Virus record (IMG/VR): IMGVR_UViG_3300042387_000948
Span: 1-64,000 of that record
Reading direction: 5' to 3' (one strand)
Source: a virus
DNA length: 64,000 bases
Shown here: positions 1 through 64,000 of the stretch, one piece after another
How positions within the stretch are numbered: the first letter of the stretch is position 1
Layout of the letters: each line of letters begins with the position of its first letter
Program-made: the position numbers and the translations under genes
The notes under the pieces: generated by a model
What the model saw: only the letters and a program-made list of their open reading frames with translations
What the model was told of the DNA's origin: nothing
The model's database searches: none

Positions 1-2271
1 CGATATTCTATCTCCAACTCTATTGTATGATATGTTGAATGTATTGTTGTTTTTATGTAAGTTCAATCCACCATTTACTACATAGTTTGATTGTCCTTGC
101 AATTGTCTTTTTACTGAACCGATTTGTACTTCCGAATTGATAAACGATGTGTTTGAATATAAATCTATCCAATCATTTAATTTCTTACGAAGTTCAATCT
201 CAACTCCATATACCAATGCTTCTTTTGGGTTTTTATATGTTAGTAAAAGGTTTGATGGAACTGAACCATCTGCTACAACTTGCTCAATTGGATTGAAGAA
301 CTTTTTACCAAAGAAACCGATTGATATGTTCTCACCTGATTTAGGATACAACTCAAACTTTATATCTGAATTGAATATATCCGTTTTTTGTAAGTTTGGA
401 TTTCCTAATAGTTGTGCGTTTCTAACAAAATCATAATATGCAAAATTAGCTACCTCTCTAAACTCTGGTCTTGCTAATGTTTTACTTACGGATAATCTAA
501 CCTTTTTTTTTTCCGATGTAGAATAGGTTGCGTTTAATGATGGTAGTAAATCCAAATACTCTCTATCTACTGAAATCCGTTGTCCACCAAAATCAGATGT
601 TTGAACTTTAAATAAATTGTATTCCGTTCTAAAACCTGTGTTTATTTTTAATTTATCAATTTCTTTTTCATACATCACATATGCATTTGCCAAATCAAAA
701 TCGGCAGTATATCTATCAGTATTGTTTGTAATCTCATTTAATAAATCAGTTGATTCGTATCTGAATATTCTTGCTTTGAAGTTTCTAAATTTCTTCAAGT
801 AACCCACTCCTAAACGAACATCTCCTATGGATTTGTTCAATCCCCCATTGAATGAGTTTTCATCCATTACACTCCAAAAACGATACGTGTCTCTCCATGC
901 TATTGAGTAAGGAGTTGTTGTATATAAAGATGATATGTAAGGTGTTACTCTATAATCGGGCTGGTCTCTTAACATAAGATTGTATCCTAAATTAAAATCA
1001 AATGTTTTAAACTTACCTTCGAATTGTGTATTGAATACTAACTTTTGAATTGAGTTGGATGATTTACTATCTACATACTGAACATTATCGTAGTTCTCAC
1101 CAACTCTACTTAAAAATGATTTTTCGTTTTGGTAGTTAGCAAGTGTTTTCCAACTATAACGATTCTCACCTAAATAAACTATATTTAATAATCCATTTAA
1201 TGATTGTACATTTGAATAGTTCTGGTCTTTATAGTTGTATGCTAATTCAGTTGATGATTGGTAATCAATTCTTTTAGTTGTGTTGGCAGAGTATGTGTTT
1301 CTTGCAGTTGAACTGAATAAGATGTTCCATTTGTTTTTAACAACACCAAATGATAAGTTACCATTTAAGTTTGGAATAGATGTTGATGTTTCGGTTTGCG
1401 GAGAACCTATTAGTTTAGTGTATGCTCTTCTATCACCTAATCCCGCAATTCTATATCCATTTGTTGATGGAAATGATGTTGGGAATTGTATAGCGTCTAC
1501 CAACCTAAAATCCTGTCCCGTTGATAGTGAACCCCAACTGCCCCCCAATGATATATTAAAGAAATCACCACTAACTTCTTTTGTTGTTATTTGTACTAAA
1601 CCTCCTGCGAAATCACCGGGTAGGTTTGCAGATGCTCCTTTGTTGATGATGATATTATCTATTAGTGATGTTGGGATAATATCAAATGAGAATGCTCTTC
1701 TATCAGGTTCGGTTGATGGTAGGATTGATTTGTTTAGTAGAGCCAAGTTGTATCTATCAGCTAAACCTCTAACTAAAACAAACTTATCGTTTTGGATTGT
1801 TACACCACTAACTCTTTTAAGTGCATCTCCAACAGTTCTATCTGGTGTTTTCTTTATTGATTCAATTGATAAACCATCTGCTACAATGTAAGATGCTTTA
1901 AGTGTATTGATAAGTGCAGTTGCAGTTTCTTTCTTTGCTACTTGCTTTACCACAACTTCTTGCAATACCTTTGTATCTTCTTCAATTAGGATATCTAAAT
2001 TGGTATCTCCATTAATTGTAATATCTTTTGTGTATTCTTTATATCCAACAAATGATGCTTTAATTGAATAGTTTCCAACTACTACATTTTGGAATTGATA
2101 TTTGGATTCAATATCAGATGTACTTCCAACTTTTTTATTTGTATCTTTGTTAGTTAGCCAAATTGTAACTCCAATGAGTTCTTCTTTATTTGATTTTGTT
2201 TTACCCGATAAGGTTTGTGAAAAGGATATTGTAGGAATTAGTAACGTTAATAATAAAAGTAGTTTCCTCAT
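1..2271 (-). CDS. TonB-dependent outer-membrane receptor, C-terminus beyond window
   Basis: The frame is open from the ATG at 2271 to the window edge, giving at least 757 residues. It starts with a Sec signal peptide (MRKLLLLLTLLIPTISFSQ), followed by a carboxypeptidase-D regulatory-like domain (about residues 20-105, ending in the TonB-box-like VLQEVVVK), then a plug domain (LVRGLADRYN, GASANLPGDFAGGLVQI) and the start of a beta-barrel. Such receptors import large substrates across the outer membrane with energy from TonB. The family is typical of Bacteroidota chromosomes and unusual in a phage; the rest of the barrel lies outside the window. No SusD partner is seen. Confidence 0.9.
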   Translation of the reverse strand, partial: MRKLLLLLTLLIPTISFSQTLSGKTKSNKEELIGVTIWLTNKDTNKKVGSTSDIESKYQFQNVVVGNYSIKASFVGYKEYTKDITINGDTNLDILIEEDTKVLQEVVVKQVAKKETATALINTLKASYIVADGLSIESIKKTPDRTVGDALKRVSGVTIQNDKFVLVRGLADRYNLALLNKSILPSTEPDRRAFSFDIIPTSLIDNIIINKGASANLPGDFAGGLVQITTKEVSGDFFNISLGGSWGSLSTGQDFRLVDAIQFPTSFPSTNGYRIAGLGDRRAYTKLIGSPQTETSTSIPNLNGNLSFGVVKNKWNILFSSTARNTYSANTTKRIDYQSSTELAYNYKDQNYSNVQSLNGLLNIVYLGENRYSWKTLANYQNEKSFLSRVGENYDNVQYVDSKSSNSIQKLVFNTQFEGKFKTFDFNLGYNLMLRDQPDYRVTPYISSLYTTTPYSIAWRDTYRFWSVMDENSFNGGLNKSIGDVRLGVGYLKKFRNFKARIFRYESTDLLNEITNNTDRYTADFDLANAYVMYEKEIDKLKINTGFRTEYNLFKVQTSDFGGQRISVDREYLDLLPSLNATYSTSEKKKVRLSVSKTLARPEFREVANFAYYDFVRNAQLLGNPNLQKTDIFNSDIKFELYPKSGENISIGFFGKKFFNPIEQVVADGSVPSNLLLTYKNPKEALVYGVEIELRKKLNDWIDLYSNTSFINSEVQIGSVKRQLQGQSNYVVNGGLNLHKNNNTFNISYNRVGDRIS

Positions 2272-2355
2272 ATTGATGTTTTAATTTTCATCAATATATA
2301 GGAAACTACCTTAATAAAATTATACTTTTAGTATTAACAAATTGTTAAGTTTGTA

Positions 2356-3156
2356 TTATGCACCCAATGCTTTACTAAATCCATTAGGGCAAGTTCTAGT
2401 ACATACTAAAGATGCAACAACTGGTGCTACTGCAGCTCCGATTGCGATACCAACTCCAGCAGGCGTTGCCCATAATGCAGCTGAATCTAAACTATAATAG
2501 ATACAATTTGAGCATACATTTCTTAATAATTGTGTATCAACATTTCCACCAACACCGGGTATTGATAAAAATCCATCAGCAACTATTTTTCCCATTTCAG
2601 TTGATACTGCCATTTTAGCTGCCATATCTGCCGTATAAAGAACAGGTGTAGCCATTAAAGACAATGTGGTTGAAGTTGCTGCTCCAGCAGGTTGAGCCGG
2701 TGTAAATGCTGCAACACAACCCATAGAGATTGCCGCAGTTATTCCAATTGTACAAGCATTTGCATCTGCCCAATTGTATGCAGCTACCGCACCTGCTGCC
2801 ACAATTTCAACACCCGCTACGATTTGTTGTTCAGCTTGTTTAGATAATTGAACAAATTCGTTTTGAGTCACATCGAACCCCACCTTTGCAAATTCTTCGG
2901 TAGTACTTGCAATAGTACAAGCTGCACTTTCTACTCTATGTGCACTATCGGTAGCAAATGCTACTGAATAGTTGTATGCATCTTCTACACTACCAATTGC
3001 GGTATTAACACCACCAATCATTGGTTGAATAACAGCATCATTAATTGCGTTACCCGCATCCACCACCGCATTTCCAATTGGTTGAATAACATTATCATTA
3101 ATTGCATTTCCGGCATCTACAAATGCCTTTTCGATTGCTTTTCCAGCGCTTCCCAT
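2356..3156 (-). CDS. Ala/Gly-rich hydrophobic protein, 266 aa, unknown
   Basis: Not recognised. The N-terminus holds two near-identical copies of a unit containing VDAGNAIND and VIQP. The middle and C-terminal parts are rich in Ala and Gly with hydrophobic stretches (GITAAISMGCVAAF, GVGIAIGAAVAPVVASLVC). Several Cys cluster late in the chain (CSNC, CTRTC). There is no clear signal peptide. It is the third gene downstream of the lipase and GNAT-like genes, in the same direction with short spacers, so a joint role at membranes is possible but only inferred. Confidence 0.75.
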   Translation of the reverse strand: MGSAGKAIEKAFVDAGNAINDNVIQPIGNAVVDAGNAINDAVIQPMIGGVNTAIGSVEDAYNYSVAFATDSAHRVESAACTIASTTEEFAKVGFDVTQNEFVQLSKQAEQQIVAGVEIVAAGAVAAYNWADANACTIGITAAISMGCVAAFTPAQPAGAATSTTLSLMATPVLYTADMAAKMAVSTEMGKIVADGFLSIPGVGGNVDTQLLRNVCSNCIYYSLDSAALWATPAGVGIAIGAAVAPVVASLVCTRTCPNGFSKALGA

Positions 3157-3168
3157 AATTTTAGTTGT

Positions 3169-3477
3169 TTAGTTTATTTCCATTCTCATTAAGTATAACT
3201 CATTGTTTTCAAACCAATCTTTGAATCCAAACATTTGTGCTAACTTCTTTGCTTTAATATTTCCTTTTGGGGGTGCTCCGTATATTTCGTTATAACCCTC
3301 ATTCTTAAAGTTTTGAAGAATACCCTCATAAATATCCATCATCCGTTTAAAAAAAGAATGTGACCATACTTCCTCATTAAAACTTATATGCATAGCAATT
3401 TTAGTTTTATTGAAAAGATAATCACATTCCACTAATACTTCCTCATCTTCATATAATGTAACCCTTATTGTTGACAT
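3169..3477 (-). CDS. Small GNAT-like protein, 102 aa
   Basis: The C-terminal half (NIKAKKLAQMFGFKDW, then a strand ending LMRMEI) resembles the last helix and strand of GNAT acetyltransferase folds, where the pattern A-K-L-A-x-x-x-G-F is common. The chain is shorter than a full GNAT domain (~150 aa), so this is either a minimal phage version or only a resemblance. It ends 12 bp before the Ala-rich gene and begins 1 bp after the lipase stop. Confidence 0.65.
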   Translation of the reverse strand: MSTIRVTLYEDEEVLVECDYLFNKTKIAMHISFNEEVWSHSFFKRMMDIYEGILQNFKNEGYNEIYGAPPKGNIKAKKLAQMFGFKDWFENNELYLMRMEIN

Positions 3478-3478
3478 A

Positions 3479-4219
3479 CTATTTTGCTACCCAGTTTTGT
3501 AATGCAGTCATATATCCATCACACATATGGTCTTTGATATTTTTACCTGAAAATAATGCTTTTAGGTATAACCACAATGCGTTTAATGATGTATCTCTCT
3601 TTAATACATTACCATTATTATCCAATCGTAATTGATAGTTTACGTGGTAAAATCTAATGTATGGTGTATGTGTTACCAAATCATTATTATGTACTACTCT
3701 CAAAGTATCAATCTCATACGAATCGTAATTATCTTTGAATACTTTGTTACCAACTCTTGGACTTCCAATTGTTACGGATTTAATGTTGTAATGTGGATAG
3801 TGTTTTTTAATTGAGTGTGCATACAATGTTGCCACTGCTCCACCCAAACTATGTCCACAAACTACAATATCCGTAGTTTCTCCTTGTAGGTTTTCTAATG
3901 CAATATCAATTGCATCATAGGTATCACCTACTACCGATTCCCAACAACTCTTAAATCCAATGTGAACTTTCTCACCTTCGTTTAAGAATGGTACTTTATC
4001 AATTGAAGCATCGTTTTGGAAATCCTTCTTTGATTCACTACCTCTCCATACAACATAGATTGATTTATCTCTTGTTGCTACAAAACCCTGTGTATCTGAT
4101 TTTTTATTCTCAATCCACTTCACTAACTCTAACCCATAATCACTCCACTTAATTTGTTCTTTTTGGGAATAGGCTAATACTGCCAAACTGGCATTATATA
4201 CTACTTCTCTTTTTGTCAT
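3479..4219 (-). CDS. Class 3 (fungal-type) lipase / esterase
   Basis: An alpha/beta hydrolase of 246 aa with the lipase class 3 nucleophile elbow GHSLGG (Ser about residue 124), the preceding VHIGFKSCWESV segment, the SPRVGN strand, an Asp in NNDLVTHTP and a late His in DHMCDGYM as likely triad members. Family enzymes hydrolyse acyl esters of lipids. No signal peptide is seen, so a cytoplasmic or lysis-released enzyme is more likely than an exported one. It lies directly downstream of the CsgG-like gene (6-bp gap). Confidence 0.85.
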   Translation of the reverse strand: MTKREVVYNASLAVLAYSQKEQIKWSDYGLELVKWIENKKSDTQGFVATRDKSIYVVWRGSESKKDFQNDASIDKVPFLNEGEKVHIGFKSCWESVVGDTYDAIDIALENLQGETTDIVVCGHSLGGAVATLYAHSIKKHYPHYNIKSVTIGSPRVGNKVFKDNYDSYEIDTLRVVHNNDLVTHTPYIRFYHVNYQLRLDNNGNVLKRDTSLNALWLYLKALFSGKNIKDHMCDGYMTALQNWVAK

Positions 4220-4225
4220 AATAAA

Positions 4226-4945
4226 TTATTTTGGGAACTTCCCCTTCTTAATCATACGAAGAAGAATTCTACTACAAGCAATATCTAATGCTTTCTTTGT
4301 AGATGTTCCGATTGTTGATTGGTTAAATTTAACATCATCAATTGTTGCATCTGATATTAAAGATAACTCTCTGGTTGTAGTTGCTTCACCTAAACCACTT
4401 GCTCCAAATACTTCACCAGTTTCGGCATCAGTAAAACGAACTTGCAAACCCAGACGAGTAACCATCTTATTCTTTACTCCATCTTTTAGATTAACTGTCT
4501 CATCTTCGGAAACGGAGAAATCATATACTTCGATTGTAACAAAGTAATGCGCTAAACGTATTTTACCTCTACCATCTAATTTGTCTTGAGTGATACCCGA
4601 TTGAGAAGCTTGGAATTGCTTCACCATTCTGTTTTTCAGCTCTGTCTTATCTTCAGTAAAAGTAAAACGATTGAGATTTTCAAGGTATTCCATAGATATA
4701 TTAGCAACACCCAAGCCCACCTTCTTCTCTTTAAGTTCCGGATACTGTTCCAAAATTTCATCGCTGATTCCACATTTAAGTATTTGTACTGGAATAGTAG
4801 GTCCATCATAATCCATTAACTCACTAATGTCTACTTTGGTTTCAAACGATGCTTTATAGTTTTCCGTTTGAGTTTTACCTACCGTTTGTCCTATTGCAAC
4901 ACTGCTTAACAAACATAAACTTAATAATCCTAATAATTTTTTCAT
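4226..4945 (-). CDS. CsgG/LpoB-like secreted protein
   Basis: It has a clear signal peptide (MKKLLGLLSLCLLSSVAIGQ) and a body matching the CsgG-type fold: YFVTIEVYDFSV, then RLGLQVRFTDAETGEVFGAS and a C-terminal helix with KKALDIACSRIL. CsgG relatives sit at the inner face of the outer membrane and form secretion pores or activate cell-wall enzymes. No lipobox Cys follows the signal peptide. A phage could use it in lysis or surface change, which is inference. Confidence 0.65.
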   Translation of the reverse strand: MKKLLGLLSLCLLSSVAIGQTVGKTQTENYKASFETKVDISELMDYDGPTIPVQILKCGISDEILEQYPELKEKKVGLGVANISMEYLENLNRFTFTEDKTELKNRMVKQFQASQSGITQDKLDGRGKIRLAHYFVTIEVYDFSVSEDETVNLKDGVKNKMVTRLGLQVRFTDAETGEVFGASGLGEATTTRELSLISDATIDDVKFNQSTIGTSTKKALDIACSRILLRMIKKGKFPK

Positions 4946-4975
4946 ACATAAATTTGTTTTTGTTTATGTATAAAT

Positions 4976-5012
4976 ATAAAAAAAAGGGAGAAAAAAACTT
5001 TCTCCCTTTTTT
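4976..5012. terminator. Bidirectional-looking hairpin terminator
   Basis: The stem AAAAAGGGAGA pairs with TCTCCCTTTTT around a short A-rich loop, with T-runs on either strand. It lies just after the stop of the holin-like gene at 5014 and before the CsgG-like gene. Confidence 0.8.
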
Positions 5013-5013
5013 A

Positions 5014-5301
5014 CTATCCTAATTCTTCCTCATCGGTTGAACTATCTGCTTCAATTTTAGCTTTATCGTTTTCTGCTTTTTTGTTGATAAACTTATCAAC
5101 TGAACCGATACCAAATGAACCTAATGTTAGTGTTAGAAATGCGTTAAACACATATTCGTTAATCACTAATTCTTTTCCCAAATATCCAGTCACTAAATCA
5201 ACAGCGATACATATTACCATTACTGCGAATGATGCGAATCCAACTACTGATTTCTCATTGATTTGGTTATCATCGCTGAATAATTCTTTAAAAAATCCCA
5301 T
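5014..5301 (-). CDS. Small two-span membrane protein, holin-like
   Basis: This 95-aa protein has two hydrophobic segments (about residues 20-40 and 50-70), a charged N-terminus and an acidic tail ending EEELG. Size and topology fit phage holins, but topology alone is weak evidence. The neighbour at 5376 is also a two-span protein ending in EEELG, which suggests a pair with related tails. Confidence 0.7.
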   Translation of the reverse strand: MGFFKELFSDDNQINEKSVVGFASFAVMVICIAVDLVTGYLGKELVINEYVFNAFLTLTLGSFGIGSVDKFINKKAENDKAKIEADSSTDEEELG

Positions 5302-5375
5302 AATCTTTTATTTAATTGTTATTTTATATAACCAATTATTAAAACGTATTTGGGTATAACTTATTATTATAAAAT

Positions 5376-5711
5376 TTAACCTAATTCTTCTTCCGATGAT
5401 TCTGCTGCTCCACCGGTATTTGAAAGAGATACTCCATCTTCTTCATCCATTTTCTGAACTAACATCTTATCTTTATCAGTATCAGAAAACCAGTAATCTA
5501 TAATTTTACCATAAGAACCAATAAATGCCCCTAATAATAAAAGTAATAATTCTTTCCATTCTTGTCCAACAGCCGTATCTATATGAATAGAAATCATAAT
5601 TCCAAATGTAGTAAACATAAAAGTAATTAACACAATTAATGTAATTAACCACCTACGTTTCATCATTTGATTTAAGAGTTGCTTAAATCCATCAGGTTGT
5701 TGATTCTCCAT
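5376..5711 (-). CDS. Two-span membrane protein, holin-like partner
   Basis: This 111-aa protein has transmembrane stretches at about residues 19-42 (WLITLIVLITFMFTTFGIMI) and 54-70 (LLLLLLGAFIGSYGKI), then a cytoplasmic acidic tail ending SSEEELG. The tail repeats the ending of the protein encoded at 5014. The pair could be a holin/antiholin set; there is no further motif to support that. Confidence 0.7.
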   Translation of the reverse strand: MENQQPDGFKQLLNQMMKRRWLITLIVLITFMFTTFGIMISIHIDTAVGQEWKELLLLLLGAFIGSYGKIIDYWFSDTDKDKMLVQKMDEEDGVSLSNTGGAAESSEEELG

Positions 5712-5717
5712 ATTATA

Positions 5718-6047
5718 TTACCATTGAGGTTTTTCTTCTTTGAACTCGTCTCCTTCTTTTTTCTTTGGTTTAGGAGCAGGTGCTGGTTGAGTTTGAGCTG
5801 CTGGTTTTTCTATTACTCTCTCAATCACTTTAGTTCCACCGCCTCCGGCTGCTCTCTGTGATTGTTGGTTTGAGTTAGTAATGTTAATTACCGGTGCTGG
5901 TGCTGATGTTGCTGCTGCCGGTTCATCTTTTTCACCTGTTAGTTGCTTGGTTACATAACCACCAACTCCCAATGCGATTGTGCTAGCAAGTCCAATTAAA
6001 ATACTCTTTAATGAACCTCCTCCTGAGTTTTCTGTTTCCTCTGACAT
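5718..6047 (-). CDS. Membrane-anchored Ala/Pro-rich protein, 109 aa
   Basis: One membrane segment (about residues 14-33, SILIGLASTIALGVGGYVTK) is followed by a low-complexity region with APAPVINITNSNQQ, a Gly run, AAQTQPAPAPKPKKK and a charged end. This layout is seen in phage membrane-spanning lysis or cell-envelope accessory proteins, but no family is recognised. It lies 6 bp upstream of the two-span protein at 5376. Confidence 0.65.
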   Translation of the reverse strand: MSEETENSGGGSLKSILIGLASTIALGVGGYVTKQLTGEKDEPAAATSAPAPVINITNSNQQSQRAAGGGGTKVIERVIEKPAAQTQPAPAPKPKKKEGDEFKEEKPQW

Positions 6048-6074
6048 TTTATTCTTTATTTATATTTGTTTTAA

Positions 6075-6446
6075 TTATAACTTGTTAAAATCTGCTATCC
6101 CAAGTAAGTTTCCTTCTAAATCGAATAGACCAATTCTATATGCTGAAGATGGTAAAGCGTTTGCATAAATCTTTAATAGATTGTTACCAGCTTTTATAGT
6201 TACTTCTTCTTTTGATACTGATTTGTTTGCTATGTTTAATATCTTTACTACATATGTTCCAGCAGTTTCAGCTTTTACATTCATAGCAACTTCATTTTTT
6301 ACAAATGGAGTTTCTACTTTAATACCCATATTGCCAACTATTTGTAATTTTTCAGTTACTTCCGTTGTTGTTGGTACTAACAAATCTTCATTGGTACAAC
6401 TTGCAACTATGCAAATCATTGCTAATAATCCTAATACTTTTTTCAT
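6075..6446 (-). CDS. Lipoprotein, 123 aa, paralogue of its upstream neighbour
   Basis: A lipoprotein signal (VLGLLAMICIVASC, Cys about residue 16) precedes a Ser/Thr linker and a small beta-sandwich-like domain (TYVVKILNIANKSVSKEEV, NNLLKIYANALPSSAYRIGL). The pattern resembles the sorting-type beta domains of Bacteroidota secreted proteins. The gene at 6449 has the same plan and similar spacing of these strands, so the two probably arose by duplication. Confidence 0.75.
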   Translation of the reverse strand: MKKVLGLLAMICIVASCTNEDLLVPTTTEVTEKLQIVGNMGIKVETPFVKNEVAMNVKAETAGTYVVKILNIANKSVSKEEVTIKAGNNLLKIYANALPSSAYRIGLFDLEGNLLGIADFNKL

Positions 6447-6448
6447 CT

Positions 6449-6793
6449 TTATTTTATTGTTATTGTTGTTTTTCCTAACTGATTATCAAAACTATCTTCC
6501 AATGTCAAATATAAATATTGACTTGGTATTGTTTTCGTATAAACCTTTATTTTATTTTTACCTATAATACATTTTATTTTTTCTCTACTTAGAACTTGAT
6601 TGGTATTTTTATCTACCATAGTTACAATGTATATCCCTTCCTTTTGCACATTAAAACTAATTTCACTTTTATTTGATACCATAGATTGCTCTACCTTAAA
6701 AATATCAATTATTTGTGGCTCTACCATATCTTCGTTTTGACAAGATATTATAGAAAGTACACAACACCAAATTATAATTTTACTCCACTTCAT
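6449..6793 (-). CDS. Lipoprotein, 114 aa, paralogue of its downstream neighbour
   Basis: The signal sequence IIIWCCVLSIISC ends in a lipobox Cys. The body has the same strand order as the 6075 product: ISFNVQKEGIYIVTMVDKN, a charged REKIK element, then KIKVYTKTIPSQYLYLTL. It ends two bases before the next gene begins. The function is unknown; location in the outer envelope is inferred from the lipobox. Confidence 0.75.
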   Translation of the reverse strand: MKWSKIIIWCCVLSIISCQNEDMVEPQIIDIFKVEQSMVSNKSEISFNVQKEGIYIVTMVDKNTNQVLSREKIKCIIGKNKIKVYTKTIPSQYLYLTLEDSFDNQLGKTTITIK

Positions 6794-6796
6794 ACC

Positions 6797-7696
6797 TTAA
6801 AATTGAAAGTTTGTTCCAATCATAAACATTATTGGGTTACTCTTTTTATAACCAGCGGATTCGGATAATCTATCCCAAGTCTTATTAAATCTAATGTTAG
6901 TATTCAATACGAATCTCTTAGTTATTTTCCAATCCAAAGATGTACCATAATACAAGTCTAAATTGAAATCATTTACATAAGCCAAATCAGATTCAGTACC
7001 ATCTTTAAAATCTACATAAACATCACTCATACCAAATAGTTGTGGCGATATATCAATCATCTTTGTTTTAAATGTATAAGTGTACATCAACATTCCTTTA
7101 TAAGTTAATTGAGATGATGCAGGAATAGTTGGATATATTAAATCTAAAAAGTTGCCATCCGAATCTATTGTATATTTTCCTTCCCATTCTCCCTCATAAG
7201 AACCCCAAAATGTTTTTGATGCTATTAAACTATATCCAAATGTTCCCCACTTTTTAGTTCTATAAACATCTATGAATGAAAGGTTAATATCTTTTTGAAA
7301 ATCAAAATCGGTTGAATAAAATGATTGTAAAGTTGTTGTTCTTTTATCCGTATTTTTACTAAATCCATAACCCAACCCATAGTATTTCCATATTGGATTT
7401 ATTGATGTTGAAAATGAATGCCCATACATACCATTTTTAGACCACTTACTATATCCTAAATTTATAGTAGTTGATACTTGCCTTCCAATTATACCAACTG
7501 ATAGATTAGATGATGATAGAACATCTTTTGAAAAATCAATATAAGATTCTAATATACCCAAATCATTCCAATCATCACTTTCATCAAATAATTCCTTTGC
7601 GGATAGTTGCATAGTATCCGGTATTGATACAGTTTGAGAATATCCCCACATTTGTACTGTAAGTATAAAGATAAGAGTAATTATAAACTTTTTCAT
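6797..7696 (-). CDS. Outer-membrane beta-barrel protein, 299 aa
   Basis: A signal peptide (MKKFIITLIFILTVQMWGYSQ) is followed by alternating amphipathic strands rich in Tyr, Trp and Phe and a C-terminus ending in Phe (FMIGTNFQF), all typical of outer-membrane barrels. Its ATG overlaps the stop of the C-type-lectin gene, so the two are likely translated together. No specific porin or transporter family is recognised. Confidence 0.75.
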   Translation of the reverse strand: MKKFIITLIFILTVQMWGYSQTVSIPDTMQLSAKELFDESDDWNDLGILESYIDFSKDVLSSSNLSVGIIGRQVSTTINLGYSKWSKNGMYGHSFSTSINPIWKYYGLGYGFSKNTDKRTTTLQSFYSTDFDFQKDINLSFIDVYRTKKWGTFGYSLIASKTFWGSYEGEWEGKYTIDSDGNFLDLIYPTIPASSQLTYKGMLMYTYTFKTKMIDISPQLFGMSDVYVDFKDGTESDLAYVNDFNLDLYYGTSLDWKITKRFVLNTNIRFNKTWDRLSESAGYKKSNPIMFMIGTNFQF

Positions 7697-9630
7697 TATA
7701 AGTTTTTAATTTTAAGAGTTGAACCACTCACATTCACCGCATCAATTCCCTCAATTGATGTTAAACCAATTGTATTAGTTATGACTTCTTTTGGTGTAAA
7801 TGTTAATTTGTATTCCGTATTATTGTTTAATAAACCATTACTATTATAAATTAAAGAACCAAAACTTATGCAGTTGCCAATATCATTTGAAAAGTTTAAA
7901 GGATTACCAGAAGTTGTATATTCGGTATTTTCATATTTTAAAATATCACTATCATAGTTTAACTTTAATTGAATCCCTTTTACCAATTGCCCCAATGTAT
8001 TAACTTTTATAGTTACTACTACCTTACCATCCACTATTTCGCTTGATACATAGGTTGATACTTCCATAGGCATACTTAAATTCATTGTACGATTTGTACT
8101 TTGAGTTGCCGGTCTATTTTGTGCTATTGTATGTGAAAGGTTTACATCCCCCTTTGGTGCAACAACCACATTATAAACATAATCACTTATACCAGCATCA
8201 ACTGCCAATGGATAGTTTGCTTTGTATGGTACATTTATAGTTGCCCAATTTGCTTTGGTTATCCCATCAAATGTAGTTTTATTTATTAACCTAAATAAAT
8301 TATCTTCACTCCAAGTTGAAACTATTGGTGTACCACCTATAACGTGTTGTAATATTCTATATGAATCCAATTCGTTAAATATATTATTACCATCCACATC
8401 TGCGTTTAAGAATTGTACTCCACTTGTAAAAGTATTACTTTCAGTTCCACTTAATCCTCTATTTGCTAACTCTTGAAATGCTAAATAAGCATCTCCCACA
8501 GTTAATACACTTCCATACAAATTAGATAATGTAGTAGATGGTAATTTGGATAGGTACATTACCATATCCGTTTTAGTTTTGTTAAAATCACTAATGTTAT
8601 TTACACTACCATTTGCTCCCAAAGCTAAACCAGTAGTTGCACTTACAGCAGTTGTACCATTTGCAGTATAGCTTTTTACTGTCCATTGTGCTGGATTTAT
8701 ACCACCACCAAAATAAAAATTAACCTTTGAGGTTGGTACATCTATTGGGTTTATTACGTTTGCCGAAAAGAAGTTTGTAAATGTTTGTGCACTAGGGTTA
8801 GTCCAAGTTCCATATTCAATTATGTATGGATTAGTCCAATTATTTGATAAATCGTTCCAAGTTGATTGTCCATTCCAATTTGTTACCGCATAATTTTCGC
8901 TACCATTATTTCCATTTGGTTCACCAGGTGCCCAGTTATTATACACATCCGAAACGTTTCCTGTAAATTGTCCATTTGATGTTTTCATTATCGTTCCCTT
9001 TTCAGGCCCAGCATCAATTACCCAAGTTCCATCTTTAACTTCATCCGTTGCCGCAAACCATATATTAGCTTGTGGTACATTAGCAAATATAAATGCATTT
9101 TCATCGGCAGAAGTAATCGTTACCAAATATCCCGTTTGACCTTTAAATGTAGTTAATAGAGATGCTGCTCTAGCTGCCGTATAAGATGCTCCCGGAGTTA
9201 CTGGTAAATAAAAGTGTCCATTGATTGGATTATAATAATATCCTGGTGGATTTACAGTTGCCGATACCGATATCTGAACACTACCAGCAGTTGTACCTGT
9301 ATTTATTCTTAACGTTGCTAATGCTGCATTTATGTTTGCTTGTGTACCTGTAAATACTAATCTAGCTTTATTACCAGTTAAAGTAAATCCAGATGCTGGT
9401 GTTAAACCAGTTGTTGTGGTTATGTTAAATGTTGTACCCGCGGGTGGATTGATAAACCCTATTGATGCCAATAAAATATCAGTAGAAGTAAACCCATTCA
9501 AAACAAATCCACTACACGCCTGCCCACTTACGTTTAATTCAAACTTTTTAGAGAGCGGTTGTGTAATGGATTGTGCTATGGATATACTACTGGATAATAA
9601 TATTAATATTACAACAAGTAGTTTTCTCAT
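7696..9630 (-). CDS. Secreted C-type-lectin-domain protein with dockerin- and cohesin-like regions
   Basis: This 644-aa protein has a signal peptide (MRKLLVVILILLSSSISIAQ) and an N-terminal beta domain. A C-type-lectin fold follows at about residues 135-275 (NGHFYLPVT, GYLVTITSADENAFIF, WFAATDE, NWAPGEPNG, YIIEYGTW). Next comes an EF-hand/dockerin-like stretch (NADVDGNNIFNELDSYRILQ) and a C-terminal cohesin-like beta domain (IQLKLNYDSDILKYEN). The WND-type Ca/sugar site seen in many lectins is partly present (WNDLSNNW). It probably binds a surface ligand. The downstream half matches the plan of the 9630 product, so the two are sister genes. Confidence 0.75.
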   Translation of the reverse strand: MRKLLVVILILLSSSISIAQSITQPLSKKFELNVSGQACSGFVLNGFTSTDILLASIGFINPPAGTTFNITTTTGLTPASGFTLTGNKARLVFTGTQANINAALATLRINTGTTAGSVQISVSATVNPPGYYYNPINGHFYLPVTPGASYTAARAASLLTTFKGQTGYLVTITSADENAFIFANVPQANIWFAATDEVKDGTWVIDAGPEKGTIMKTSNGQFTGNVSDVYNNWAPGEPNGNNGSENYAVTNWNGQSTWNDLSNNWTNPYIIEYGTWTNPSAQTFTNFFSANVINPIDVPTSKVNFYFGGGINPAQWTVKSYTANGTTAVSATTGLALGANGSVNNISDFNKTKTDMVMYLSKLPSTTLSNLYGSVLTVGDAYLAFQELANRGLSGTESNTFTSGVQFLNADVDGNNIFNELDSYRILQHVIGGTPIVSTWSEDNLFRLINKTTFDGITKANWATINVPYKANYPLAVDAGISDYVYNVVVAPKGDVNLSHTIAQNRPATQSTNRTMNLSMPMEVSTYVSSEIVDGKVVVTIKVNTLGQLVKGIQLKLNYDSDILKYENTEYTTSGNPLNFSNDIGNCISFGSLIYNSNGLLNNNTEYKLTFTPKEVITNTIGLTSIEGIDAVNVSGSTLKIKNL

Positions 9631-11255
9631 TACTCTACATTTAATCCAATCTTATTTCCTTTTCCATCAACTGCATCTGCTAATTCAGTATAGAATAAAC
9701 CAGCGGTATTTGTTAAAGGAACATTAGATGTGAAAGTTAATTTGTATGGTGTACCAGTTTTAATTCTACCAGTTTTAATTTGGTCCATAGAACCAAATGT
9801 TAATCTACCATCTTTGTTAGTTGAGAAGTTAGTTACAGTTGAACCAGCATCAAATACAATACCATCCAAAGTTAATTTAGAGTCATCGTATTTCAAAATA
9901 ACTTCCAAACCTGCCAATCCTTCTTGTGTTAAGTTACCACTTAGGATAACTTTGTTGTTTTCAATTTTAGATGATAAACTTAATGTTGCAGTTTTAGTAA
10001 CTTGATTTGCGTAGATACCTGTGTTAGCTATCGTTCTATTCATTGTTCCTTGTCCACCTACACTATTTGCCGTTATTGGGTTACCAGGGTTAGATGAGTG
10101 AGAGAAATCCAAATCACCACTAAACGCATAAGAGAACAATTCTGTTTGATTTGCCGATGCAATAGTAACAGAATTGTTAGTTGCCGCAGCTGCAAAGTTT
10201 GGAAATGCCGATTGTTTTACCGATATAAATTGTAATGGATTTGCCGCTTGTCTTGTTATATTTGCCTTTGAAGCAACATCTTGTCCTAAAATGTGTGCAA
10301 ATAAATAATAAGCATCATTTGTATTAAAATCACCATCACCAATTGTTACATTACCAATCACCTTTTCAATTGCAGGATACTGGAATACTGATGATGTTCC
10401 ATTTAATCCAACATCGGTTACTGCTAAGAATGCTCTATAAGCATCCGTAACAGTTACCACATTGTTTAGGTAATCTGCTCCAGTAGTTGGAACAATATAT
10501 ACTCCAAACTTATCACCAATGTTAAATTGTTCAAAATCTGCAATTCCTGCTGAGTTTAATGCTTTCTTTGCTATTTGTGGAGCAGTAAAATTAGTAGTTC
10601 CATCTGTATTCAATGGTTGAATTAAAACAGATAATGATGTAGGGTTAAATCCGGATGGATACCCAACTTTTACTCTAAATGCCGCAACGTATTTTACATC
10701 TCCAGTAGCAAATGATAATTGAAGAACTTGAGAACCAATTGGTGTGATTGCCGCATCGTTTGTTCCAGTTGCAGTTGCTAAATCCAATTTGTGTATTGCT
10801 TGATAAGATGTATTTTCTAATAAGATATACTTTTCAGTTGCCCATAATCCATCAATTACCGCATCCGCTCTTTGGGTTGTAAATTGCTTTGCTATCCAAT
10901 CATTGTTTGCGGTATAGTTCCAAGGTGTTGAACCATATTGTTTATCCAATTCACCAACTCCGATTGTAGGATTTTGACCAAACATATAATTTGGCCAAGT
11001 TGCTTCAAAGTTTTGAGCAGTTTGTCCTTGTGAGAATACAGTTTGACCTAATTTTTGTAAGTGTTTGTTTGAGTATTGATAACGCATCCAAAGGTATCTA
11101 GGGTTTGTAGTTCCTTTGATAATGTTATATCTTATAGTTAGTGTATCACCAACTCTATAAGGTTTTGAGTTTACTACCTCTTGGTTAATAATCAATTGAC
11201 CAAAAGATGTAAGTGATACCAATGAAAGTACCACAGCCAATAAGAAATTTTTCAT
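9630..11255 (-). CDS. Secreted protein with dockerin-like and cohesin-like regions, 541 aa
   Basis: A signal peptide (MKNFLLAVVLSLVSLTSFGQ) precedes a beta-rich N-terminal half. Two dockerin-like helices follow (VTVTDAYRAFLAVTDVGLNG and IGDGDFNTNDAYYLFAHILG), then a GDLDFSHS motif and a terminal cohesin-like domain (LEVILKYDDSKLTLDGI). The GD-x-(N/D)-x-SH and NRTMN/MNRT landmarks recur in the neighbouring lectin gene. It could be a virion adhesin or a protein shown on the infected cell; the export signal favours the latter. Starts 1 bp after the 11256 gene. Confidence 0.75.
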   Translation of the reverse strand: MKNFLLAVVLSLVSLTSFGQLIINQEVVNSKPYRVGDTLTIRYNIIKGTTNPRYLWMRYQYSNKHLQKLGQTVFSQGQTAQNFEATWPNYMFGQNPTIGVGELDKQYGSTPWNYTANNDWIAKQFTTQRADAVIDGLWATEKYILLENTSYQAIHKLDLATATGTNDAAITPIGSQVLQLSFATGDVKYVAAFRVKVGYPSGFNPTSLSVLIQPLNTDGTTNFTAPQIAKKALNSAGIADFEQFNIGDKFGVYIVPTTGADYLNNVVTVTDAYRAFLAVTDVGLNGTSSVFQYPAIEKVIGNVTIGDGDFNTNDAYYLFAHILGQDVASKANITRQAANPLQFISVKQSAFPNFAAAATNNSVTIASANQTELFSYAFSGDLDFSHSSNPGNPITANSVGGQGTMNRTIANTGIYANQVTKTATLSLSSKIENNKVILSGNLTQEGLAGLEVILKYDDSKLTLDGIVFDAGSTVTNFSTNKDGRLTFGSMDQIKTGRIKTGTPYKLTFTSNVPLTNTAGLFYTELADAVDGKGNKIGLNVE

Positions 11256-11927
11256 TTACTGAAATAGTTTAGTAATAAGTTTACCAGAACCTTTCTTCAG
11301 CGCATTGCTTAAAGAAGTTTGATTGAACTTACCACCACCGTCTACTATCAGCGTTGACATTGATACTTCCGATGATGATTCCTCCACTATAACATCTTTC
11401 ACTTTTTTACCATCTTTATATAACATTCCACGTAAACGAATAACTACCTCTTCTTCATTACTATGAAAAACCGATATGTTCTTTTTTGTTGTGAGTACAT
11501 CTAAATATATTATCTCAACTTTAATTTTTTTACTTGCGTTTTCAGTTAGAGCAAATCCGGTTTCCTGAATATACTCTTCCAATATGTTTTTAACTCCAAA
11601 TTCTAAATTACGATTTCCGGCTAACTTACCAATTTTAACTTGATTAGTTACACCGTCAACCCACACTTCGTTTTCTTCCATATGATATATTGTATCATCA
11701 TCATTATAGAATATGTTGCCTGGTGTGTTTTTGTAATACCCATTAAACTTCTCATCAAATTTAGTTGATAAGTTTCTAGCAGTTTCGTTGTTACCAGAAA
11801 CATTAAGATATATAAAATATGCTTGAGTACATAATCCTATTGCTACAATAGAAGATACGATGAACAATAGAAAGTTAGTACCTAACTCACTAACGTTTAA
11901 ACCAATTGATGTTACATTATTTTTCAT
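11256..11927 (-). CDS. Membrane-anchored protein with CsgG-like periplasmic part, 223 aa
   Basis: An N-terminal hydrophobic span (FLLFIVSSIVAIGLCTQAYFIY, quoted in part: residues about 19-40) anchors a soluble domain. The middle (KKIKVEIIYLDVLTT, EVVIRLRGMLYKDGKKVKDV) alternates strands like CsgG/FlgO-type proteins, and the end carries a helix (SLSNALKKGSGKLITKLF). Homology to the 4226 product is possible but weak. First gene of the 1-12 kb surface block after the terminator at 11986. Confidence 0.6.
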   Translation of the reverse strand: MKNNVTSIGLNVSELGTNFLLFIVSSIVAIGLCTQAYFIYLNVSGNNETARNLSTKFDEKFNGYYKNTPGNIFYNDDDTIYHMEENEVWVDGVTNQVKIGKLAGNRNLEFGVKNILEEYIQETGFALTENASKKIKVEIIYLDVLTTKKNISVFHSNEEEVVIRLRGMLYKDGKKVKDVIVEESSSEVSMSTLIVDGGGKFNQTSLSNALKKGSGKLITKLFQ

Positions 11928-11985
11928 AAAATATAGGGTACAATCCCTGTCTAATTTTTTAACTATGTAACATATTGATAGGACA

Positions 11986-12022
11986 TAAAAAAAGGTGTCC
12001 GAATATAAATATCAAACACCTT
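11986..12022 (-). terminator. Rho-independent terminator after the Dps-like gene
   Basis: Read on the minus strand, AAGGTGT and ACACCTT form the stem and a run of T follows. It ends the operon that starts at the 13469-13500 promoter. Confidence 0.85.
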
Positions 12023-12048
12023 AATTTTAGTACTTTCTTATTTTTTTA

Positions 12049-12420
12049 TTATCCTAAATAAGTTAGTTTATATTTAGTTGAGTATAAGAGTTTTGCCAAA
12101 TTATCTAACTCATTTTGAATCCAACTTACTTGTAGTTTTTCATCTTTTCTTTTTGTTTCCAAAAACTTAATCAAATCATCAAAATAATTTAATATGTTTT
12201 CTTTAGTAGCATCATTATCAACACCTGCAACTTTTTTGTAAGAAATTAAACCATACATACCCTGATATGCTTCTATAATTCCATCAATCAATGGTACGAT
12301 TTCTTCGTAATATTTTTTTAATGCCTTATGTCTTGCGTATGAACCTTCACCAGTTGTCAATGTATGAAATTGGTGAGCTTGTGTTCTACTATGAAAAAAC
12401 ATTGATGCTATATCTTCCAT
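12049..12420 (-). CDS. Dps/ferritin-like phage protein, 123 aa
   Basis: A mostly helical protein with the opening FFHSRTQAHQFHTLTTG, a conserved HKALKKYYEEIVPLIDGI helix and a long third helix. This matches the ferritin-like phage family known as DUF5856, related to DNA-binding starvation proteins. Its His and Glu could bind metal. It is the last gene of an operon with the gp55-like sigma factor and ends at a strong terminator. Confidence 0.65.
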   Translation of the reverse strand: MEDIASMFFHSRTQAHQFHTLTTGEGSYARHKALKKYYEEIVPLIDGIIEAYQGMYGLISYKKVAGVDNDATKENILNYFDDLIKFLETKRKDEKLQVSWIQNELDNLAKLLYSTKYKLTYLG

Positions 12421-12422
12421 TT

Positions 12423-13172
12423 TTAATCTTCGTCTATTTGTTCCGTTTCATATAAGTATTCCTCTTCCCAAAAATCGTTATTCTCATCCTTTACATATCC
12501 GTGGTCTAAGTAATCATTTAACATCTTTGTCTGATGTTTCTTCATTTCGTTTACCACTTTTGTAATGTAGTGTGTCTTACAATCTGTCATTTCTCTAATA
12601 AGGAGATATAGATGTTTCTTATTAAAGTTTTCGATGTATTGACTTCTACGGAATAGTTCTAATACCGCATCTGCAATTTGGATATCTCTTTTCTTTGTAA
12701 ATACTCTTGTTAGATGTTTATCCCAATACGCCAACATTAAATCTCTGAACTCCATAAACTCCGCACCGGTTTGTACTTCTTCAAAATCATTTGGTGGATT
12801 CCAAGTTTCCGGCATTTCGGATAGTAGAGCAGTTTTCTTAAACCTCTTATAGTTTCCGTTGTTCTTTAAGATTAAGTGGTTCTTAGCAACAATACTGAAG
12901 TAAGAGAATGCTTTACCTCTACCTTCTTTAAACATGTGTATCTTTTCAATTAGAGTAGATACCACCTCTCTCTGAACATCTGCTTTAGGTACATCAAAGT
13001 ATGTGAACTTAAATGTGTTTAGAATATTTTCTGCTAATTTTTCAAAAGGATACTGAATACTTTCCACATATATCCTATTTCTCTTTACATAATCTTTTGA
13101 TTTATTATACTCTATAATTGCGTTTTCGGTATCTTGCGAAAAGTATATTTTACTTTTTTTCTTTCTTGGCAT
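12423..13172 (-). CDS. T4 gp55-like late sigma factor
   Basis: The centre of this 249-aa protein carries the sigma region-2-like stretch GRGKAFSYFSIVAKNHLI, which matches the AF-x-Y-F-x-x-I/V signature of T4-type late sigma factors. A basic N-terminus (MPRKKKSK) and an acidic C-terminus (EEEYLYETEQ) flank it. Such factors direct host RNA polymerase to phage late promoters. It is longer than T4 gp55 (185 aa). It shares an operon with the Dps-like gene and is driven by the promoter at 13469-13500. Confidence 0.65.
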   Translation of the reverse strand: MPRKKKSKIYFSQDTENAIIEYNKSKDYVKRNRIYVESIQYPFEKLAENILNTFKFTYFDVPKADVQREVVSTLIEKIHMFKEGRGKAFSYFSIVAKNHLILKNNGNYKRFKKTALLSEMPETWNPPNDFEEVQTGAEFMEFRDLMLAYWDKHLTRVFTKKRDIQIADAVLELFRRSQYIENFNKKHLYLLIREMTDCKTHYITKVVNEMKKHQTKMLNDYLDHGYVKDENNDFWEEEYLYETEQIDED

Positions 13173-13180
13173 TAGTTAGA

Positions 13181-13447
13181 TTAGTTTTTATATTTTTCGA
13201 TGAGGTTTTTAAGTTCGGTAAAAACCGCTCCTACTTCATCATCTGCTTCGAAAGAACCTTTTATATCTAAGGCTCTCATCTCATCTAACATTTTCTCCAA
13301 TGTTGTTTGTGATTCTTCAACTACATCATCAGCTTCTAAAATTGCATCAGCTAGTTCTTCGTTTTGTTTCACCAATATCATACCTCTTATAAAAAGAATA
13401 ATATTAAAAATAATGGAGATTGTTAGGATTGTATATAACAATATCAT
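13181..13447 (-). CDS. Single-span membrane protein with coiled coil, 88 aa
   Basis: An N-terminal transmembrane segment (LLYTILTISIIFNIILFI) precedes an acidic helical region with heptad-like Leu/Met spacing (EESQTTLEKMLDEMRAL). The function is unknown. It is the first gene after the host-like promoter at 13469-13500, upstream of the sigma factor. Confidence 0.7.
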   Translation of the reverse strand: MILLYTILTISIIFNIILFIRGMILVKQNEELADAILEADDVVEESQTTLEKMLDEMRALDIKGSFEADDEVGAVFTELKNLIEKYKN

Positions 13448-13468
13448 AATTTATTTGTTTATATCTTA

Positions 13469-13500
13469 CAAAGATACAACATTATTTCGAATAAACCAAA
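13469..13500 (-). promoter_or_regulatory. Bacteroidota-type promoter (TTTGG-N19-TATCTTTG)
   Basis: Exact match to the -7 consensus TAnnTTTG with TTTGG 19 bp upstream. It drives the genes at 13181, 12423 and 12049. Confidence 0.85.
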
Positions 13501-13515
13501 TTATTGGGAAAGTTT

Positions 13516-13761
13516 TTATGCTTCCCCAATTTGATTACCCATAAACATAGTTGTAAGTATCTCCGAATCGGATTGTTTTGTTTTTGTTTTCTTTACTTGC
13601 TTCTTTTGTTCCTTCTTTAATTCGGAAGTTAGTGAATCAACTCTTTCTTGACATAACTTTTGAATTTCAACTTGAGTCATAATTCCTTTTTGGATTAGTA
13701 TATCTGCCAACGATTCTACTAAAATTTGTGATGATAAAATTTGTCTTTCTAATTCGTTCAT
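13516..13761 (-). CDS. Small charged helical protein, 81 aa, unknown
   Basis: A helix-rich protein with a basic low-complexity segment (KKEQKKQVKKTKTKQ) near residue 55. Not recognised. Its start overlaps the stop of the 13761 gene by one base, and it is the last gene before the next promoter. Confidence 0.65.
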   Translation of the reverse strand: MNELERQILSSQILVESLADILIQKGIMTQVEIQKLCQERVDSLTSELKKEQKKQVKKTKTKQSDSEILTTMFMGNQIGEA

Positions 13762-14021
13762 TATATTGTGTTTATTAGTGAACCGGTGTAAACATTGATT
13801 ATTTCTAAAAATTCTCTGATTCGTAACTCATCTTCGGTGTGATTGTATTTCTCTTCTCCGAATGCTCTTTTGATAGTTGATTCGGTATATCCCATTGCTG
13901 CGGCTAATCGGGTACACATTATTTTGTATTCCCAAATATCCATATCATCGGGCACAATAAGTTCTATGTTAGATGCTTCTCTGAAGTTATCGTTATCTAT
14001 ATTAAATATTAACTTTGCCAT
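13761..14021 (-). CDS. Unknown 86-aa protein with AMGYTE motif
   Basis: The segment RLAAAMGYTESTIKRAFGEE recurs in related form in the 55094 gene (ALAMGYTERMWNRA), suggesting a shared small domain. A strand-rich N-terminus precedes it. It lies four bases after the deformylase-like gene. Confidence 0.7.
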   Translation of the reverse strand: MAKLIFNIDNDNFREASNIELIVPDDMDIWEYKIMCTRLAAAMGYTESTIKRAFGEEKYNHTEDELRIREFLEIINVYTGSLINTI

Positions 14022-14024
14022 AAA

Positions 14025-14597
14025 TTAAATTGCTCTATATCCCATTTGGTAATATGAATCAGCTTGTTTTGCTTTCACAAATGCCATCTCACCTTCCGGT
14101 GATTGTAACATAACTCTTTCGTTTCTTCCCAACTTTGTTTTTACACTCACAGTCTCTTTGTATTGACGAGATGGATGTGTTAATTCAATACCATCAATAG
14201 CATCAATTAGTTTTTGAATATGAACCGATTCAAATAAACCAGCATCTTCCATAAACTCATCGGCGTTTTTCCAATTTGTTTTATCTGATTTGAATTCCAT
14301 CTTACCCAAATTATCAGTTTCAATAACTAAATGTGATAATCGAACAGTCTTGCGGATTTTATCTTTGTAGTTATCCTTTTCAAAATAAACAACTGCGTTA
14401 TCCGAACCTTCTACAATACGAGGATTTACTAATGTAAGTTCGGTATCTTTTGTATCGGGTCTAAAGGTAACAATTCTTTTATTCATTCCAACATCATTAG
14501 CAGTATGCATCATACCTTCTCTATGTTGTACCAATTCTTTATACTTTGCAATATCTTCTTTTGTAACAGGCGATTGCTCAATTTTTTTAATTTTCAT
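14025..14597 (-). CDS. Peptide-deformylase-like protein lacking catalytic residues
   Basis: A 190-aa protein whose order of elements follows peptide deformylase: HTANDVGMNKRI (compare the GLAAxQxG motif), LTLVNPRIVEGS, and QKLIDAIDGIEL aligned to QHEIDHLDGI. In this alignment His, Glu and His of the metal site read Lys, Leu and Ala, and no EGCLS motif is present, so deformylase activity is unlikely. Phages often carry deformylases; this may be a repurposed form. The alignment was made by eye. Confidence 0.5.
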   Translation of the reverse strand: MKIKKIEQSPVTKEDIAKYKELVQHREGMMHTANDVGMNKRIVTFRPDTKDTELTLVNPRIVEGSDNAVVYFEKDNYKDKIRKTVRLSHLVIETDNLGKMEFKSDKTNWKNADEFMEDAGLFESVHIQKLIDAIDGIELTHPSRQYKETVSVKTKLGRNERVMLQSPEGEMAFVKAKQADSYYQMGYRAI

Positions 14598-14608
14598 ATT
14601 ATTATTTT

Positions 14609-15760
14609 TTAATTTGATAATGGTGCTTTAATTTTTGGATGTGATTCGTAACCTATTAATTCAAAACAATCAGGTCTATAAGATAGTATTATATCTCTAA
14701 ATGTTTTTGGTCCTAAATTCTCTTTTACTTTTTCGTGCTGATACCAATTCCTTTCGGTGATTTCAACTTTTGGTAAACTATAAGGTTCTCTACTGATTTG
14801 TTCTTTGGCTTGTTCGATATGGTTTTTATATAAATGTACATCTCCCAAATTACCAATCAAATCTTCCGGCACCATATTTACTTCTTTCGCAATAATCTCT
14901 AATAGTAATGCATAAGATGCTATGTTAAAAGGTAATCCCAAAAATGTATCACAACTACGTTGATTCCACATTAAAGAGATTGCACGTTTAGGAATGTTAT
15001 GTTTATCTAATACATCATCTAAAAAATGTTCACCTTCTGGTAATCCCATATGTCTACTTCTTTCAAATTTACTCAACTCTCTTGTATAAACTTGGAATCC
15101 ATAATGACAAGGTGGTAAAACCATTTGGTCTAACTCCGCTACGTTCCAAGCTGATACCATCAATCTTCTACTATCTGGATTTGTTTTTAAGGAATGAACT
15201 AATTGTAGGATTTGGTCATACCACAATGAACCAAATCCGTTTGAACCATCATCTCTCTTATATTGCATCCACCCTTGCCATTGCCTCCATTGCTTACCAT
15301 AGATTGGACCTAAATCTCCCCACTTCTTTGCAAACTCATTATTGGTTTTGATTTGTTTAATGAATTCTTCTTTTGATAATACACTACTCTTTATTTGGTT
15401 TCCTACTGAATCCATTACTTCTTGAAATTCGGATATATCATTAGGAACATTTAATGTAGATGTATATTCTTCAACTTTACTTACATAGTTCTTATATGTA
15501 TCACCATCCCAAATGTGGCAATCGTAATCCAATAGGAATTTGATGTTAGTATCACCTCTTAAAAACCATAGGAGTTCTGTCACAATGGAATTCCAATGCA
15601 TCTTTTTTGTAGTAAGTAATGGAAACCCCTCACTCATCTTATGTCGTATTTGATGTCCAAACTCTGATATAGTACCTGTTCCGGTTCTATCTTTTTTTTC
15701 TACACCAAATTCAATAATATCATTAAGTAATTGTTGATACTTTTTATCTATTGTATTCAT
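14609..15760 (-). CDS. thyA: Thymidylate synthase, enlarged
   Basis: It makes dTMP from dUMP with methylene-tetrahydrofolate. Diagnostic elements are in order: DRTGTGT, WGDLGPIYGKQWR, SRRLMVSAWN, the nucleophile in LPPCHYGFQ (Cys about 218), RSCDTFLGLPFNIASY and GDVHLYKNH. At 383 aa it is much longer than the usual ~265; the extra residues lie about 85-145 (before WGDLGP) and 225-250. It pairs with dCMP deaminase at 24233 to supply dTTP. Its start overlaps the stop of the 15744 gene. Confidence 0.95.
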   Translation of the reverse strand: MNTIDKKYQQLLNDIIEFGVEKKDRTGTGTISEFGHQIRHKMSEGFPLLTTKKMHWNSIVTELLWFLRGDTNIKFLLDYDCHIWDGDTYKNYVSKVEEYTSTLNVPNDISEFQEVMDSVGNQIKSSVLSKEEFIKQIKTNNEFAKKWGDLGPIYGKQWRQWQGWMQYKRDDGSNGFGSLWYDQILQLVHSLKTNPDSRRLMVSAWNVAELDQMVLPPCHYGFQVYTRELSKFERSRHMGLPEGEHFLDDVLDKHNIPKRAISLMWNQRSCDTFLGLPFNIASYALLLEIIAKEVNMVPEDLIGNLGDVHLYKNHIEQAKEQISREPYSLPKVEITERNWYQHEKVKENLGPKTFRDIILSYRPDCFELIGYESHPKIKAPLSN

Positions 15761-16145
15761 TTAATCTTTTTTTGTTTTCAATTTCTGCTTCTCTACTATA
15801 ATCTTCTCTATATGCTAATATCCTATGGAAATCCTCATATGCTTTTGGATGATAGTTTTCGATTCTATCAATTCCCAATTCATATTCAAATAGGATTTCT
15901 TTGTATTTTTTTTCGGTATTATCAAACTTTTGTGCTTGTGAATGTATTTCTATTTCTAAACTATCAACTACTCTAGTCAATGAATCTATTGTATGAGTTT
16001 GAATCTGATAGTTTTCTCTACTCATTGCAACAACCGATTTATCTTTATCATTCATACTAAATCCTATTGATACTATTGTCATTGCTATAATTCCAACTAT
16101 TAGTATTGTACCTAATGTAATTTTTAATGTTGTGTTCGTATCCAT
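15744..16145 (-). CDS. Single-span membrane protein with coiled coil, 133 aa
   Basis: One transmembrane helix near the N-terminus (ITLGTILIVGIIAMTIV) is followed by a charged helical region (TIDSLTRVVDSLEIEIHSQ) with heptad spacing. The plan resembles phage spanin or Rz-like proteins, but there is no direct proof. It overlaps thyA by 17 bp and follows UvdE by 4 bp. Confidence 0.65.
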   Translation of the reverse strand: MDTNTTLKITLGTILIVGIIAMTIVSIGFSMNDKDKSVVAMSRENYQIQTHTIDSLTRVVDSLEIEIHSQAQKFDNTEKKYKEILFEYELGIDRIENYHPKAYEDFHRILAYREDYSREAEIENKKRLNEYNR

Positions 16146-16149
16146 AATT

Positions 16150-17043
16150 TTATTTTTTAATAAATGGTAATATTGCTAATTCCTTTCCTTTTGCTTCAAC
16201 CATAATGTCCAAATCCAACCCATATGTATTGGGGAGGGTATTAATAAGATAGGAATGTGATTGTGGTTTTTCTTTTGGGTTATTTTCATGTAATGCTTTT
16301 GACTCCGAATAATGAACTTCTTGTCTTATATCGTTGGGCCAAGTTGTTGCTGCTAATTTAAGTGCTTCTTCTTCACTCAATCCACCTGTACAAAATTGGT
16401 GGTGGTGGTAATCAAATACAATTGGAATGCCTGTATGTTTATGGATGTACATAAGGTCTTTTACGGAATACATAGAAGCCTTATCATCATTCTCCAATGT
16501 CAATCGTTTGCGTACGCTTGGAGAGAGTCTTTTGAAGTTTGTAATCAATCTATCCATCGCAGATTGTTTATCACCATAAACACCATTACAATGAATGTTT
16601 ATATTATTATAGTGAGTTAGTGATAACCCTATAAGGTCAAATATTTTACCATGTAATTCTAAATCAGCAAAAGTCTTTTGAACAACGGATTCGTTTGGAG
16701 ATGGTAATACATTGAATGGACCAGGATGTGAATTAATTCTAATACCATTTGCTTTAGCGTAATCACCTGCTCTACGAAGTGCGATACTTATCTCATCATA
16801 ATCTTTTAAGGTTGTTAGGTCCAAACCATCACCCCAAGGAACGAGCGCTGATGATAAACGAAAGAACTTTATATTATTGTTCTTATTCCACACTAATATT
16901 TTGAGTACATCTTTGGCGTTTGCTAATGCAAGTTCCGAAACATAATCTAAACCTTTTTGATTGAATGTACGTTTAACCATAGAACGATTTGTAGTTACGT
17001 TCTTTCCTAAACTCATATTGATACACGCGTATCCTAAATTCAT
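16150..17043 (-). CDS. UV damage endonuclease UvdE/UvsE-like
   Basis: This TIM-barrel repair enzyme nicks DNA 5' of UV photoproducts. The protein begins MNLGYACINMSLG, as the family does, and carries RINSHPGPFNVLPSPNESV, LTLENDDKASMYSV and FDYHHHQFCTGG with the expected metal-binding His and Glu. The start at 17043 is preferred over an upstream in-frame codon at 17076 because the promoter -7 element lies at 17066-17073. Length 297 aa is normal. Confidence 0.9.
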   Translation of the reverse strand: MNLGYACINMSLGKNVTTNRSMVKRTFNQKGLDYVSELALANAKDVLKILVWNKNNNIKFFRLSSALVPWGDGLDLTTLKDYDEISIALRRAGDYAKANGIRINSHPGPFNVLPSPNESVVQKTFADLELHGKIFDLIGLSLTHYNNINIHCNGVYGDKQSAMDRLITNFKRLSPSVRKRLTLENDDKASMYSVKDLMYIHKHTGIPIVFDYHHHQFCTGGLSEEEALKLAATTWPNDIRQEVHYSESKALHENNPKEKPQSHSYLINTLPNTYGLDLDIMVEAKGKELAILPFIKK

Positions 17044-17065
17044 AGTGTTATTTGAATGTTGAAAA

Positions 17066-17097
17066 CAAATATACAAATTATTTATGAGAAATCCAAA
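17066..17097 (-). promoter_or_regulatory. Bacteroidota-type promoter (TTTGG-N19-TATATTTG)
   Basis: Consensus -33 and -7 elements with the 19-bp spacer, 23 bp upstream of the UvdE start. It probably drives UvdE through the 13516 gene. Confidence 0.85.
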
Positions 17098-17100
17098 TTT

Positions 17101-18336
17101 TTAATAAGATTTTCCAGAGAAATCTTCAGGATATTGAGATTGTTTAATATGCTTAATCCAATAGTTTACTGCATTTTGGTCATTTATCCAATTCTTTCTA
17201 TCAGACCAATTAAAATTACCTCTTGCGTAGTATGGTAATTTTGTTTTAACTTCTTCAGCTCTGCTTGGGTGCTCTGCTCTGATAATATTAATTAAACCAT
17301 CACCATCAGTATCATATCCATCGACACTACCATCACCATCCACATCAATTGCTCGTTTTGAGTAATCGGTTTGTAGATTTAATAGTATTTCATCAGTAAT
17401 TTCAGGTTCTAATGCTTTTTTATCCTCTTCGGTGAATATTTCTTCATTATCTATTAATGGATTATCAAATGGTGGTTCATACAAACCCATTTGTTGATTA
17501 TTTTCCACATTAACACTTAAAATCTCATTTATTGATGCAATTTTTCCACTATCTCCGTAAATTTCGTAATTTTTTTCCACTAAAGGTTCATTTTCTTCAG
17601 TTTTTGGCTTATTTTCCTTTAAAAGTTTGTTTAATGCTAAAACTAAAGCGATTGCAAGTGGGTCAAACACAAAAACAATCAAAAACATAAACCATTTTAC
17701 TACTTTATCCAATTCTACATCAAATGCTTGGGCAACAAACTTAAATCCACCCACTTCTTTTTCTAAATCCAAGTTATTTAACCTGATTTTGTTGATTTCT
17801 TCGTTATTTTTAGCGTTATCTTCCTGTAATTTGGAAATTTTATCGTTAATTTTACCAATTTGACGGTCTTTGTTGTCAATTGAACGTAAGAGTCGGTTGT
17901 TTACCTTACCCTTACCCAATATGGTTGTCTGATTTTTGTTTGATTCGTTAATTTGGGTTGATAATTGCTCTATTTGAGAATTATTTTGGTCAATTTTTGT
18001 TTGAAATACCAAAATTTCTCTATCTATTTGTTGTAATTTGATGTTTTGTTGCTGAAAAGCATTAGATAAGTAGCCAAAGATACCAGCCGATGTGATGAGC
18101 ATTAGTATAAATACGGCTGATGTTAAGTAAACTTTTAGAAATAATGTGGTTTCTTGCCATTTTTGTTCAAGGTATGATGCGGTTACTAATTTAGCGAACT
18201 CCAAAGTAGATGCCATAACAATAACAGCGGTAGATGCTCCACTAAATAGAACACCCAATCCAGTCACCGAAAAGTATGCTCCTGTCCCAGCTACTGCAAT
18301 AGCAGCCATAAATAAAAGCACTTTAAGCCAATTCAT
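17101..18336 (-). CDS. Multi-span membrane protein with coiled coil and EF-hand-like motif, 411 aa
   Basis: Three hydrophobic spans occupy the first ~95 residues, then a coiled coil (about 100-195; LQQIDREILVFQTKI, KLQEDNAKNNEEINKI), then a fourth span (WFMFLIVFVFDPLAIALVLAL, abridged: about 215-235). The C-terminal region holds a Ca-binding-like DVDGDGSVDGYDTDGDGLI segment (DxDGDG twice). The layout is like other phage inner-membrane proteins of unknown role. It starts 4 bp after the 59-aa gene at 18340. Confidence 0.75.
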   Translation of the reverse strand: MNWLKVLLFMAAIAVAGTGAYFSVTGLGVLFSGASTAVIVMASTLEFAKLVTASYLEQKWQETTLFLKVYLTSAVFILMLITSAGIFGYLSNAFQQQNIKLQQIDREILVFQTKIDQNNSQIEQLSTQINESNKNQTTILGKGKVNNRLLRSIDNKDRQIGKINDKISKLQEDNAKNNEEINKIRLNNLDLEKEVGGFKFVAQAFDVELDKVVKWFMFLIVFVFDPLAIALVLALNKLLKENKPKTEENEPLVEKNYEIYGDSGKIASINEILSVNVENNQQMGLYEPPFDNPLIDNEEIFTEEDKKALEPEITDEILLNLQTDYSKRAIDVDGDGSVDGYDTDGDGLINIIRAEHPSRAEEVKTKLPYYARGNFNWSDRKNWINDQNAVNYWIKHIKQSQYPEDFSGKSY

Positions 18337-18339
18337 ATA

Positions 18340-18519
18340 TTATGATAAATCTACTATGTTAGTAGTAAGTTCAACCAATCTTTCAATCTCTCTTGCTAAT
18401 CTCTTAGCTTCTTCCTCATTAGCCGGTCTCTCACCATGCAACATTTCGGAAATAACTTTTGCTCTCTTTGAAATAGCTTCTAAATTCTCTTGAGCCTTTT
18501 GTTTGTATTCGGGTTTCAT
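18340..18519 (-). CDS. Small helical protein, 59 aa
   Basis: Found by translating the gap: it starts MKPEYKQKAQENLEAISKRA, is charged and helical throughout (EEEAKRLAREIERL) and ends VDLS. The TAA at 18340 lies three bases before the start of the 411-aa membrane protein, so they are likely coupled. Unknown function. Confidence 0.65.
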   Translation of the reverse strand: MKPEYKQKAQENLEAISKRAKVISEMLHGERPANEEEAKRLAREIERLVELTTNIVDLS

Positions 18520-18550
18520 ATAAATTCTTTAGTATAAATATAACAAAAAT

Positions 18551-18590
18551 AAAAAGGGAGTGAATATTGACACCCACTCCCTCATTTTTT
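18551..18590 (-). terminator. Rho-independent terminator after hsp20
   Basis: Minus-strand stem AGGGAGTG/CACTCCCT followed by a T-run, directly after the Hsp20 stop at 18596. Confidence 0.9.
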
Positions 18591-18595
18591 TATTA

Positions 18596-19075
18596 TTAAC
18601 CTATCTTAATAGTTCTCTTTTTTGGTTGTTCAGGTTCCCTCTTTGGTATCTGTAATTCCAATACCCCATCTTCAAATGATGCTTTTACATTATCTAAATC
18701 AAAGATTTTAGAATCAGCAGTAAAACTTCTTAGAAACGATGAACGTTTAACTTCTCTACGAAGATATGTACCACCTTCTTTTTCGTTTGCTTTGTTTGCT
18801 TTTTCTCCTTTTAATGTAATTACATCACCATCTACATCAATGGTAATTTGTTCTTTGGTTAGACCAGGAACTTCTGCTACAATCTCAATACGGTCATCAA
18901 AATTAATGATGTCACATTTTGGATAAGCATTTTGTTGGAATGGATTAATACCTATTTCCTTTGATAATTCAGGAAATGATTCTGAAAATACTTTATCGAA
19001 TAAAGTATCTAATGGTGAGAAGAACTCATCCCTAAATACGGGGTTAGGGAATCCCCTTTGGATTTGATTTTTCAT
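18596..19075 (-). CDS. Hsp20 family small heat-shock protein
   Basis: Holds the alpha-crystallin domain: KCDIINFDDRIEIVAEVPGL, then ITIDVDGDVITLKGEKA and ASFEDGVLELQIPKRE, with a C-terminal TIKIG tail used for oligomer contacts. Such chaperones hold unfolding proteins. The start at 19075 (MKNQIQRGFP, A-rich upstream) gives 159 aa; an ATG at 19147 would add 24 residues but would be nearly leaderless behind a TATATTTA at 19154-19161. T4-like phages often encode Hsp20. Confidence 0.9.
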   Translation of the reverse strand: MKNQIQRGFPNPVFRDEFFSPLDTLFDKVFSESFPELSKEIGINPFQQNAYPKCDIINFDDRIEIVAEVPGLTKEQITIDVDGDVITLKGEKANKANEKEGGTYLRREVKRSSFLRSFTADSKIFDLDNVKASFEDGVLELQIPKREPEQPKKRTIKIG

Positions 19076-19160
19076 TTTTTTACCTTGTTTAAGCGTTAAG
19101 TTTGTATTTCCTTTTGGATAATACGAGGATGTGCTGGCCAGCTCCATCCTATATAAATAT

Positions 19161-19190
19161 AAGGTTGTCTAAAAATTAAACAACCCCATT
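19161..19190 (-). terminator. Possible hairpin at the end of the HD-domain gene
   Basis: GGTTGT and ACAACC flank a short A/T loop and are followed on the minus strand by TTATATTTATAT. The stem includes the stop codon of the HD gene. Weaker than the other terminators here. Confidence 0.45.
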
Positions 19191-19838
19191 CTTATATTCA
19201 CTATTTTCAATACGGCAACTCATATGGTCTGCCCAATGTAATAGATATGGTAATTCAGTTTTTAATTGGAAGTTTTCATCATATGAAATAAAGTATTTTT
19301 CGTTTCCTTTATTATACAAACCATCCGCCAACATAATACCCAACATTTCTTTTTGGGTAAACTTAATCCCATATTCTTGTAATAACCATAGGGCTCTATG
19401 TGTTACATCAAAGTAATTAATGTTTGGATTTTGTTTGAATAGGGAACCTTGATTCTTACGATGCCAATCTGATTCTTGTTCTACATAATATGGTTTACCC
19501 AAATCTCCTAACTTTCCTAAGTCGTGATGTAATGCTGCAAATAGTAACTCTTCGACTTCAAAATCAATAGTACCACCATTGGCTTTAAATTGATTCATCT
19601 GACCGATTGAATTCTTACATACATTCATAACATGGTCAATATAACCACCAACATATGCTGAATGGAAATGAGCCTTACCACTTGCAGGTGCCATTATTAA
19701 TTCCATACCCAATTGGTCTTCGGAATACATATGTAATAATTTCTCCATTCGTTCCGGTTGGTTAGCGAATGCTTTACGAATGAAGTTTAGGAACTTTTCG
19801 TAGTTCTCTTGTAATTGTTGTTCAGTATAATTTCTCAT
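19176..19838 (-). CDS. HD-domain phosphohydrolase
   Basis: The metal-binding signature is present: H in HAHFHSAYVGGYIDHV region, then LLFAALHHDLGKLGD (HD) and the later LLHWADHMS. HD enzymes hydrolyse nucleotides or phosphodiesters; the substrate is not predictable here. The ATG at 19838 (MRNYTEQQ) is chosen because its promoter lies at 19843-19874; an upstream in-frame extension would run through the promoter. Length 220 aa. Confidence 0.85.
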   Translation of the reverse strand: MRNYTEQQLQENYEKFLNFIRKAFANQPERMEKLLHMYSEDQLGMELIMAPASGKAHFHSAYVGGYIDHVMNVCKNSIGQMNQFKANGGTIDFEVEELLFAALHHDLGKLGDLGKPYYVEQESDWHRKNQGSLFKQNPNINYFDVTHRALWLLQEYGIKFTQKEMLGIMLADGLYNKGNEKYFISYDENFQLKTELPYLLHWADHMSCRIENSEYKNGVV

Positions 19839-19842
19839 GTTA

Positions 19843-19874
19843 CAAATATAATAAAACTTTTTGATATTTCCAAA
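19843..19874 (-). promoter_or_regulatory. Bacteroidota-type promoter (TTTGG-N19-TATATTTG)
   Basis: Consensus elements with N19 in the 37-bp gap between the FkbM gene and the HD gene; the very short 5' leader is notable. Confidence 0.8.
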
Positions 19875-19875
19875 T

Positions 19876-20484
19876 TTATTTTGAAGCGTATAGCATATAA
19901 AGATTTGTATTCTTATGAACGTGCTCACAAGCTACCTTATATCCGTTCTTACTAAACTTCTCTATAATCTGCATCATCTTTATGTACTCATCTGCTCGGT
20001 TATCAAACATCCCCCAAATGTGAACTTCCATTGCCCACTTATCTACTTTCTTAAATAATTCATCAGGTGCATTTAATATGAATGGATACTCATAACCATC
20101 CACATCTACCTTCATAAAATCAATATGGTCTACATTACAATCCTTAAAGATTCTTTCCAAATTGTAGTTATCACCATCTGCGTTATCCGAAATCAATCCG
20201 TACATTGGTGTAATCTTATCCGTATTTGAAATGTTTTCTTTAATCAATTCAAACCTTTCATCCATACATTCAAAAGCAAATACTTTGGATGCTCCTTTAC
20301 TAACTGCATATTGCGAAAACAATCCAATACTTGCACCCAAATCTACCACAACATCTCCTTCGGAAATTTCAATACCAAATCTATCGTATTCGTGGTCATC
20401 CCATATTTCCGTATAAAAACTATGGAACATATTTTTCATCCAATCTTCCCACTCGGGGTTCATTTTAAATTCTTCAAATTTCAT
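19876..20484 (-). CDS. FkbM-family methyltransferase, 202 aa
   Basis: SAM-binding motif VVVDLGASIGLFSQYA and post-motif FAFECMDERFELI, then the FkbM signature FMKVDVDGYEYPFIL. The family methylates oxygen on sugars or other small groups. A second FkbM gene lies at 59002. Modification of cell-surface or virion glycans is one possible use. Last gene of the operon from the 21902 promoter. Confidence 0.85.
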   Translation of the reverse strand: MKFEEFKMNPEWEDWMKNMFHSFYTEIWDDHEYDRFGIEISEGDVVVDLGASIGLFSQYAVSKGASKVFAFECMDERFELIKENISNTDKITPMYGLISDNADGDNYNLERIFKDCNVDHIDFMKVDVDGYEYPFILNAPDELFKKVDKWAMEVHIWGMFDNRADEYIKMMQIIEKFSKNGYKVACEHVHKNTNLYMLYASK

Positions 20485-20486
20485 AA

Positions 20487-20882
20487 TTAATCTTCTATTT
20501 CTTCTCCTGTTAATGCTCTATATAATACTTCCAACTCTTCTTCGTTTGTACATAATCCTAATCCATCTGAATCGAATATCTCAACAATAAATGAACCATC
20601 TTGCAATCCAAACTCTCTAACAACACTTAACTCATCGGTTGCGTTTGATGTTAGTACAACCGCATAAGGGTCTTCCCTTCTACTCTTTGGTAATGGGAGT
20701 GTCCAATAATATGCATCATCATCTTCTATTTCTTCTTTATCATCTTCAAACTCTTCGATATCTTCTTCAAATCCCTCATCATCAATATATCTATCGCCAA
20801 TATAACTCTTTTCCCACCCCTGCCTAATAAATGTTTTTTCAGTTATGGGTGTAGTTGGTAATTTAAATTCTTTACTTCTCAT
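20487..20882 (-). CDS. Acidic protein, 131 aa, unknown
   Basis: Very acidic centre (DDEGFEEDIEEFEDDKEEIE, DDDAYYW) and a strand-rich C-terminal half (YAVVLTSNATDEL, GSFIVEIFDSDGLG). The charge recalls DNA-mimic or anti-repressor proteins, though nothing more specific is visible. Overlaps the downstream start of neighbours by ATGA-type junctions. Confidence 0.7.
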   Translation of the reverse strand: MRSKEFKLPTTPITEKTFIRQGWEKSYIGDRYIDDEGFEEDIEEFEDDKEEIEDDDAYYWTLPLPKSRREDPYAVVLTSNATDELSVVREFGLQDGSFIVEIFDSDGLGLCTNEEELEVLYRALTGEEIED

Positions 20883-21421
20883 TCTAAAACTACTTTAGTG
20901 ATTGCGTTTAATTTATTTTCGTAATTTGATGCTTTTATAATAAGTGTATCTCCTTTCATTTGTCCAACCGGTGCGATGATAGTATTTACCGAGCCAGCTT
21001 TTCCACTGTAGGATGATGTATTAATAGTTGGAACTATATCATTTTGTTGAGAAATTAATGGTGGTAATTGTACAATTGTATATTGACCTGTATAATAATT
21101 AAGATAAGTTTTAGTTACATATGTTACAACATCACCTGCTTTAATATACCAAAATAAATTAGATTGCCAACTTATTTTTTGCGGTGCGATTGGTTCATAT
21201 CCATCTACTAATACTTTACCAGTTACTCTATATAATTGTTGCTTAGGTGAAGGTATTAGAGTTAGGTGATAAAACCCATTTTTATCTTTTGGCAATGAAC
21301 GTTTTCCATCTTGCGTTAATACTGAATCTATACTTAATTTATATTTTTTAGATGGTTCTACCATTTGAGTATCATCACAACCAAAGGCAAATAGCGATAC
21401 CAATACAATTAGCTTTTTCAT
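20879..21421 (-). CDS. Lipoprotein, 180 aa, unknown
   Basis: Signal MKKLIVLVSLFAFGC with a lipobox Cys at residue 15, then a beta-rich body (YHLTLIPSPKQQLYRVTGKV, DVVTYVTKTYLNYYTG). The envelope location is inferred from the lipobox. It sits between the nucleotidase and acidic genes with overlaps on both sides, an odd place for an exported protein. Confidence 0.7.
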   Translation of the reverse strand: MKKLIVLVSLFAFGCDDTQMVEPSKKYKLSIDSVLTQDGKRSLPKDKNGFYHLTLIPSPKQQLYRVTGKVLVDGYEPIAPQKISWQSNLFWYIKAGDVVTYVTKTYLNYYTGQYTIVQLPPLISQQNDIVPTINTSSYSGKAGSVNTIIAPVGQMKGDTLIIKASNYENKLNAITKVVLE

Positions 21422-21873
21422 AATAACAATCTTAAAACTTCATTCCAATCAGTTCCGTTTTGTCCAAAGTGAATATGAGTTCCGTTAAACTCACCTGCAC
21501 CATTCTTAGTTCTATCATCAATTAGGTAATCCCCAATCAACATATTCTTTAAGTGAGTGATTGCCATTTTCTTTTTGAATAACTCACCAAAGTGTTCTAC
21601 AATCCACAATCTTTTATCCATAGCAGCGGAGGGGTTTCCCCACGGAGCGGCAGTTGCAATGTACAACTCATACTTTCCACTCTCTTCTAATTTTCTTACT
21701 GCTTCAATTGCCCCTTCGATTGGGGGAGCGTGTCTGAATATGTTTGGAATCTCATCTTCTCTTCCTGTATATTCTTCATTTAGATAGGGATTTTCTCTCA
21801 TTACAGTTTCGATGTGTCCACCGAAATCAACCAACACACCATCCATATCAATCCAAATAACTTTTTTGTTCAT
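21418..21873 (-). CDS. 5'(3')-deoxyribonucleotidase, HAD superfamily
   Basis: HAD motif I is IDMDGVLVDF (DxDGV), motif II lies in LYIATAAPWGNPSA, and motif III/IV in LIDDRTKNGAGEF. This set matches the NT5C-like nucleotidases of phages, which dephosphorylate pyrimidine deoxynucleotides and tune dNTP pools. First gene of an operon; the promoter at 21902 lies inside a long inverted repeat. Confidence 0.85.
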   Translation of the reverse strand: MNKKVIWIDMDGVLVDFGGHIETVMRENPYLNEEYTGREDEIPNIFRHAPPIEGAIEAVRKLEESGKYELYIATAAPWGNPSAAMDKRLWIVEHFGELFKKKMAITHLKNMLIGDYLIDDRTKNGAGEFNGTHIHFGQNGTDWNEVLRLLL

Positions 21874-21876
21874 AAT

Positions 21877-21950
21877 AAAAGGGGTAAATCATTAGTACTT
21901 TCAAATATACGAAATTTATTTGAAATTACCAAATTTTTACCCCTTTATTT
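21877..21950. terminator. Long inverted repeat enclosing a promoter
   Basis: AAAAGGGGTAAA (near 21878) and TTTACCCCTTTA (near 21936) form a stem around 45 bp that contain the 21902-21933 promoter. T-runs follow on each strand. It probably terminates the PhoH operon and lies at the start of the nucleotidase transcript. Confidence 0.65.
21902..21933 (-). promoter_or_regulatory. Bacteroidota-type promoter (TTTGG-N19-TATATTTG)
   Basis: Consensus elements with N19, upstream of the nucleotidase gene and inside the inverted repeat. Confidence 0.8.
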
Positions 21951-21981
21951 TTTACTTTTATTAAAATTTTACTGACAAAAT

Positions 21982-22821
21982 TTATTGTATTTCATCAACA
22001 AACTGATACTCTTCTATATCCAATATCTCTACGGCTGGATTATAATCAACATCTATTTCATATGAGTTGTTTTCTCCTAAATAGATTTCCTCTTCCAATT
22101 CGTACCTTTCCAATATTCTTTTAACAATACCAGAACGGATACAATCATCTTTAGTAAATTCTATTTGATAAACTCCCTTCAATCCTGCCAATCGTTTCCA
22201 CACATCGTAGAACCCACTCTTTTGGTAAGCAGGTGTTCCATTGTTTCTATACTTATCACATTGTGAAAGGTCACCCTGAATGATAAGTTTTGAATCATCC
22301 GTAATACGAGTTACCAATGTTTTTAGTTGTAGAGGTGATGCGTTTTGTGCTTCATCCAATATAACATAGGATTTTTCCATATTGTTTCCTCTCAAAAAGT
22401 TAAGTACTTTAAACTCAATCTTTCCTTGCGCAATCAATCTACGAGTTTCTGCTAATCCTATTATCTTATCTAAAATGTATAGAGCAGATTCGTTGTGTAC
22501 TTCAATCTTCTCCATCAAATCGCCGGGTAAGAAACCCAACTTATCCTCACCACCCACATCAACCGTTGGGTTCATAATAATAAGTTTTTCAATTGGTGAT
22601 GATTTGTGGAATAACAACTCCAATCCTTTTTGTATTGCAACGTAGGTCTTACCTGCTCCTGCTAATGCATGAGCCATTACAATATTATTTCCATCATTCT
22701 CAATTGCTTTAAAAAACCTCTTTTGATTTTTCGTTTTAAATTTAATCTTCTTTACTACTTTTGGCAAAACATTTATTGCCTCTCTCACTTCATCCAGAGT
22801 TTTTGGTTGTCTCTTTCCCAT
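21982..22821 (-). CDS. phoH: PhoH-like ATPase
   Basis: P-loop ALAGAGKTYVA (about residues 52-62), Walker B YVILDEAQNAS, and LIIQGDLSQCD, all diagnostic of PhoH. The family is common in phages and has been linked to RNA metabolism and stress. The 279-aa length fits, and an acidic tail ends the protein. It lies 12 bp after the 22834 gene; no separate promoter was seen between them. Confidence 0.9.
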   Translation of the reverse strand: MGKRQPKTLDEVREAINVLPKVVKKIKFKTKNQKRFFKAIENDGNNIVMAHALAGAGKTYVAIQKGLELLFHKSSPIEKLIIMNPTVDVGGEDKLGFLPGDLMEKIEVHNESALYILDKIIGLAETRRLIAQGKIEFKVLNFLRGNNMEKSYVILDEAQNASPLQLKTLVTRITDDSKLIIQGDLSQCDKYRNNGTPAYQKSGFYDVWKRLAGLKGVYQIEFTKDDCIRSGIVKRILERYELEEEIYLGENNSYEIDVDYNPAVEILDIEEYQFVDEIQ

Positions 22822-22833
22822 ATTGATTACTAT

Positions 22834-23199
22834 TTAGTTCACTAACGTAACCGGATTAGTTTTACCAACCACACCTAGTGCGATTCTAATCTTATTTTTA
22901 CTTTTTAATAAATCTAATGTTTGATGTATATCTCCACACAACTCATACTTCTCTAACTTAATGCATAAATTTAGAAGATTTTCCAATACTGAAATATAAT
23001 GTTTACTTTTTACGATGGAAACAATATCGGAATCCTTAAATCGAATGAGAACGATTTCAGGCAATTTTCTTTTATGAGCTTGTTTGATTCGGTGGTGAGT
23101 TTGTTTGATGAAGTTATCACCAAATACACTAAGGTATTGATTGATAGTAGGATGTGAACTATCTAAATACTTTTTCCAATGTACCTTAGAATATGCCAT
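22834..23199 (-). CDS. Unknown basic protein, 121 aa
   Basis: Starts MAYSKVHWKKYL; helical, Lys/His-rich (FIKQTHHRIKQAHKRKL) with a Cys pair in LCIKLEKYELCGD. The ATG at 23199 is preferred to an in-frame TTG two codons upstream. Likely a phage DNA-associated or regulatory protein, not recognised. Confidence 0.65.
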   Translation of the reverse strand: MAYSKVHWKKYLDSSHPTINQYLSVFGDNFIKQTHHRIKQAHKRKLPEIVLIRFKDSDIVSIVKSKHYISVLENLLNLCIKLEKYELCGDIHQTLDLLKSKNKIRIALGVVGKTNPVTLVN

Positions 23200-23302
23200 A
23201 GGCAAAACTTAGTTTATTACTAATAAGTATCTTAAACTAAAGAAAATAACTTTATTTGTTTTATGTATTTAATAAATTTGTTACCAAAATCTACCACCTT
23301 AA

Positions 23303-24217
23303 TTATCGTAAACTGCTTCCACCACCAGTATCATATACAACATCTTCAGTTCCACTTCTACCACCTCGTCCACCACGACCATTACCATTAATTACATCAT
23401 TGATATCTTCTTCCATACGGTTGGTTCTCCCACCACCGCCACCATCACCTTGGCCGCCAGTTGTATCTGGTGGTGCCGTTCCACCACCACCAGCACTACC
23501 ACCACTTGAACCACCACTTGAACCACCACTTGAACCACCACTTGAACCACCAAATGGTTCATCGTAGTTAATATCAGATGAACTACCACCGCCTCTACCA
23601 GCACTACCACCAGATTCTGATTTTGGTAATTCAGGTAATTTTAATTTCTCAATTTCATAATCAGCTTTAGTTAATATATCGGAAACCGGTATTACACCTA
23701 AATTAGCAGTATCTAATGGGTTTGGAGTAGATACTATCCAATCTATATATTGAACTAATTTTTTGTAATCCACATTACCATTTTCCAAAAACCAAATATG
23801 ATTTTTAACAGTAACCATATCTTCAGCTTCTAATTTTGATAAATCCTTTAATGTATTTATATCATCTTCTAATGAATATTCAACTATAAATTCTTTTTTT
23901 AAAGCTTGTAAAATAAAATATGGATTTGGTTCATTTATTGATTCTTGTAGTTTTTTAAAAAAATCAGGAGATGTGAAATATTTGAATGGTGTTGTTTCTG
24001 ATGATTTGTTCTTTACACCCAATACAAATTGAAATTTTGTATTATCAATTGTTTGTATATTATCTAATTTTATATTATTGACTGGAGATATTTTAAAATC
24101 AATAAAATTTTTTACAGCATATATTCCATTCAATTTTATACTACCTACCACATTGGCAACGTAGTTTCCAATTGTTGGGTATTTGTTTACTAACTTATTT
24201 AATGTAATATATTCCAT
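23303..24217 (-). CDS. Protein with long Gly/Ser-rich C-terminal tail, 304 aa
   Basis: The first ~190 residues look globular and helical (NAVNFIDFKISPV-like region, LVQYIDWIVSTPNPLD). After that comes a low-complexity tail with repeated GGSS units, GGGGTAPPDT and RGGRGGRSG. The repeated DNA at 23501-23548 encodes part of it. Tails like this act as flexible linkers; the function is unknown. No partner motif is recognised. Confidence 0.75.
   Translation of the reverse strand: MEYITLNKLVNKYPTIGNYVANVVGSIKLNGIYAVKNFIDFKISPVNNIKLDNIQTIDNTKFQFVLGVKNKSSETTPFKYFTSPDFFKKLQESINEPNPYFILQALKKEFIVEYSLEDDINTLKDLSKLEAEDMVTVKNHIWFLENGNVDYKKLVQYIDWIVSTPNPLDTANLGVIPVSDILTKADYEIEKLKLPELPKSESGGSAGRGGGSSSDINYDEPFGGSSGGSSGGSSGGSSGGSAGGGGTAPPDTTGGQGDGGGGGRTNRMEEDINDVINGNGRGGRGGRSGTEDVVYDTGGGSSLR
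23501..23548. repeat. Four tandem 12-bp repeats within a gene
   Basis: Four perfect copies of ACCACTTGAACC (plus strand), encoding a Gly-Gly-Ser-Ser-type tract in the 23303 gene. Prone to copy-number change. Confidence 0.95.
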
Positions 24218-24232
24218 ATAAATAAATATGGA

Positions 24233-24673
24233 TTAATCATAATATTCGATTTGGATTCCAGCTTCCTTAAACATTTGATTTGAACGTTGGGCTGATTCTA
24301 CCCACTTTGGACTCATTGCACCTTTCCCACTACGGAGTACAATCTTTGAAATTCCTGCATTGATAATAGCTCTAGCACAATCCGCACAACTAATACCACA
24401 AGTCATATACATTGTAGTTCCTAAAGTTGATACTCCTATTCTTGCTGCGTTGTAGATTGCGTTTCGTTCGGCATGTTCAAACCAAAAATACTTTTCAGGT
24501 TTTTCTTGTCGTTCTTCAACACTATCATCAATACCTCTTGGAAATGAGTTATAGCCGGTAGAAACAATCTCATTATCTTTACCAACTATAACCACTCCTA
24601 TTTTGGTGTTGTTATCTTTTGATTTTAATTTAACCTGTTCGGCTATATTAATAAAGTATTCACCCCACTCCAT
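24233..24673 (-). CDS. dCMP deaminase
   Basis: Converts dCMP to dUMP for thymidylate synthase. Zinc motif HAERNA (His 67, Glu 69) and the C-x-x-C motif in CGISCADC (Cys 96 and 99) are intact, and the GYNSFPRGIDD substrate loop is present. Length 146 aa is close to phage and bacterial enzymes. Overlaps the DUF1599-like gene upstream by one base, in an operon from the 25055 promoter. Confidence 0.92.
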   Translation of the reverse strand: MEWGEYFINIAEQVKLKSKDNNTKIGVVIVGKDNEIVSTGYNSFPRGIDDSVEERQEKPEKYFWFEHAERNAIYNAARIGVSTLGTTMYMTCGISCADCARAIINAGISKIVLRSGKGAMSPKWVESAQRSNQMFKEAGIQIEYYD

Positions 24674-25032
24674 TACTTACCCCACTTTTTGTTTTGTACA
24701 ATTTGAGCGATGATACCATATACTGAAAGGTCTTGATATGTATCCGTTAGAGATTCTCCAACATTATCTTGCGCTCCGATAATAATCATTTGTTTTAAAC
24801 GATTAATCTTATCATTGATTCTAAACCATAAGCCAGTTAATGATAACTTCACATCAGCATCACTTCTACATTCAGTTCCCACCGAAATGTTTCCCGGTCC
24901 ATAGTTTGATTGTTTACGGCAGAACAATTCGTATTGTTCATACATAATTCGTTTGTACTCTGCCGTAGTTTCAGGGTAATCCTTTTCGGCTAATTCAACA
25001 ATTGAAGGGTCTTCAAAATTCGAGTGTAACAT
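24673..25032 (-). CDS. DUF1599/MazG-like nucleotide-associated protein
   Basis: Conserved features of the DUF1599 family (nucleotide-modification-associated): KQSNYGPGNIS, LWFRINDKINRLKQM and ESLTDTYQDLSVYGIIA. The fold is related to MazG-type all-alpha pyrophosphohydrolases. The start at 25032 (MLHSNFEDPS) is used because the promoter -7 box lies at 25055-25062. Placement next to dCMP deaminase fits a nucleotide role. Confidence 0.8.
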   Translation of the reverse strand: MLHSNFEDPSIVELAEKDYPETTAEYKRIMYEQYELFCRKQSNYGPGNISVGTECRSDADVKLSLTGLWFRINDKINRLKQMIIIGAQDNVGESLTDTYQDLSVYGIIAQIVQNKKWGK

Positions 25033-25054
25033 ATATTTTGTTTTAGTTAATTTA

Positions 25055-25086
25055 CAAAGATAAGAATAAAAATTGATAAATCCAAA
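25055..25086 (-). promoter_or_regulatory. Bacteroidota-type promoter (TTTGG-N19-TATCTTTG)
   Basis: Consensus -33 and -7 with N19, upstream of the DUF1599-like and deaminase genes. Confidence 0.85.
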
Positions 25087-25139
25087 CAAAACAAACTATA
25101 TTTTATTTTTTTAATATTTTTTGATTTTTTTCTTTCGTT

Positions 25140-25325
25140 TGGTAAAAGATGGTCATATATATAAATGTATCGTTCGGATACTACACTTTAATCACCTAAG
25201 AAAGTTGGAAGATTATTGGTTCAGGCAAAATTTTTAATTTCAATCTTTTGACAACTTTTCGCAAGCAGACACGTGACACAGTGCAAACCAGGGAAGTGTT
25301 ACCGCATGTATGTTTATTATTTTTT
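25140..25325. ncRNA. Candidate structured RNA in a gene-free gap
   Basis: No ORF is present. Potential stems on the plus strand are GTATC/GATAC (loop GTTCG, near 25167), AAAGTTG-AAGATT (25201-25214) with AATCTT-CAACTTT (25242-25258), and GTGACAC (25273-25279) with GTGTTAC (25296-25302). A T-rich end follows near 25312-25326. No known RNA family was recognised and no clear plus-strand promoter found. Confidence 0.35.
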
Positions 25326-25561
25326 TAAATATCAGAGAATGTACCATCTTCAGATTGTTCTACAACTTTGTAGATTCTACCAGAAGGGTCTTCATTCATT
25401 AATAATCCAACTTTAACTTGTGCCTCATCGATAGTATCAAACTCATCAATGGTATCATTTGGATTTAGGCGTAAAACCCATATCTGTCTTTTTGCCCAAT
25501 TCGGGTCACCCATATTTGAATCAATAGGTATTAGTTGCTTGTGTACGAAATATTTTCCCAT
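25325..25561 (-). CDS. Unknown protein, 78 aa
   Basis: Starts MGKYFVHKQLIPIDSNMG; a compact mixed alpha/beta protein (QIWVLRLNPNDTIDEFDTID) with an acidic end. Four bases before the 25566 gene stop in the same direction; not recognised. Confidence 0.65.
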   Translation of the reverse strand: MGKYFVHKQLIPIDSNMGDPNWAKRQIWVLRLNPNDTIDEFDTIDEAQVKVGLLMNEDPSGRIYKVVEQSEDGTFSDI

Positions 25562-25565
25562 ATTA

Positions 25566-25985
25566 TTATTTCTTTTGTTTTATTTCAATAGTAGGACTTA
25601 TGTTATAAATCTCTTTTGAAATTTTAATACTCTTCATTGAAGGGATGTTTCCAGTTTTAAACATAAATTTAGGAAGGTTTCCAACAATTTTATTTGTAGC
25701 TGGATAGTATTTTAATTCATCCATTATCTTTTGTATTTCCGAACTATTGAATTTAAAAATTGAGTTTGGTGTAATTAATTCACTTTTTATTAAAGAAAAT
25801 AATTCGTTTCTTTTTTTAGAATCAGAAAAACCCCCACCATTTTCATCGGAAATTACAATTTTCAAAAATTGAGGTCCTAATACTCTTGCAAGTGAAGATG
25901 GATTATTTGAGCCAATTTTTACAGCACCAGATGAGGTGTCTGTTACATTGTTTAATTCTTTTAATATTTTTTCAAGAGATATCAT
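25566..25985 (-). CDS. Unknown protein, 139 aa
   Basis: Begins MISLEKILKELNNVTDTSSG. A Gly/Ser-containing region (ENGGGFSDSKKRNEL) and a Lys-rich end (ISPTIEIKQKK) are visible. The ATG at 25985 is preferred over the upstream alternative codon at 26018, which overlaps the helicase stop region. No family recognised; it follows the helicase gene. Confidence 0.65.
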   Translation of the reverse strand: MISLEKILKELNNVTDTSSGAVKIGSNNPSSLARVLGPQFLKIVISDENGGGFSDSKKRNELFSLIKSELITPNSIFKFNSSEIQKIMDELKYYPATNKIVGNLPKFMFKTGNIPSMKSIKISKEIYNISPTIEIKQKK

Positions 25986-26007
25986 ACCCCTATAAATATA
26001 AAATATA

Positions 26008-27384
26008 TTAAATTCCAATATTTTTTAATCGGAGTAATTCAGCTTTGATAGCTTGATTAAATTGATTCCAAGTAATGTTCTCCAACATCCACTTTCTATA
26101 CCATATAGGTATTTTTCTGATTGGTGTATCTTTGTATTTTCCAAATGTCATAATCACATCAGGACTTTCTTCTGCTAATTCGTGCGGAGATTTCTGTCCT
26201 TCTATATGTAATCCAACTTCATGCAACGGAATACCAGTCAACAACTTTTGACCTTCCCCATAGAGTTTCCACATCACACCTTCTTTCTTAAAGTATAAAT
26301 CCTCAACCTTTCCAAATTTCGGAACACTACCTACAAAATCTATAACCAATCCATTTGGCTTTTCGGAGTGGATACGAGTTACCCTACCCACAAACTGATA
26401 CCACCAACTTAAAGATGCAGTAGGTCTACCTGTAATGATACAATCTAATTGAGGATGGTCAAATCCTACCGAAAGAATAGTAACTTGAACTACAATTCGT
26501 AATCGTAGGTTTTTGAAATCATCAATAATCCTATCTCTATCCTTATCAGGCATTCCGCTATATACTGCTTCGCAAGATGGTAATTGTGTTGATAACAATT
26601 TAGCATCATCAATTGAGGGTACGGCAACTAATATAGATTTTCTATCAGGCATATCCGAAATCTTCTTCATAATCTTACCACCAATATCTTGGTTTTTGTA
26701 AGCTTTCTGAATTGATTCATCGGTGAACTCTGCGTTGGTTGAATTGTAAACCAAATCCCCAGTATTAAAATCATATGATTCATATTTTAGAGGAGACCAA
26801 AATTGTAAATCAACCATCTCTTTAATTTGAGCCACATGAAGTACCTCCTTAAAGAATATACCCTTTTTAGAACGGGATGTCAACATTACCAATTTAGAAA
26901 AAGGTCTTCCATCATCCCCCATATTGGTTTGTAACTTTAATGGAGTTGCGGTTAATCCTAATACGTGAGTTGTTTTTGCAGCATCTAAAAATCTTCGCAT
27001 CATTCCTTTAGGGTCTCTTGGAAATCTATCACACTCATCGATAATGACTTTGGTGATACCCATATCCTTAAACTTGTATGCGATGTTTACAATCGAACCA
27101 ATGGTTGCATAGGTAACGTGTCCAATCTCTTTCTCCCCCATTGCAGCCGAATAGATAGATGCTTCCCCACCCAACCCTATAAACTTATTATAGTTCTGCT
27201 CTAAGAGTTCTTTGGATGGTTGGATAACTAATAACTTCTCTCCAACTTCTTTTGCTATCTGAGCGATAACAATTGATTTACCGAATGCCGTTGGGGCAAC
27301 AATAATTGAGGGAACGGCTTTCTTTTGCTTAAAGAATTCCACTCCCTTTTTAACAGGTTCTATTTGATTAGGTCTTAACTGCAC
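26008..27384 (-). CDS. UvsW-like superfamily 2 helicase with C-terminal DUF3820-like domain
   Basis: Helicase motifs in order: PTAFGKS (residues about 31-37), IIDECDRF (116-119 DECD), GLTATPLK, LVAVPSIDD, TILSVGFDHPQLDCII and YQFVGRVTRI. The order and size match T4 UvsW, which branch-migrates DNA and resolves R-loops at origins. The tail (about residues 415-440, MTFGKYKDTPIRKIP) resembles the DUF3820 domain, an addition not in T4 UvsW. It starts 11 bp after the 27395 gene. Confidence 0.88.
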   Translation of the reverse strand: MQLRPNQIEPVKKGVEFFKQKKAVPSIIVAPTAFGKSIVIAQIAKEVGEKLLVIQPSKELLEQNYNKFIGLGGEASIYSAAMGEKEIGHVTYATIGSIVNIAYKFKDMGITKVIIDECDRFPRDPKGMMRRFLDAAKTTHVLGLTATPLKLQTNMGDDGRPFSKLVMLTSRSKKGIFFKEVLHVAQIKEMVDLQFWSPLKYESYDFNTGDLVYNSTNAEFTDESIQKAYKNQDIGGKIMKKISDMPDRKSILVAVPSIDDAKLLSTQLPSCEAVYSGMPDKDRDRIIDDFKNLRLRIVVQVTILSVGFDHPQLDCIITGRPTASLSWWYQFVGRVTRIHSEKPNGLVIDFVGSVPKFGKVEDLYFKKEGVMWKLYGEGQKLLTGIPLHEVGLHIEGQKSPHELAEESPDVIMTFGKYKDTPIRKIPIWYRKWMLENITWNQFNQAIKAELLRLKNIGI

Positions 27385-27394
27385 TCTTTAATTT

Positions 27395-27715
27395 TTATAG
27401 GTATTGAACTCCATACACACCATAACGAGCAGTTCCATCAACGATGTTACCTCTACTATGTTTGGCAGGAGAATCACGAGAAGCGGCTTTCATTAAATCA
27501 CCTTTCTTAATTGGAACACCTTTGTATTCACCATCATATCGGGAGATAAATCCCCACACACTTCCGTTACTAATTAATTTGATAAACTTAGTACCAACAC
27601 GCATCTCCATTGGTTTGGGTGTTAGGTTTGATAAGTGAGTTGAATAATACTCTTCGATTTCAGCATTCACTTTTTCAATAAACTTTTCAACGATGGGGTT
27701 ATTGTAATTTTTCAT
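27395..27715 (-). CDS. Unknown phage protein, 106 aa
   Basis: Helical start (KFIEKVNAEIEEYY) then strands rich in Gly (GTKFIKLISNGSVWGFI, GVPIKKGDLMKAAS). First gene of the helicase operon, behind the 27742 promoter. Not recognised. Confidence 0.7.
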   Translation of the reverse strand: MKNYNNPIVEKFIEKVNAEIEEYYSTHLSNLTPKPMEMRVGTKFIKLISNGSVWGFISRYDGEYKGVPIKKGDLMKAASRDSPAKHSRGNIVDGTARYGVYGVQYL

Positions 27716-27741
27716 ATCTTATCTTATCATTTATTACATAG

Positions 27742-27773
27742 TAAAGGTAATAAAAATATTCCACATTTCCAAG
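27742..27773 (-). promoter_or_regulatory. Phage-type promoter (CTTGG-N19-TACCTTTA)
   Basis: Variant -33 with AAAAGCTTGG and TACCTTTA, N19 spacer, driving the helicase operon. It is divergent from the plus-strand receptor promoter. Confidence 0.8.
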
Positions 27774-27849
27774 CTTTTTAGTAAATATTTTTTAATTATT
27801 TTTTAATATTAAGCATACCAATCGTATTGATAAAATACTAAATAAAAAA

Positions 27850-27881
27850 TTAGGATTTCCCATTTTTTCTTCGTATCTTTG
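27850..27881 (+). promoter_or_regulatory. Bacteroidota-type promoter of the TonB receptor cassette (TTAGG-N19-TATCTTTG)
   Basis: The only plus-strand promoter found. TTAGG, 19 bp, TATCTTTG. It lies 196 bp upstream of the receptor start, leaving a leader of about 190 nt. Confidence 0.8.
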
Positions 27882-27932
27882 TTAAAATTTTATATCTATC
27901 AAATAGTTATAAAAGGATAGAAAAAATTGCCT

Positions 27933-28010
27933 ATGTTAGACAAACAAATAAATCTAAAAAAAGTTACATTTACAAACGAGCCGTTTAACGTACAATTATT
28001 CTATCTATAA
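27933..28010 (+). CDS. 25-residue leader ORF upstream of the TonB receptor
   Basis: ATG TTA GAC AAA ... TAA, 25 codons plus stop, starts MLDKQINLKK and ends NVQLFYL. Its TAA is 2 bases before the hairpin at 28013. It resembles attenuation leader peptides in position, though no runs of a regulatory amino acid are obvious. Coding status is inferred from position only. Confidence 0.45.
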   Translation: MLDKQINLKKVTFTNEPFNVQLFYL

Positions 28011-28012
28011 GC

Positions 28013-28040
28013 AGGTGTGGGATGTCCCTACACCTTTTTT
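28013..28040 (+). terminator. Attenuator-like hairpin before the TonB receptor
   Basis: AGGTGTGGG pairs with CCCTACACCT (one bulge), followed by TTTTTT. It lies within the leader, 38 bp upstream of the receptor ATG, so it could stop transcription before the gene. Confidence 0.8.
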
Positions 28041-28077
28041 ATTTTAATTAAACAAACAAAACAAAAACAAAAAAAGT

Positions 28078-31000
28078 ATGAGAAAGTTAAAAAATCTAAT
28101 GTTACTTTTGTTGGTATTCGTATCATCATTTGGAGCATTTGCACAAGAAACTACATCAGAAATTCAAGGTAATGTTTTGGCAGGTAAGGAAGCTATCGCA
28201 GGTGCAACTGTACAGGCTATCCATCAACCAACCGGTACGAAGTATGGTACAACCACTCGTGCTGATGGAAGATATAACCTACCAAACTTAAAAATTGGAG
28301 GACCTTATGTAGTTACAGTATCATTTGTGGGATACAAAAACGAAACACAAAATGATATTACATTATTGTTAGGACAGACACATAGAGCTAACTTTAATTT
28401 AGTGGAATCATCTACTACCTTAAACGAAGTCGTTGTTGTATCAGGTCAAAACAAAGTTTTCAACTCAAGCCGTAATGGTTCGCAGGAGATTATCAATAGA
28501 AGATTAATCGAATCAGTACCAAACGTAAATCGTAGTTGGAAAGATTTAGTTAAATTAGTACCATCACAAAACAACTTATCGTTTGGTGGTATGAGTTCTC
28601 AATTGAATAACGTAACATTAGATGGTGCGAACTTCAATAACTCATTTGGATTGGGTGATGGAACATTGGGAGGACAGACTGGAGCGCAACCAATCTCATT
28701 AGATGCGATTGAACAAATCCAAGTAAACGTTTCTCCTTTTGATGTTAAGTATGGTGGTTTCGCAGGTGGCTCGGTGAACACTGTAACTCGTAGTGGTAAG
28801 AATCAGGCATTTGGTTCGGTTTACCAATTTTTTAAGAATAAAGATTTGCAAGGGTATAAGGTAGGTGATATCACTTTACCACAACAACCATTCACATATG
28901 ACCTTAAAGGTTTCACCGCAGGTGGTGCAATTGTTAAGGATAAGTTGTTTTTCTTCTTAAACGGAGAGCAAGAAGAAAGAATGGAGCCGGGTACTCAATG
29001 GGTAGCATCAGATGCTAACAATACACCAAATGGTACTAACGTATCACAGGCAAAAACATCTGATTTAGATGCGTTGAGAAAGTTCTTAATTGATACTTAC
29101 AAATATGACCCCGGTGCATATCAAGGTTATCAGTATGGTTCTAAATCACAAAGATTAACTGCAAAGATAGATTGGAATATTAATGCAAAGAATTCGTTCT
29201 CATTGAAATATACAATGTTACGTTCTTCAGCTGATATCCCAGCATCTAATAGTGGTTCAATTAACTCATCAAATGGTAGAAGACCGGGTAACACAGCAAT
29301 GCCTTTCTTTGGTAGTGGATACATCATCAACAACGATGCGGATATCTTAATTGGTGAGTTGAACACTCGATTCTCTAATTCGGCAAATAACAAATTGCAA
29401 ATTGGATATACTCAATTGAGAGATTATAGAGCACCTTTAAGTGTTGGTAATTTCCCACAAGTAGATATCTTAGATGGTAATGGCTTACCTTACACAACGT
29501 TTGGTTATGAAAGATTTACATATGGTAACGTATTGAATACTGATGTAATTCAACTTAATAACATTTTCAACTTATACAAAGGTAAGCACGAATTTACATT
29601 TGGTACACAAAACTCATTCAAAACTTATTCAAATGGTTTTTCACCTTCATTCGCAGGTGCATATCGTTTCAATAGTTTAGCAGATTTCTACGCTTCGGCA
29701 GCAGGAACAAAACCAGCAGCGTTCTATGATTTATCATATTCATTGAGTGGTGGTTTCCCATTGGTTGGACCAAAGAATATGGAGTTAAGTTTATTTGCGC
29801 AAGATAAGTTTAGAGTAAAAGATAATTTAACTTTAACATATGGTATTAGAGCTGATTATGTTTCGTTTGCTGATAACTTCCTTTTCAATCCAGTAGTTGC
29901 TGGTTTAGATAAGTTCTATAATGGTACGAAATTAAACACAGGTTTAGCACCATCTGCTTCACTACAAATATCACCAAGAGTTGGATTTAACTGGGATGTG
30001 AATGATGACCAAACTTTACAAATACGAGGTGGTACTGGTTTATTCCAAGGACCTCCACCATTTGTATGGATTTCAAATCAGGCATCTAATAGTGGTATGG
30101 CATTATTTGGCTCTATTACAAATGGAACTGGATATGTATTCTCACCTGATATTGATAAATATAGACCAACGCCAACGCCAGGTTTATCCAAATCATATTC
30201 TCTTAACGTAACTGACCCTAATTATAAATTCCCACAGGTTTGGAAATCTACATTAGCAGTTGATAAGAAAGTATTAGGTTGGACCGTAACTGCGGAGGGA
30301 ACTTATATCCAAAACATCAACGCTACTGTTTTCCAAAACGTTGCATTACCATCATCGGGTAACACAACATTAAGTGATGGTAGAACTCGTTTCGTTAAAC
30401 GTTCGGTATATGATGCGGTTGGTGCGGCTCAAACTGCGGAGAATCCAAACATTGGTAATGCAATCTATATGACGAATGCAAACATCGGTCATACTTTATT
30501 TGGAACATTACAAATCCAAAGACAATTTAATAACTTAGGTGTAAACGCTTCTTATACTCGCCAAACGGCAGTAGATGCAACAATCAATGGTTCAACTGCA
30601 TTTACAATGTGGGGAGCTAGACCGACTGGTACTGACCCTAACAACTTTGAGGCAGGTTTTTCAAACAACTATTTACCTCATAGAATTATTGCTAGTGTGA
30701 ACTATGGTAAGGAATTTATTAAGAATACAAGAACTTCAATTGGTTTATTGTATGAAGCATCTCCTAACAGCGCACAAACATCTCTTTCATACACATATGG
30801 TGGTGATTTGAATAACGATGGTTTCAATGGTAACGATTTAATCTTCGTTCCTAAAGATGCATCTCAAATCAAATTAACTAACGCATCTGCGGTAAGTGGT
30901 GTAGCTGATACAAGAACACAAGCTGAACTATGGTCTCAATTAGATGCTTTTATTTCAAACAATCCTTATCTTTCAACTCGTAGAGGTATGATGGCAGAAA

Positions 31001-31338
31001 GACAAGCATTAGTTCTTCCGTGGGTTCATAGATTAGATTTGAATTTAACGCAAGATGTTTACATTAAAGTTGGAGCTATAAAGCATACATTACGTTTTAC
31101 TGCTGATGTATATAACTTCACAAACTTTATTAGTAGTAAATTGGGTGTTCAACAATTACCTACAACAATCACTCCACTTAACTTTGTTAAATTGGATACT
31201 GATGGTAAAACACCAATCTTCGCATTCCCATATTTGGATGGAAGAAACAAAGTTCCGTTTACTGATTCATTCAGAGATAACGTAGGATTTGGTTCTCGCT
31301 ACCAAATTCAATTAGGTGTAAGATACCTATTCAACTAA
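28078..31338 (+). CDS. TonB-dependent receptor, Oar-like
   Basis: A 1086-aa receptor: signal peptide (MRKLKNLMLLLLVFVSSFGAFAQ, shown in part: first 23 residues), carboxypeptidase-regulatory-like domain (about 25-120; GNVLAGKEAIAGATV, GPYVVTVSFVGYKNE), TonB-box-like STTLNEVVVVSG, plug domain (NRSWKDLVKLVPSQ, ISLDAIEQIQVNVSPFDV, GSVNTVTRSG) and a long barrel ending LGVRYLF. It resembles Oar-type receptors of Bacteroidota. It is the only large gene on the plus strand, with its own promoter, leader and terminator. No SusD gene follows. Confidence 0.95.
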   Translation: MRKLKNLMLLLLVFVSSFGAFAQETTSEIQGNVLAGKEAIAGATVQAIHQPTGTKYGTTTRADGRYNLPNLKIGGPYVVTVSFVGYKNETQNDITLLLGQTHRANFNLVESSTTLNEVVVVSGQNKVFNSSRNGSQEIINRRLIESVPNVNRSWKDLVKLVPSQNNLSFGGMSSQLNNVTLDGANFNNSFGLGDGTLGGQTGAQPISLDAIEQIQVNVSPFDVKYGGFAGGSVNTVTRSGKNQAFGSVYQFFKNKDLQGYKVGDITLPQQPFTYDLKGFTAGGAIVKDKLFFFLNGEQEERMEPGTQWVASDANNTPNGTNVSQAKTSDLDALRKFLIDTYKYDPGAYQGYQYGSKSQRLTAKIDWNINAKNSFSLKYTMLRSSADIPASNSGSINSSNGRRPGNTAMPFFGSGYIINNDADILIGELNTRFSNSANNKLQIGYTQLRDYRAPLSVGNFPQVDILDGNGLPYTTFGYERFTYGNVLNTDVIQLNNIFNLYKGKHEFTFGTQNSFKTYSNGFSPSFAGAYRFNSLADFYASAAGTKPAAFYDLSYSLSGGFPLVGPKNMELSLFAQDKFRVKDNLTLTYGIRADYVSFADNFLFNPVVAGLDKFYNGTKLNTGLAPSASLQISPRVGFNWDVNDDQTLQIRGGTGLFQGPPPFVWISNQASNSGMALFGSITNGTGYVFSPDIDKYRPTPTPGLSKSYSLNVTDPNYKFPQVWKSTLAVDKKVLGWTVTAEGTYIQNINATVFQNVALPSSGNTTLSDGRTRFVKRSVYDAVGAAQTAENPNIGNAIYMTNANIGHTLFGTLQIQRQFNNLGVNASYTRQTAVDATINGSTAFTMWGARPTGTDPNNFEAGFSNNYLPHRIIASVNYGKEFIKNTRTSIGLLYEASPNSAQTSLSYTYGGDLNNDGFNGNDLIFVPKDASQIKLTNASAVSGVADTRTQAELWSQLDAFISNNPYLSTRRGMMAERQALVLPWVHRLDLNLTQDVYIKVGAIKHTLRFTADVYNFTNFISSKLGVQQLPTTITPLNFVKLDTDGKTPIFAFPYLDGRNKVPFTDSFRDNVGFGSRYQIQLGVRYLFN

Positions 31339-31346
31339 TAATTAAG

Positions 31347-31374
31347 GGGAGGGAATCAAATCCCTCCCTTTTTT
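31347..31374 (+). terminator. Rho-independent terminator after the TonB receptor
   Basis: GGGAGGGA/TCCCTCCC stem with TTTTTT on the plus strand, 9 bp after the stop. Downstream genes would need read-through or an unseen promoter. Confidence 0.9.
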
Positions 31375-31378
31375 ATCT

Positions 31379-31918
31379 ATGACAAAAATTATAAATTTAT
31401 TTGGTGGACCTGGCATTGGGAAATCCACACAAGCCGCCGGTCTATATTATGAAATGAAGAAACTTAATATGAATGTAGAAATGCCATATGAGTTTCCAAA
31501 GTTATTAGCATGGGATAAGAGTTATGAAATGGTGAAAGACCAATTGTATGTATTGGCTAATCAACATAGGAACATAGCAAGGTTACATGGGCAGGTTGAT
31601 TACATTGTAGTTGATTCTCCTATTATGTTAAGTTTGGTATATAAGAATCGATACTCAAATGATTTAGATTATCCAGCCGCATTTTACGGATTTACATTCA
31701 ATGAGTTTGTAGTTGATTTGCATAAGCAGTACAACTCAATTAACATTGTATTGGAAAGAGATGATTCTATGTTTCAAACCGATGGTAGATTTCAGAGTTT
31801 GGAAGAAAGTAAAGAGATTGACGATGATATAACAACAGTATTAAAACAATACGATATAGATTACTATCCAATCAAAGTAAACGAAAAAAGTATAGATACA
31901 ATTTTATCACTTTTATAA
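31379..31918 (+). CDS. P-loop kinase/ATPase, NadR- or AAA_28-like, 179 aa
   Basis: Walker A GGPGIGKSTQAAGLY (residues about 9-23), a possible Walker B DYIVVDSPI, and a lid-like RDDSMFQTDGRFQS segment. This fits small phage kinases related to the ribosylnicotinamide-kinase part of NadR or thymidylate-kinase-like enzymes. The substrate cannot be assigned. Plus strand, just after the receptor terminator. Confidence 0.75.
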   Translation: MTKIINLFGGPGIGKSTQAAGLYYEMKKLNMNVEMPYEFPKLLAWDKSYEMVKDQLYVLANQHRNIARLHGQVDYIVVDSPIMLSLVYKNRYSNDLDYPAAFYGFTFNEFVVDLHKQYNSINIVLERDDSMFQTDGRFQSLEESKEIDDDITTVLKQYDIDYYPIKVNEKSIDTILSLL

Positions 31919-31929
31919 AAGAATATATT

Positions 31930-32325
31930 ATGACTAGTCAAGAATACACACAATGGTTGAAAGGTTTTTTAGATGCGGTAGATGGATACAACATTACCAA
32001 AAGACAATTTGATTCAATCAGAGAAAAATTAAAAGAAGTAGAGGATGCTCCTATTGGATTTCCTATTGGTAGTGGTGGGTTTGGAACTCCGGCAGTAGTA
32101 CCACAATTGGGTGGTGGTTGGATATCAACTGGAACTCCAAATATTATGCCATTGAGTGGAACTATTACAACAGGAGGTTCGGTTACTACAACACAATTTC
32201 CCGGTTCAACTTTAACTTATACGGATACAAGTGGAAATAGTAGTACATATACAATACCAAACACAACTAATAATATATTTACAAATCAAAGTAGTAAAGA
32301 TGATGATAAGTTGTTAATGGATTAA
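31930..32325 (+). CDS. Phage protein with Gly/Thr-rich tail, 131 aa
   Basis: A helical start (QEYTQWLKGFLDAVDGYNIT, SIREKLKEVED) gives way to a Gly/Ser/Thr-rich C-terminal part (FPIGSGGFGTPAVV, TITTGGSVTTTQ). The N-terminal helix-loop resembles small conserved phage proteins of unknown role. 11 bp after the kinase gene and ends at a shared terminator. Confidence 0.7.
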   Translation: MTSQEYTQWLKGFLDAVDGYNITKRQFDSIREKLKEVEDAPIGFPIGSGGFGTPAVVPQLGGGWISTGTPNIMPLSGTITTGGSVTTTQFPGSTLTYTDTSGNSSTYTIPNTTNNIFTNQSSKDDDKLLMD

Positions 32326-32331
32326 AATAAA

Positions 32332-32360
32332 AAAGGGAAGTAAATCTTCCCTTTCTTTTT
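32332..32360. terminator. Bidirectional terminator between convergent genes
   Basis: AAAGGGAAG and CTTCCCTTT form a perfect stem with loop TAAAT; it serves the plus gene ending at 32325 and the minus gene ending at 32360. Confidence 0.9.
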
Positions 32361-33112
32361 TAACTCTTACCTTGCATTCCGGTGTAATAATATGTACTAT
32401 CATAATTAGGTTCATCGTATATATCCAATTCCTTTCTTTTCTTATCTTGTTCAGATGATATATCTAATACCTTTGGATTCATTTCAGACTCCTCTTCTTT
32501 TATAACACTTTCTTTACATACTTTCCAACCACCACCTTTTGATTTGTAGTTCTTTGCCGCCCAACCATTTGCATAAGCTGATGGATATACATCAAACTTC
32601 TTTTTAGCTGCTGCTTTAGATGCTGACCACTTTGCCGAATCGGTTGGACAATTCTTCTCTAAAAATAATTCCATTGCCTCTTCAACCAATTCGTTTTTCT
32701 TTCTACCCTGGCAATGTGCTTTTTGTGAGAATCCTTTCGGATTACTACAATTAATTGATTTTTTATATTTTTGAGACCACTTCTCATCCAATCCCTCACT
32801 AGCTCCTGTTTTTACAAATGTGGGTTTCTGTCCTTTCTTTTGTTCACCACCTTTTTCAGAATCACCTGCTTTAGATTGTGCAGCTCTTTTTCTTTTTACA
32901 AATGATGCAATTCCATCTTTACCTAATTTGGCTGCTTTCTCTTTTGATAAACAAGCTGCATAAGGGTCTCCTTCTTTTGAATCACCACACTTACCAACTT
33001 TCTTTCCAGTAGAATCGTATCTATCCCAACCACCACCGGTAGTTGAACCCGTCTTACCTTTACCAAACCAATTACGAAGGTCTTCGGATAATATGGATTT
33101 TAACTTAATCAT
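32360..33112 (-). CDS. Phage protein with DUF5872/DUF6321-like domains, 250 aa
   Basis: Short conserved segments seen in such phage proteins: GKCGDSKEGDPYAACLSKE, KYKKSINCSNPKGFSQKAHC, and the second part SAKWSASKAAAKKKFDVYPS with YANGWAAKNYKSKGGGWK. These small basic domains occur in T4-like and cyanophage proteins, possibly virion-linked. The acidic tail (EEEESEMNPK region) differs. The 33109 gene overlaps its start by an ATGA. Confidence 0.65.
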   Translation of the reverse strand: MIKLKSILSEDLRNWFGKGKTGSTTGGGWDRYDSTGKKVGKCGDSKEGDPYAACLSKEKAAKLGKDGIASFVKRKRAAQSKAGDSEKGGEQKKGQKPTFVKTGASEGLDEKWSQKYKKSINCSNPKGFSQKAHCQGRKKNELVEEAMELFLEKNCPTDSAKWSASKAAAKKKFDVYPSAYANGWAAKNYKSKGGGWKVCKESVIKEEESEMNPKVLDISSEQDKKRKELDIYDEPNYDSTYYYTGMQGKS

Positions 33113-33267
33113 TTTTTAATCTTTTTAGCTCTACGATTAGGCGATTGACTTTTGATTGCCTTTCCTTTTTTAGATTGTAACGATACAATTTTATTTAAGA
33201 AATCAAATCGATTACTATACTCCAATGTTTGGTTGTATTCCGTTAAGTTAATTTTCATTGTCTCCAT
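33109..33267 (-). CDS. Small basic protein, 52 aa
   Basis: Found in the gap by translation: METMKINLTEYNQTLEY start, basic end (SPNRRAKKIKK). The TGA overlaps the ATG of the next gene (ATGA). Unknown. Confidence 0.6.
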   Translation of the reverse strand: METMKINLTEYNQTLEYSNRFDFLNKIVSLQSKKGKAIKSQSPNRRAKKIKK

Positions 33268-33303
33268 TTATATTGTATTTGAATATAAATATAAAGATAT
33301 GAA

Positions 33304-33570
33304 TTAAACGATTTGTAAGTGTAATCCTGCTCTATCTAATGCTTCGGCAATAGGAATCAATTCATCCATAGTGCCTGATTTAACTCCACACTTTCCTTTG
33401 TAGTGAATTATCATTGCACATTGTTCTGCCTGTTCCATTTCGTGTCCACACATAATCATTAAACACATAATGACATGCTCAAACGTATTTACATTATCAT
33501 TGTAAACTATAATTTGATGTTGCTTCTCAATTTTTTCCAATACTTCTACTTCACTATTTGTTTGTTCCAT
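33304..33570 (-). CDS. ClpS-like adaptor
   Basis: ClpS binds N-degron substrates and feeds them to ClpAP. Diagnostic parts: IVYNDNVNTFEHVIMCL, EQAEQCAMIIHYKGKCGVK, and the end AEALDRAGLHLQIV. The ATG at 33570 (MEQTNSE) is chosen; an earlier alternative codon at 33618 adds 16 residues and overlaps the 33554 gene more. 88 aa, normal length. Confidence 0.9.
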   Translation of the reverse strand: MEQTNSEVEVLEKIEKQHQIIVYNDNVNTFEHVIMCLMIMCGHEMEQAEQCAMIIHYKGKCGVKSGTMDELIPIAEALDRAGLHLQIV

Positions 33571-33700
33571 TCTTAAAGTATTTGTATTTAAGATATTCAA
33601 ATGCAGGTAATAATCCAAATCCGCTTGCTATTATTGTGAATAGGTTAGGATGCCAATGTTCACCACATAATCCCAATGCGTGCTTTACAAATTCTATCAT
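33554..33700 (-). CDS. Small hydrophobic protein, 48 aa
   Basis: Translated from a gap: MIEFVKHALGLCGEHWHPN with a hydrophobic middle (LFTIIASGFGLLPAFEYL) and basic end. The ATG overlaps the TGA of the 33697 gene. One membrane span likely; unknown role. Confidence 0.65.
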   Translation of the reverse strand: MIEFVKHALGLCGEHWHPNLFTIIASGFGLLPAFEYLKYKYFKNGTNK

Positions 33701-33996
33701 TTGTTTAGTTCGTTGTAACGATTTAAATTTTTTGTTTTAAGGTATTGAACTTCAACCCCCTTCCATTTTTTTTCAGGACATGAACCACCCTCATCCATAA
33801 ACGTTTTAGGGGTGTATATCTTTGCTTTAAGAGCACATCCGCATTGACCACAATGAATGTAAGGTTCTTGAACTTTATGTTCACAGGCATCACAAATCTG
33901 AATGCGTTCTGATGCTAATTCAGCTTGGGCATCATTTGGATTAAACGATATTGCCCAAGCTTCAAATATTTCTTTTGTCTTACTTAATAATTTCAT
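33697..33996 (-). CDS. Zinc-ribbon protein, DUF6171-like, 99 aa
   Basis: Two CxxC pairs close together (CDACEHKVQ and CGQCGCALKA) and a later CPEKKW form a zinc-ribbon. Similar small phage and bacterial proteins carry this pattern; function unknown. Overlaps both neighbours by ATGA-type junctions. Confidence 0.75.
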   Translation of the reverse strand: MKLLSKTKEIFEAWAISFNPNDAQAELASERIQICDACEHKVQEPYIHCGQCGCALKAKIYTPKTFMDEGGSCPEKKWKGVEVQYLKTKNLNRYNELNK

Positions 33997-34241
33997 TCTA
34001 CTTTTTTACATTTAATTTCTAAATCACCTTGAACGATGACTGTGTTCCCATAAATATCATCAAACATAACTCCCTTACCATACATACGAAATGTATTTGC
34101 GTAATAAGTTTTTCCGTTTTCCGATGTAATAGTGTACTTTGCTTTATCCGATTTGCTGGGTACAAATGCCAATATACTTATTGCAATTACTCCCACAACA
34201 AGTCCAATGCACATTGTTATAAATTGCTTATATGCTACCAT
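33993..34241 (-). CDS. Single-span membrane protein, 82 aa
   Basis: N-terminal hydrophobic helix (ITMCIGLVVGVIAISILAF) then a small beta-rich soluble part (KYTITSENGKTYYANTFRMY). Unknown function. Confidence 0.7.
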   Translation of the reverse strand: MVAYKQFITMCIGLVVGVIAISILAFVPSKSDKAKYTITSENGKTYYANTFRMYGKGVMFDDIYGNTVIVQGDLEIKCKKVE

Positions 34242-34242
34242 A

Positions 34243-34389
34243 TTAAAATCTGTCTTTGGGTTTAAAAGTTTTGTAATCGTGAATAATATATGCTGCTCCC
34301 AATACTATGATTGAAAGTAAACATACTAAATGAAATCCATGCACAATGTAATCCATTGTTGTAAAAGGTAATCTAGGTACTTCTTGCAT
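34243..34389 (-). CDS. Small membrane protein, 48 aa
   Basis: Translated from a gap: start MQEVPRLPFTTMDY, one transmembrane segment (LVCLLSIIVLGAAYII), basic tail. Stops two bases before the 33993 start. Confidence 0.65.
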   Translation of the reverse strand: MQEVPRLPFTTMDYIVHGFHLVCLLSIIVLGAAYIIHDYKTFKPKDRF

Positions 34390-34415
34390 AACATTTTATT
34401 TTAGTGAAATAATAA

Positions 34416-34607
34416 TTAAGAAATAAATTTAAGGTTTTCAACTAAATACTTTTCAGCTTTTTTGTAAATCTTTTCGGAAACAAGTCCGTTTGCATAAATC
34501 ACATCATTTTTTGTAATACAATTAATGATGGTTTCTTTTCCTAAAAAGGAAACTCCCAATGTCAAATGTTTAATGTACGAATCTAAATCTTTGAAATGAA
34601 TTGTCAT
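34416..34607 (-). CDS. Small family protein (YANGLVS type), 63 aa
   Basis: Contains IINCITKNDVIYANGLVSEK and KAEKYLVENLKFIS. Nearly the same pattern occurs at 34959, so the two are paralogues; more distant relatives are at 44578 and 46524. Preceded by the TTAACCCC-type element (GGGGTT on plus at 34616-34621). Confidence 0.7.
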   Translation of the reverse strand: MTIHFKDLDSYIKHLTLGVSFLGKETIINCITKNDVIYANGLVSEKIYKKAEKYLVENLKFIS

Positions 34608-34645
34608 AATATAAGGGGTTTAAGATTAATATTAAAATTTAATTA

Positions 34646-34873
34646 TTAGGCGTTTAACCATTCTTGGTAAATATAATCGTAAGTATGACCGGTGAGTTCG
34701 GAAAACTTTTCAAACAATCTCTCTCGTATCACACTATCAGAAACACCAATGTATTCATAGACCATATCACCACGAATTGCGAGCCATAAAGATTCGAAGT
34801 TGGCTTTTGGGTCAATCTCTAAACCTAACTCATCTGATGGGAACTCATTCACATAATAATTTCTAATATTCAT
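34646..34873 (-). CDS. Unknown acidic protein, 75 aa
   Basis: Starts MNIRNYYVNEFPSDELG; helices with IRGDMVYEYIGVSD and FEKFSELTGHTYDYI. The ATG at 34873 is preferred since an upstream in-frame start (34918) would include the leader and a G-run. First gene of the operon from the 34923 promoter. Confidence 0.7.
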   Translation of the reverse strand: MNIRNYYVNEFPSDELGLEIDPKANFESLWLAIRGDMVYEYIGVSDSVIRERLFEKFSELTGHTYDYIYQEWLNA

Positions 34874-34922
34874 AACAAAGGGGGGGGTTAATGGAGGAGG
34901 AACGTCCCTCACTCCCATATAA

Positions 34923-34954
34923 TAAAGGTAAGTAAAATTCCTGAATTAAACAAG
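34923..34954 (-). promoter_or_regulatory. Phage-type promoter (CTTGT-N19-TACCTTTA)
   Basis: Variant promoter with AAAAGGCTTGT upstream and TACCTTTATTATATG downstream. Probably drives 34646 through 32360. Confidence 0.8.
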
Positions 34955-34958
34955 CCTT

Positions 34959-35150
34959 TTACGAAATATTTTTTAATAAATTTACAAAATGTTTTTCGGC
35001 TCCTCTATAAGTAGTACGGGATACTAATCCATTAGCGTAACCAATAGTGTTAGCCATAATACATTCTATGATACCTTCTTTACGCATTGTACCACCATAG
35101 ATGATAGTAATGAAGTGAACATACTCATTAAGTTTCTTTGGATAATTCAT
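34959..35150 (-). CDS. Small family protein (YANGLVS type), 63 aa
   Basis: Paralogue of the 34416 gene: IIECIMANTIGYANGLVSRT and GAEKHFVNLLKNIS occupy the same positions. It is alone in its transcript, behind the 35197 promoter and a conserved leader. Confidence 0.7.
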   Translation of the reverse strand: MNYPKKLNEYVHFITIIYGGTMRKEGIIECIMANTIGYANGLVSRTTYRGAEKHFVNLLKNIS

Positions 35151-35172
35151 ATCAATGTGGGGTTAAAAGGAA

Positions 35173-35211
35173 GAGAACTGTCTCTCTCACATATAATAAA
35201 GGTAAGTAAAA
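35173..35211 (-). promoter_or_regulatory. Conserved leader plus -7 region, copy 1
   Basis: 39 bp identical to 46331-46369. It begins GAGAACTGTCTCTCTCACAT on the plus strand and runs into the -7 box. Confidence 0.85.
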
Positions 35212-35228
35212 AAATTGATATAAACAAG
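35197..35228 (-). promoter_or_regulatory. Phage-type promoter (CTTGT-N19-TACCTTTA)
   Basis: Variant promoter with an AAAGCTTGT -33 box. Drives the small gene at 34959. Confidence 0.8.
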
Positions 35229-35263
35229 CTTTTACCAAAATATTTTTAAATTATTTTTAGACA

Positions 35264-35297
35264 CAAAAAAGGGATAAACTAAAAGTCTACCCCTTTC
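35264..35297 (-). terminator. Terminator after the small lipoprotein
   Basis: Minus strand: AAAGGGG-type stem with CCCTTTTTT run, 27 bp downstream of the lipoprotein stop. Confidence 0.75.
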
Positions 35298-35323
35298 CAT
35301 TATTCACAATCAAAATTTAATTC

Positions 35324-35488
35324 TTACTTTGCAACTGCTGTGTCTGCTGCTACCGAATCAGCTGCTACACTATCAACTGCAATTGTATCAACTGCTAAAG
35401 AATCACTTGCAACTTCTTGTTTTGATTCACCACATGCTGCTAATACTAATCCAGATGCGATAAACGCTAATGCTAATAATTTTTTCAT
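35324..35488 (-). CDS. Tiny lipoprotein with repeated Ala-Val-Asp-Ser units, 54 aa
   Basis: Found by reading the gap. Signal MKKLLALAFIASGLVLAAC with a lipobox Cys, then a tail of repeated units of type VDTxAVDSxAADS and a final K. It ends at a terminator and has its own promoter (35525). Similar short Asp/Ala/Ser-rich lipoproteins occur in Bacteroidota genomes; function unknown. Confidence 0.75.
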   Translation of the reverse strand: MKKLLALAFIASGLVLAACGESKQEVASDSLAVDTIAVDSVAADSVAADTAVAK

Positions 35489-35524
35489 TCTACTTTTTGT
35501 TTAAGGTTATTAATTATAATTATA

Positions 35525-35556
35525 CAAATATACAAAAAAAATATCAAAAATCCTAA
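35525..35556 (-). promoter_or_regulatory. Bacteroidota-type promoter (TTAGG-N19-TATATTTG)
   Basis: Drives the lone lipoprotein gene at 35324; a monocistronic unit of host-like type. Confidence 0.75.
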
Positions 35557-35580
35557 TATTCTTTAAGTTTTTTTTAAGGT

Positions 35581-35847
35581 TTAACACCAAGCGTTCTCTA
35601 TTGACTCGGTTTCAACCATTGACTGCTTTGCAATCATACGTTCTGCACATATCAAATCTACACTTTTGATAGCGGATTCAATGTTTATGAATTTCTTACC
35701 AAAGAATTTCCTAGCATAAGAAGGTCCTCTTAGGATTTCAACCATTTCGGGATACTTTTCAGTTGCCGCTTTCATAATCGAAAAGTTCGAATGACGAATA
35801 AATGGTTGAGGATGATTTTTGTTGGGTTTTTTAAATTCGATGTTCAT
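35581..35847 (-). CDS. Unknown protein, 88 aa
   Basis: Starts MNIEFKKPNKNHPQPFIRHS; helical second half (ESAIKSVDLICAERMIAKQS). Single gene behind the 35871 promoter. No family recognised. Confidence 0.65.
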   Translation of the reverse strand: MNIEFKKPNKNHPQPFIRHSNFSIMKAATEKYPEMVEILRGPSYARKFFGKKFINIESAIKSVDLICAERMIAKQSMVETESIENAWC

Positions 35848-35870
35848 ATTGTTTATCTTTTATTACTTAA

Positions 35871-35902
35871 TAAAGGTATGTAAAAAAATTGATAATGTCA
35901 AG
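35871..35902 (-). promoter_or_regulatory. Phage-type promoter (CTTGA-N19-TACCTTTA)
   Basis: Variant promoter upstream of 35581; -33 box AAAGCTTGA. Confidence 0.75.
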
Positions 35903-35920
35903 CTTTTTCTTAATTATTTT

Positions 35921-36103
35921 TTATAAACTATGTCCTAACTTATTATGGATTGAAATCATATGTTTACAGGGTGTATATTTACGAAAATCTCTAGCTTCGC
36001 AGTTACAACCCGTAATCTTCCAATCTTCAACTGTTACTTTATAGTGCTTATACTTCCCAGTCTTCTTATTCACACTACCCATTTCGCTGTAAAACCATTT
36101 CAT
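35921..36103 (-). CDS. SWIM-type zinc-finger protein, 60 aa
   Basis: CxCx(n)CxH pattern: GCNCEARDFRKYTPCKHM, as in SWIM domains that bind DNA or protein. The ATG at 36103 (MKWFYSEMG) is used; the in-frame alternative at 36154 is a TTG. Alone behind the 36204 promoter. Could be a phage transcription or DNA-binding regulator, which is inference. Confidence 0.75.
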   Translation of the reverse strand: MKWFYSEMGSVNKKTGKYKHYKVTVEDWKITGCNCEARDFRKYTPCKHMISIHNKLGHSL

Positions 36104-36203
36104 ATGTCTATTGTTTAGTATCCTAACATTTTTAACACTCTCAAACCAAACCAAATCGAATCAAAAACTAAAACTTTCATAATGTGTATCTCTTAGTACA
36201 TAG

Positions 36204-36235
36204 TAAAGGTAAGTAAAAGATTTGATATACACAAG
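36204..36235 (-). promoter_or_regulatory. Phage-type promoter (CTTGT-N19-TACCTTTA)
   Basis: Variant promoter with AAAAGCTTGT; drives the SWIM gene. Confidence 0.8.
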
Positions 36236-36246
36236 CTTTTCATCAA

Positions 36247-37413
36247 TTATTTTTCATCTTTTTTGAAAGGTTTTTCATACTTTGGCTTTAACAATTTCCA
36301 AATCATTTCATCAAATTGCGGCGAATATGAATCCAACCTTTTGAATAATAAAGACCTATTAGGATTATCTGCAATCTTATCAGCAAACTCTTTCTTATCT
36401 ATTAACTCTCTGAATTCTATTTCAATTTTATTTTTAATTGTATCAAATTCAGTTTGTAAATCCCTAACAACTTCTTTCACCCAAGCATCAAACTCATCAG
36501 GTACTCTATCCAAAAATGGTTCTAACTGTTCGTTATTTCTTAATAGTTCCCATATATCTTTGGTGGAAAAGTTAGTTAAGATTCTATGTAGACGAACATA
36601 CTCATCACCTTTAATCTTCATTCGCATACCGCCTGAAAAACGAATTACATATCCTTCATTATCTTTGGATATTTCTTTTTTCAAAGTTTCCCAATCTTCT
36701 CCCCAAGTCTTATACTTCATTACGATATCCCAACCTTCTTCCACAAGCTCTTCATATGGAAACTCTTCACCTCTTCTATTCATAACGCCCAACAATACCA
36801 ATCTCTCTTCTTTACCATAATCTACAACGATACGATTTTCAGGATAAATTATTTCAAAAAGATATGTGTAGCCAGGTACGCATATCTTATTGTAGTTGTA
36901 CTTATTTGCAATCTCCATACCTTTGATTGCTTGTTCGGAAGTAAATGAACCACGAGTTGTCATATGCCATTCACCTTTTATTTTTGGTGTTGGTTCATAG
37001 TATGGGTCATCAAAGTTAGGTAAGTTGTTTGGGTCAAAGAACCTTTCCATACCGGTTTCGTAATTATTATTAAACCATATGTTATATCTTCTTTCATCAC
37101 TCAACTCTTCCTCATAGTAAAAGAATATACCTAACGAACCATCCATCTTTTCATAAACCTCAAAGTATTCATTTGGGATATCCTCTGGTTTGTGCTCTTC
37201 GTAGTTAAAGAACTTTGGAAAAGGTTTAGCAACAACATTACCTTCGTTATCCAAAACTAATCCTCTGCAATTCAAAGTAATATCATCCCACATACCATTG
37301 TATTGGCATTCACGTGAATAGTTGTATATAGCCAATGGAAGTGTAGGATGATTTTGTTTAATCACCAATCCTTTGGATATGTAATCACCTATTAATGTTA
37401 AATCGTATTTCAT
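36247..37413 (-). CDS. rnlA: RNA ligase 1, T4 Rnl1 type
   Basis: Seals RNA 3'-OH and 5'-phosphate ends. Motif I is YEKMDGSLG with the nucleotidyl Lys near residue 89; further TTRGSF, TYLFEIIYPENRIV, EGYVIRF (motif IV) and MRMKIKGDEYVRLH (motif V). Length 388 aa is near T4 RnlA (374). It is the last gene of an operon with kinase and phosphoesterase, as expected for a repair pathway against host RNA-cutting defence nucleases. Confidence 0.93.
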   Translation of the reverse strand: MKYDLTLIGDYISKGLVIKQNHPTLPLAIYNYSRECQYNGMWDDITLNCRGLVLDNEGNVVAKPFPKFFNYEEHKPEDIPNEYFEVYEKMDGSLGIFFYYEEELSDERRYNIWFNNNYETGMERFFDPNNLPNFDDPYYEPTPKIKGEWHMTTRGSFTSEQAIKGMEIANKYNYNKICVPGYTYLFEIIYPENRIVVDYGKEERLVLLGVMNRRGEEFPYEELVEEGWDIVMKYKTWGEDWETLKKEISKDNEGYVIRFSGGMRMKIKGDEYVRLHRILTNFSTKDIWELLRNNEQLEPFLDRVPDEFDAWVKEVVRDLQTEFDTIKNKIEIEFRELIDKKEFADKIADNPNRSLLFKRLDSYSPQFDEMIWKLLKPKYEKPFKKDEK

Positions 37414-37428
37414 ATTACAATTTTTTAT

Positions 37429-38160
37429 TTATTCTCCCAAACCACCCATTTTTCCATATGTGGAGTTTTGTAGTATTTGATAAGCTATTTTATTTGTATT
37501 TGTACCTAAACTTTCAGGGTAATATAATAATGTTGGGTTTTTCTTTTGGATATCGATATCAGCATATTGTTTCTTAAATTCCATAACATCAAATCTTTCA
37601 GTAATTAAATGATAGCCTGATTTAGTTGGGATTTTTTTAATCACCTTTGTAACAATATCTAGTGATTTTTCAATAGTACCATCTCCTTTGTATGTATGTA
37701 CTATTGCTCTAAATTTAATAGGTTTACATTGGTCAATTGTGTTTATTACACCACCAATCAAACTTTCATCCTTTGTGTCAATATCTACAATCCATCTTTT
37801 TTCGTGCATCTTAACTTGTCCAACCACCGAATCAAATACGTGCTTTTGATTGATTTGACCCGATTGAATGCGATTGACAATATCAACAATCATTTGCATA
37901 CCAACATCCTTATGTTTTTGTTTGTTGATATGAATATATGCCCTTGCCTTAAACATCTCACAAAGTTGTTTAATCTCATCGTATCGTTGTTCTAAATGTT
38001 CTACACTCTCAATACAATATGATTTGATTGTACGAACCGATTGATGATTAGCTTTATCAGTTGTTTGGTCTTTCTTACGCTTAAAGATATAGAGCATATA
38101 GAAATCTCCTTCTTTCTCAAAGTTAAGTAATCCTTTAATTTGCTCTATATTATCTATCAT
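37429..38160 (-). CDS. Small primase-polymerase (AEP)-like protein, 243 aa
   Basis: Not assigned firmly. It carries WIVDIDTKDE (like the hhDhD motif of archaeo-eukaryotic primases) and, about 60 residues on, TKSGYHLITERFD (like the sGxH motif), with a third acidic candidate further on. These suggest the AEP fold. The protein lies between the polynucleotide kinase and RNA ligase in the RNA-repair operon, and its start overlaps the kinase stop (ATGA). Confidence 0.5.
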   Translation of the reverse strand: MIDNIEQIKGLLNFEKEGDFYMLYIFKRKKDQTTDKANHQSVRTIKSYCIESVEHLEQRYDEIKQLCEMFKARAYIHINKQKHKDVGMQMIVDIVNRIQSGQINQKHVFDSVVGQVKMHEKRWIVDIDTKDESLIGGVINTIDQCKPIKFRAIVHTYKGDGTIEKSLDIVTKVIKKIPTKSGYHLITERFDVMEFKKQYADIDIQKKNPTLLYYPESLGTNTNKIAYQILQNSTYGKMGGLGE

Positions 38161-38573
38161 AACTTTACTTCAAAACGATTTTTCATTTGTTCTAACTTTT
38201 CAGCAGGTACTCCGTGCTCATTTACACCACCATGTCTATTTTCTACAATAATACTGAATACTTTATATCCGTATTGTTCTGCTAACTTATAGTATGCTTC
38301 CATTTCCCACTCTTGCGTAAATGTGTTTGATACTACAATTTCAGGATAAAATTGAGGATTGACTTCGTTATCTTTCATACGAGTCTCAACTTGGTTTCTA
38401 CACCATTCATGTGCTTGCCTTAATTTAGAACCATCAAAGTTATAGTTACCTTCTTTATCATAGAAGAACTTATCAGCTTCACATATTGCATACTCATTCC
38501 AAATCCAATTGGCGAATGTTGATTTGCCACTACCTGGCAATCCTCTTACTAATGTTAATATTTTTGGTATCAT
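38157..38573 (-). CDS. Polynucleotide kinase-like P-loop protein
   Basis: P-loop GLPGSGKSTFANWIW (residues about 10-24), ADKFFYDKEG, VVSNTFTQEWEMEAY and the lid-type ENRHGGVNEHGVPAEKLEQM. This matches the kinase part of PNKP/N4BP2-type enzymes, which phosphorylate 5' RNA or DNA ends. At 138 aa it lacks the phosphatase domain of T4 Pnkp; the metallophosphoesterase in the same operon may supply that step. Confidence 0.85.
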   Translation of the reverse strand: MIPKILTLVRGLPGSGKSTFANWIWNEYAICEADKFFYDKEGNYNFDGSKLRQAHEWCRNQVETRMKDNEVNPQFYPEIVVSNTFTQEWEMEAYYKLAEQYGYKVFSIIVENRHGGVNEHGVPAEKLEQMKNRFEVKL

Positions 38574-38773
38574 TACTTTATTGGTTTATCTTCTACTTTG
38601 TAAATACAAAACTCATCTGCTATATTCGTATCGGCTCTACCTTTGATGAACTCTAATTGTTCTTCGGCTTCTTCCATAGTACCATAGAATACTGTATTGT
38701 GATATGTGTAGCAGTTTAATTGATTACTATCCTTAAACCACATTCGTGCAATCACATAATTAAACTTTTCCAT
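38573..38773 (-). CDS. Unknown protein, 66 aa
   Basis: Starts MEKFNYVIARMWFKDSNQL; mixed strands and helices (EEAEEQLEFIKGRAD). Overlaps the kinase gene by one base in the RNA-repair operon. Not recognised. Confidence 0.7.
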   Translation of the reverse strand: MEKFNYVIARMWFKDSNQLNCYTYHNTVFYGTMEEAEEQLEFIKGRADTNIADEFCIYKVEDKPIK

Positions 38774-38776
38774 ATT

Positions 38777-39436
38777 TTATCTATAATTTTCAACCATAGT
38801 GTGGTGGTCATTTGGCATCATACTACCTATTGGTTGTTTCTCCATAATCTTTAATATCTCTTCTAAACTAATAGGGTCTAAACCATTTCCATCTACACCC
38901 ACATCCATAACTTTACCATTACCAACTCTACGATGGTTAGGTAAGTGAACGTGTCCGTGTAAGTGAATAACACCCCTACCTAAATTTTCCCAACTAGCAA
39001 TTGGAAAGTGCATCAAAACAAATTGTGCTTCCTTTTGATTTAGAGTTCCAACATTCCACTTAACAACCAAATTAACTAAATGGTTTACACTAATGAAACA
39101 ATCCTGCACCCCATCTTTATTTCTTCCAATGTGATGGTCGTGGTTTCCTAATACTAAATGGATGTTCTTGCAATTCAATCTGCTACGGAACTCTCTAATG
39201 GAATCAAACCCACCGAAAGACCAGTCACCTAAATGGATTAGGATATCATTCTCCCCAACTACGGTATTGATACCAGCAACTAACCTATCATTCATCTCAC
39301 CCAAAGAATCAAAATCTCTAAAGTGATTCGGTTTGCTCTTATCCCATTCGGTAGTGCCTCTACAAATATTTGCGTGATTAAAGTGGGTATCTGAAGTGAA
39401 CCACAACTTTTGACCTTTATTCAAAATAATCTTCAT
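38777..39436 (-). CDS. Calcineurin-like metallophosphoesterase
   Basis: Motifs in order: SDTHFNHANI, GDWSFGG, GNHDHHIG, VLMHFPI and HGHVHLPNHR, the complete set of metal ligands. It removes phosphate from mono- or diesters. As the first gene of the RNA-repair operon it is a good candidate to heal 2',3'-cyclic or 3'-phosphate ends before ligation; that is inferred from context. 219 aa. Confidence 0.9.
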   Translation of the reverse strand: MKIILNKGQKLWFTSDTHFNHANICRGTTEWDKSKPNHFRDFDSLGEMNDRLVAGINTVVGENDILIHLGDWSFGGFDSIREFRSRLNCKNIHLVLGNHDHHIGRNKDGVQDCFISVNHLVNLVVKWNVGTLNQKEAQFVLMHFPIASWENLGRGVIHLHGHVHLPNHRRVGNGKVMDVGVDGNGLDPISLEEILKIMEKQPIGSMMPNDHHTMVENYR

Positions 39437-39461
39437 ACTATTGGGGGTTTTAATTATAGGA

Positions 39462-39493
39462 TAAAGGTAAGTAAAAAAATTGATATATCCTAA
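39462..39493 (-). promoter_or_regulatory. Promoter of the RNA-repair operon (TTAGG-N19-TACCTTTA)
   Basis: N19 architecture with a TTAGG box and TACCTTTA. Drives 38777, 38573, 38157, 37429 and 36247. Confidence 0.75.
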
Positions 39494-39497
39494 TTAT

Positions 39498-39785
39498 TTA
39501 GAAAGTATTTTCCAACCAATATGAAAGATATTGTAAAGTGGCAATCTTATCCTTTAATGTGATATTCCAAATGGTTGTGTACTCACCATCACATACTACT
39601 TTGTAAACCTGCTTTTCGTATTCGGATAGCGGTTCTCTATATATGGTTACAATCTTATGGTCTCTACGGGTCTTACCCTTAAACACAATTTCATATAACT
39701 TACTCAACTGCCGGACTTGTGTAATTTGGTATTTACCCACTACACAACCTATAATCTTATCGTAGTTCTTTATAGTTAGTTTCAT
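39498..39785 (-). CDS. MLTIKN-family protein (MKLTIKNYDKIIG), 95 aa
   Basis: Last member of the MLTIKN array. It begins MKLTIKNYDKIIG, then a strand region (YQITQVRQLSKLYEIVF), LxR-type strand (IVTIYREPL) and a C-terminal helix. The function is unknown. Its ATG overlaps the stop of the 39785 gene. Confidence 0.75.
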   Translation of the reverse strand: MKLTIKNYDKIIGCVVGKYQITQVRQLSKLYEIVFKGKTRRDHKIVTIYREPLSEYEKQVYKVVCDGEYTTIWNITLKDKIATLQYLSYWLENTF

Positions 39786-40165
39786 TAGAATGGTAATTTT
39801 AGATTTGGATGATTCTCTACATAGTTTTCAATAATAGCACCAACTCTTTCCATAAATTCATATGCGGTTGTTTTCTTTAACCATTTACGTCCCAACCAAT
39901 GTTCGTATATAACTGAACCATCTTTATGTACGAATTGTAGTTTATACACATCATCCGAATCCCTATCATATGGGAATTCTTTATCCGCCTCCATACCCAA
40001 TCGTATCTCAACCCAATCAAAATCAGTTGGGACATTCTTTTGTAAGATTATAGAATAGTAATCATTACGCGTTTCTTCCACCTCCATTATGTACCAACCC
40101 CTAAAGCTATTAACTTTTGTTTTGAAAGAATTTAGTTGATACTCAAAGTTTAGTATTGTTAGCAT
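39785..40165 (-). CDS. MLTIKN-family protein (MLTILNFEYQL), 126 aa
   Basis: Begins MLTILNFEYQLNSF, has the family RGWYIMEVEE segment near residue 23 and a C-terminal helix (AYEFMERVGAIIENYV). Longer than most members. Overlaps neighbours on both sides by one base. Confidence 0.75.
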   Translation of the reverse strand: MLTILNFEYQLNSFKTKVNSFRGWYIMEVEETRNDYYSIILQKNVPTDFDWVEIRLGMEADKEFPYDRDSDDVYKLQFVHKDGSVIYEHWLGRKWLKKTTAYEFMERVGAIIENYVENHPNLKLPF

Positions 40166-40425
40166 TATAATAATTGGATTTCAGCTAATAAAGCAGTTAC
40201 ACCTTCTTCAGTTAGGTATCCCTTAACATCTCCATCGGCAATCGGATTATCGTAATGGATTTCGCCATCTTTGAATACTGCCAACTCATACAAACCCTCA
40301 CCACCTCCATAGGTATAAGGAGTTCTAACTACGGATGCACCATAACTATTCTCAAACTCTATAAGTGCTTGAACACCACTTCCCATAGGGTGTAGGTTAA
40401 ACTCTAAATCATTAAATCTTTTCAT
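40165..40425 (-). CDS. Unknown protein, 86 aa, inside the MLTIKN array
   Basis: Lacks the MLTIKN start: MKRFNDLEFNLHPMG. It carries VRTPYTYGGGEGLYELAV, a Gly-rich pattern seen in other phage small proteins, and a C-terminal helix. It interrupts the paralogue array. Confidence 0.7.
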   Translation of the reverse strand: MKRFNDLEFNLHPMGSGVQALIEFENSYGASVVRTPYTYGGGEGLYELAVFKDGEIHYDNPIADGDVKGYLTEEGVTALLAEIQLL

Positions 40426-40430
40426 ATCTA

Positions 40431-40790
40431 TTATTTTTTTAATTCGTAATCTATTACACCTACTACCGATTCTATAAATGCCTTTTTATCTTCTAACGCA
40501 GTTTTGAATACTCCACCCCCATTAATCATCTTTTGATTTAAGTATATTTTATATCGATACTGTCCTCCTAAAAACTCATCGGTTTCTCTCTCCAATATTA
40601 ACCTACCCACATTCTTTGGTCCACCCAACCCATCCGCTCGGTAATAATGAAATTGAACCGAATATTGTTTACACCCAATGAGGTTCGAATCAATATCAAA
40701 TTTGTATGTATCCTCCAACACATCGGTAATCTTCCAACCACCCCACCAACTATTAAGTAATGAGGATTTGAAATTCTTTATCGTTAGCAT
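40431..40790 (-). CDS. MLTIKN-family protein (MLTIKNFKSSL), 119 aa
   Basis: Starts MLTIKNFKSSLLNSW; family landmarks GGWKITDVLEDTY, VGRLILERE and YRYKIYLNQK follow, then a helix (EDKKAFIESVVGVI). Overlaps the 40784 gene. Confidence 0.75.
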   Translation of the reverse strand: MLTIKNFKSSLLNSWWGGWKITDVLEDTYKFDIDSNLIGCKQYSVQFHYYRADGLGGPKNVGRLILERETDEFLGGQYRYKIYLNQKMINGGGVFKTALEDKKAFIESVVGVIDYELKK

Positions 40791-41113
40791 ACCCTTTGTA
40801 ATTTTTCTAATAACTTCGCCATAGTTGTTGCAAGTAGATATGGTCTTTGTAAATCATCCCACTCAACCAAAATCTTTACTTCGTTTTTCCAAGCCGATAC
40901 AAACATTTCATATTTACCTGATTCGTTGGGAGTTCTATCTAACCAAATCTCAACATCATCTCCAATTAACCTATACACCTTTTGAACCTTTGGGCTAAAC
41001 TCACTTACCCTAAAATAAAATATATACCATATCCCATTTAGAATTACTTTGTGTGCAACTTTACCACTACACAACATACTCTTAAACTTATCTATGTTTT
41101 CAATCTTCAACAT
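40784..41113 (-). CDS. MLTIKN-family protein (MLKIENIDKFKSM), 109 aa
   Basis: Starts MLKIENIDKFKSML, with IWLDRTPNESGKYEMFV at the LxR position and a C-terminal helix (LATTMAKLLEKLQRV). Overlaps both neighbours. Confidence 0.75.
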   Translation of the reverse strand: MLKIENIDKFKSMLCSGKVAHKVILNGIWYIFYFRVSEFSPKVQKVYRLIGDDVEIWLDRTPNESGKYEMFVSAWKNEVKILVEWDDLQRPYLLATTMAKLLEKLQRVC

Positions 41114-41420
41114 ATACTAAAAATTTTGAACTAATCCAATTAAGTAATTGCTTAGGATTTTTTATGTATTGATTATGTATTTTCTTTCGGGTTCCCATCG
41201 AATTCATAATTTCAATATCATACTCAAACCCATTCTCATTTAATTGCCGATACAACTTAACGAATTGTGATTTGTGTATGGCGAACACCCCTTTGGTCTC
41301 CGGGAGAAATGCAAATTGGTAGTAATCATCCCTTTCGATAATCTCACCCATCAACCACAATGTACCCATACAATTGAATTGATTATCCTTTATCTTTTTG
41401 TAGTTCGTTATTGTTAGCAT
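41100..41420 (-). CDS. MLTIKN-family protein (MLTITNYKKIKD), 106 aa
   Basis: Starts MLTITNYKKIKDNQF at the ATG in 41418-41420, within the conserved ATGCTAACAATA start sequence; an upstream ATG adds only six residues. LWLMGEIIERDDYYQFAFL corresponds to the family core. Unknown. Confidence 0.75.
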   Translation of the reverse strand: MLTITNYKKIKDNQFNCMGTLWLMGEIIERDDYYQFAFLPETKGVFAIHKSQFVKLYRQLNENGFEYDIEIMNSMGTRKKIHNQYIKNPKQLLNWISSKFLVYVED

Positions 41421-41477
41421 AATATTCAGTATCATCAACTCTCATTCGGGTCGAATTTAAGATTTTTTTGTAAAGGT

Positions 41478-41816
41478 TTAATTTGATAGTGAATCCACAA
41501 TCCTATCCACCATCCAATTATAGAACCTTTCCCTATCCTTAAACAAACTACTCATAACGCGTACATCGTGTATTCGTATTCCCATAATCAAATCCTCAAT
41601 CCAAAGATGGTAGTACACCTCATCTTCCGCCTCTCTCTTCACCACTACCTTAAACCTCCTCTTAGCATCCCCCATAGACCAAAAGAATGTATAGAATGGA
41701 TTTTCCAAATTGCCGGAAACAGCTCCGTGTAAACCCCCATCTACTAATTTGAATCCACCAATTTGGTATCCATCATCATGTCCTATATCTCTCCGTACAT
41801 TTTTAATCCTTAGCAT
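41478..41816 (-). CDS. MLTIKN-family protein (MLRIKNVRRDIG), 112 aa
   Basis: Starts MLRIKNVRRDIGHDDG, then IGGFKLVDGGLHG, YTFFWSMGDAKRRFKVVVKR and a helix (DRERFYNWMVDRIVDSL). The IGxFKLVxxGLxx pattern also occurs in the 42415 gene; these two form a subgroup. Confidence 0.75.
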   Translation of the reverse strand: MLRIKNVRRDIGHDDGYQIGGFKLVDGGLHGAVSGNLENPFYTFFWSMGDAKRRFKVVVKREAEDEVYYHLWIEDLIMGIRIHDVRVMSSLFKDRERFYNWMVDRIVDSLSN

Positions 41817-41820
41817 GTTA

Positions 41821-42129
41821 TTAATATTTATTAACTATTTTACATAAGGTTGCTAGCATCATATTCATATCCGAAAGGTATTCCGCATCTACACAAAATT
41901 CAATTTTTTTATGCTCATAATAAAAGAAGTATCTCCATTCACCATTACCCAATGATTCAAGTGTTCTACTTAAATGAAATTCCTTTCTATTAGCAGTAAT
42001 TTTATATGCGGGATGTCGTACCCCAATTGTATAGGTGTAATCCCACTCTTCACAATATTCCACTACCCACCCTGCGGTAAACTCTAATAATCTTCCCTCT
42101 AACTTATCGTAGTTCTTAATTGTTAGCAT
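41821..42129 (-). CDS. MLTIKN-family protein (MLTIKNYDKLEG), 102 aa
   Basis: Starts MLTIKNYDKLEGRLL; AGWVVEYCEEWDYTYTIGV and FHLSRTLESLG match the family core; C-terminal helix (MMLATLCKIVNKY). Overlaps the 42123 gene by seven bases. Confidence 0.75.
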   Translation of the reverse strand: MLTIKNYDKLEGRLLEFTAGWVVEYCEEWDYTYTIGVRHPAYKITANRKEFHLSRTLESLGNGEWRYFFYYEHKKIEFCVDAEYLSDMNMMLATLCKIVNKY

Positions 42130-42413
42130 GTAAATCTATCTAATGCCTTTAACATATTCCCCATATTCAAAATCCAATCCGGAGTTACTCCGTATTGTGT
42201 AAGTTCACCATCTCCGTTCCTAAACATATACGCTACCTTACCATTACTTGTATTTGTGGGTTTCCTTTCCAAATATACCTTTATAGATGATAGGTGTTGG
42301 TGTTCTAATTTAATTTCGTACCAATTATCCGTTTCTCTACAAAAAGCAACCTCCCAACCATCTCTTCCAAGGGGTTTACCACACAGTTTATAAAAATTCT
42401 TAATTGTTAGCAT
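42123..42413 (-). CDS. MLTIKN-family protein (MLTIKNFYKLCG), 96 aa
   Basis: Starts MLTIKNFYKLCGKPL; RDGWEVAFCRETDNWYEIKL and VYLERKPTNTS carry the GWxV and LxR marks. C-terminal helix (NMLKALDRFTC). Confidence 0.75.
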   Translation of the reverse strand: MLTIKNFYKLCGKPLGRDGWEVAFCRETDNWYEIKLEHQHLSSIKVYLERKPTNTSNGKVAYMFRNGDGELTQYGVTPDWILNMGNMLKALDRFTC

Positions 42414-42414
42414 A

Positions 42415-42789
42415 TTACATATGTTTTACTATTTGATTTATCATCCAAGTATAGAACCCTATTCTATCTTTTAGGTGAGTATTTGTACCCACAGATGTAG
42501 CATAAATCAAACCGGCTTTACCATAATGAGTGAAACCTTTTTTCTCATCGTAAATCTCAAAGTTGTATATAGATGTTGTACCCTCTATTGGTTTTCTTTC
42601 TAAAAAGCATTTGAACCTACTACGCTCATCATTGTAACTCCAATAGAATGCGTAATAATCGTAGTTATCCGAAATGCCCGTTATTTCATCGGGTCGATTG
42701 TACAACCCAGCATTTACCAATTTGAATGAACCTATTACGATTCCAGTATCTGGGTCTGCGCCCTTTGTTGGGTTTCGTATTGTTAGCAT
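42415..42789 (-). CDS. MLTIKN-family protein (MLTIRNPTKGAD), 124 aa
   Basis: Starts MLTIRNPTKGADPDTG; IGSFKLVNAGLYNRP and YYAFYWSYNDERSRFK pair it with the 41478 gene. A LERKPIEGTTS segment gives the LxR mark. Confidence 0.75.
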   Translation of the reverse strand: MLTIRNPTKGADPDTGIVIGSFKLVNAGLYNRPDEITGISDNYDYYAFYWSYNDERSRFKCFLERKPIEGTTSIYNFEIYDEKKGFTHYGKAGLIYATSVGTNTHLKDRIGFYTWMINQIVKHM

Positions 42790-42792
42790 ATC

Positions 42793-43080
42793 CTATAAAC
42801 AAAATCCTTTAAGTGAACGTAATAGGTTAGATGGGTTTTGTATGAAATCAATCGTTACACTCCGTAGAGTAACACTACCATTTCTATCATAGTATTGGTA
42901 CACCTTCCTACCATCGGGAAGTACTTTAGCAATCCTACTTAGATACACAGTCTCTTGGTGTTCGGGTGAGCGTAGGTTTATAGTGTATTCTTTATTTTGT
43001 TCATAGATAGCACTCACATACCATTTACCTACTCCGATGTTATGTAGTTCCAGCTTTTTGTAATTGTGTATTGTTAGCAT
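42793..43080 (-). CDS. MLTIKN-family protein (MLTIHNYKKLEL), 95 aa
   Basis: First gene of the array transcript from the 43100 promoter. Starts MLTIHNYKKLELHN; GKWYVSAIYEQNKEYTINL and VYLSRIAKVLPDG give the family core. Preceded by the CCCC start-proximal element (plus GGGG at 43082-43085). Confidence 0.78.
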   Translation of the reverse strand: MLTIHNYKKLELHNIGVGKWYVSAIYEQNKEYTINLRSPEHQETVYLSRIAKVLPDGRKVYQYYDRNGSVTLRSVTIDFIQNPSNLLRSLKGFCL

Positions 43081-43099
43081 AGGGGTTTTGATTATGTAT

Positions 43100-43131
43100 T
43101 AAAGGTAAGTAAAAAAATCCGTATTTCCAAA
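43100..43131 (-). promoter_or_regulatory. Promoter of the MLTIKN array (TTTGG-N19-TACCTTTA)
   Basis: N19 architecture; drives ten to eleven genes down to 39498. TTTGG with a TACCTTTA -7 box. Confidence 0.8.
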
Positions 43132-43455
43132 TTAATATCCAAAATAATCCCACCAATCAGCAACCTTCAAAGATAACCATTCTATGAATAGGGGAAATGT
43201 TTTGAAGTATTTAGGATTAAAAGAGTTCCCTTCTGTGGTATGGAAGTTCACCCCATCTCCACTCCTCACTACACACACCTTATAGGTATGGTTACTCCAA
43301 TCGAAATCTAACATAATCACGTTAGAGCATTCGGATTGAGGATATATCCATACTATGGTATCCCTATGACGGTGTGCATCCAAATGATAGTTATAGAACC
43401 CTGAAGCTAGTTTGAATCCCTTAACACGTTCCGTAAAGTTTTGAGGTCCTTTCAT
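43132..43455 (-). CDS. MKxPxNF-family protein, 107 aa
   Basis: Starts MKGPQNFTERVKGFKLASG; shared FHTTEGNSFNPKYFKTFPLF and VIMLDFDWSNHTYKV segments link it to the next two genes. Function unknown; tandem triplet. Confidence 0.75.
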   Translation of the reverse strand: MKGPQNFTERVKGFKLASGFYNYHLDAHRHRDTIVWIYPQSECSNVIMLDFDWSNHTYKVCVVRSGDGVNFHTTEGNSFNPKYFKTFPLFIEWLSLKVADWWDYFGY

Positions 43456-43458
43456 ATC

Positions 43459-43785
43459 TTAATTATAAAAATGATTTCCCCACTCATTCAACTTCTCAAA
43501 TAACCATCCAATGAATGTATCAAAGGATGTGAAGAATTTTGGGTCAAATCGCCAAGGTTTAAGAATGGTGTGAAAGTTTGTACCATCTCCGTTCCCTGCG
43601 ATACATACCCTATATTCTTCCTCATCCCATCGGAACTCTAACATAATTGAATTGGTAGATTTATCTTTAGTATATATCCATACCTTATCGTCATCCCCTT
43701 CGTTATTCCCTAAATAGCAATTACTCCATGAGCCGGGCATTTTATATCCATTAATCCGTTTAGCAAAATTGATTGGTGCTTTCAT
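43459..43785 (-). CDS. MKxPxNF-family protein, 108 aa
   Basis: Starts MKAPINFAKRINGYKMPG; SIMLEFRWDEEEYRV, FHTILKPWRFDPKFFTSFDT. Close to the 43132 product, with FDPKFF at the same place. Confidence 0.75.
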   Translation of the reverse strand: MKAPINFAKRINGYKMPGSWSNCYLGNNEGDDDKVWIYTKDKSTNSIMLEFRWDEEEYRVCIAGNGDGTNFHTILKPWRFDPKFFTSFDTFIGWLFEKLNEWGNHFYN

Positions 43786-43788
43786 ATC

Positions 43789-44115
43789 TTAATTAAATAA
43801 TTCCTTATGGTCTCTGATTAGGGATGTAGTACACTCTATGAACGAATCGAATGTTCTGAACTTATGAGGAGAGAAACCCAAATCCTGCTTTGAACGAGAA
43901 TAATCCGATTTTCCACTCAAACGGCTAATGGGCACTATATCGTATTCATCCCTCTTCCAATTGAATAGTAGCATGATAGCGCCGGGCGTATTTCTCATAG
44001 GAGTTATCCAAAGAGAAGAATCCATACTTGCGATTGTAGTAAGGATATACGATTCCCCATCTACCTCCAATTCGTATCCGTGCAACTTAGTACTAAAATT
44101 TATAGGTGCTTTCAT
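43789..44115 (-). CDS. MKxPxNF-family protein, 108 aa
   Basis: Starts MKAPINFSTKLHGYELEV; AIMLLFNWKRDEYDI and GFSPHKFRTFDSFIE keep the triplet pattern. Overlap-free neighbours 3 bp apart. Confidence 0.75.
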   Translation of the reverse strand: MKAPINFSTKLHGYELEVDGESYILTTIASMDSSLWITPMRNTPGAIMLLFNWKRDEYDIVPISRLSGKSDYSRSKQDLGFSPHKFRTFDSFIECTTSLIRDHKELFN

Positions 44116-44117
44116 CC

Positions 44118-44210
44118 TTACATCATTTCAACAATCCATAGTAATATACCCAATACCAATAGGGATATAATCACCTTTATGATATCTTTGTTTCTTCCTT
44201 TATAATGCAT
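44118..44210 (-). CDS. Short single-span membrane peptide, 30 aa
   Basis: MHYKGRNKDIIKVI then a hydrophobic segment (ISLLVLGILLWIVEMM). Two bases between its stop and the next start. Too short for firm proof but fits the gene packing. Confidence 0.55.
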   Translation of the reverse strand: MHYKGRNKDIIKVIISLLVLGILLWIVEMM

Positions 44211-44213
44211 ATC

Positions 44214-44450
44214 TTATTTACGATTTAATTTAGAGATTCTACACCAACGATTAATAAACCAATATAGGTGTACCATCGATACCATAACGTTTACAATGAT
44301 AGTAGGGTTATTCTGAATTAAGAACCCATACCAAACCCACACTAAACATGCAAAGAAGTTCACTATCCGAACCAGCTTTTGTTTAGAGAACGCAAAGGAG
44401 AGTACACTCATACCCATTGCGAAGTAACCAACTATTTCTAATGTATTCAT
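44214..44450 (-). CDS. Three-span membrane protein, SemiSWEET/YgjV-like, 78 aa
   Basis: Three hydrophobic segments (IVGYFAMGMSVLSFAF, FFACLVWVWYGFLI, IIVNVMVSMVHLYWFI). The pattern YGFLIQNNPTIIVNV recalls SemiSWEET and YgjV-type proteins. SemiSWEETs move sugars as dimers; a phage copy would be odd. Assignment is by pattern only. Confidence 0.55.
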   Translation of the reverse strand: MNTLEIVGYFAMGMSVLSFAFSKQKLVRIVNFFACLVWVWYGFLIQNNPTIIVNVMVSMVHLYWFINRWCRISKLNRK

Positions 44451-44452
44451 AT

Positions 44453-44572
44453 CTATTTGTTAATCCGTTCTTTTGGCAATGTCCCATACATCAACCACTT
44501 CTCATATTGGAGGGATGATAGTATGAGGTATTGTCCATTTACCTTTAATACAAAATCCATTTCTTTGTTCAT
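44453..44572 (-). CDS. Small protein, 39 aa
   Basis: Translated from the gap: MNKEMDFVLKVNGQYL, then LQYEKWLMYGTLPKERINK. Packing between genes 44578 and 44214 and the ATG context support it; unknown role. Confidence 0.55.
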   Translation of the reverse strand: MNKEMDFVLKVNGQYLILSSLQYEKWLMYGTLPKERINK

Positions 44573-44577
44573 ATCTT

Positions 44578-44829
44578 TTATCTTCCTATTTGAAAATCAA
44601 TGTAATCCGATATTGCCATTGAGTTCCTAACGTTAATCCGTTTTTGAATCAACTCCATAGCCTCTTCATATCTATCATACGAAACCACACCTTCATTTAT
44701 ATAGTATTCTGAATTGGCTCGTTTAGGGGTGATACCCAATGCTTTTGCTCTCTCTTCAATAAACTCAACGTAACGTTCTAAGGAAAGACGTTTAATAGTT
44801 GATGGTTTCAAATCTAATCCATTTTTCAT
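44578..44829 (-). CDS. Small family protein (GVVS/GVIS type), 83 aa
   Basis: Contains YVEFIEERAKALGITPKRA and EGVVSYDRYEEAMELIQKR, matching 46524 (GVISEDRFEEAKW) and, more distantly, 34416 and 34959. Unknown function. Confidence 0.7.
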   Translation of the reverse strand: MKNGLDLKPSTIKRLSLERYVEFIEERAKALGITPKRANSEYYINEGVVSYDRYEEAMELIQKRINVRNSMAISDYIDFQIGR

Positions 44830-44841
44830 ATCTTATATCTT

Positions 44842-45063
44842 TTATAGGTCGTAAATCTCTTCTAACTTACCATTGTAGTAGGCAACGAATAGGTTATACT
44901 CCATTATCTCAACGTTGTAGTATTCTCTATTATAATCCTCTACACTTACATCCAGCCAACTAGTGTGGATACCATTCTTCTCACATAAGGCTTCGAACTC
45001 TGCAGCGTTAATGGTGGGGGCGATAGCAATCAACTCTTTCTTAGTAATCTTTGGGGTTTTCAT
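44842..45063 (-). CDS. Unknown acidic protein, 73 aa
   Basis: Starts MKTPKITKKELIAIAPTI; contains FEALCEKNGIHTSWLDVSVE and a Tyr/Asn-rich end. The ATG at 45063 is chosen because the promoter lies at 45111-45142, inside a longer upstream extension. Confidence 0.7.
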   Translation of the reverse strand: MKTPKITKKELIAIAPTINAAEFEALCEKNGIHTSWLDVSVEDYNREYYNVEIMEYNLFVAYYNGKLEEIYDL

Positions 45064-45483
45064 AATATAGAGTGGAGGGAGGGAAGGTTTGTTGTCTCTC
45101 AACCACATATTAAAGGTAAGTAAAATAAATGAGAATTCCAAACATTTAGGTAAATTTATTTTTGTATCAATCCACATAAGTAAGTTAGCTCAAGTAAGCT
45201 GGATAGGTACTATCTAAAAACCCTCCCTTTGGGGTAAACCAAGAGTCTACTCTGTCCCACAAAAAGTAAACCCCAGAGAAAAAAACCTGGCTCGGGGCGA
45301 AAAGGTATTAGGGCCCCCTTCCAAAAAAAAGTTGCAAGACCTTTTACAAGTAACCAGTCCCCCCCCACCTCGGAGTATAACCACCTACTTATTAGTGCCA
45401 CTCAACGCCTCCGCATTAGTGCCACAAACCACCACATTCTACCTTTTGAATCCAATCTATTTACGAGCCGCCTCCGCCGGGTA
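45064..45483. other. Gene-poor, GC-rich 420-bp stretch
   Basis: Besides the promoter at 45111 it holds no convincing gene. It contains GGGCCC near 45312, a run of C near 45359, two ATTAGTGCCAC copies (45391, 45415), repeated GCCTCCG motifs and the paired GGGGTAAACC (45232) and GTAAACCCC (45268). An RNA or remnant gene is possible. Confidence 0.5.
45111..45142 (-). promoter_or_regulatory. Promoter (TTTGG-N19-TACCTTTA)
   Basis: Drives the small-gene operon 44842 to 43132. Confidence 0.75.
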
Positions 45484-45681
45484 CTACAACACACCCACAA
45501 CGCCTCCGCTCTCCTCACAGTGACGGGCTACAAAATATTCTAACCGCTTTATGTGGTTAGTGATTCGGGTGGTCAGTCCCCCTATGTATTTAGGGTGTCC
45601 ATACTGAAGTGAAAAAGACAATTCACTTATTCGTTTAGTATGGTATTCGATTTTGGGTAAGTAACCATTAGTGTGTTTCAT
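45484..45681 (-). CDS. Unknown basic protein, 65 aa
   Basis: Starts MKHTNGYLPKIEYHTKRI; LTTRITNHIKRLEYFVARH is a basic helix. GC- and codon-use differ at its 3' end, which runs into the GC-rich stretch. Moderate support only. Confidence 0.5.
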   Translation of the reverse strand: MKHTNGYLPKIEYHTKRISELSFSLQYGHPKYIGGLTTRITNHIKRLEYFVARHCEESGGVVGVL

Positions 45682-45722
45682 ATATAGGGAGTTTAAATGA
45701 ATTTATTTTTATTAGTGTCCGA

Positions 45723-46310
45723 TTACAAGCTAGCCACTGCTTTAGCGATTGTAGCTTCGGTGTAGGAATATCCTTTTAATTTCTCAATTGCTTTCTCTAA
45801 AGTTAATACACCCCACACATACTTACCATCTAGCATATCTCTTAGGGAACGTTTCGCTTCAGGCCAAGTACCGAAGGGGGCTTTACCATTAAAGGAAACA
45901 TACTTAGCGTTGAACTCTAATTCAGTTCCGTTATCACTCTTACCATTCTCAGCGTACTCATAACAATCATGCATCCCATCGTAATGTCCACCTTTGAACA
46001 TATTACAGAAAGAAGCAATATCATAGTACTCTTTAGTACCATATTCTAACTCCGAACCATCAGCGTTACAAGCATACAAGTCAGAAGAAGAACCATTAGC
46101 GAAGGTAGAGGATTTACCCCATACCAACATATTAGGATATTTAACTTTCATAAATTGTTTGAACATCAAAGGAACTTCCTTACGTCCAATAGTGATAGTA
46201 GGGTTAGTAAGGGGTTCTCCCCAGTAGTTAGTAGTTCTTAAACAAGCAGAGGGTAATTCAAAAGTGATACCCATCAATTTAAATTTCGTAGTGTTCTTAG
46301 AAGAAGCCAT
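45723..46310 (-). CDS. Unknown protein, 195 aa
   Basis: Starts MASSKNTTKFKLMG. Landmarks: GRKEVPLMFKQFMKVKYPNM, WGKSSTFANGSSSD, FNAKYVSFNGKAPFG, and a C-terminal helix with SYTEATIAKAVASL. Not recognised. Largest gene of the 44-49 kb tract, behind the 46355 promoter and a conserved leader. Confidence 0.75.
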   Translation of the reverse strand: MASSKNTTKFKLMGITFELPSACLRTTNYWGEPLTNPTITIGRKEVPLMFKQFMKVKYPNMLVWGKSSTFANGSSSDLYACNADGSELEYGTKEYYDIASFCNMFKGGHYDGMHDCYEYAENGKSDNGTELEFNAKYVSFNGKAPFGTWPEAKRSLRDMLDGKYVWGVLTLEKAIEKLKGYSYTEATIAKAVASL

Positions 46311-46330
46311 AATAAGGGGGGTTTAAAGTG

Positions 46331-46369
46331 GAGAACTGTCTCTCTCACATATAATAAAGGTAAGTAAAA
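46331..46369 (-). promoter_or_regulatory. Conserved leader plus -7 region, copy 2
   Basis: Identical over 39 bp to 35173-35211; shows leader conservation beyond the promoter boxes. Confidence 0.85.
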
Positions 46370-46386
46370 GTTAGCAAATAAACAAG
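46355..46386 (-). promoter_or_regulatory. Phage-type promoter (CTTGT-N19-TACCTTTA)
   Basis: Variant promoter with AAAAGGCTTGT; drives 45723 and possibly 45484. Confidence 0.8.
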
Positions 46387-46459
46387 CCTTTTAACAATTA
46401 TTTTTGCTTTTTTTTCAATTATTTATTTAATGGTATATGCCGGGGCCTCCGCATACAAC

Positions 46460-46488
46460 AAACCCCACCAGCAGTACCAGAGGGGTTT
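46460..46488. terminator. Inverted repeat AAACCCC/GGGGTTT
   Basis: Seven-bp perfect stem with a 15-bp loop and no strong T-run. It lies in a 213-bp gene-free gap after the 46524 gene; may be a terminator. Confidence 0.4.
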
Positions 46489-46523
46489 AATCCAAAAACT
46501 ATGTTTACAAATCACTTAATATC

Positions 46524-46724
46524 TTACACGTAGTAGTTCTCAACTACCTTACGAATTGTCAATGCCCACTTAGCCTCCTCAAACCTATCCTCACTAATCA
46601 CACCATACCAAAAACAATAATCAAAGTTCACCTTCGCAGGAGTAGAACCATTCAACACCGCCATACCCTCTAACAGGTCCACATACTCAACCAAACTCAA
46701 ACCAGCAATTTCTTCGTTATTCAT
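46524..46724 (-). CDS. Small family protein (GVIS type), 66 aa
   Basis: Starts MNNEEIAGLSLVEYVDLLEG; shares YGVISEDRFEEAKW with relatives at 44578. The ATG at 46724 has the CCCC element upstream; an earlier codon at 46751 falls inside it. Confidence 0.7.
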   Translation of the reverse strand: MNNEEIAGLSLVEYVDLLEGMAVLNGSTPAKVNFDYCFWYGVISEDRFEEAKWALTIRKVVENYYV

Positions 46725-46855
46725 ATTATAAGGGGTTAAAACCAATTTCAATTTTTGGGAGGTGTCTTACAGAGATTGCTAACACCCTCAATCGGCAGGG
46801 GTGACCCGTTACCATTAAGAACACAATCAAAGCAATCAACCTCTCTCTCATATAA

Positions 46856-46887
46856 TAAAGGTAAGTAAAATTCCTGATATATACAAG
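46856..46887 (-). promoter_or_regulatory. Phage-type promoter (CTTGT-N19-TACCTTTA)
   Basis: Variant promoter with AAAAGGCTTGT; drives the 46524 gene after a ~130-nt leader. Confidence 0.8.
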
Positions 46888-46904
46888 CCTTTTAACAAAT
46901 ATTT

Positions 46905-47147
46905 TTAAAAGAAAAATGCGTTCCATACATACTCCAAAGGTCTCTCATACCTCTCACCAGCTCTATGGTTATTGGAAGCTGAAAAGGAGTGAGCTGGGTA
47001 GATGGATTTAACTACCTCCATCGTACACATCCCAGCGTACTCATTAATATGTACTAACTTAGCACGTAAGGTAGGAGAGAAGTTCTCTGGTGTATCCTCG
47101 CCTACTACCTTAACTAAATCCGTAATCTTACTATCTGAATATCTCAT
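46905..47147 (-). CDS. Unknown protein, 80 aa
   Basis: Starts MRYSDSKITDLVKVVGED; Cys/Met/Ala-containing centre (HINEYAGMCTMEVVKSIYPA). Not recognised; CCCC element lies upstream of its ATG. Confidence 0.65.
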   Translation of the reverse strand: MRYSDSKITDLVKVVGEDTPENFSPTLRAKLVHINEYAGMCTMEVVKSIYPAHSFSASNNHRAGERYERPLEYVWNAFFF

Positions 47148-47158
47148 AATGAATGGGG

Positions 47159-47398
47159 TTAAGAAATGAATTTTAAAACATAAGAAGGAATACCAGCTTC
47201 CAAACCTCTTCCGGCTGCCAAGGCCTCCTCAACAGCGGAAGTCTTATACAATCCGATAAACTCTCTAATCGCTTGACGTTGAGCCTTAGTACGATATGGA
47301 ATGCGGAATCTTTCAAAACAAATGATTGGTGTTCCAGCCTTAATGGTTCTACCTTTGTTAGCCGGAGTGTTGATGTAAATGGTTTGTTCGTTGTTCAT
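47159..47398 (-). CDS. Unknown protein, 79 aa
   Basis: Starts MNNEQTIYINTPANKGRTIK; RTKAQRQAIREFIGLYKTSA is a basic helix. Middle gene of the 47630 transcript. Confidence 0.7.
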   Translation of the reverse strand: MNNEQTIYINTPANKGRTIKAGTPIICFERFRIPYRTKAQRQAIREFIGLYKTSAVEEALAAGRGLEAGIPSYVLKFIS

Positions 47399-47408
47399 AT
47401 ATAGGGGA

Positions 47409-47582
47409 TTAAAGTTTTACGTTATTAAAGGTTTCAATATGTGATAACAAATCGTAGATGGCATCCTCAATATCTTCACCAACATAGGGTTTGATTTTCA
47501 TCTCATCACACATAGGTTGGTACATCATATCTTCAAGGATTATCTCATCGTAACGTTCATCAAGCAAAAGGGAAGAAATCAT
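47409..47582 (-). CDS. Small acidic protein, 57 aa
   Basis: Translated from the gap: MISSLLLDERYDEIILEDMM, acidic helices, ends FNNVKL. First gene after the 47630 promoter with the CCCC element upstream of its ATG. Confidence 0.65.
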   Translation of the reverse strand: MISSLLLDERYDEIILEDMMYQPMCDEMKIKPYVGEDIEDAIYDLLSHIETFNNVKL

Positions 47583-47629
47583 AACAAAGTGGGGTTAAAG
47601 GAGGAGAACCATCTCTCTCTCACATATAA

Positions 47630-47661
47630 TAAAGGTATGAAAAAGACATGGAAATTCCTAA
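47630..47661 (-). promoter_or_regulatory. Promoter (TTAGG-N19-TACCTTTA) with conserved leader
   Basis: N19 architecture and a TATATGTGAGAGAG-type leader like those at 35173 and 46331. Drives 47409, 47159 and 46905. Confidence 0.75.
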
Positions 47662-47702
47662 CAAAATATATGACGATGTGTCAGGTTATGTGTGACTATT
47701 TG

Positions 47703-47882
47703 TCAGGCTAATTTGGGCCGGATTAATTCTTCGAAAGCCATTTCCAAAGCATCTTCATATGGACACCCATCTCCACCGGAGGAAAGCACAGATTGTATTT
47801 GTTTGGCATACGATACCAACTCCTCATCTAATCCCATTGAGGCTGCGATAAGCAACATTGATTCCCTTGTGTATTTAATCAT
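47703..47882 (-). CDS. Small protein, 59 aa
   Basis: Translated from the gap: MIKYTRESMLLIAASMGLDE, helical, ends EELIRPKLA. Its ATG lies within the end of the 47875 gene (overlap of 8 bp), suggesting coupling. Confidence 0.65.
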   Translation of the reverse strand: MIKYTRESMLLIAASMGLDEELVSYAKQIQSVLSSGGDGCPYEDALEMAFEELIRPKLA

Positions 47883-48168
47883 CTTTCCATTTTAGAGTTT
47901 CTACTTCACAAGCCTGAAGCTTGAGTAATTCTTTATTTGCATTATGTAGTATTCTCTTCTGGTCTTCAATCTTAGCTTTCAGCAACTCAAGTGCTCCTGC
48001 TTTCCTCCCCCATCTCTTAGGATAGATTAGTTTGGGCCCGATTGGTAAATAATATTTTCGAATGGATGTGGGCTCATCTGAATGAGGATTCGTAACAACG
48101 TAGTACTCCCCCGTCTTATTATTAGTGTATAGTTCAGCCACCAAGTGCATCTGCCTTGTTTTTTCCAT
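47875..48168 (-). CDS. Unknown protein, 97 aa
   Basis: Starts MEKTRQMHLVAELYTNNKT at 48168; a coiled-coil-like end (LLKAKIEDQKRILHNANKEL) and Cys-containing tail. The ATG is chosen because the promoter is at 48174-48205. Confidence 0.7.
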   Translation of the reverse strand: MEKTRQMHLVAELYTNNKTGEYYVVTNPHSDEPTSIRKYYLPIGPKLIYPKRWGRKAGALELLKAKIEDQKRILHNANKELLKLQACEVETLKWKDD

Positions 48169-48173
48169 CAGTA

Positions 48174-48205
48174 CAAAGATACGAAAACTTCCTGATATAT
48201 CCAAA
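48174..48205 (-). promoter_or_regulatory. Bacteroidota-type promoter (TTTGG-N19-TATCTTTG)
   Basis: Consensus elements; drives 47875 and 47703. Confidence 0.85.
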
Positions 48206-49004
48206 CGAATTCGGAATTATTTTGCTAACTTGCTCACCGGTCTCACGTTAGGCTGGAATATGGAATATATCACCCGCCCTCCCACACCTTAAAAATACGA
48301 AATAAATTCCATAAAGTCAAGTCTTTTTCGATTTATTTTCAGCTTTTTTTTATATTTTTTTGGGATGGGATTGCACCGGTATCGTGGATTCGTGAATATG
48401 GAATTGTACTTTTCTAATATGGTGCCGCTCTACTTAACATAATGTAAATTATATAACAAAAAATGATGGTACAAAACTAAGATTGGGCCCGTTTCTTAAA
48501 AAAGTACAACGTTTTTTCGCTTGACCCTTGGGAATTCTGCTGTCATCGCTTAGAATAATACAATTGTAAACTAGCTAATCACATATGTAAATTTCGCACA
48601 ACTTATATGTTATGGGGATTTTTTCAGCTTATCGGAATAAAAAACGTATCCAGCTCATCGGACTTGAATAAAAAACGTATTCAAAATTCCGAGTAAAAAA
48701 CGTATCCAAAACCGTTGGCTTGAATAAAAAACGTATCCAAAAATAGTGTGGAAGCTCGGGCTTGAAAAAAAAATTTGCTCTCAAAAGGTGTGTGTAGTAG
48801 CCTATCGGGTAATGTGATATATTAACTAGCTATCTTTTTGGTGTTATTACCCTATAACTTTAGGTAATTTTAATACTGCTCTATGTGGGTGTGATATGGA
48901 TACGATTTTTAACCACTCCATATATGATAATTCTTCGATAGTTGAATTCTAAGCGATTTTGGATAAAAAACGTAGATAATTATTAGTGTGTAATAATAGT
49001 GCTC
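48206..49004. other. 800-bp gene-free region with iteron-like repeats
   Basis: No ORF of note on either strand. It contains direct repeats of an AATAAAAAACGTATCCA unit (separate entry), an inverted copy and AT-rich stretches. Possible replication origin, terminus or a regulatory region. Confidence 0.6.
48636..48739 (+). repeat. Four direct repeats AATAAAAAACGTATCCA
   Basis: Copies at 48636-48652, 48667-48683 (one mismatch), 48692-48708 (one mismatch) and 48723-48739, spaced 31, 25 and 31 bp. Related copies: inverted at 48898-48914 and a partial at 48962-48976. Confidence 0.9.
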
Positions 49005-49148
49005 TTAGGCGTTGATTAAGAACCACATAAAGAGCAGAGCCGCAATCCCTTTGAGGGTGTAGTATATAAGGATTACCCACCAGTATTTCTTAACAAGTTC
49101 CTTGCTAATCTTCCCTATCTTTTTTAACCTTTCTTTCAGGGTTCCCAT
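49005..49148 (-). CDS. Small single-span membrane protein, 47 aa
   Basis: Translated from the gap: MGTLKERLKKIGKISKELVK, then a hydrophobic segment (WWVILIYYTLKGIAALLFM). Overlaps the 49136 gene; unknown. Confidence 0.65.
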   Translation of the reverse strand: MGTLKERLKKIGKISKELVKKYWWVILIYYTLKGIAALLFMWFLINA

Positions 49149-49255
49149 TGGTTATCATCTTCTTTCTTAGTTGGAAATAGGTAGTGTGATATCGTTATTA
49201 GGGTTATAATCGTTATCCCTATCCCTGCTATCATTCCGTATAAAAAGTTTTCCAT
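49136..49255 (-). CDS. Small single-span membrane protein, 39 aa
   Basis: Translated from the gap: MENFLYGMIAGIGITIITL with charged tail (TKKEDDNQWEP). The stop overlaps the next start. Confidence 0.65.
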   Translation of the reverse strand: MENFLYGMIAGIGITIITLITISHYLFPTKKEDDNQWEP

Positions 49256-49281
49256 ATTTTAGGTTGATTTAGTGTTGTTAG

Positions 49282-50784
49282 TTATTCCGTTAGGTAGGGA
49301 GTTCTATCTATACTACCTATACCTATACTTAGTTCTTTTATTGTCTTATTATTATTACTAGTATTTTTAGCTGAATTTATTTTATTAGGTGTGTCCGGCT
49401 TCGAGTGGATTTCGTCCATACTTTCTAATATCCTGTCTTTGTACTTGTCTAAAAAATCACTACAATTATCATAATGCCATTCATTCAATTGATATCTTAG
49501 TATCCTATCATGCAATGCTCCGTTGTCCGAAAAATCCATTGGCATTAGATTCTTATAGTAATTCAATCTATAAATGTCATCTTCGGTTTCTGCGTATGTT
49601 TTTGGTATTATATGTTGCAATGCCCACTTACCAATACCATGTCCATGATTATCCCAAGTCATCCAAGGTTCAAACATCCCTTCAATATAATCCCTAAATA
49701 CATCCCACTCTAGACCCAATATATCTTTTGTACGAAATGATTTTGACTTTCCCTTCAATGCCGAATTAACATATACCTTAACCAATGCATGTAATTTAAC
49801 CATTGGGTTTGTATGATAGTTTATTCTACCTTGTATGTTACCTGCTTCATAGTATGTATCCCTCCTATATTGTAACGAGCATTGCTTACAAATATTCCTT
49901 CTAAAATCATTTTCATGTTTTTCTGTCTCACAGTGTTTACACCAATTATGCCCTTTCTTTTTTGGATATGGACACCTTGCACCAGCTGTTTTATATGTAA
50001 AATAACTTATCCTATCCAATTCCAATTTTAATTCGTTTGTTAAATATTCCTTACCAAATCCATTTCGTAACCAATGATACCCATATGATATTGGGGTTTG
50101 ATTCCAACTATCATAATTTTTATACTCACCACTTTCAATAAAGTCCGAAACCATTTTAACACGCTCCAAACATTCTTTCAGTTTATCAGCTTTTTTTTGA
50201 TTTTGTTGGGATTCTATCTCTAGTAATTTAACCTTTTTTTTATGTACAGATTTAGTTTGAGTATGGCATATAGAACATTTACCTTCTTTTATAATATACT
50301 TATAAGGTCTTTTTATAATATGCCCATTTGTACATTCAAATTGTATTTTCAAAGGATATCCCACCTTATGCTCACTACTTATAATTTGTTTTACATATGA
50401 TAACTCTCCAATTTCACTAATTCTTTCAGCATCTCTTTCCTCTTTTTCTAATTGAATTCGGTTACTATATTCATCTGCAGATATCATCCAATTGGGTTTA
50501 CAATACTTAACAAGCCAATTACAACTTCTTTTGTTTGGCATTGTATCTAAATTACGCAATTCTTTGTAGGATGAAACTTTACTTGCTAAATTTATATAGT
50601 ATTTTATTTCATCTATTTTAGATAATCCATTATACAATAATCTTAAATGCTTATTTGCTTCTCTTTTTAGCTTTTTATTTTTTTTATAATTTATATCATA
50701 GCATTTATCCGAACAAAAACTTTTTCCTGCTGGATTGGGATTATTACACTCCTTGCAATTTAAATTTTTCCTTATTTTAGTCAT
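49282..50784 (-). CDS. HNH-type endonuclease with zinc-finger motifs, 500 aa
   Basis: N-terminal Cys-pair zinc motif (CKECNNPNPAGKSFCSDKCY), a second CxxC (CSICHTQ) and a third (CKHCETEKHEND). The C-terminal part matches phage homing-type HNH proteins: ILGLEWDVFRDYIEGMFEPW, MTWDNHGHGIGKWALQHIIP and LNYYKNLMPMDF. It likely cuts DNA and may be mobile. HNH residues are partly altered (QHIIP), so activity should be treated as likely, not certain. Confidence 0.8.
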   Translation of the reverse strand: MTKIRKNLNCKECNNPNPAGKSFCSDKCYDINYKKNKKLKREANKHLRLLYNGLSKIDEIKYYINLASKVSSYKELRNLDTMPNKRSCNWLVKYCKPNWMISADEYSNRIQLEKEERDAERISEIGELSYVKQIISSEHKVGYPLKIQFECTNGHIIKRPYKYIIKEGKCSICHTQTKSVHKKKVKLLEIESQQNQKKADKLKECLERVKMVSDFIESGEYKNYDSWNQTPISYGYHWLRNGFGKEYLTNELKLELDRISYFTYKTAGARCPYPKKKGHNWCKHCETEKHENDFRRNICKQCSLQYRRDTYYEAGNIQGRINYHTNPMVKLHALVKVYVNSALKGKSKSFRTKDILGLEWDVFRDYIEGMFEPWMTWDNHGHGIGKWALQHIIPKTYAETEDDIYRLNYYKNLMPMDFSDNGALHDRILRYQLNEWHYDNCSDFLDKYKDRILESMDEIHSKPDTPNKINSAKNTSNNNKTIKELSIGIGSIDRTPYLTE

Positions 50785-51137
50785 TATAATCTTCCTTCCA
50801 TTTCTGCCACTCCATCCAGCATATGTGCCAATACCTTCCCCACTCTCATCGCATCATCTAATGGTATTGTGTTAGTGATTTGCTTTCTCATTCCAGTCAT
50901 CGCTTCACATACCATATCCACATAGTAGTGTGATTTACTATCATCATACATATCCTCTATCACTTTCGTTTTCTTTAGGATATGGATTTGGTATCCATCC
51001 CACACTATATTAGGGTCAAACTGCAATCCAAATGTATATGCCTCATCGCATTCTCTCCTATATTTGATAGTCCATATGGTACTGCTTTCAGCAAAATCAA
51101 TCAGTTTGTTTGGGTTTTCTATCTTAATCTTTTTCAT
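50784..51137 (-). CDS. MLTIKN-family relative (MKKIKIENPNKLID), 117 aa
   Basis: Starts MKKIKIENPNKLIDFAES; paired with the 51142 gene (IQNPNKLIDF). IWTIKYRRECDEAYTFGL matches the family core. Starts one base after the HNH gene stop. Confidence 0.7.
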   Translation of the reverse strand: MKKIKIENPNKLIDFAESSTIWTIKYRRECDEAYTFGLQFDPNIVWDGYQIHILKKTKVIEDMYDDSKSHYYVDMVCEAMTGMRKQITNTIPLDDAMRVGKVLAHMLDGVAEMEGRL

Positions 51138-51141
51138 ATTA

Positions 51142-51492
51142 TTATAATACTTGTCTAGCTCCAGTATGGATTTGATTAAATACCCTTCTCATATCCTTAA
51201 ATTCTTCTACTCTTAAAAATTTAGTGCATCCTCTTGCAAGGGGTACGTTTACATTATTACAATAGATTTTTACATATTGATGCCTCAAAAAATCATTCGG
51301 GTCATACATTTGTTGTGTCTCCTTATAGATTTGTACTAATATCTTTATGTTAGGGTTTTCTTTATCCGCTAGTACATACTCATATATACCTCCGGTTGGG
51401 TTCTCTCCTACATAATGAATTTTCCAACTTGTTAAACTCTTGCTTACAAAATCAATCAGTTTGTTTGGGTTTTGGATGTGTATCTTTTCCAT
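51142..51492 (-). CDS. MLTIKN-family relative (MEKIHIQNPNKLID), 116 aa
   Basis: Starts MEKIHIQNPNKLIDFVSKS at 51492 (an ATG three codons earlier is weaker). SWKIHYVGENPTGGIYEYVL follows. A second copy of the NPNKLID subgroup. Confidence 0.7.
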   Translation of the reverse strand: MEKIHIQNPNKLIDFVSKSLTSWKIHYVGENPTGGIYEYVLADKENPNIKILVQIYKETQQMYDPNDFLRHQYVKIYCNNVNVPLARGCTKFLRVEEFKDMRRVFNQIHTGARQVL

Positions 51493-51493
51493 A

Positions 51494-51847
51494 CTATACA
51501 ATATTTTTGGGTATAACTTTTTCTAACATCAATCCTAATCTCATTACCATTCCCTCTACGGTATTCAATTCTTGCATTGAAAACCACATCTGTTCTGCTT
51601 TATCCTCTTCCAAATTCCATGCCCATAACTCATATAAAAATACCCTATCATCGGGATTATATTTGACAGGTTCTCTTTTCAATTGTATCTCCGCATGTGT
51701 GAATCTACCATTACTTACTAATTCGAATATGTATTTATCCCCAATATCTTCAACACTTTGAACTGCCCAACCATAAGAATTTTGTATCCACTTCGAATAC
51801 AACTGTCTACCAAATATCTTATCTATGTTTTTTATCGTTAATTTCAT
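51494..51847 (-). CDS. MLTIKN-family protein (MKLTIKNIDKIFG), 117 aa
   Basis: Starts MKLTIKNIDKIFGRQL; YGWAVQSVEDIGDKYIFEL and IQLKREPVKYN carry the family marks; C-terminal helix (GMVMRLGLMLEKVI). Distant from the main array by ~8 kb. Confidence 0.75.
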   Translation of the reverse strand: MKLTIKNIDKIFGRQLYSKWIQNSYGWAVQSVEDIGDKYIFELVSNGRFTHAEIQLKREPVKYNPDDRVFLYELWAWNLEEDKAEQMWFSMQELNTVEGMVMRLGLMLEKVIPKNIV

Positions 51848-51849
51848 GC

Positions 51850-52332
51850 CTACGGATTTAATACCCTTTCCATTAAATTACATATTCTCCGTATAACCTC
51901 TCCCATATTTCGTAAATCTCCCTTACCCAATGCTTCTACTTTTAGTTGGTTTGGTTTCTCTTCATAAGATAGTTCCCAGCAATCTTTTAAGACTATAGGA
52001 TAAGGTATTTTCTCTCTATTTAAGTTTAAAGAGAATTGTTTTATCTTACCATCGGGTGTACTGATTTCTACTATAAACTCATACCTATTATCTATCCACT
52101 CATACACATCGAATATCCTTCCTATTGTTAGTATGTTCCCTCCTATATGGAATGTCCTTCCTACTATCTTATTTATGTTTTGTATCGTTAGCATATCTGA
52201 ATTCTTTTTATCATCTCTGTCCCACATTGATTTGTGTAACTCTAAAATTTTTTGTTGGGTATCATAGTTAGCTCGTATCCTATCCATTTCCATTTGCATC
52301 TGCAACTTTGCCCACGCTCCCGTTAAACTCAT
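51850..52332 (-). CDS. MLTIKN-family protein with N-terminal extension, 160 aa
   Basis: The MLTIQNINKIVGRTFHIGG start lies at residue 47, after a coiled-coil-like helical extension (MSLTGAWAKLQMQMEMDRIR). An internal ATG at 52194 with the ATGCTAACG context could give the short family form. Either an in-frame fusion or two starts in one frame. Confidence 0.7.
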   Translation of the reverse strand: MSLTGAWAKLQMQMEMDRIRANYDTQQKILELHKSMWDRDDKKNSDMLTIQNINKIVGRTFHIGGNILTIGRIFDVYEWIDNRYEFIVEISTPDGKIKQFSLNLNREKIPYPIVLKDCWELSYEEKPNQLKVEALGKGDLRNMGEVIRRICNLMERVLNP

Positions 52333-52335
52333 CTC

Positions 52336-52527
52336 TTATATCTCTTCGATTCGTTTGATAATTGTTCTATTGATTGGATAGGATGCCACAACCTCCAAAC
52401 TATTTATATTAGGCCGAATATAGAAAGTATAACACCCACTTCCACTATAATCATATGTATCTGCCTCTACTTCGTAATCTACACCAAAATCACTTCCCGT
52501 AATTACTTCTAAATGGTATCTTTTCAT
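52336..52527 (-). CDS. Unknown protein, 63 aa
   Basis: Starts MKRYHLEVITGSDFGVDYEV; a beta-rich small protein (CYTFYIRPNINSLEVV). Not recognised; three bases between genes. Confidence 0.65.
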   Translation of the reverse strand: MKRYHLEVITGSDFGVDYEVEADTYDYSGSGCYTFYIRPNINSLEVVASYPINRTIIKRIEEI

Positions 52528-52817
52528 AACTTATCTATCATATTTCTGCCCTTTGGTGTTGGCTTTTCTTTCTTTCCCTTTTGATTCTTAGATAGTAATT
52601 GGGCATCCTTTTGCTCCTTAATCTTATCTATCATCTTATAGGTTTCATCCAATCTCATTTGCTTATCGATTTGGAATTGCTCCGAATTTAGGTATTTATC
52701 TACCTCCTTTCGTTTGTTCAGTCCGTTCACATATCGTGTCCAACTTACCAACTCCGCTGCGATTACCAATCCATTTATGGCAATCAATAGTAACATTATT
52801 ATTTCTGCTCCTGTCAT
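52524..52817 (-). CDS. Single-span membrane protein, 97 aa
   Basis: One hydrophobic stretch (IIMLLLIAINGLVIAAEL) then a charged helical region (QIDKQMRLDETYKMIDKIKE) and basic tail. Overlaps the 52336 start (ATGA). Unknown. Confidence 0.7.
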   Translation of the reverse strand: MTGAEIIMLLLIAINGLVIAAELVSWTRYVNGLNKRKEVDKYLNSEQFQIDKQMRLDETYKMIDKIKEQKDAQLLSKNQKGKKEKPTPKGRNMIDKL

Positions 52818-52826
52818 AATTTTATA

Positions 52827-53261
52827 TTAAAAAGGTAATGAGTGCTTTCCATTTAAGCAGGATTCTATGTAATCCAATACAAATTGTGGGTCTTTTACTC
52901 TATCTACATCTACCCAATCGCTTCCGTTATTCTCACCACTCCATCTGAACAAAACCTGCTTTGTATTTGTAAATTTATTGTGTTCCATCTCTCTTTCAAT
53001 TTTCAGAACTCCTTTCTGCCCTAACACATCTTCGGCTCTCCAAGAATATTCCAAAGATTCATCAGTCATTGGTATGTGGAATACTACCATATTAGTTCTT
53101 TGAAATTTGGTAAGTTTTTCAGGGTTCTCCAATCCCAATAAAGGTGTTATTGCCGGTCCTTCGTTTATAGCATCTTTAATATACCCCACACCATAACCTC
53201 CACTATTCAGATACCTTCCCAATGTGGTAGCCATATCCCAATTATTATCTTTCTGCTCCAT
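52827..53261 (-). CDS. Unknown protein, 144 aa
   Basis: Starts MEQKDNNWDMATTLGRYL; landmarks LKIEREMEHN and VLFRWSGENNGSDWVDVD. The LKIERE segment may be a distant version of the MLTIKN-family LxR strand, not proven. Overlaps the 53245 gene. Confidence 0.7.
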   Translation of the reverse strand: MEQKDNNWDMATTLGRYLNSGGYGVGYIKDAINEGPAITPLLGLENPEKLTKFQRTNMVVFHIPMTDESLEYSWRAEDVLGQKGVLKIEREMEHNKFTNTKQVLFRWSGENNGSDWVDVDRVKDPQFVLDYIESCLNGKHSLPF

Positions 53262-53415
53262 TCTCTAATTTGTTTAATAGTTCTCTCAACTCCCCCACTC
53301 TCTTTCGTTTTCCGGCATATTCATCATCATCACTTGCCTTATGTCCATTCATATTGGCTAAAGTTACCTCATATTCTAAAGCAACCAACTCCGTTATTAT
53401 ATCATCAAAGTTCAT
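53245..53415 (-). CDS. Small helical protein, 56 aa
   Basis: Starts MNFDDIITELVALEYEVTLA at 53415; ends LRELLNKLENGAER. A longer frame to 53595 runs through the preceding gene and is rejected. Confidence 0.7.
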   Translation of the reverse strand: MNFDDIITELVALEYEVTLANMNGHKASDDDEYAGKRKRVGELRELLNKLENGAER

Positions 53416-53416
53416 A

Positions 53417-53749
53417 TTATCCTTTTTTACCAAAATCTCGTTCCCAAGCATCATCCAACCTCTCCATAAACTCTTTGTGTGTTTCCTTCTTCTTTTTGGT
53501 TTTGGAATACGATGGATATGTATCTTCCCAATATTTGTCCGATGCATCCTTCGCATCCAACTCTTCTTTGATAAAATAAATGATAGCATATACAAATGTT
53601 AATAAAATACTAATCGTTGCACCATAACGAAATCCGTTTGGAAACATAGCATACAACTTAAACATTGTATATATCACACCACCAATCCCACCTATAAAAC
53701 CACCTACCATAAGCGTTGCTCTTAACCAATTTTCTACGTTTCGATTCAT
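53417..53749 (-). CDS. Two-span membrane protein, 110 aa
   Basis: Hydrophobic segments at about 15-32 and 42-60 (FRYGATISILLTFVYAIIYF), then a charged tail (EELDAKDASDKYWEDTYPSY). Could be a holin-like or accessory membrane protein; unknown. Confidence 0.7.
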   Translation of the reverse strand: MNRNVENWLRATLMVGGFIGGIGGVIYTMFKLYAMFPNGFRYGATISILLTFVYAIIYFIKEELDAKDASDKYWEDTYPSYSKTKKKKETHKEFMERLDDAWERDFGKKG

Positions 53750-53979
53750 ACTATTTTCTTTTCTTTTTTATATATTTGTGTCAATTTAGTAAGTTCATCT
53801 GCCTCATCTTGCGTATATTCTCCAATTATACTTATCTTTTCTACCATTGCTTTATAGTAGGCAACATCTCTATTCATACCATCGAACATCTCGTAGTTAT
53901 CGTAACCTGCAACTAACCACGCATACAATTTTGGTATGAATTCCTTTTGTGCTCTTGTAACTTCCTTCGTTCTAATCAT
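53746..53979 (-). CDS. Unknown protein, 77 aa
   Basis: Starts MIRTKEVTRAQKEFIPKLYA; a helical protein with WLVAGYDNYEMFDGM. Overlaps genes at both ends. Confidence 0.65.
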   Translation of the reverse strand: MIRTKEVTRAQKEFIPKLYAWLVAGYDNYEMFDGMNRDVAYYKAMVEKISIIGEYTQDEADELTKLTQIYKKEKKIV

Positions 53980-54242
53980 AATCCTTCAGTACCATCAATT
54001 TCTTCTGGTAGTTCTAATTCAACACTCATAAATTCATTGTGTTCTTCGATACTCCTATCAAACTTATATATTTTGTAATCAGTATCCCCTACCATACCAA
54101 ACTCTTCCTCAACTGCTAACTCCGATGCTAACAAATCGATATCGGATTGGTCTGGTTCGTTTTCATACACACAAATGTGTTTGATTTTCATTTCATTACC
54201 ATCCACCACATCGGCGAATACAACTGCGTAGTTTACTTTCAT
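53976..54242 (-). CDS. Unknown acidic protein, 88 aa
   Basis: Starts MKVNYAVVFADVVDGNEMKI; a beta-alpha pattern with acidic tail (ELELPEEIDGTEGL). Not recognised. Adjacent to the NlpC/P60 gene. Confidence 0.65.
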   Translation of the reverse strand: MKVNYAVVFADVVDGNEMKIKHICVYENEPDQSDIDLLASELAVEEEFGMVGDTDYKIYKFDRSIEEHNEFMSVELELPEEIDGTEGL

Positions 54243-54694
54243 CTTCTTCGTCCGGCTCCTTTATACCGTCTTTTATATTTTGGTTCTTCTAATGTACTAA
54301 TTTTAACTCCTTCTGCCCTATTTGCTGCGTGAACAAATAGATTATTACCTATGTATGTCCCACAATGCCAACCTGATGGGGATTCTCTGCTCGTAAAGAA
54401 TAGTAAATCTCCTACTCTTAAACTATCCCTCTTTACTCTTTCCGTTGCATTCCATTGTTTGATACATACGTTTGGGATATTGGTTTGGAATATTTCCTTA
54501 TATAATCTTGCGTTGAAATTACTACAATCAATACCCCTTTCAGTTTGCCCACCCAATCGGTATGGTTTACCCACCCAATGCCAAATGAACTTATTTAATG
54601 TAGTATCTGGCGTTTGAGCACTGCAACAATAGCACATTAACCAAATTAGTAGTGTTGCTATTGTAGCCAATATTTTTGTACTATTTCTTACCAT
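54239..54694 (-). CDS. NlpC/P60 peptidase with membrane or signal segment
   Basis: Catalytic motif GIDCSNFNARLY (Cys about 57), WHCGTYIGNN (His about 110) and FVHAA (His about 122). The family cuts peptide bonds in cell wall. The N-terminus is a hydrophobic segment (TIATLLIWLMCYCCSAQ) that would export or anchor it. The start at 54694 is used; upstream codons add residues overlapping the 54681 gene. A candidate phage lysis or injection enzyme. 151 aa. Confidence 0.88.
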   Translation of the reverse strand: MVRNSTKILATIATLLIWLMCYCCSAQTPDTTLNKFIWHWVGKPYRLGGQTERGIDCSNFNARLYKEIFQTNIPNVCIKQWNATERVKRDSLRVGDLLFFTSRESPSGWHCGTYIGNNLFVHAANRAEGVKISTLEEPKYKRRYKGAGRRR

Positions 54695-54899
54695 CGATAT
54701 TATATTTCTCCACCTCTTCAGGTGTTGCAAATGGTTCTGGTGGTTGCTCTGCCCAATATTGCCTTTCCAACTCTTCAGTCCACAAAGCATCTTGCTTATC
54801 TCTCAACATATCGTGCTCCAATTTGTTCATCCGTTCCTCAACTCTCATCATTCGGTATATCAAAAATATCCCAATAATTAATAATAAAATTACCTCCAT
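54681..54899 (-). CDS. Single-span membrane protein, 72 aa
   Basis: Starts MEVILLLIIGIFLIYRMMRV with a hydrophobic segment, then acidic helical region (EERMNKLEHDMLRDKQD) and acidic tail. Overlaps the NlpC/P60 start. Confidence 0.7.
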   Translation of the reverse strand: MEVILLLIIGIFLIYRMMRVEERMNKLEHDMLRDKQDALWTEELERQYWAEQPPEPFATPEEVEKYNIDGKK

Positions 54900-54902
54900 A
54901 TC

Positions 54903-55094
54903 TTACCAGCTTTCGTAATCCGTTATATCTTTTGTAATGTTTGCTTTTTCGGAATGTATTTCAATCCCATAACCTAATCCAGATGCAGGTGTAAATATGT
55001 ACTTAATCGTACCCGTCTCACCATAAATTTGTATTAAGGCCGATTCAAACTCCTTTACTCTAGCTTCCTCTACTTCTGTTAATTTGAACTCCAT
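54903..55094 (-). CDS. Unknown protein, 63 aa
   Basis: Starts MEFKLTEVEEARVKEFESA; strands (IKYIFTPASGLGYGIEIH). Not recognised. Confidence 0.65.
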   Translation of the reverse strand: MEFKLTEVEEARVKEFESALIQIYGETGTIKYIFTPASGLGYGIEIHSEKANITKDITDYESW

Positions 55095-55405
55095 TATTCT
55101 TCTGATTTATATTTGTTATCAAAATCAATATCAAACCCTTCTTCGTGTGCGTTGTGTTGTGCGAATGCCTCATCTAACATCTCTTCGGTGATTCCATTCG
55201 TTGTATCACTATCGGTGTTTTCTTCACAATAATTAAATACTGCACGATTCCACATCCTTTCAGTATATCCCATTGCCAATGCTGCACCTTTGAATAGTTC
55301 CAACACCTCATCCATTGTGGTATCTGAATTTGGTTTCTCTAATGTAACCTTCGTATCATACTGCTCAAATGTCAGTTTTGTTGTGTAATTTTTGTATAAA
55401 CTCAT
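55094..55405 (-). CDS. Unknown protein with AMGYTE motif, 103 aa
   Basis: Starts MSLYKNYTTKLTFEQYD at 55405 (an upstream codon at 55444 is rejected); AALAMGYTERMWNRAVFNY matches the 13761 gene. Acidic C-terminus. Confidence 0.7.
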   Translation of the reverse strand: MSLYKNYTTKLTFEQYDTKVTLEKPNSDTTMDEVLELFKGAALAMGYTERMWNRAVFNYCEENTDSDTTNGITEEMLDEAFAQHNAHEEGFDIDFDNKYKSEE

Positions 55406-55416
55406 TATTGTATAGT

Positions 55417-55680
55417 TTAATAGTGCAAATCCAAATAAAAACATTCTTTATCATCCCCATATGATACAGGACTCCAAACTGCGGTGTACTCGCTATTGAA
55501 TTCTGGATATACGTTGTTTGGTTTCTTTAAAGTTTCCCATCCATTGAGCACATCATAATACATATCCTCTACGCGTTGCGCAACTACTAATGCATCATCT
55601 GGGTAATCCGCCAATTGTTTTTTCAACTGCCCTACTGTCAAATAATCTTTGTGTCTTTCTTTGTATTGTTTGCTTGTCAT
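55417..55680 (-). CDS. Unknown protein, 87 aa
   Basis: Starts MTSKQYKERHKDYLTVGQLK; VGQLKKQLADYPDDALVVAQ resembles a short phage helix-turn pattern seen in many unrelated small phage proteins. Unknown. Confidence 0.7.
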   Translation of the reverse strand: MTSKQYKERHKDYLTVGQLKKQLADYPDDALVVAQRVEDMYYDVLNGWETLKKPNNVYPEFNSEYTAVWSPVSYGDDKECFYLDLHY

Positions 55681-55892
55681 TAGAATAAATCCTTAAAGTA
55701 CTCTCCAAATAATTGTGTTTGAAACTCTTCACTTTTCTTTTGATTTGCAATCTCTAACTCAAATCGTTCGGCAGTTAATTCATCCAACTCTTTGATATTA
55801 AAGTGTTGGGTTGGTGTGGTGAATACTCTGTAACCATCCTTAGTTTGGTTGATAGTAATACCTTCGGTTATATATTTTTTGATTGATAACAT
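55680..55892 (-). CDS. Small protein, 70 aa
   Basis: Starts MLSIKKYITEGITINQTKDG at 55892. N-terminal MLSIKKYITEGI recalls the MLTIKN start only slightly. First gene behind the 55896 promoter. Confidence 0.7.
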   Translation of the reverse strand: MLSIKKYITEGITINQTKDGYRVFTTPTQHFNIKELDELTAERFELEIANQKKSEEFQTQLFGEYFKDLF

Positions 55893-55895
55893 ATA

Positions 55896-55927
55896 CAAAT
55901 ATACGAAAAAAAATCCAATAAAACAAA
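55896..55927 (-). promoter_or_regulatory. Bacteroidota-type promoter overlapping a terminator (TTTGT-N19-TATATTTG)
   Basis: N19 architecture; the -33 box lies inside the hairpin at 55905-55940. Confidence 0.75.
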
Positions 55928-55940
55928 TGTCTATTGGATT
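55905..55940 (-). terminator. Terminator hairpin at the end of the 55931 gene
   Basis: AATCCAATA/TATTGGATT stem with an 8-T run (minus strand). It overlaps the next promoter and the end of the 41-aa gene. Confidence 0.85.
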
Positions 55941-56056
55941 TTCTTACTTTTTTTCTTTGGTTTTTCTTTTAATCTATATTTGTACTTCAACTCATTACAT
56001 TTCCAGCAGGTAGAACTATCTTCAGTAGTATTCCATATGTGTATATCGCATTTCAT
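55931..56056 (-). CDS. Small Cys-rich protein, 41 aa
   Basis: Translated from the gap: MKCDIHIWNTTEDSSTCWKC, then a basic tail (KEKPKKKSKKIQ). Cys pairs suggest a zinc ribbon. The stop lies in the terminator stem. Confidence 0.65.
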   Translation of the reverse strand: MKCDIHIWNTTEDSSTCWKCNELKYKYRLKEKPKKKSKKIQ

Positions 56057-56148
56057 TATGCAAATAGCCAAAATACAACTACCCCAATAGCTACTAATGT
56101 TATAGCTGTAATGTATAAGTAATGAATAAGTTTCTTAACTATCTCCAT
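56056..56148 (-). CDS. Small single-span membrane peptide, 30 aa
   Basis: Translated from the gap: MEIVKKLIHYLYITAITLVA, ends VVVFWLFA. Starts inside the end of the 56139 gene and its TAATG joins the next gene, so translation is likely coupled. Confidence 0.6.
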   Translation of the reverse strand: MEIVKKLIHYLYITAITLVAIGVVVFWLFA

Positions 56149-56450
56149 CTAAATAGGGCTCTAAATTTATCTTTATTCTCTTCACTAACTGGATTGATAT
56201 TAACCTCAACCGAAACACCCTCACCTTCCCAACTAAATCCAAAGATAATAGTTTCTCCAAATGTATGATAATCAACGTATTGCAAGTGTGGTGTAAATTC
56301 TTTAATCTTTTGTTTTATTCCTGCTATGATATCAATCATATCTTTTTTGTGGAATGGATACATAGGACCTTTGGCAAAGTCCCAATCCATAAAGAATTTA
56401 GTAATTTCTAATTTGAAATTTTGGCGATTATCATTACGTTCGAGAAGCAT
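56139..56450 (-). CDS. Unknown protein, 103 aa
   Basis: Starts MLLERNDNRQNFKLEITKFF; IIFGFSWEGEGVSVEVNINP forms a strand pair. Not recognised. Confidence 0.65.
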   Translation of the reverse strand: MLLERNDNRQNFKLEITKFFMDWDFAKGPMYPFHKKDMIDIIAGIKQKIKEFTPHLQYVDYHTFGETIIFGFSWEGEGVSVEVNINPVSEENKDKFRALFRWR

Positions 56451-56473
56451 GGTGGTGTTTAGTTTAGCATATA

Positions 56474-56767
56474 TTATTTTATATAAATATATGTAGATTT
56501 ATTATTTCGAACGAGCATTTTCTCAGCTTCCTTTTCCTTAATAATAAACCTCTCTGCTTCAGTTTGTGTACCTAATGGTTGATTTGAAATATCCACCCAA
56601 TGTTTAACCATAAAATCACGAATATATCGTTTTGTTTGTGGCATATACTTTACAACACCCTCAATTTTTTGTACTTTGATACGATACTTCTCCCTTGCCA
56701 TAGTTTGAAATGACACGAATAGTGTTAGTAATACTACGGATAATAAAGTAAATTTAAACTTTTTCAT
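56474..56767 (-). CDS. Small secreted protein, 97 aa
   Basis: Signal peptide (FKFTLLSVVLLTLFVSFQTMA) followed by a basic soluble domain (KIEGVVKYMPQTKRYIRDF). Overlaps the membrane gene at 56764 by four bases. Unknown role. Confidence 0.7.
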   Translation of the reverse strand: MKKFKFTLLSVVLLTLFVSFQTMAREKYRIKVQKIEGVVKYMPQTKRYIRDFMVKHWVDISNQPLGTQTEAERFIIKEKEAEKMLVRNNKSTYIYIK

Positions 56768-57012
56768 TTTTGTTTTTTTAGTTTTTCTTCTTTTTCAACT
56801 TGTTTTTTAGCCATATCAGACAGAAATATTTCCGCTTCAACATATAAAACTGCTATTACCATTGCAAGAGCAGGAACAATAATTGGTACAATCACCCACC
56901 ACCAACTGAAATCCAAATACCATTCCAACTTAATGATAGCTAATACAAAGGATGACATAAACATCAATCCTAACAAACATCCACCAACTTGCTCTTCGTT
57001 ATTCTCTTTCAT
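56764..57012 (-). CDS. Two-span membrane protein, 82 aa
   Basis: Hydrophobic segments (LLGLMFMSSFVLAIIKL and WWVIVPIIVPALAMVIAVLY) and a charged end (EKEEKLKKQK). Unknown. Confidence 0.7.
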   Translation of the reverse strand: MKENNEEQVGGCLLGLMFMSSFVLAIIKLEWYLDFSWWWVIVPIIVPALAMVIAVLYVEAEIFLSDMAKKQVEKEEKLKKQK

Positions 57013-57256
57013 CTTCAGGCATCATCCAAATGTGTTCTGGTGTTCCATCTCCTACATACGCAGTTAGGATATTAAAATCTACCCACTCAACTGCTTCCTC
57101 AAATGTACAATCTTGCAACTTCATAATTTCCAACTCCATTTTGTGAATATCATAAACTGCTACATTGTCTTGAGTGATACCAATAATACATTCATCTAAC
57201 CCATCCCACAATACCGCATCAGGGTTTATTTCGTGAATCTTAGCTCTTCTGTCCAT
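56999..57256 (-). CDS. Unknown protein, 85 aa
   Basis: Starts MDRRAKIHEINPDAVLWDGL; strands around IIGITQDNVAVYDIHKMEL. Overlaps both neighbours. Unknown. Confidence 0.65.
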   Translation of the reverse strand: MDRRAKIHEINPDAVLWDGLDECIIGITQDNVAVYDIHKMELEIMKLQDCTFEEAVEWVDFNILTAYVGDGTPEHIWMMPEDERE

Positions 57257-57821
57257 TTTTCTTTTTGGTTGTAATTGTTACTGCTTTCTCCTTTGGTGTC
57301 CACAATTGCTCAAATGTTTTGGTTTTGTAGTTTCCTAATGCAAACATTTCAAATGCTTTCTTTCTACAAATAGTTTTAACCCACCCATCGTTCCAAGTAC
57401 CAACCTCAACTTCGGAGCCGGTTTCTTCACAAACTACCATTGATTTATCTTCTGCTTTACGGATTAACTCCCAATTCTTTTTAGATGTGCCTGTAACATA
57501 GAATCGTAATCCTCCAAACTTTTCTTTACATTGTGTTACCTTTGTAATCCAATTATTCTTTTCCTTACTATCACCAGCTTTAATACCAATGATTAGTTCT
57601 TTAAGAATACCATACCAACCATCACCAACTCCGAATCCAAAATTGTATGGATTGACCTGCTTAATGTAGTTAATCTTACGAGTGAATTTAAACCTTTTAT
57701 GTATCCAACTCAAACACTTATTGTAGAATTGTTCATATCCAGTTTTCTCTTCAGCTCTATAACTCCAACTGAACATTTCTGGATATAACTCAATAAGTTC
57801 TACTCTATGCTCTTCTGTCAT
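57240..57821 (-). CDS. Conserved phage protein, 193 aa
   Basis: Starts MTEEHRVELIELYPEMFSWS. The patterns GVGDGWYGILKELIIGIKA, CKEKFGGLRFYVTGTSKK and VEVGTWNDGWVKTICRKKA occur together in many phage hypothetical proteins. No function is known. Ends four bases into the GroES gene. Confidence 0.75.
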   Translation of the reverse strand: MTEEHRVELIELYPEMFSWSYRAEEKTGYEQFYNKCLSWIHKRFKFTRKINYIKQVNPYNFGFGVGDGWYGILKELIIGIKAGDSKEKNNWITKVTQCKEKFGGLRFYVTGTSKKNWELIRKAEDKSMVVCEETGSEVEVGTWNDGWVKTICRKKAFEMFALGNYKTKTFEQLWTPKEKAVTITTKKKNGQKS

Positions 57822-58129
57822 CGTATTACCATTAATAAATCCATCTCTCTACACAAATAGTATTCGTTATCTCCTAACTTTACCTTTTGTGCACTCATAC
57901 CACCTTGTGGCATCATAACCTTATCACCTACCTTAACTTCCATAGGGATTTTTGCTCCGTTGTTTGTGTAAACTCCGTTACCTACCGCAACTACCGTACC
58001 AATCTTACCATCCAACGTTTGAGCTGAATCGGTTAGAATAATACCACTTGCTGTTTTTTCTTCTACTTTTAATTCAATTAACACTCTATCCCCTAAAGGT
58101 TTAGCCAATTGAAAGTTCTCCTCTGCCAT
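57818..58129 (-). CDS. groES: GroES-like co-chaperonin
   Basis: Elements: LGDRVLIELKVEEKTASGII, IGTVVAVGNGVYTNNG, VKVGDKVMMPQGG and the C-terminal MDLLMVI. The mobile loop for GroEL contact lies at SGIILTDSAQTLD. T4 encodes the functional analogue gp31 for capsid folding; a true GroES-type homologue may do the same. 103 aa. Confidence 0.9.
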   Translation of the reverse strand: MAEENFQLAKPLGDRVLIELKVEEKTASGIILTDSAQTLDGKIGTVVAVGNGVYTNNGAKIPMEVKVGDKVMMPQGGMSAQKVKLGDNEYYLCREMDLLMVIR

Positions 58130-58131
58130 AA

Positions 58132-58341
58132 TTATTTACTTTGTTTTTTACGTTTTAATCTTTTTTCCTCAATAGACAGCTCTTCTCCACCCGCAGTTAC
58201 TTCCTGCTTTTGTACTGGTTTACGAAGAGCTTTCCATTCTGATTTTGGGACGAATACCCATCCATGTATTAACACTTTCACATCGGCATCGATATCCGAT
58301 ACTCTACGGATTTCTCCGTCTTTACTTTTGATACACTTCAT
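58132..58341 (-). CDS. Small basic phage protein, 69 aa
   Basis: Starts MKCIKSKDGEIRRVSDIDAD; GWVFVPKSEWKALRKPVQ. Similar to short proteins seen near phage chaperonins. Unknown. Confidence 0.65.
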   Translation of the reverse strand: MKCIKSKDGEIRRVSDIDADVKVLIHGWVFVPKSEWKALRKPVQKQEVTAGGEELSIEEKRLKRKKQSK

Positions 58342-58361
58342 ATATAACTTATTTAATTGTT

Positions 58362-58997
58362 TTACTTAATCTTAAAAAAGAATCCAGCTGCCATCCACGG
58401 ACGAGGACCAGCTATACCATCTCTCATATTTACCCCACCACCAATTTTGATTATGTGGTTTGATTTGTTCTTAACTAATAGGTTCAAACTATACCAATTG
58501 TTGATTGAACGAAAATTAGTACTGAACTCCGGCCCTAAATAGTATTCTCTAATTTTAGGTGCTGGTACTTCTACTACCTCTTTAACTACTCTTGGTGTAA
58601 TATCCGCTACCCAACTTCTACTTGCCAAACGATTGTGTGAAATAGTATCGGTGATAGTTACTTTACCCTGCTTTTCAGGTAATACTAATACATCTTTAAA
58701 TGCATTCTTTGGATAATATGCTTGTAGAATTGATACCGTATCCAAAGCCGTTGGTTTTGTTGGAACTTCAACCAATTTGTATTCTATTTTAACAACTGGT
58801 ACTCTTACAATTTTGGTTTTTGTAATCCGTTTTGGCACATATTTTATTTGAGTTACATTTATTGGTTGAATTATATTGTACAATTTTGTATTTATAACTT
58901 TTCCATCTTTGTAAGTTTTAACACGTAGTGCTTTTGGTGTTTGTGCTAATGCTACTACTGAAAGTAACACCAACATAGTGGTTAATAGTTTTTTCAT
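58362..58997 (-). CDS. Secreted protein with coiled-coil and beta domain, 211 aa
   Basis: Signal peptide MKKLLTTMLVLLSVVALAQ, then strands with repeated Val/Lys (ITKTKIVRVPVVKIEYK), a Pro-rich stretch, and an end that looks like an outer-membrane strand set (NLLVKNKSNHIIKIGGGV). The start at 58997 is selected for the signal peptide. It could be a spanin-like or surface protein; not recognised. Confidence 0.65.
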   Translation of the reverse strand: MKKLLTTMLVLLSVVALAQTPKALRVKTYKDGKVINTKLYNIIQPINVTQIKYVPKRITKTKIVRVPVVKIEYKLVEVPTKPTALDTVSILQAYYPKNAFKDVLVLPEKQGKVTITDTISHNRLASRSWVADITPRVVKEVVEVPAPKIREYYLGPEFSTNFRSINNWYSLNLLVKNKSNHIIKIGGGVNMRDGIAGPRPWMAAGFFFKIK

Positions 58998-59001
58998 AAT
59001 T

Positions 59002-59949
59002 TTATTTTTTTGCGTATAACATACCGGTAGTGTCCCCATCTTTGTATAATAGTTTTGTTTGGAAACCACATCCCTCTATTTTAAGTATTAAATTTTTTAC
59101 TTTTTCATCGTTTATGTTGTGATGAAACTCCAATGCTATCTTACGAATGTTGTTAGATAGATATTCATTACTCATAGATTCAAAGATAGCATACTCACCA
59201 CCTTCACAATCTACTTTAAGATAATCAATAGTAATATTTTGGAATAGTTCATTGAATTCCAATACTGAAACATCGTAGGTTCTTAATGTTGTATCGGAAT
59301 TTACATCCGAATACATAGATGATTTACCAGCAAACTTATTCTCATAAAATGGTGCAGTTCCGTTCTCATTTGAAACTGCGGAATTGTTTACTATAACATT
59401 TTCAATATCCCATCTATTAAAATCATCTACTAATTTCTTATTAGGTTCATATCCATACACAACATTTGGTTCATATTTTAATGCATCGATAGCAAATAAA
59501 CCACAATTAAATCCAATATCAACTACTACATCTCCCTTCTCAACACACACAAAATCGTTATTGTATATGTTTTCGTAGAATATTTCATTTAATATGTACT
59601 GCAAATCCTTCTTACCATTTGTATCCAAACCAGATACTAATGATTGTATGTAATCGGTTTGTGGAATAGTATTGTAATCAATCTCCCCATCCAAACCAAA
59701 CATACCAACTACATCATATGTTTCAGCATCTCTAAACTCTACATACCTATTATTTGAATTTGATGGAACGTATGTCCAATAACCAACATTGGGTGCTAAT
59801 GTCATTGTGTATTTGTACTCAACCAATTTTAGAAACTGATTGTACACTGTTGCAATAACTTCCTTTGGTTCGTTGGCATTTAAGGAATAGTGAAATTTAG
59901 TTTTACCATCCGTCATTCCATTGTAAAGTATAGAGTAATCGTTAATCAT
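59002..59949 (-). CDS. FkbM-family methyltransferase, 315 aa
   Basis: A second FkbM: SAM motif DVVVDIGFNCGLFAIDAL and FkbM signature YLKVDCEGGEYAIF. An N-terminal ~110-residue extension (YSILYNGMTDGKTKFHYSL) precedes it. It and the 20-kb enzyme may modify glycans or lipids; substrate unknown. Confidence 0.88.
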   Translation of the reverse strand: MINDYSILYNGMTDGKTKFHYSLNANEPKEVIATVYNQFLKLVEYKYTMTLAPNVGYWTYVPSNSNNRYVEFRDAETYDVVGMFGLDGEIDYNTIPQTDYIQSLVSGLDTNGKKDLQYILNEIFYENIYNNDFVCVEKGDVVVDIGFNCGLFAIDALKYEPNVVYGYEPNKKLVDDFNRWDIENVIVNNSAVSNENGTAPFYENKFAGKSSMYSDVNSDTTLRTYDVSVLEFNELFQNITIDYLKVDCEGGEYAIFESMSNEYLSNNIRKIALEFHHNINDEKVKNLILKIEGCGFQTKLLYKDGDTTGMLYAKK

Positions 59950-59952
59950 AAC

Positions 59953-60159
59953 TTATTTTTTATAATTTGGTTTGTGATACTCATCATCATATTCCATTTC
60001 TTCTGGAAATTTGAGTGTTGTGATATCTACCAATTTAACATCAGGTGGTATATTTTTTATAGTTTCTCCTATTTCTATTGCCAATATATAATGGGCAACT
60101 AGCAAATAGATGAATGTGATAAATAGTAATACGCCGGATAATATTAGTACAAAAACCAT
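59953..60159 (-). CDS. Single-span membrane protein, 68 aa
   Basis: Starts MVFVLILSGVLLFITFIYLL; acidic tail. The start at 60159 is used because the promoter is at 60173-60204. Confidence 0.7.
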   Translation of the reverse strand: MVFVLILSGVLLFITFIYLLVAHYILAIEIGETIKNIPPDVKLVDITTLKFPEEMEYDDEYHKPNYKK

Positions 60160-60172
60160 AGTTTTATTTGTG

Positions 60173-60204
60173 TAAAGATACAACAATTATTTCATATTTC
60201 CAAA
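60173..60204 (-). promoter_or_regulatory. Promoter (TTTGG-N19-TATCTTTA)
   Basis: N19 architecture. Drives 59953 and probably the FkbM and GroES operon beyond. Confidence 0.75.
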
Positions 60205-60205
60205 T

Positions 60206-60544
60206 TTATGGAAACAAATTTCTGATTATAATAGTTAGAGAGATACAAATCCATATCGTATTGAATAGTATTAGTGTTGGTAAACTCTTTCTCATACTTG
60301 CCCAAATGAGTGCAGATGATGTGGCGAGAGTTAAGAAATGCATATACCACAACTCAATACCAAATAGTAATCCAGGTACAATGATAATTGCCTTTGCTAT
60401 CCAACTACAAAACTCAATGGTATTGTAATCTGTCCAATATTCTTTTTTAAGAAACATACCATACCTATTGAGTATTTTATCATACCCAATAAGTAAGTAT
60501 AGTGTAACTATGTAAGCTACGAAAATAACTATAAATTTTAACAT
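60206..60544 (-). CDS. Multi-span membrane protein, 112 aa
   Basis: Three to four hydrophobic segments (FIVIFVAYIVTLYLLIGY, WIAKAIIIVPGLLFGIEL, LILFNTIWICISLTIIIR). Unknown. Confidence 0.7.
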   Translation of the reverse strand: MLKFIVIFVAYIVTLYLLIGYDKILNRYGMFLKKEYWTDYNTIEFCSWIAKAIIIVPGLLFGIELWYMHFLTLATSSALIWASMRKSLPTLILFNTIWICISLTIIIRNLFP

Positions 60545-60738
60545 ACAGGTTGTAGAGACAGTTCTTTTGCGGGGAATGCCTCAGCGAACTTAAAGTTTCG
60601 GTACTGCTCAATGAATTGTCTATTACGTTCATTGGTTGCCTCATCCCATAAGGTAGATGCCTGAATGTATTGTGCCCACTCATTAAATGATAACTGTGTT
60701 TGAAAATCGCTGTACTTAACGTTTAATTTACCTTCCAT
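60538..60738 (-). CDS. Small protein, 66 aa
   Basis: Starts MEGKLNVKYSDFQTQLSFNE at 60738, ends ELSLQPVC. An upstream codon at 60798 is rejected for overlap. Unknown. Confidence 0.65.
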   Translation of the reverse strand: MEGKLNVKYSDFQTQLSFNEWAQYIQASTLWDEATNERNRQFIEQYRNFKFAEAFPAKELSLQPVC

Positions 60739-60739
60739 A

Positions 60740-61021
60740 TTACTTTTGAGTTTTAGTTGAATGTTTTTTATCAAATTCCTTTTTTTCTTGCATAGCATTC
60801 TCCAACATTTTTACTGCTTTGGCGTTTGCTGTTTCAATTGCATTTTCGTAACCAACTACTTCTAACATATGTGTTGCTGATAAGCAAACAAAAATTATTG
60901 TGTTCGCCTGCCAACTAATATCATAGTTTCCTGCTATTAAGTTTGTAACAAGTGAGAATGCCGCTAAACCAGCAGTTGCTCCGTGTAATGCCAATGCAAA
61001 ACCTCTACCTCTTAAATTCAT
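60740..61021 (-). CDS. Two-span membrane protein, 93 aa
   Basis: Hydrophobic helices (GFALALHGATAGLAAFSLV, ANTIIFVCLSATHMLEVV), charged tail (QEKKEFDKKHSTKTQK). Unknown. Confidence 0.7.
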   Translation of the reverse strand: MNLRGRGFALALHGATAGLAAFSLVTNLIAGNYDISWQANTIIFVCLSATHMLEVVGYENAIETANAKAVKMLENAMQEKKEFDKKHSTKTQK

Positions 61022-61024
61022 ATC

Positions 61025-61141
61025 TTATTTTTTTTTAAATGTTTCAGTAATTAAATATTCGATGAACGCTATAACAGCGAATATAATTATCACACAACTC
61101 ATCGAAAAATCGTATAACAATTGTTTTATCCTTTCCATCAT
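61025..61141 (-). CDS. Short single-span membrane peptide, 38 aa
   Basis: Starts MMERIKQLLYDFSMSCVIII (two possible adjacent ATGs), then FAVIAFIEYLITETFKKK. A longer frame (to 61324) overlaps the next gene's body and is rejected. Confidence 0.6.
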   Translation of the reverse strand: MMERIKQLLYDFSMSCVIIIFAVIAFIEYLITETFKKK

Positions 61142-61142
61142 A

Positions 61143-61508
61143 TTATGTTCTAAAGTGTGCTGAGTTTGATGCCCAACCCTTTGAGTGATTACTATAATTA
61201 GGACGGGGTGTGTAAGCAAATGAACCTGCTGCCATTCGGGAGAAATTACCAATAGTATCCCATTCAGATTCCCACTTATCAGGCAACACACCATCTTTAA
61301 TAGAAAACGCAGGAGATTCTCCAATCAATCCAATAGGTGTGATATCATTTGTCTTAACCTTACGGAAAATGTTTTTACGATTTTCCTTATCTACTTCAAT
61401 AAATAGAACTGAGCGGGCTTTCACCTTACAAACTTTAAGGAATTTAGTAGCAGATTTACCACCTTTGGAAACTACCACGTGAACCATTTGACCAATTAAA
61501 TTTTCCAT
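61143..61508 (-). CDS. Unknown protein, 121 aa
   Basis: Starts MENLIGQMVHVVVSKGGKSA at 61508; strands with CKVKARSVLFIEVDKENRKN and end NSAHFRT. Not recognised. Confidence 0.7.
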   Translation of the reverse strand: MENLIGQMVHVVVSKGGKSATKFLKVCKVKARSVLFIEVDKENRKNIFRKVKTNDITPIGLIGESPAFSIKDGVLPDKWESEWDTIGNFSRMAAGSFAYTPRPNYSNHSKGWASNSAHFRT

Positions 61509-61531
61509 ATATATCATCTTTTATTACATAG

Positions 61532-61563
61532 TAAAGATATGTAAAAAATTTGATATTTCCAAA
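61532..61563 (-). promoter_or_regulatory. Promoter (TTTGG-N19-TATCTTTA)
   Basis: N19 architecture; drives 61143 and genes below. Confidence 0.75.
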
Positions 61564-61581
61564 TGATTTGTAAAATATTTA

Positions 61582-62085
61582 TTAAAATTTATAGCCAACA
61601 CCCATGCCAACCGTTGATATTTTGGAAATCTGATATTCCGTTCTGATGATTGCTCTATTGTCCGGTCCAAACGAAAAATCAATACCAAAGCCAGCGTAAG
61701 GATTATGAGATTTCTTATTTCCCTTTGTGGTAATATCATCGGCAAATTGTCCACCCATAGAAACAAAGACGGTTGCATCTCTATGACGTGATATATTAAA
61801 TAGGGGAACGAATACACCTAAATTTCTAAAAGTGCTACTAATTGTATGTGTGTTTGTATTGGTAAGGTTTGTAAAATCTTCATCACCCAAAGTCATACCA
61901 CGTTTAAACTCAATACCTATTTTTCCAAAATCAACCCATCCACCAAAAATCATTGAGGGATTTTGAGAATTTGTCGTAAATCCACTCACTCCACCAATTG
62001 CGTAGATTAGTTTATGGTTATTCTTTTCTTGTCCGTATAATGAAACTGATAGTAATAATGCTGAAATCAATAATAATTTTTTCAT
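61582..62085 (-). CDS. Outer-membrane beta-barrel-like protein, 167 aa
   Basis: Signal peptide (LLLISALLLSVSLYGQ), then strands (LGVFVPLFNISRHRDATVF, NRAIIRTEYQISKISTVG) ending in YKF. Size fits a small OmpX/OmpW-like barrel. Behind the second phosphoesterase by an ATGA overlap. Confidence 0.65.
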   Translation of the reverse strand: MKKLLLISALLLSVSLYGQEKNNHKLIYAIGGVSGFTTNSQNPSMIFGGWVDFGKIGIEFKRGMTLGDEDFTNLTNTNTHTISSTFRNLGVFVPLFNISRHRDATVFVSMGGQFADDITTKGNKKSHNPYAGFGIDFSFGPDNRAIIRTEYQISKISTVGMGVGYKF

Positions 62086-62825
62086 ATAAATTCTATTTCT
62101 TTTGTTTTAAAATTGTAATCAAATGTTACTGGTTTGTTAATGTAGTTATATCCCAATGATAAGTTAGAACCATTTATACAATGTGTTTTACCAAAATGTA
62201 CATAACCATAGCCTTCGTGAATGTGTCCGCATAAGTGGAAATCTGGCTCTAAATTCATTATGGTTTCTCTTAAATCCTCACATCCAACATTCATATTATT
62301 GTTGGTTCTATCTACTACACCAAATAGAGGACCGTGCGTAACTATGATATTAGCATCCGGCGGAATAGTTCCCCACATCTCTCTACTATCCTCTCCCCTA
62401 CTCACATTGAATGCCCAATCTCTACCAAAGCGTGCTGAATATGGTGAACCCCAAATCTTAACTCCCTCAATATCAACCGATTCATTCTCTAAATAGATAA
62501 CACCATCGGGTAGATTACCAATCAATTCAGTAACCCATTCCGGCTTACCTTCAACTACTGGTAAATCCCAATCGTTTGTACCATCAAAGTATTGTGCTTT
62601 CTTACGATATAGTATTTCGGATTCAAATGAAAGGTCGTGATTTCCAACAATGAACACTTTGTATTTGTATGGTAGATTACCAAACCATTTTACAAATCGT
62701 TCGCATTCACTCTTCCTACCCAACGAAGATATATCTCCGCTGTGTATAATGATATCCCCACCCGGCAAATCTGCGGTAAGCTGGTTGTGTTTGTTGTGGG
62801 TATCTGAAATGTGTGTTATTCTCAT
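62082..62825 (-). CDS. Calcineurin-like metallophosphoesterase
   Basis: Motifs: HISDTHNKHNQL, IIHSGDISSLG, VGNHDLSFE, VTHGPLFG and HLCGHIHEGYGYVHFG. All metal ligands are present. It is distinct from the 38777 enzyme. The start at 62825 (MRITHISDTHN) is used because the promoter lies at 62859-62890. Confidence 0.9.
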   Translation of the reverse strand: MRITHISDTHNKHNQLTADLPGGDIIIHSGDISSLGRKSECERFVKWFGNLPYKYKVFIVGNHDLSFESEILYRKKAQYFDGTNDWDLPVVEGKPEWVTELIGNLPDGVIYLENESVDIEGVKIWGSPYSARFGRDWAFNVSRGEDSREMWGTIPPDANIIVTHGPLFGVVDRTNNNMNVGCEDLRETIMNLEPDFHLCGHIHEGYGYVHFGKTHCINGSNLSLGYNYINKPVTFDYNFKTKEIEFI

Positions 62826-62858
62826 TGTAAAAAATTTACAAAACATTATTTATTGTAA

Positions 62859-62890
62859 CAAATATACAAAACTTTTTTGATATATCCTAA
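62859..62890 (-). promoter_or_regulatory. Bacteroidota-type promoter (TTAGG-N19-TATATTTG)
   Basis: N19 architecture; drives the second phosphoesterase and the barrel gene. Confidence 0.8.
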
Positions 62891-62899
62891 TTTAACTTA

Positions 62900-63034
62900 T
62901 TAAATATCGTTACCCCACTTCTTGCGTATGTATGCGTAATATCTATCTAACTTTTTGTCATTGTATAGAAAATATACAAAGTATATATCCCACCAAAACT
63001 CAATCTTTTTTGTAACTTTTTTTAAGGTTTCCAT
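62900..63034 (-). CDS. Small basic protein, 44 aa
   Basis: Translated from the gap: METLKKVTKKIEFWWDIYFV, ends WGNDI. One base before the 63036 gene stop. Aromatic/basic, unknown. Confidence 0.6.
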   Translation of the reverse strand: METLKKVTKKIEFWWDIYFVYFLYNDKKLDRYYAYIRKKWGNDI

Positions 63035-63035
63035 T

Positions 63036-63278
63036 TTAGTCAAAGTATAAGGTTGCTATATCATTTTCATCAACAGATGCATATCCTAAATGATTTTCGT
63101 TGTTTATAAACGAATCTGGGTCATTGGGGATGCTAGCATCTCTAACTTCACCATCAACAGATACATACTTAATATTTTCATATTGTATAACCTGTAATGT
63201 TTCTGGATTTTGTAAACCATGTACAACTGGTTCACCTTCTAATCCTAAATTTACTAATTTAAATAATTGCTTTTCCAT
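63036..63278 (-). CDS. Unknown protein, 80 aa
   Basis: Starts MEKQLFKLVNLGLEGEPVVH; strands (NIKYVSVDGEVRDASIPND). Not recognised. Confidence 0.65.
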   Translation of the reverse strand: MEKQLFKLVNLGLEGEPVVHGLQNPETLQVIQYENIKYVSVDGEVRDASIPNDPDSFINNENHLGYASVDENDIATLYFD

Positions 63279-63282
63279 AATT

Positions 63283-63486
63283 TTATTTTAATAATTTTTT
63301 AATTAAGTTTACCCAATATCCAAAATAGAATGTTGGTACTATAAATATTGCCTTAATAAATAACAAAAGTTGAAAAGATATTTGAAATCTAGCATCATCA
63401 TTCCTCTCTAACAATCTATCATTTATCCTCTTTGTTATTGGATATGTGGCAATTATCCATACTATAATAAATATATAGATACCCAT
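63283..63486 (-). CDS. Two-span membrane protein, 67 aa
   Basis: Hydrophobic segments (IYIFIIVWIIATYPI and QLLLFIKAIFIVPTFYFGYW), short tail. Unknown. Confidence 0.7.
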   Translation of the reverse strand: MGIYIFIIVWIIATYPITKRINDRLLERNDDARFQISFQLLLFIKAIFIVPTFYFGYWVNLIKKLLK

Positions 63487-63489
63487 AAG

Positions 63490-63813
63490 TTAGAATCTAC
63501 TTGAACGAATGAATGAAATAATTTGCTCTTTAATCAATTCCTTATATACATCTTTACCAACTTCTTCTTCGGTAACTTGCATCACATCAAATGCATAATC
63601 AACTGCATCGGTAACACTATACTCTGAATAGTTTGGGTTTACCTTATCCAACATTTCATCAAAGTTTTTACTTTGAGGATTTAAATAAGAATACTTACCA
63701 TTGTTATATTCATCCATTAAATCAAAGTATTCCATTGGGGGAATCTCATAAATTGCGTTATCCATTTCTTCTTTTGTTAGGTTATTTAATTTAGTTTCTT
63801 TAATCTTACTCAT
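63490..63813 (-). CDS. Unknown acidic protein, 107 aa
   Basis: Starts MSKIKETKLNNLTKEEMDNA; acidic helical body (VTDAVDYAFDVMQVTEEEVG). Not recognised. Confidence 0.65.
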   Translation of the reverse strand: MSKIKETKLNNLTKEEMDNAIYEIPPMEYFDLMDEYNNGKYSYLNPQSKNFDEMLDKVNPNYSEYSVTDAVDYAFDVMQVTEEEVGKDVYKELIKEQIISFIRSSRF

Positions 63814-63825
63814 AGTAGTTTAGGT

Positions 63826-64000
63826 TTAATCGAACCATTGGGAACGATGTGTTTTTACATTTTTAATTCCTTCATCTTTATACTTAGGGTCTCCCCCTAA
63901 TTTTTCAGTAGCTTCGGAAATTGCGTTATATTTGGCATCATCTCCAATTCTACCAATTTCTTTTGCGGTTTTTAATTCTTTCGTAGATAATTCACCACCA
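63826..64000 (-). CDS. Partial gene, N-terminus beyond the window
   Basis: Open frame from the window edge to a TAA at 63826: ends KTHRSQWFD. Basic/acidic helical segment (ELKTAKEIGRIGDDAKYNAI). Start lies past 64000. Confidence 0.6.
   Translation of the reverse strand, partial: GGELSTKELKTAKEIGRIGDDAKYNAISEATEKLGGDPKYKDEGIKNVKTHRSQWFD

Follow-up and report, generated by a model that had tools for sequence, protein, structure and literature searches.

A TonB-dependent receptor gene behind a leader ORF and a predicted terminator in an envelope-cargo slot of a large contractile-tailed phage

The DNA analysed here (the window) comprises the first 64 kb of the 207,029-base IMG/VR virus record IMGVR_UViG_3300042387_000948. 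The record carries a contractile tail-sheath gene, identifying its source as a 207-kb contractile-tailed phage, and the hosts of this jumbo phage lineage are probably freshwater Bacteroidota. A preliminary description had singled out a plus-strand receptor unit in a genome otherwise read on the minus strand, which is nearly true, although the record also contains a few other plus-strand ORFs (80–138 aa, predicted only). The features needed below are the following, in window positions:

1–2271, minus strand: second TonB-dependent receptor, OMP_b-brl_3 type (Pfam; 757 aa of about 830)
26008–27384, minus strand: UvsW-like helicase, left border of the slot (Pfam, PHROGs)
27395–27715, minus strand: 106-aa gene, left border of the slot (Pfam, PHROGs)
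27850–27881, plus strand: putative Bacteroidota sigma-A type promoter, TTAG (-33 position), 20 nt, TATCTTTG (-7 box)
27888–28040, plus strand: predicted leader RNA, folding into a 5' stem-loop, a long helix around the leader ORF, and the terminator
27933–28010, plus strand: leader ORF of 25 codons, peptide MLDKQINLKKVTFTNEPFNVQLFYL followed by the stop
28013–28045, plus strand: predicted intrinsic terminator, hairpin 28013–28035 with a T-rich tail, dG -13.6
28078–31338, plus strand: TonB-dependent receptor of clade A, 1086 aa (Pfam, predicted structure, dN/dS, EVVV motif)
31344–31379, plus strand: terminator behind the receptor, hairpin 31344–31371, dG -18.1
31379–31918, plus strand: AAA_28/phrog_2107 nucleotide-kinase-like gene (Pfam, PHROGs)
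31930–32325, plus strand: 131-aa gene, last of the plus-strand unit, before the bidirectional terminator
32332–32354: bidirectional terminator closing the plus-strand unit

The ORF at 28078–31338 is a complete TonB-dependent receptor of the Oar/OMP_b-brl_4 type, in agreement with its first description as a TonB receptor. It contains the Pfam domains CarboxypepD_reg, Plug and OMP_b-brl_4, and the plug and 22-strand barrel fold was recovered by Pfam, by the AlphaFold2 model (pLDDT 79.8, pTM 0.78), in which both plug and barrel are formed, and by Foldseek. The best PDB structure matches of the model were all TonB-dependent receptors (FusA, with E 1e-31, PirA, YddB, PfeA and Cir), while a sequence search of PDB with the receptor gave no match and PHROGs had no family for it. 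The N-terminus (MRKLKNLMLLLLVFVSSFGAFAQE) reads as a signal peptide, judged by sequence, and the protein has a TonB-box-like EVVVV, of which EVVV (residues 117–120) was invariant in eight aligned phage receptor copies in a sequence-only comparison. The dN/dS between phage copies was 0.06–0.20; the plug was the most constrained part (pN/pS 0.066), the outer loops were also constrained (pN/pS 0.20), and a search among the phage copies for diversifying or hypervariable outer loops revealed none. The constrained plug and loops together with the invariant TonB-box motif indicate that the protein is apparently under selection as a working transporter.

The unit is present at the same position in many independent phage contigs, which answers the check for related phages proposed at the outset and refutes the accompanying worry that the window is a chimeric assembly: the flanks of the receptor are identical in placement in a 133-kb contig with 100% identity, and they recur in about 12 further contigs with 83–97% identical receptors. 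An assembly chimera or host contamination could be argued from the host type of the receptor, nested among Chitinophagales homologues, but its probability is practically nil, since the junctions recur in many independent contigs, with phage genes on either side of the same slot, and these contigs, of up to 274 kb, include a tail sheath gene.

The slot was surveyed in 51 contigs, using the helicase and the 106-aa gene of the left border as a guide. In contigs of up to 274 kb it is bordered by the UvsW-like helicase on one side and by a changing set of small genes on the other. Where the helicase was at least 75% identical and the slot was visible, it held a receptor in 24 of 25 contigs (19 of type A or its sister group and five of type B) and an OmpA-like protein in the remaining one (L286). 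A group with 72% helicase identity had a glycosyltransferase and an LpxH-like phosphoesterase there, and in more distant phages the slot was without opposite-strand cargo. These contents, i.e. receptor A or B, OmpA-like protein, or glycosyltransferase with LpxH-like enzyme, mark the position as a slot for envelope-related cargo. The leader appears to be separable from the cargo: in contig L194 the leader is 73–75% identical to those of the clade-B phages L214, L238 and L256, while the receptor coding sequence belongs to clade A (79–86% identical), with the switch at about the start codon, suggesting that recombination can separate the leader from the coding sequence. The idea that the leader is mobile and also stands in front of other genes was rejected, as BLAST matches were found only before the first receptor, apart from partial ones. 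The unit described at first as self-contained does occupy a fixed slot, but its leader and coding sequence can be separated by recombination (L194), and two more genes belong to the same transcription unit. In L195, L207, L214 and clade A a homologue of the first of these, the kinase-like gene, comes after the receptor; a PDB sequence search with it gave an irrelevant match only. A secreted endonuclease adjoins the receptor in L195 and L210.

Sixteen loci were recovered when viral contigs were first scanned, mostly with 83–100% identity over the matched part, and an alignment used as query extended this to 80 viral loci with 31–100% receptor identity. The receptor was more conserved (83–89%) than its neighbours, the kinase (51–64%) and the helicase (77–82%). 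A quick tree with 74 bacterial homologues, having several long branches, needs at least nine changes between phage and bacterium labels. Clade A, which includes the window, and a 69% sister group lie among genes of freshwater Chitinophagales, and phage clade B (about 37% amino acid identity) is placed elsewhere. The Chitinophagales Oar/OMP_b-brl_4 receptors, sharing the domain order and up to 68% identity, are the likely source of the phage gene. Four small contigs (L195, L197, L199 and L203) group with bacteria and may represent different phages or host fragments that were wrongly classified; the neighbours of L195 are clearly phage genes. Two sequences named bacterial, L180 and L182, fall inside clade B.

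The second receptor of the window is truncated by the start of the record, and its relatives have complete frames of about 830 aa. It has at least 76 related viral loci and co-occurs with the first receptor on several contigs. The two are unrelated, and the second one is without the leader/terminator design: a terminator stood before it in five of 55 copies and was absent in the other 50.

The receptor's own plus-strand promoter, postulated in the preliminary description, is borne out by the -7 box TATCTTTG at 27874–27881, which matches the TAnnTTTG consensus of Bacteroidota sigma-A (PMC9723704), and by relatives that keep TTTG-N20-TATATTTG at the corresponding place. Judging from this promoter sequence, transcription would start at about 27888. 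Between the leader terminator and the receptor start no second promoter of a known class was recognised. The possibility that the terminator's T-tail contains a phage late promoter was considered and rejected, the late-type motif ATATTTATA, which precedes the sheath and tail genes, being absent there. A host sigma-A type promoter, unlike that late-type motif, makes early expression of the receptor unit likely.

The fold of the leader RNA reached -35.9 kcal/mol (z -5.0 against dinucleotide shuffles, 0/200 as good). The stop of the 25-codon ORF ends 2 nt 5' of the hairpin, as had been noted, and the predicted terminator stands between this ORF and the receptor start. The terminator behind the receptor was likewise found where expected, 5 nt past the receptor stop and 7 nt before the next ATG. 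Rfam gave no gathering-level match in the window and only chance-level matches with the leader of L204. The window's own leader is too divergent for a good alignment with the main clade-A leaders, in which a second, short hairpin with a few compensatory changes stands 5' of the terminator; covariation in the leader hairpins was modest.

Comparison across phages and bacteria demonstrated that the attenuator-like hairpin is a conserved element of the phage loci. When a dG of at most -8 and a distance of no more than 75 nt from the start were required, 52 of 65 full-length phage copies had a terminator immediately in front of the receptor (13 being without one by this criterion) versus three of 73 bacterial homologues; after removal of near copies the proportions were 34/43 and 2/71. 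At a threshold of -10 a terminator preceded about 8% of the other genes of these phages (103 of approximately 1338) and none of 91 bacterial genes of at least 700 aa, and within the 207-kb record terminators between genes were counted for nine of 231 genes. In most bacterial homologues the 5' region is short and has neither leader ORF nor terminator, and the same distinguishes the Chitinophagales receptor genes from the phage loci. An ATG ORF reaching the hairpin was present in 41 of 43 phage leaders versus 12.7 expected; counted by the 13 leader families without detectable nucleotide similarity, it was 11.8 versus 3.6 expected. Depending on the phage, the stop of this ORF lies before, inside or beyond the hairpin. 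Many receptor leaders had the stop inside the hairpin, compared with 10 of 134 ordinary genes in the same phages, while a stop-terminator spacing of 0–10 nt was found behind 57 of the same 134 genes, so the geometry alone is no proof of regulation. The pooled pN/pS of the leader peptides was 0.84, a weak test in which RNA structure also restricts silent changes, indicating that the peptide itself is little constrained. A peptide-specific function of the leader was rejected on this ground and on the variation of the peptides between families.

In its general features the arrangement resembles the pyrBI (pyrL) leader of E. coli, where a leader ORF likewise extends as far as an intrinsic terminator or into it, a ribosome following the polymerase keeps the hairpin from forming, and the untranslated default is termination; the same is proposed for the phage leaders. 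In E. coli, shifting a stop codon that lay 28 bp upstream of a terminator to a distance of 5 bp lowered termination from about 90% to less than 10%, and uncoupling of translation restored termination at the stop-proximal terminator (PMC4824070). Since the phage geometry is the same as or tighter than in that case, leader translation is proposed to admit the polymerase to the receptor gene. The host RNA polymerase would start at the sigma-A type promoter and, with the leader untranslated, the intrinsic terminator immediately in front of the receptor would end most transcripts. With the leader translated, a ribosome trailing the polymerase would meet the stop at the foot of the hairpin or inside it, or run through; occupying the 5' arm, it would block the hairpin and the polymerase would continue into the receptor and the kinase. 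Receptor output would in this way follow translation of the leader, which would switch it on if brisk and coupled and leave it off if lagging, and the infected cell would display an intact TonB-coupled outer-membrane transporter derived from Chitinophagales-like hosts. From these sequence comparisons we consider it probable that the slot serves outer-membrane cargo and that pyrBI-like ribosome occlusion of the terminator gates the expression of this cargo. An intrinsic terminator between promoter and gene and a candidate ORF reaching the hairpin, which define such an attenuator, were both found. It is no pyrBI attenuator proper, because receptor and kinase take the place of a pyrimidine operon downstream; in addition, the stop position varies and no UTP-sensing T-run is claimed.

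Alternatively, the hairpin might simply terminate a small RNA or a very short gene; leak-through or an unrecognised phage promoter would then supply the receptor at a constant low level, with translation not sensed. Intergenic terminators are in use elsewhere in these phages at the frequencies given above, close stop-hairpin spacing is common behind their ordinary genes, and about nine leaders of clade B have an ordinary Hc1-like gene, together with its terminator, as their upstream ORF. We nevertheless regard this explanation as unlikely, as the leader peptides vary almost freely and yet nearly all the ORFs reach the hairpin, stops inside hairpins are rare elsewhere, the region between terminator and receptor start offers no known promoter class, and the element is absent from the bacterial homologues. 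A trp/his-type attenuator, in which amino-acid starvation would stall the leader ribosome early and let an antiterminator form, is highly improbable: Tyr, Asn and Thr look frequent, and a stretch rich in Tyr and Asn, for example NILVYTYxxNSA, is common to the clade-A leaders, which also have a hairpin just before the terminator, but AT-rich codons give these residues anyway, the motif is missing from most leader families, and a search across the leaders for a conserved, mutually exclusive antiterminator did not reveal any alternative partner with which the terminator arm pairs consistently (its 5' arm pairs upstream with a probability of 0.01 to 0.68 and with partners differing between leaders).

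For the use of the receptor to the phage, a superinfection block, an altered host range or feeding of the infected cell had been suggested, all of which are possible. Uptake, perhaps of a nucleoside-like or otherwise scarce compound trapped by the neighbouring kinase, may be the purpose, as a tentative reading. It agrees with the intact, strongly constrained receptor fold, with the second unrelated receptor in the same genomes, with the nucleotide-kinase-like gene often adjoining and the secreted endonuclease beside two of the receptors, and with the interpretation of a SusC-like receptor of the marine megaphage Mar_Mega_1 as an uptake gene (PMC9723777). The invariant TonB-box EVVV, the constrained plug and the lack of hypervariable loops favour active transport, and the receptor, apparently host-derived and constrained in phages, is a candidate auxiliary metabolic gene; on the other hand, the best structural matches are general, and the OmpA-like protein that the slot also accepts is no transporter of such a kind. 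Surface exclusion, by which the phage-made protein would replace, mask or act as a decoy for the receptor of competing phages, is a somewhat doubtful but serious candidate. The swap to an OmpA-like protein and the glycosyltransferase with LpxH-like enzyme in the slot of a distant group favour surface remodelling, all these proteins and both distant receptor types being plausible envelope modifiers. A precedent is the lambdoid phage PA-2, which brings the Lc porin and thereby displaces its own receptor OmpC. Against exclusion, the outer loops are conserved and not diversifying, and a passive decoy needs neither a constrained plug nor a kept TonB box. Uptake and exclusion are left nearly even.

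Among known systems, Mar_Mega_1 is likewise a very large phage that encodes a complete TonB-dependent receptor; the latter is probably BFVD entry A0A8D9FQQ5 or a relative, a phage SusC model that resembles the window receptor in Foldseek (E 5e-28). It is of the SusC type with about 11% identity to the window receptor, and the consulted part of the report presents it as an isolated auxiliary gene, with no attenuator, slot or receptor swap described there (PMC9723777). Leader-peptide attenuators are thought to operate in Bacteroidota in front of Flavobacterium amino-acid operons (PMC9723704); these precede biosynthesis operons, whereas the phage leaders precede an outer-membrane receptor and are without evident amino-acid specificity. 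The Cor protein of phi80/N15 inactivates FhuA (PMC11436027) and, like Lc of PA-2, is a phage-encoded outer-membrane change tied to superinfection exclusion, but Lc is a porin and Cor an FhuA inactivator, neither being a TonB-dependent receptor with a translation-gated leader. A limited literature search covering part of the field found no phage receptor gene with a leader attenuator. What is new here is the comparative evidence, from about 80 phage loci, for a phage-specific terminator and leader ORF before the receptor.

TonB-dependent receptors are usually seen as doors for phages; here large phages bring their own, of at least two distant types and often alongside a second unrelated receptor. 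Their position, mostly behind a stop signal that a ribosome could override, suggests that the phage rewires the host surface under a built-in translation check. As a wider and more tentative reading, the phages may keep a dedicated outer-membrane slot behind a translation-sensing attenuator, with cargo swapped, control kept and the arrangement having formed around receptors that were captured on more than one occasion; if true, the surface of the infected cell would be remodelled only while ribosomes keep pace. If the leader works as proposed, it would be a phage switch by which the state of translation in the infected cell governs a surface protein; such a switch could be tested in a small reporter construct and would provide a marker locus for other envelope-remodelling genes in Bacteroidota phages.

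The leaders of the window-type phage receptors (clade A) keep a ATAGTTAT motif about 20 nt downstream of the likely start, and in many of them this motif makes up the 3' arm of a 5' stem-loop. The leader of L194, a clade-A receptor locus, and that of the clade-B phage L214 carry AGTTAC, resembling this motif. Among the tail and sheath genes of G000, the apparently whole 207-kb record, a ATATTTATA motif lies about 50 nt upstream of several structural genes and is probably their late promoter. At about 159000 (-) of G000, a tRNA-like 3' end (GGTTCGAATCCCGCC...CCA), noted in upstream sequence only, is immediately followed by a strong terminator, behind which lies a 428-aa gene. In three of these phages (L213, L239 and L242) a terminator also stands upstream of a 539-aa gene that is GroEL-like by its start sequence.

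The receptor slot, beside the UvsW-like helicase and the 106-aa gene, had varying occupants. It held an OmpA-like protein in one phage (L286 5342-6478, -); in a related group it contained a glycosyltransferase and also an LpxH-like phosphoesterase (L288 5357-6768, -). At L013 two genes, one for a leucine-rich-repeat protein and one for a 2OG-Fe(II) oxygenase, were inserted between the 106-aa gene and the receptor promoter (6416-7724).

The following features lie in the window, elsewhere in G000 or in related phages:

Window 1-2271, -, receptor 2, TonB-dependent (OMP_b-brl_3, TIGR01782-like), incomplete, truncated by the record start
Window 13200-13544, +, 114-aa ORF where the array of minus-strand genes is interrupted
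Window 14609-15760, -, thymidylate synthase, 383 aa (profile of 266 positions)
G000 157019-157648, -; L210 8355-8990; L195 8905-9552, DNA/RNA non-specific endonuclease (PF01223) with signal peptide

The endonuclease adjoins the receptor in two phages. The thymidylate synthase extends more than 100 residues beyond its profile, and its homologue adjoins the receptor at the related locus L016. A 60-aa Hc1-like gene (L210 4751-4933) ends 7 nt upstream of the receptor-preceding terminator, likewise in similar clade-B loci. Elsewhere in G000, a glycosyltransferase- and sugar-epimerase-like gene cluster, assigned on sequence starts only, occupies 108-123 kb.

On a single 221-kb phage contig (L207 8331-11632), receptor 1, the AAA_28 kinase and receptor 2 lie near one another. 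Relatives of receptor 2 were found in at least 76 viral contigs (61-100%), so carrying receptors appears to be widespread among these phages.

Follow-up and report, generated by a model that had tools for sequence, protein, structure and literature searches.

The genomes of large phages contain numerous small genes of unknown function. Within a 64,000-nucleotide stretch of viral DNA (positions 1 to 64,000 of IMG/VR record IMGVR_UViG_3300042387_000948, referred to here as the window), a number of such genes encode products that begin with MLTIKN or a variant of it. This raises the questions of whether these genes form one family and, if so, what so many copies would do. The 207-kb genome from which the window comes is that of a large, uncultured, T4-like phage whose host is probably a freshwater Bacteroidota. 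Its MLTIKN family comprises about 14-18 small proteins with a single fold, each member being a single domain of about 100 residues.

A preliminary description counted "at least 13" such genes while listing 14; all 14 open reading frames are present where it had placed them, on the minus strand, and all are open. It also assigned nine members to one operon. The tandem arrangement with overlaps is there, but the array at 39498-43080 holds ten members, spaced mostly by overlaps of 1-14 bp or gaps of 1-5 bp, with a larger gap at 41420-41478. With the E value of a profile from which the member had been left out, these are A01 (39498..39785, starting MKLTIKN; E 4e-8), A02 (39785..40165; 8e-6), A03 (40431..40790; 4e-4), A04 (40784..41113; 5e-4), A05 (41100..41420, its likely start moved to the ATG at 41420; 2e-8), A06 (41478..41816; 5e-6), A07 (41821..42129; 2e-13), A08 (42123..42413; 3e-13), A09 (42415..42789; 3e-4), and A10 (42793..43080; 2e-8). 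One unrelated small gene, matching PHROG 4074 (E 2.5e-11; unknown function), interrupts the array at 40165..40425 on the same strand; synteny places it at the equivalent position in relatives L014, L015, L016, and L034. A second block at 50784-52332 contains four further members: A11 (50784..51137; 6e-7), A12 (51142..51492; 4e-7), A13 (51494..51847; 4e-10), and A14 (51850..52332; 2e-7), in which a helical-looking N-terminal extension precedes a domain starting at 52194. A11 adjoins a minus-strand gene for a 500-aa product, HNH-like by eye (49282..50784), that is absent in the close relative L034. Genes of tRNA-repair type also adjoin the arrays.

Multiple tests indicate that the likeness is one of descent. 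When hidden Markov models trained on 13 members each were ranked against the 781 open reading frames of at least 45 amino acids in the 207-kb genome, every left-out member (14/14) came directly after the training set and above every non-member, with E values of 2e-13 to 5e-4; the best non-member reached only 0.007-0.26. Shuffling the body while keeping the first 8 residues never reproduced the real score (0/300 for each of the 14), and thus, the likeness exceeds the shared start, even though the body alone gives a weak signal for A03, A04, and A14. Sequence comparison therefore establishes that the 14 members share a common ancestry, and a chance similarity of starts, which the preliminary description had named as the outcome that would overturn its proposal, is ruled out by the leave-one-out profiles together with the shuffled-body controls.

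The profile search found no additional clear members in the remaining 143 kb of the genome. Two borderline open reading frames, at 79794-80303 (E 0.0036) and 52827-53261 (E 0.014), both score better than all reversed decoys (best 0.23); the second, C1, on the minus strand, is a possible distant relative (hhalign E 0.0017, probability 15%). Just upstream of the ten-member array lie three minus-strand genes whose products start MKxPxNF: B1 (43132..43455, MKGPQNF), B2 (43459..43785), and B3 (43789..44115). Comparison with the MLTIKN family by hhalign gives E 1.4e-4 and a probability of 53%, and B3 matches B1 and B2 by blastp at E 6e-14 and 2e-13; B1-B3 are absent among the HMMER matches listed for the A4 profile. 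An independent AlphaFold model of B2 (pLDDT 88.7) has the same order of elements as that of A08. By profile and model, these three genes probably share the fold of the MLTIKN family.

The AlphaFold2 model of A08 is confident (pLDDT 93.0, pTM 0.84) and starts with a short helix, continues as an antiparallel meander of five strands, and ends in a C-terminal helix. The sequence features originally proposed for the family hold across an alignment of 77 members: the M-L-x-I-x-N opening (I4 in 76/77, N6 in 73/77), the G-W-x-V-like segment (W20 in 50/73, followed by V, I, or L at position 22), and the L-x-R strand (L48 plus R50 in 67/77), while the proposed C-terminal helix appears in the model. Y32 is also kept, in 76 of the 77. 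The conserved columns fall in the core and at turns or caps (N6, G12, E27, R50, D83); outward-facing strand positions vary, and no conserved catalytic set is seen in the alignment. This combination favors a binder over an enzyme, as does the fusion of some members in relatives to a membrane-segment-like, Cys-rich, or helical N-terminus; the N-terminal extension of A14 is retained in L034. Because charge varies widely, with a pI from about 5.2 to 9.5, no common ligand type is suggested.

The family has not been described before. In searches of the 77 members against Pfam, PHROGs, and PADLOC, no two members matched a common family (best single-member E values 0.0075, 0.0024, and 0.00066, respectively), and a PDB sequence search returned nothing at E≤10. 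With a known fold taken as a Foldseek E≤0.001 or a convincing TM-score, A08 has no significant match in the PDB (best E 0.25) or BFVD (best E 0.063, TM 0.43), nor does B2 in the PDB (best match 6l7o_V, E 0.086, TM 0.46-0.48); none of the family models matches a known inhibitor fold. The profile and structure checks that had been suggested at the outset support a real family that has no match among known ones. A bacterial origin is ruled out as far as searched: about 700 Bacteroidota genomes, comprising 299 from a single order and 396 from a single phylum, both taken around a Chitinophagaceae MAG, and 7 reached via the TonB receptor, contain no copies. The family is also absent from the nearest phage records, Mel-JY01, immuto, and LR756508, and from cyanophage S-PM2, and a single-protein scan matched only the same phage from another assembly (identity checked). 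As far as searched, the family is confined to one clade of uncultured T4-like phages; members lack a conserved stretch that a direct pattern search of viral contigs could use, so relatives were collected via the neighboring phosphoesterase and the DNA polymerase, an approach that may miss copies in unrelated phages.

Within this clade, the claim of a large and divergent paralogue family proves broader than first stated, with 33 copies in one phage and 21 in another (range 2-4 to 33, some records being fragments). Members are gained and lost between phages whose neighboring genes are 93-96% identical. A04, A05, A07, A09, A10, and B1-B3, for example, have no orthologue in L034, although the neighboring phosphoesterase is 96% identical. 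The nearest relative of every window member lies in another phage, which indicates that the subtypes are old and swapped, not freshly duplicated; recent tandem duplication as the main source of the window members shows no sign. The start block ATGCTAACNAT is conserved at the level of DNA, with Leu2 encoded by CTA in 66/89 members against a 12% background, and three gene-content junctions between relatives fall at this block.

The turnover bears on whether the proteins could have one fixed intracellular role, for example in regulation through nucleic-acid binding or as parts of a single phage complex, their number reflecting subunit specialization. A single fold kept under purifying selection, a partly retained gene order, and subtypes common to several phages would all fit such a role, but the coming and going of members beside nearly identical neighbors, the range in copy number, and the spread in pI make it rather unlikely. 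At the other extreme, the genes might be mostly neutral duplicates in transit that lack a strong individual role, as tandem arrays and frequent loss would allow. Array genes do change about three times faster than other genes (dN 0.14 versus 0.045, P 0.0014). However, pairwise omega is 0.13-0.52 in 9/9 orthologue pairs (about 0.34), which indicates purifying selection on each tested member despite the fast dN. Together with the 14 open frames and the conservation of subtypes across phages, this makes neutrality very improbable. Positive selection was likewise not seen, since omega is below 1 in all of the orthologue pairs.

Promoter motifs suggest when the arrays are expressed. A TTG-N19-21-TAnnTTT[A/G] motif, which agrees with the Bacteroidota -33/-7 promoter consensus (PMC6847099), is present in 23 of the 109 upstream regions, where 1.7 would be expected, and a late-type TATTTAT in 31 (9.4 expected), including those of the tail sheath and a 3322-aa gene; both promoter classes are motif-based, and the matrix was trained on the phage's own genome. 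Early-type sites on the minus strand lie before A10, the first A gene to follow (TTG-N20-TACCTTTA, 43100..43130, PWM 31.9), upstream of the B genes (45111..45141, PWM 37.4), and, nearest upstream of the A14-A11 block, at 55896..55926 (PWM 24.8). No late-type site was found on the minus strand of the window from 33.3 to 64 kb, where early-type sites are present, or within the arrays of relatives. The arrays are thus predicted to be transcribed early from host-type promoters read by a Bacteroidota sigma.

This setting argues against virion proteins injected with the DNA, with the conserved start serving as their packaging signal. The precedent is T4 internal proteins Ip1-Ip3, which inhibit GmrSD restriction enzymes; these small proteins are divergent, vary as a set, and have a common N-terminal packaging signal, each tested one being specific for one GmrSD variant (PMC12373910). 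However, the Ips are described as apparently non-homologous and as packaged and injected (PMC12373910), whereas the MLTIKN proteins are homologous and share a fold over their whole length, with residues 1-10 inside the ordered fold (pLDDT 92 in A08), and have early-type promoters. A virion role is accordingly judged quite improbable.

The best explanation, of moderate confidence, is that the genes supply binding scaffolds directed at host proteins, made early and swapped as cassettes, probably for counter-defense or takeover. The host's Bacteroidota-type RNA polymerase would transcribe the genes early in infection, and each protein would use its variable surface to capture and inhibit its own host protein or protein variant, so that members could serve as defense inhibitors or takeover factors. 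Changes in the repertoire would come mainly from whole genes being acquired, lost, or exchanged, with breakpoints at the conserved start block ATGCTAACNAT, after which the genes would diverge while purifying selection acts on them; a single scaffold would in this way supply a kit of interchangeable binders. The host-directed diversification proposed at first is indirectly supported by predicted early promoters, patchy content, variable surfaces on a conserved scaffold with no catalytic signature, and tRNA-repair-type neighbors, but its strong form is not, given omega below 1 and old, swapped subtypes. The early genes of T4-like phages do much besides counter-defense. Action against competing phages, by superinfection exclusion or inter-phage inhibition, would also fit repertoires that vary between relatives, and small soluble early proteins suit either target; no specific feature points to phage targets, and this alternative is considered improbable. 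A bolder form of the host-directed reading, offered tentatively, is a single-scaffold arsenal of dozens of early binders per genome, each set against a different host target, with ATGCTAACNAT conserved as a recombination seam for whole-gene exchange.

Parts of this scheme have counterparts elsewhere. In T4, tifA/dmd undergoes segmental amplification via 6-10 bp microhomology, so that short direct repeats allow a quick change in the copy number of a counter-defense gene; those copies are recent and identical and arise at ad hoc sites (PMC9391042), whereas here the copies are old and divergent and the conserved block recurs at gene starts. The S-PM2 ORFanage and the promoter-stem-loop (PeSL) shuffling regions of T4-like phages involve long runs of small unknown genes near a host-like early promoter, heavily shuffled among relatives (PMC4503421). 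However, S-PM2 lacks MLTIKN members, paralogy is unmentioned in that paper, and the PeSL seam is a promoter-terminator cassette, while the candidate seam here is a coding start; most array genes overlap or lie ≤5 bp apart, leaving no room for such cassettes between those genes. Early genes of SIRV2, including Acr genes, share one promoter motif and are small, fast-evolving, and inferred to be anti-defense (PMC11065993). SIRV2 is an archaeal virus with separate promoters for most genes, unlike the long polycistronic one-fold arrays here. What is new here is the early-promoter setting, the contrast between conserved core or turns and variable surface, the fast dN under purifying selection, and the start-block breakpoints, which suggest a testable idea: single genes exchanged between phages with reading frames intact. 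According to a review of jumbo phages, Tad1 is the sole anti-defense protein described from them so far (PMC13282480). With as many as 33 copies of one scaffold, predicted early expression, and subtypes common to relatives, the family offers a ready-made set of candidates to screen against Bacteroidota defenses.

The 14 open reading frames named in the preliminary description are indeed present on the minus strand, in one block of ten (A01-A10, 39498-43080) and one of four (A11-A14, 50784-52332), and leave-one-out profiles and shuffled-body controls confirm that they form one true family. A profile of the 13 others ranks each left-out member ahead of all non-member ORFs, with E-values from 2e-13 to 5e-4. 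When the body is shuffled and the true first eight residues are left in place, the real score is never attained. The family looks unrecognisable because blastp by itself connects its members only in part. Conserved columns among 77 aligned members (commonest residues, numbered as in A08, 42123-42413) are I4, N6, L10, G12, W20, V22, E27, Y32, I34, L36, V46, L48, R50, Y62, V76, L81, F87, and L91.

An AlphaFold2 model of A08 from 46 sequences (pLDDT 93.0, pTM 0.84) consists of a short helix (7-10), five strands (20-27, 31-38, 42-49, 60-66, and 71-76), and a C-terminal helix (84-92). Inward strand positions and turns are kept and outward strand positions vary, a pattern that is that of a structural scaffold and contains no apparent catalytic set; an E27/R50 contact is possibly kept as well. 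For the three MKxPxNF genes just upstream of A10 (B1-B3, 43132-44115, minus strand), a model built on seven aligned B sequences only (pLDDT 88.7) has the same order of elements: a helix at 7-11, five strands, and a helix at 88-107. Comparison of B with the family profile gives an E-value of 1.4e-4 yet a probability of only 53%, and the B genes are therefore called just probable relatives. With Foldseek, neither model had a significant match in the PDB, and A08 had none in the viral library either. The family is new as a protein family, and its one-fold gene array, carried by a clade of T4-like phages, is unusually large; as a type it falls under the known shuffled early accessory regions of T4-like phages.

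The virus record totals 207,029 bp, the window being its first 64 kb. Its B-family DNA polymerase (PHROG 262), tail sheath (PHROG 23), DnaB-like helicase, and RNA ligase (PHROG 562) mark the phage as T4-like by gene content. The closest annotated records are those of Microcystis phage Mel-JY01 (51% for the polymerase, 48% for the sheath), an uncultured phage of 484 kb (44.5% for the sheath), and Flavobacterium phage immuto (35.5% for the sheath). Two promoter classes are readable from the 207-kb genome: a host-type, early motif, TTG-N20-TAnnTTTA/G, and a T4-late-like motif, TATTTATA. TATTTAT, which resembles the T4 late element TATAAATA, occurs in 31 of 109 upstream regions (9.4 expected) and sits ~20-70 nt upstream of the tail sheath gene, a 3322-aa gene, and others. 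TTG-N19-21-TAnnTTT[A/G] occurs in 23 of the 109 (1.7 expected) and agrees with the -33/-7 consensus published for Bacteroidota, TTTG/TANNTTTG (PMC6847099).

On the window's minus strand there are early-type sites at 43130, ahead of A10, at 45141, upstream of the B genes, and at 55926, upstream of the A14 block. The motif matrix that scored them was trained on this same genome, so the one independent statistic is the regular-expression enrichment. Late-type sites are absent from the window's minus strand between 33.3 and 64 kb and from the arrays of scanned relatives, near which early-type sites were not found in every case. Given the early-type sites upstream and the lack of late-type sites, the arrays are predicted to be early in infection. 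This promoter type is the main point against the idea that the proteins belong to the virion, which is thereby weakened. The predicted early region also holds an NlpC/P60 peptidase gene (54239-54790, minus strand; Pfam E 1.2e-21).

The host is probably a Bacteroidota, since the promoters fit this phylum and a TonB-dependent receptor of the phage is closest to proteins of Chitinophagaceae and Bacteroidia MAGs (cellular matches <=50%). This Oar-like outer-membrane receptor (1086 aa; 28078-31338, plus strand) is encoded opposite to most genes; the locus also takes in 31379-31918 and 31930-32325, and an AAA_28 gene adjoins the receptor gene. An assembly chimera is ruled out because the receptor gene is 97% identical in two contigs of related phages, L014 and L034.

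Two genes, the phosphoesterase beside the array and the DNA polymerase, served to collect relatives, whose whole records were then profile-searched. The family is present in 9 of 18 phosphoesterase relatives (33, 21, 9, 9, 8, 7, 5, 3, and 2 matches), two of which may be the same phage (members in common, identical spacing), and in 2 of 16 polymerase relatives (12 matches each, identical between the two); because many records are fragments, absence from one proves little. Profile searches found no match at E<=1e-4 in 695 Bacteroidota genomes, and none in four phage records (Mel-JY01, immuto, LR756508, and S-PM2). In the relatives, the N-terminus of some members is extended, by a hydrophobic membrane-like segment in one (L068, 5447-6100), by Cys-rich pieces in others (L015, 4110-4565; L072, 4505-5116), or by helical or Pro-rich leaders (L069, 12086; L074, 8465).

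In comparison with L034 (phosphoesterase 96% identical), the median dN of array genes is 0.14, against 0.045 for the remaining alignable genes between 28 and 63 kb (P 0.0014); dS is 0.58 versus 0.29 (P 0.005), and omega 0.34 versus 0.18. An omega below 1 implies that each array protein is maintained, and the raised dS points to alleles that would be older or exchanged with more distant relatives. L034 lacks orthologues of A04, A05, A07, A09, A10, and B1-B3; counterparts of A09, A04, and B are present again in L015 or L016, relatives at 70% identity. The best match of every window member is in another phage, never in its own genome, and the subtypes therefore predate these phages.

Family gene starts are conserved more than the protein requires. 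Leu2 is encoded by CTA in 66 of 89 members, which are not independent (related phages share genes) even though within-genome paralogues are very divergent, against a CTA share of 7-15% among the Leu codons of the records concerned; among window members the count is 9/10 (P 1.5e-7). CTA is not preferred in the phage's other Leu-start genes, nor at Leu2 in L073 and L074, two of the more distant records. Eight of the nine copies of ATGCTAACNAT in the 207 kb lie at family starts. A role in translation may account for this start block. It is also the point at which homology switches between close relatives of differing gene content, at a small number of junctions, three: in L034, the gene before A05 is followed immediately by A06, with the switch falling in A06's first 11 bases (L034 8142-8152); A10 is followed by A09 or A08; and a YgjV-like gene is followed by A08 or A10. 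The need to keep ORFs intact would likewise select for breakpoints at starts. A recombination seam is plausible by analogy, because microhomologies of 6-10 bp are the sites at which T4 rearranges around a counter-defence locus (PMC9391042).

On the best-supported reading, the proteins are single-domain binders made early, a set whose members can be exchanged and which would bind and inhibit diverse host targets. The RNA ligase, P-loop kinase, and phosphoesterase near the array resemble the T4 tRNA-repair set, which counters anticodon nucleases, and by association give a weak hint of counter-defence. At the array head lies the YgjV/SemiSWEET-like membrane protein gene (78 aa; 44214-44450, minus strand; Pfam E 3e-4, below cut-off), a position conserved in L014, L015, and L034. 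Between the blocks, a 500-aa gene judged HNH-like by eye (49282-50784, minus strand; only weak Pfam zinc-finger matches) overlaps the A11 stop with its start; no counterpart was found in the L034, L014, L015, or L016 loci. Short direct repeats (67-91 bp, 85-90% identical) link 34907-35247 with 46318-46906, and an intergenic stretch at 45402-45483 (TACCCGGCGGAGGCGGCTCG...) is GC-rich in a genome otherwise of ~33% GC.

Follow-up and report, generated by a model that had tools for sequence, protein, structure and literature searches.

A gene-free region of about 800 bp in the 207-kb genome of a T4-like myovirus of Bacteroidota type carries a dif site beside an array of iterons, and on balance this region is probably a plasmid-like maintenance locus, in which a replication origin is fused to a host-type dimer-resolution site. 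The identification of dif is strong. Judged from its sequence, dif is the firmest functional element of the region, and it was missed by the first-pass annotation of this DNA, whose coordinates leave it out though it lies only 173 bp from the array.

The window, meaning the whole stretch of DNA analysed, comprises bases 1-64,000 of a virus record of 207,029 bases (G000). Genes for a tail sheath, a DNA polymerase, a DnaB-type helicase and a thymidylate synthase place the virus among the T4-like myoviruses; its sheath resembles those of Mel-JY01, LR756508 and Flavobacterium phage immuto, and a relative of 188 kb (L016/G001) is about 85% identical. Nearly all genes are on the minus strand, which in the window includes host-like genes for Cpn10, Hsp20, ClpS, PhoH, UvdE, peptide deformylase, lipase and an FkbM methyltransferase. 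The plus strand, otherwise rarely used, encodes at 28078-31338 a protein of 1086 aa resembling a TonB-dependent outer-membrane receptor (CarboxypepD_reg, plug, OMP_b-brl_4), followed by the gene of an AAA_28 protein; the receptor-like protein is possibly host-derived cargo or a receptor-related factor. ARAGORN predicted about 24 tRNA genes at 70.7-76.4 kb of the genome and, also outside the window, a tmRNA with its tag peptide at 159027-159406 (L009). Promoters of what we take to be the Bacteroidota-type consensus (TTG/TTTG, about 20 bp, TAnnTTTG) are common in this phage. Repeated elements of about 70 bp with TACGAAA...TTTCGTATCTTTG, found at 34870-47645 of the window and in L005, apparently upstream of many small genes, probably represent a family of phage promoters in which a dyad is embedded.

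No plausible gene was found between 48205 and 49004, in agreement with the first-pass annotation, and Rfam had no match within the window. The following features are located in and around this region.

48174..48205, minus strand: second promoter, TTTG...TATCTTTG, for the downstream gene 47875-48168 (from the sequence)
48273..48285, minus strand: G-cluster GTGGGAGGGCGGG, just downstream of the next promoter
48288..48320, minus strand: host-type promoter TTGACTT...TATTTTTAAG in the dif locus (by consensus match only)
48404..48417, plus strand: TTGTACTTTTCTAA, inverted flanking motif on the XerD side, +42 from the dif start
48432..48459, minus strand: dif, 28 bp, TTGTTATATAA-TTTACA-TTATGTTAAGT (XerC arm, centre, XerD arm; by arm match to chromosomal dif)
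48496..48509, minus strand: TTGTACTTTTTTAA, dif-flanking motif on the XerC side
48550..48563, minus strand: TTGTATTATTCTAA, dif-flanking motif on the XerC side
48578..48591, minus strand: TTTACATATGTGAT, of the type TTTACAWWTGTRAA, between the iterons and dif, and also near dif in five relatives
48632..48654, minus strand: iteron 4, GCTGGATACGTTTTTTATTCCGA (repeat search)
48663..48685, minus strand: iteron 3, TTTGAATACGTTTTTTATTCAAG, with perfect dyad arms TTGAATA/TATTCAA (repeat search)
48688..48710, minus strand: iteron 2, TTTGGATACGTTTTTTACTCGGA (repeat search)
48719..48741, minus strand: iteron 1, TTTGGATACGTTTTTTATTCAAG
48895..48917, plus strand: inverted outlying iteron copy (PWM scan), conserved in L016
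48958..48980, minus strand: partial outlying iteron copy, within about 60 bp of strongly conserved sequence

Both 11-bp arms of the phage site agree with dif as it occurs on the chromosomes of Cytophagales, Sphingobacteriales and Bacteroidales. The Bacteroidota chromosomal site recognized by XerCD has the same 28 bp, the same 11-6-11 layout and the arms TTGTTATATAA and TTATGTTAAGT, whereas the present one is phage-borne, has the centre TTTACA instead of the common TTTATA and is flanked by phage-specific repeats that were not found at chromosomal dif. In genome_contigs, which represents 84,980 species of bacteria and archaea by one genome each, the fixed-arm pattern TTATATAA-N6-TTATGTTAAGT was found in at least 115 places; the matches listed were mostly from Bacteroidota, with Bacilli, Brachyspira and others also appearing, and gave the consensus TGTTATATAATTTATATTATGTTAAGTA. 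The chromosomal pattern was single-copy in all five genomes checked. In two complete chromosomes, the sign of the GC skew changes from plus to minus close to dif, the local cumulative-skew maximum being 25 and 56 kb off; dif is not opposite dnaA in two complete genomes, and dnaA need not mark oriC. The arm matches, the single copy, the skew turn and the published dif of E. coli (GGTGCGCATAATGTATATTATGTTAAAT; PMC3025954) together carry the identification. About 1.6e-5 such sites are expected by chance in 207 kb. The site lies between the iterons and the next gene and is conserved in the L016/G001 alignment, with the centre TTTGTA there.

The four direct copies of AATAAAAAACGTATCCA that had been noticed before are all present at start-to-start spacings of 31/25/31 bp, two of them exact (48636-48652 and 48723-48739) and two with one mismatch (48667-48683 and 48692-48708), and so is the partial copy at 48959-48974. 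The inverted copy exists as well, with 3 mismatches, but its coordinates had been given one base off (48897-48913, not 48898-48914). In the 64 kb of the window there are five matches to AATAAAAAACGTATCCA at up to 3 mismatches against 0.86 expected, and none of 100 shuffles gave five. The proposed search for the repeat elsewhere favours a special site, as the motif at up to 2 mismatches is confined to the iteron locus in all 207,029 bases. In a PWM scan the six local iterons, all within 350 bp (48,632-48,980), scored 22-32 bits; the next best site in the 207-kb genome scored 15.8, and Markov controls reached at most 14.2. Taken in the direction in which the genes are transcribed (minus strand), each unit reads TTTGGATACGTTTTTTATTCAAA and forms an imperfect 23-bp dyad, TTTGRATA/TATYCAAA, with an A/T-tract between its arms. 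The array occupies about -282 to -173 from dif on its XerC side.

Alignment with L016/G001 shows the iteron motifs conserved amid differences in spacers, copy number and spacing, and the 11-mer TACGTTTTTTA occurs four times in that 188-kb genome, always in the corresponding region. Motifs conserved despite diverging spacers are the signature of selected sites, here predicted to bind protein. The spacings of 25 and 20 bp in the relative remove the argument from 31 bp, near three helical turns; ordered protein binding in a special non-coding maintenance region is nevertheless supported by the localised, conserved motif. The two-copy iteron pattern was not found in genome_contigs, nor was any iteron within 600 bp of the 76 chromosomal dif sites, and the idea of a bacterial chromosomal site was rejected. 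Dif-bearing relatives without iterons also exist, and most pair-motif matches, including L013, proved to be unrelated, with different motifs.

The 23-bp dyad is found outside the myoviruses as well. Iteron 1 plus the preceding T (TTTTGGATACGTTTTTTATTCAA, 23 bp) is identical in an otherwise unrelated siphophage family (L121/G020, L114, L123, L390, L392, L395 and L396), in which the dyads precede the gene of the small terminase subunit, in non-coding DNA, and no full dif is present. G020 (37 kb) is probably a complete genome because its contig ends overlap. The sequence TTATGTTAA[AG]TAG is beside the dyad in 4 of the 7 siphophage contigs; with so few contigs and no XerC arm, this "XerD arm" was not counted as support. 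A single 23-bp dyad lies just upstream of a gene start in L394. A 99-aa zinc-ribbon protein that the window phage shares with the siphophage was rejected as the iteron binder because it also occurs in relatives without iterons.

Several other elements accompany dif. Motifs like TTGTACTATTCTAA occur near dif on one or both sides, inverted at +42 in G000, G001 and G003 and at -21 in G003, G005, G006 and G007, and are virtually absent from the 76 chromosomal dif flanks. The G-rich GGAGGGCGG is present exactly once per genome in G000, G001, G003 and G004 and once in the available pieces of G002, G005 and G007; in every case it lies less than 180 bp from dif and follows directly on a promoter; G006, whose contig ends 30 bp upstream of dif, is without it. 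The predicted fold of the promoter/G-cluster transcript is unremarkable in the window (z 0.8) and has a z of -2.1 in the relative, and it is not put forward as an RNA family. Across 14 records, 12 DnaA boxes (TTATNCACA) lie within 500 bp of dif against 1.05 expected, nine of them from three related records (G009-G011, three each, 124-485 bp from dif), with two more in G003 at about -300 and one in G002 at -152. No such box was found within 500 bp of dif in G000 or G001, as would be looked for at a DnaA-dependent origin; in these two genomes the iterons stand where DnaA boxes lie in some other dif-bearing phages.

The dif pattern was detected in 43 viral contigs, about seven of which have it within a long ORF and between different flanks, and appear to be chance matches. 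In all 20 phage records searched, dif with exact arms occurs once per record. The dif-bearing relatives are G001, G002, G003 (287 kb), G004 (160 kb), G005, G006 (195 kb), G007 and G008, and a separate dif-bearing lineage (G009-G012) extends up to 326 kb; dif is missing from the relatives Mel-JY01, immuto and LR756508. By skew sign, dif points in the direction of transcription in 7 of 7 long records, which are not independent of each other. Since no tyrosine recombinase was found in seven dif-bearing phage records (control positive in 14/14), host XerCD presumably has to act on the phage site, and we infer that this recombination would be under FtsK control. Dif-like sites of the 11-6-11 type are also carried by circular plasmids of Bacteroidota; in one case a helix-turn-helix gene and a gene for a replication initiator lie about 1.1 kb from the site. 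L252 and L247 (G004, G008) have, about 75 bp from the first site, another sequence resembling dif, TTATATAA-TATA-TTATGTTAAAT, in which the centre measures 4 bp. Among the dif contigs of 30 kb or more, five (e.g., G002, G006, G009, G014 and G017) have an end less than 1 kb from dif, about 0.4 being expected by estimate, which could reflect recombination at dif, microdiversity or chance; these ends fall at differing places on both sides and were not used as physical genome ends.

The centre separates phage from chromosomal sites. TTTATA is the centre in 65 of 95 chromosomal sites and in none of 26 distinct phage sites (Fisher P=3e-11, phylogeny not corrected), the comparison being with the common centre of the phylum, from which that of the phages' own hosts may differ. 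Tyrosine recombinases need matching centres for strand exchange. As the centres differ, phage sites should recombine better with each other than with the chromosome, and the lack of TTTATA in all 26 phage sites argues against integration. Plasmid centres were set aside as a second test of this mismatch, because the plasmids had been chosen by similarity to the phage centre.

The origin-plus-dif explanation would work as follows. A dimeric initiator, host- or phage-encoded, would bind the 23-bp iterons, and the transcript of the neighbouring promoter and G-cluster (R-loop type) would help to prime replication. Host XerC and XerD would bind the dif arms and resolve multimers of the circular phage genome made by recombination, probably driven by FtsK. 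With a 6-bp centre unlike the usual chromosomal TTTATA, phage-phage exchange would work and phage-host exchange would be poor, which would keep the phage extrachromosomal. For this, the genome would have to be circular at some point inside the cell.

A replication origin, which the first-pass annotation had offered as one of three possibilities, is the best reading of the iterons, by analogy: they resemble iteron origins, being clustered direct repeats in a non-coding region, and other dif-bearing phages have clusters of DnaA boxes at a comparable place. The other two possibilities fared less well. A partition site finds no partner in the seven records, in which neither ParA (AAA_31) nor ParB was found, and a packaging site was not supported. 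The GC-skew check suggested earlier does not help, since one strand carries nearly all genes and the skew is therefore uniform along the 207-kb genome and uninformative about an origin, with no switch at the iteron site. A search for initiators of the Rep_3 family found none in the seven records, its control being positive in only 2 of 14 genomes.

Some observations count against this explanation. A chromosomal origin lies opposite dif and not beside it, and phages of the T4 type, which package from concatemers, have no need of dimer resolution. The absence of dif from Mel-JY01, immuto and LR756508 also speaks against it, as do the negative searches for Rep_3, ParA and ParB in the seven records, and the dyads that occur without a full dif in the 37-kb siphophages and at the gene start in L394 would fit an operator as well.

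Similar arrangements are known from other replicons. The iterons of RepA_N origins (pSK41, Vibrio PLE) have been described as semi-palindromic around an A-tract, and the direct repeats of the window likewise have arms converging on an A-tract, but sequence and host phylum differ and no RepA_N protein was identified, the RepA_N model not having been run genome-wide (PMC7145576). T4 oriE likewise has iterons in the form of short direct repeats that lie in a cluster and that relatives conserve, in a phage of the T4 type and close to an early-type promoter, whereas the T4 repeat has a different sequence (12 nt), no dif is reported at oriE and the role of the T4 iterons is unproven (PMC3016281). 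Enterobacterial replicons above 250 kb all have an XerCD site, and that of R27 (180 kb) is FtsK-dependent (PMC11724359); the size of the phage genome fits this pattern. The xrs of such large plasmids and megaplasmids shares with the phage site its 28 bp, its 6-bp centre and its place on a large extrachromosomal replicon, while the phage has virion genes, an iteron block beside dif and no ParA or ParB found, and its FtsK dependence is only predicted.

The iterons and flanking repeats could alternatively be accessory sequences of a Xer site like cer (ColE1) or psi (pSC101), bound by a host protein that imposes intramolecular directionality on XerCD recombination at dif, and not an origin. The array, 173-281 bp from dif on the XerC side, matches the side and the rough distance of the cer/psi accessory sequences of about 180-200 bp (PMC5357621, PMC11724359); repeats about 175-280 bp from the core and a promoter within the locus (Pcer/Rcd in cer) are common to both. 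The fixed places of the TTGTACTATTCTAA motifs (+42 inverted in three genomes, -21 in four), virtually unseen at the 76 chromosomal flanks, fit accessory sequences, and a dyad common to otherwise unrelated phages suggests a host binder. However, the phage arms are chromosome-like, the centre is 6 bp, the replicon is much larger and the repeats have no recognisable ArgR or ArcA sites; other relatives have dif without iterons, and the siphophages have dyads without a full dif. Accessory control is thought to be inefficient at this replicon size, large replicons using 28-bp sites without accessory sequence (PMC11724359). Because this size argument favours a chromosome-like, FtsK-dependent site without accessory sequences, binding of the iterons by an initiator is ranked above a cer-like role, which we consider unlikely, although it deserves real weight. 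The same dyads might instead bind a transcription regulator of the neighbouring genes, with dif as an independent neighbour. Their dimer-type symmetry, the copy upstream of the gene start in L394, those in the siphophage control region and the promoters facing downstream genes would suit an operator, and such a role is kept in play by the dif-less siphophages and the lone copy; but there is no other good dyad copy in the 207-kb genome, no promoter was recognised within the array, the closest ones downstream are at a distance of 310-450 bp, and a single operator would not usually have a cluster of four to six copies. We regard an operator cluster as distinctly unlikely.

Integration at the chromosomal dif by host XerCD, as in the IMEX phages (CTXphi, VGJphi, TLCphi), would make the region an attachment site (attP). 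These are known phages with dif-like sites and, like the window phage, without a tyrosine recombinase of their own, and the phage arms match chromosomal dif; yet they are small and integrating, whereas here a 207-kb myovirus has an uncommon centre. None of 395 Bacteroidota genomes yielded a prophage with a tail-sheath query that did match the relative G001; chromosomal dif flanks showed only scattered similarities to the phages, and neither a centre compatible with the common chromosomal one nor integrated copies at dif were found. Together with the centre counts, this makes an attachment site improbable. Finally, many copies of the phage dif could titrate XerC/XerD or FtsK and so block host resolution or division, the repeats being incidental. 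Perfect arms at high intracellular copy number would be expected to compete for XerCD, but one site per genome would be a weak decoy, the altered centre would be needless, and the conserved flanking motifs, the promoter/G-cluster and the DnaA boxes beside dif would be left unexplained, so that we give this very little credence.

The origin-plus-dif explanation may hold for the whole group of large myoviruses of Bacteroidota (about 160-330 kb), with a combined origin-and-dif locus, a centre diverged from the chromosomal one and host XerCD resolving multimers without integration, an extension that we put forward tentatively and would not yet call probable. In open-licence literature no report of dif in large tailed phages was found, which is no proof of its absence; the Xer-exploiting phages in the papers found, which also treat large plasmids, are small and either filamentous or tailless, and they integrate. 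To our knowledge, no origin has been mapped in this phage group, and the locus would supply a candidate. The phage dif would also give a sequence clue to the host phylum. If the explanation is true, viruses assumed to replicate as linear concatemers would pass through a circular, plasmid- or chromid-like stage, and giant phages would use the chromosome-resolution machine of the host for their own genomes.
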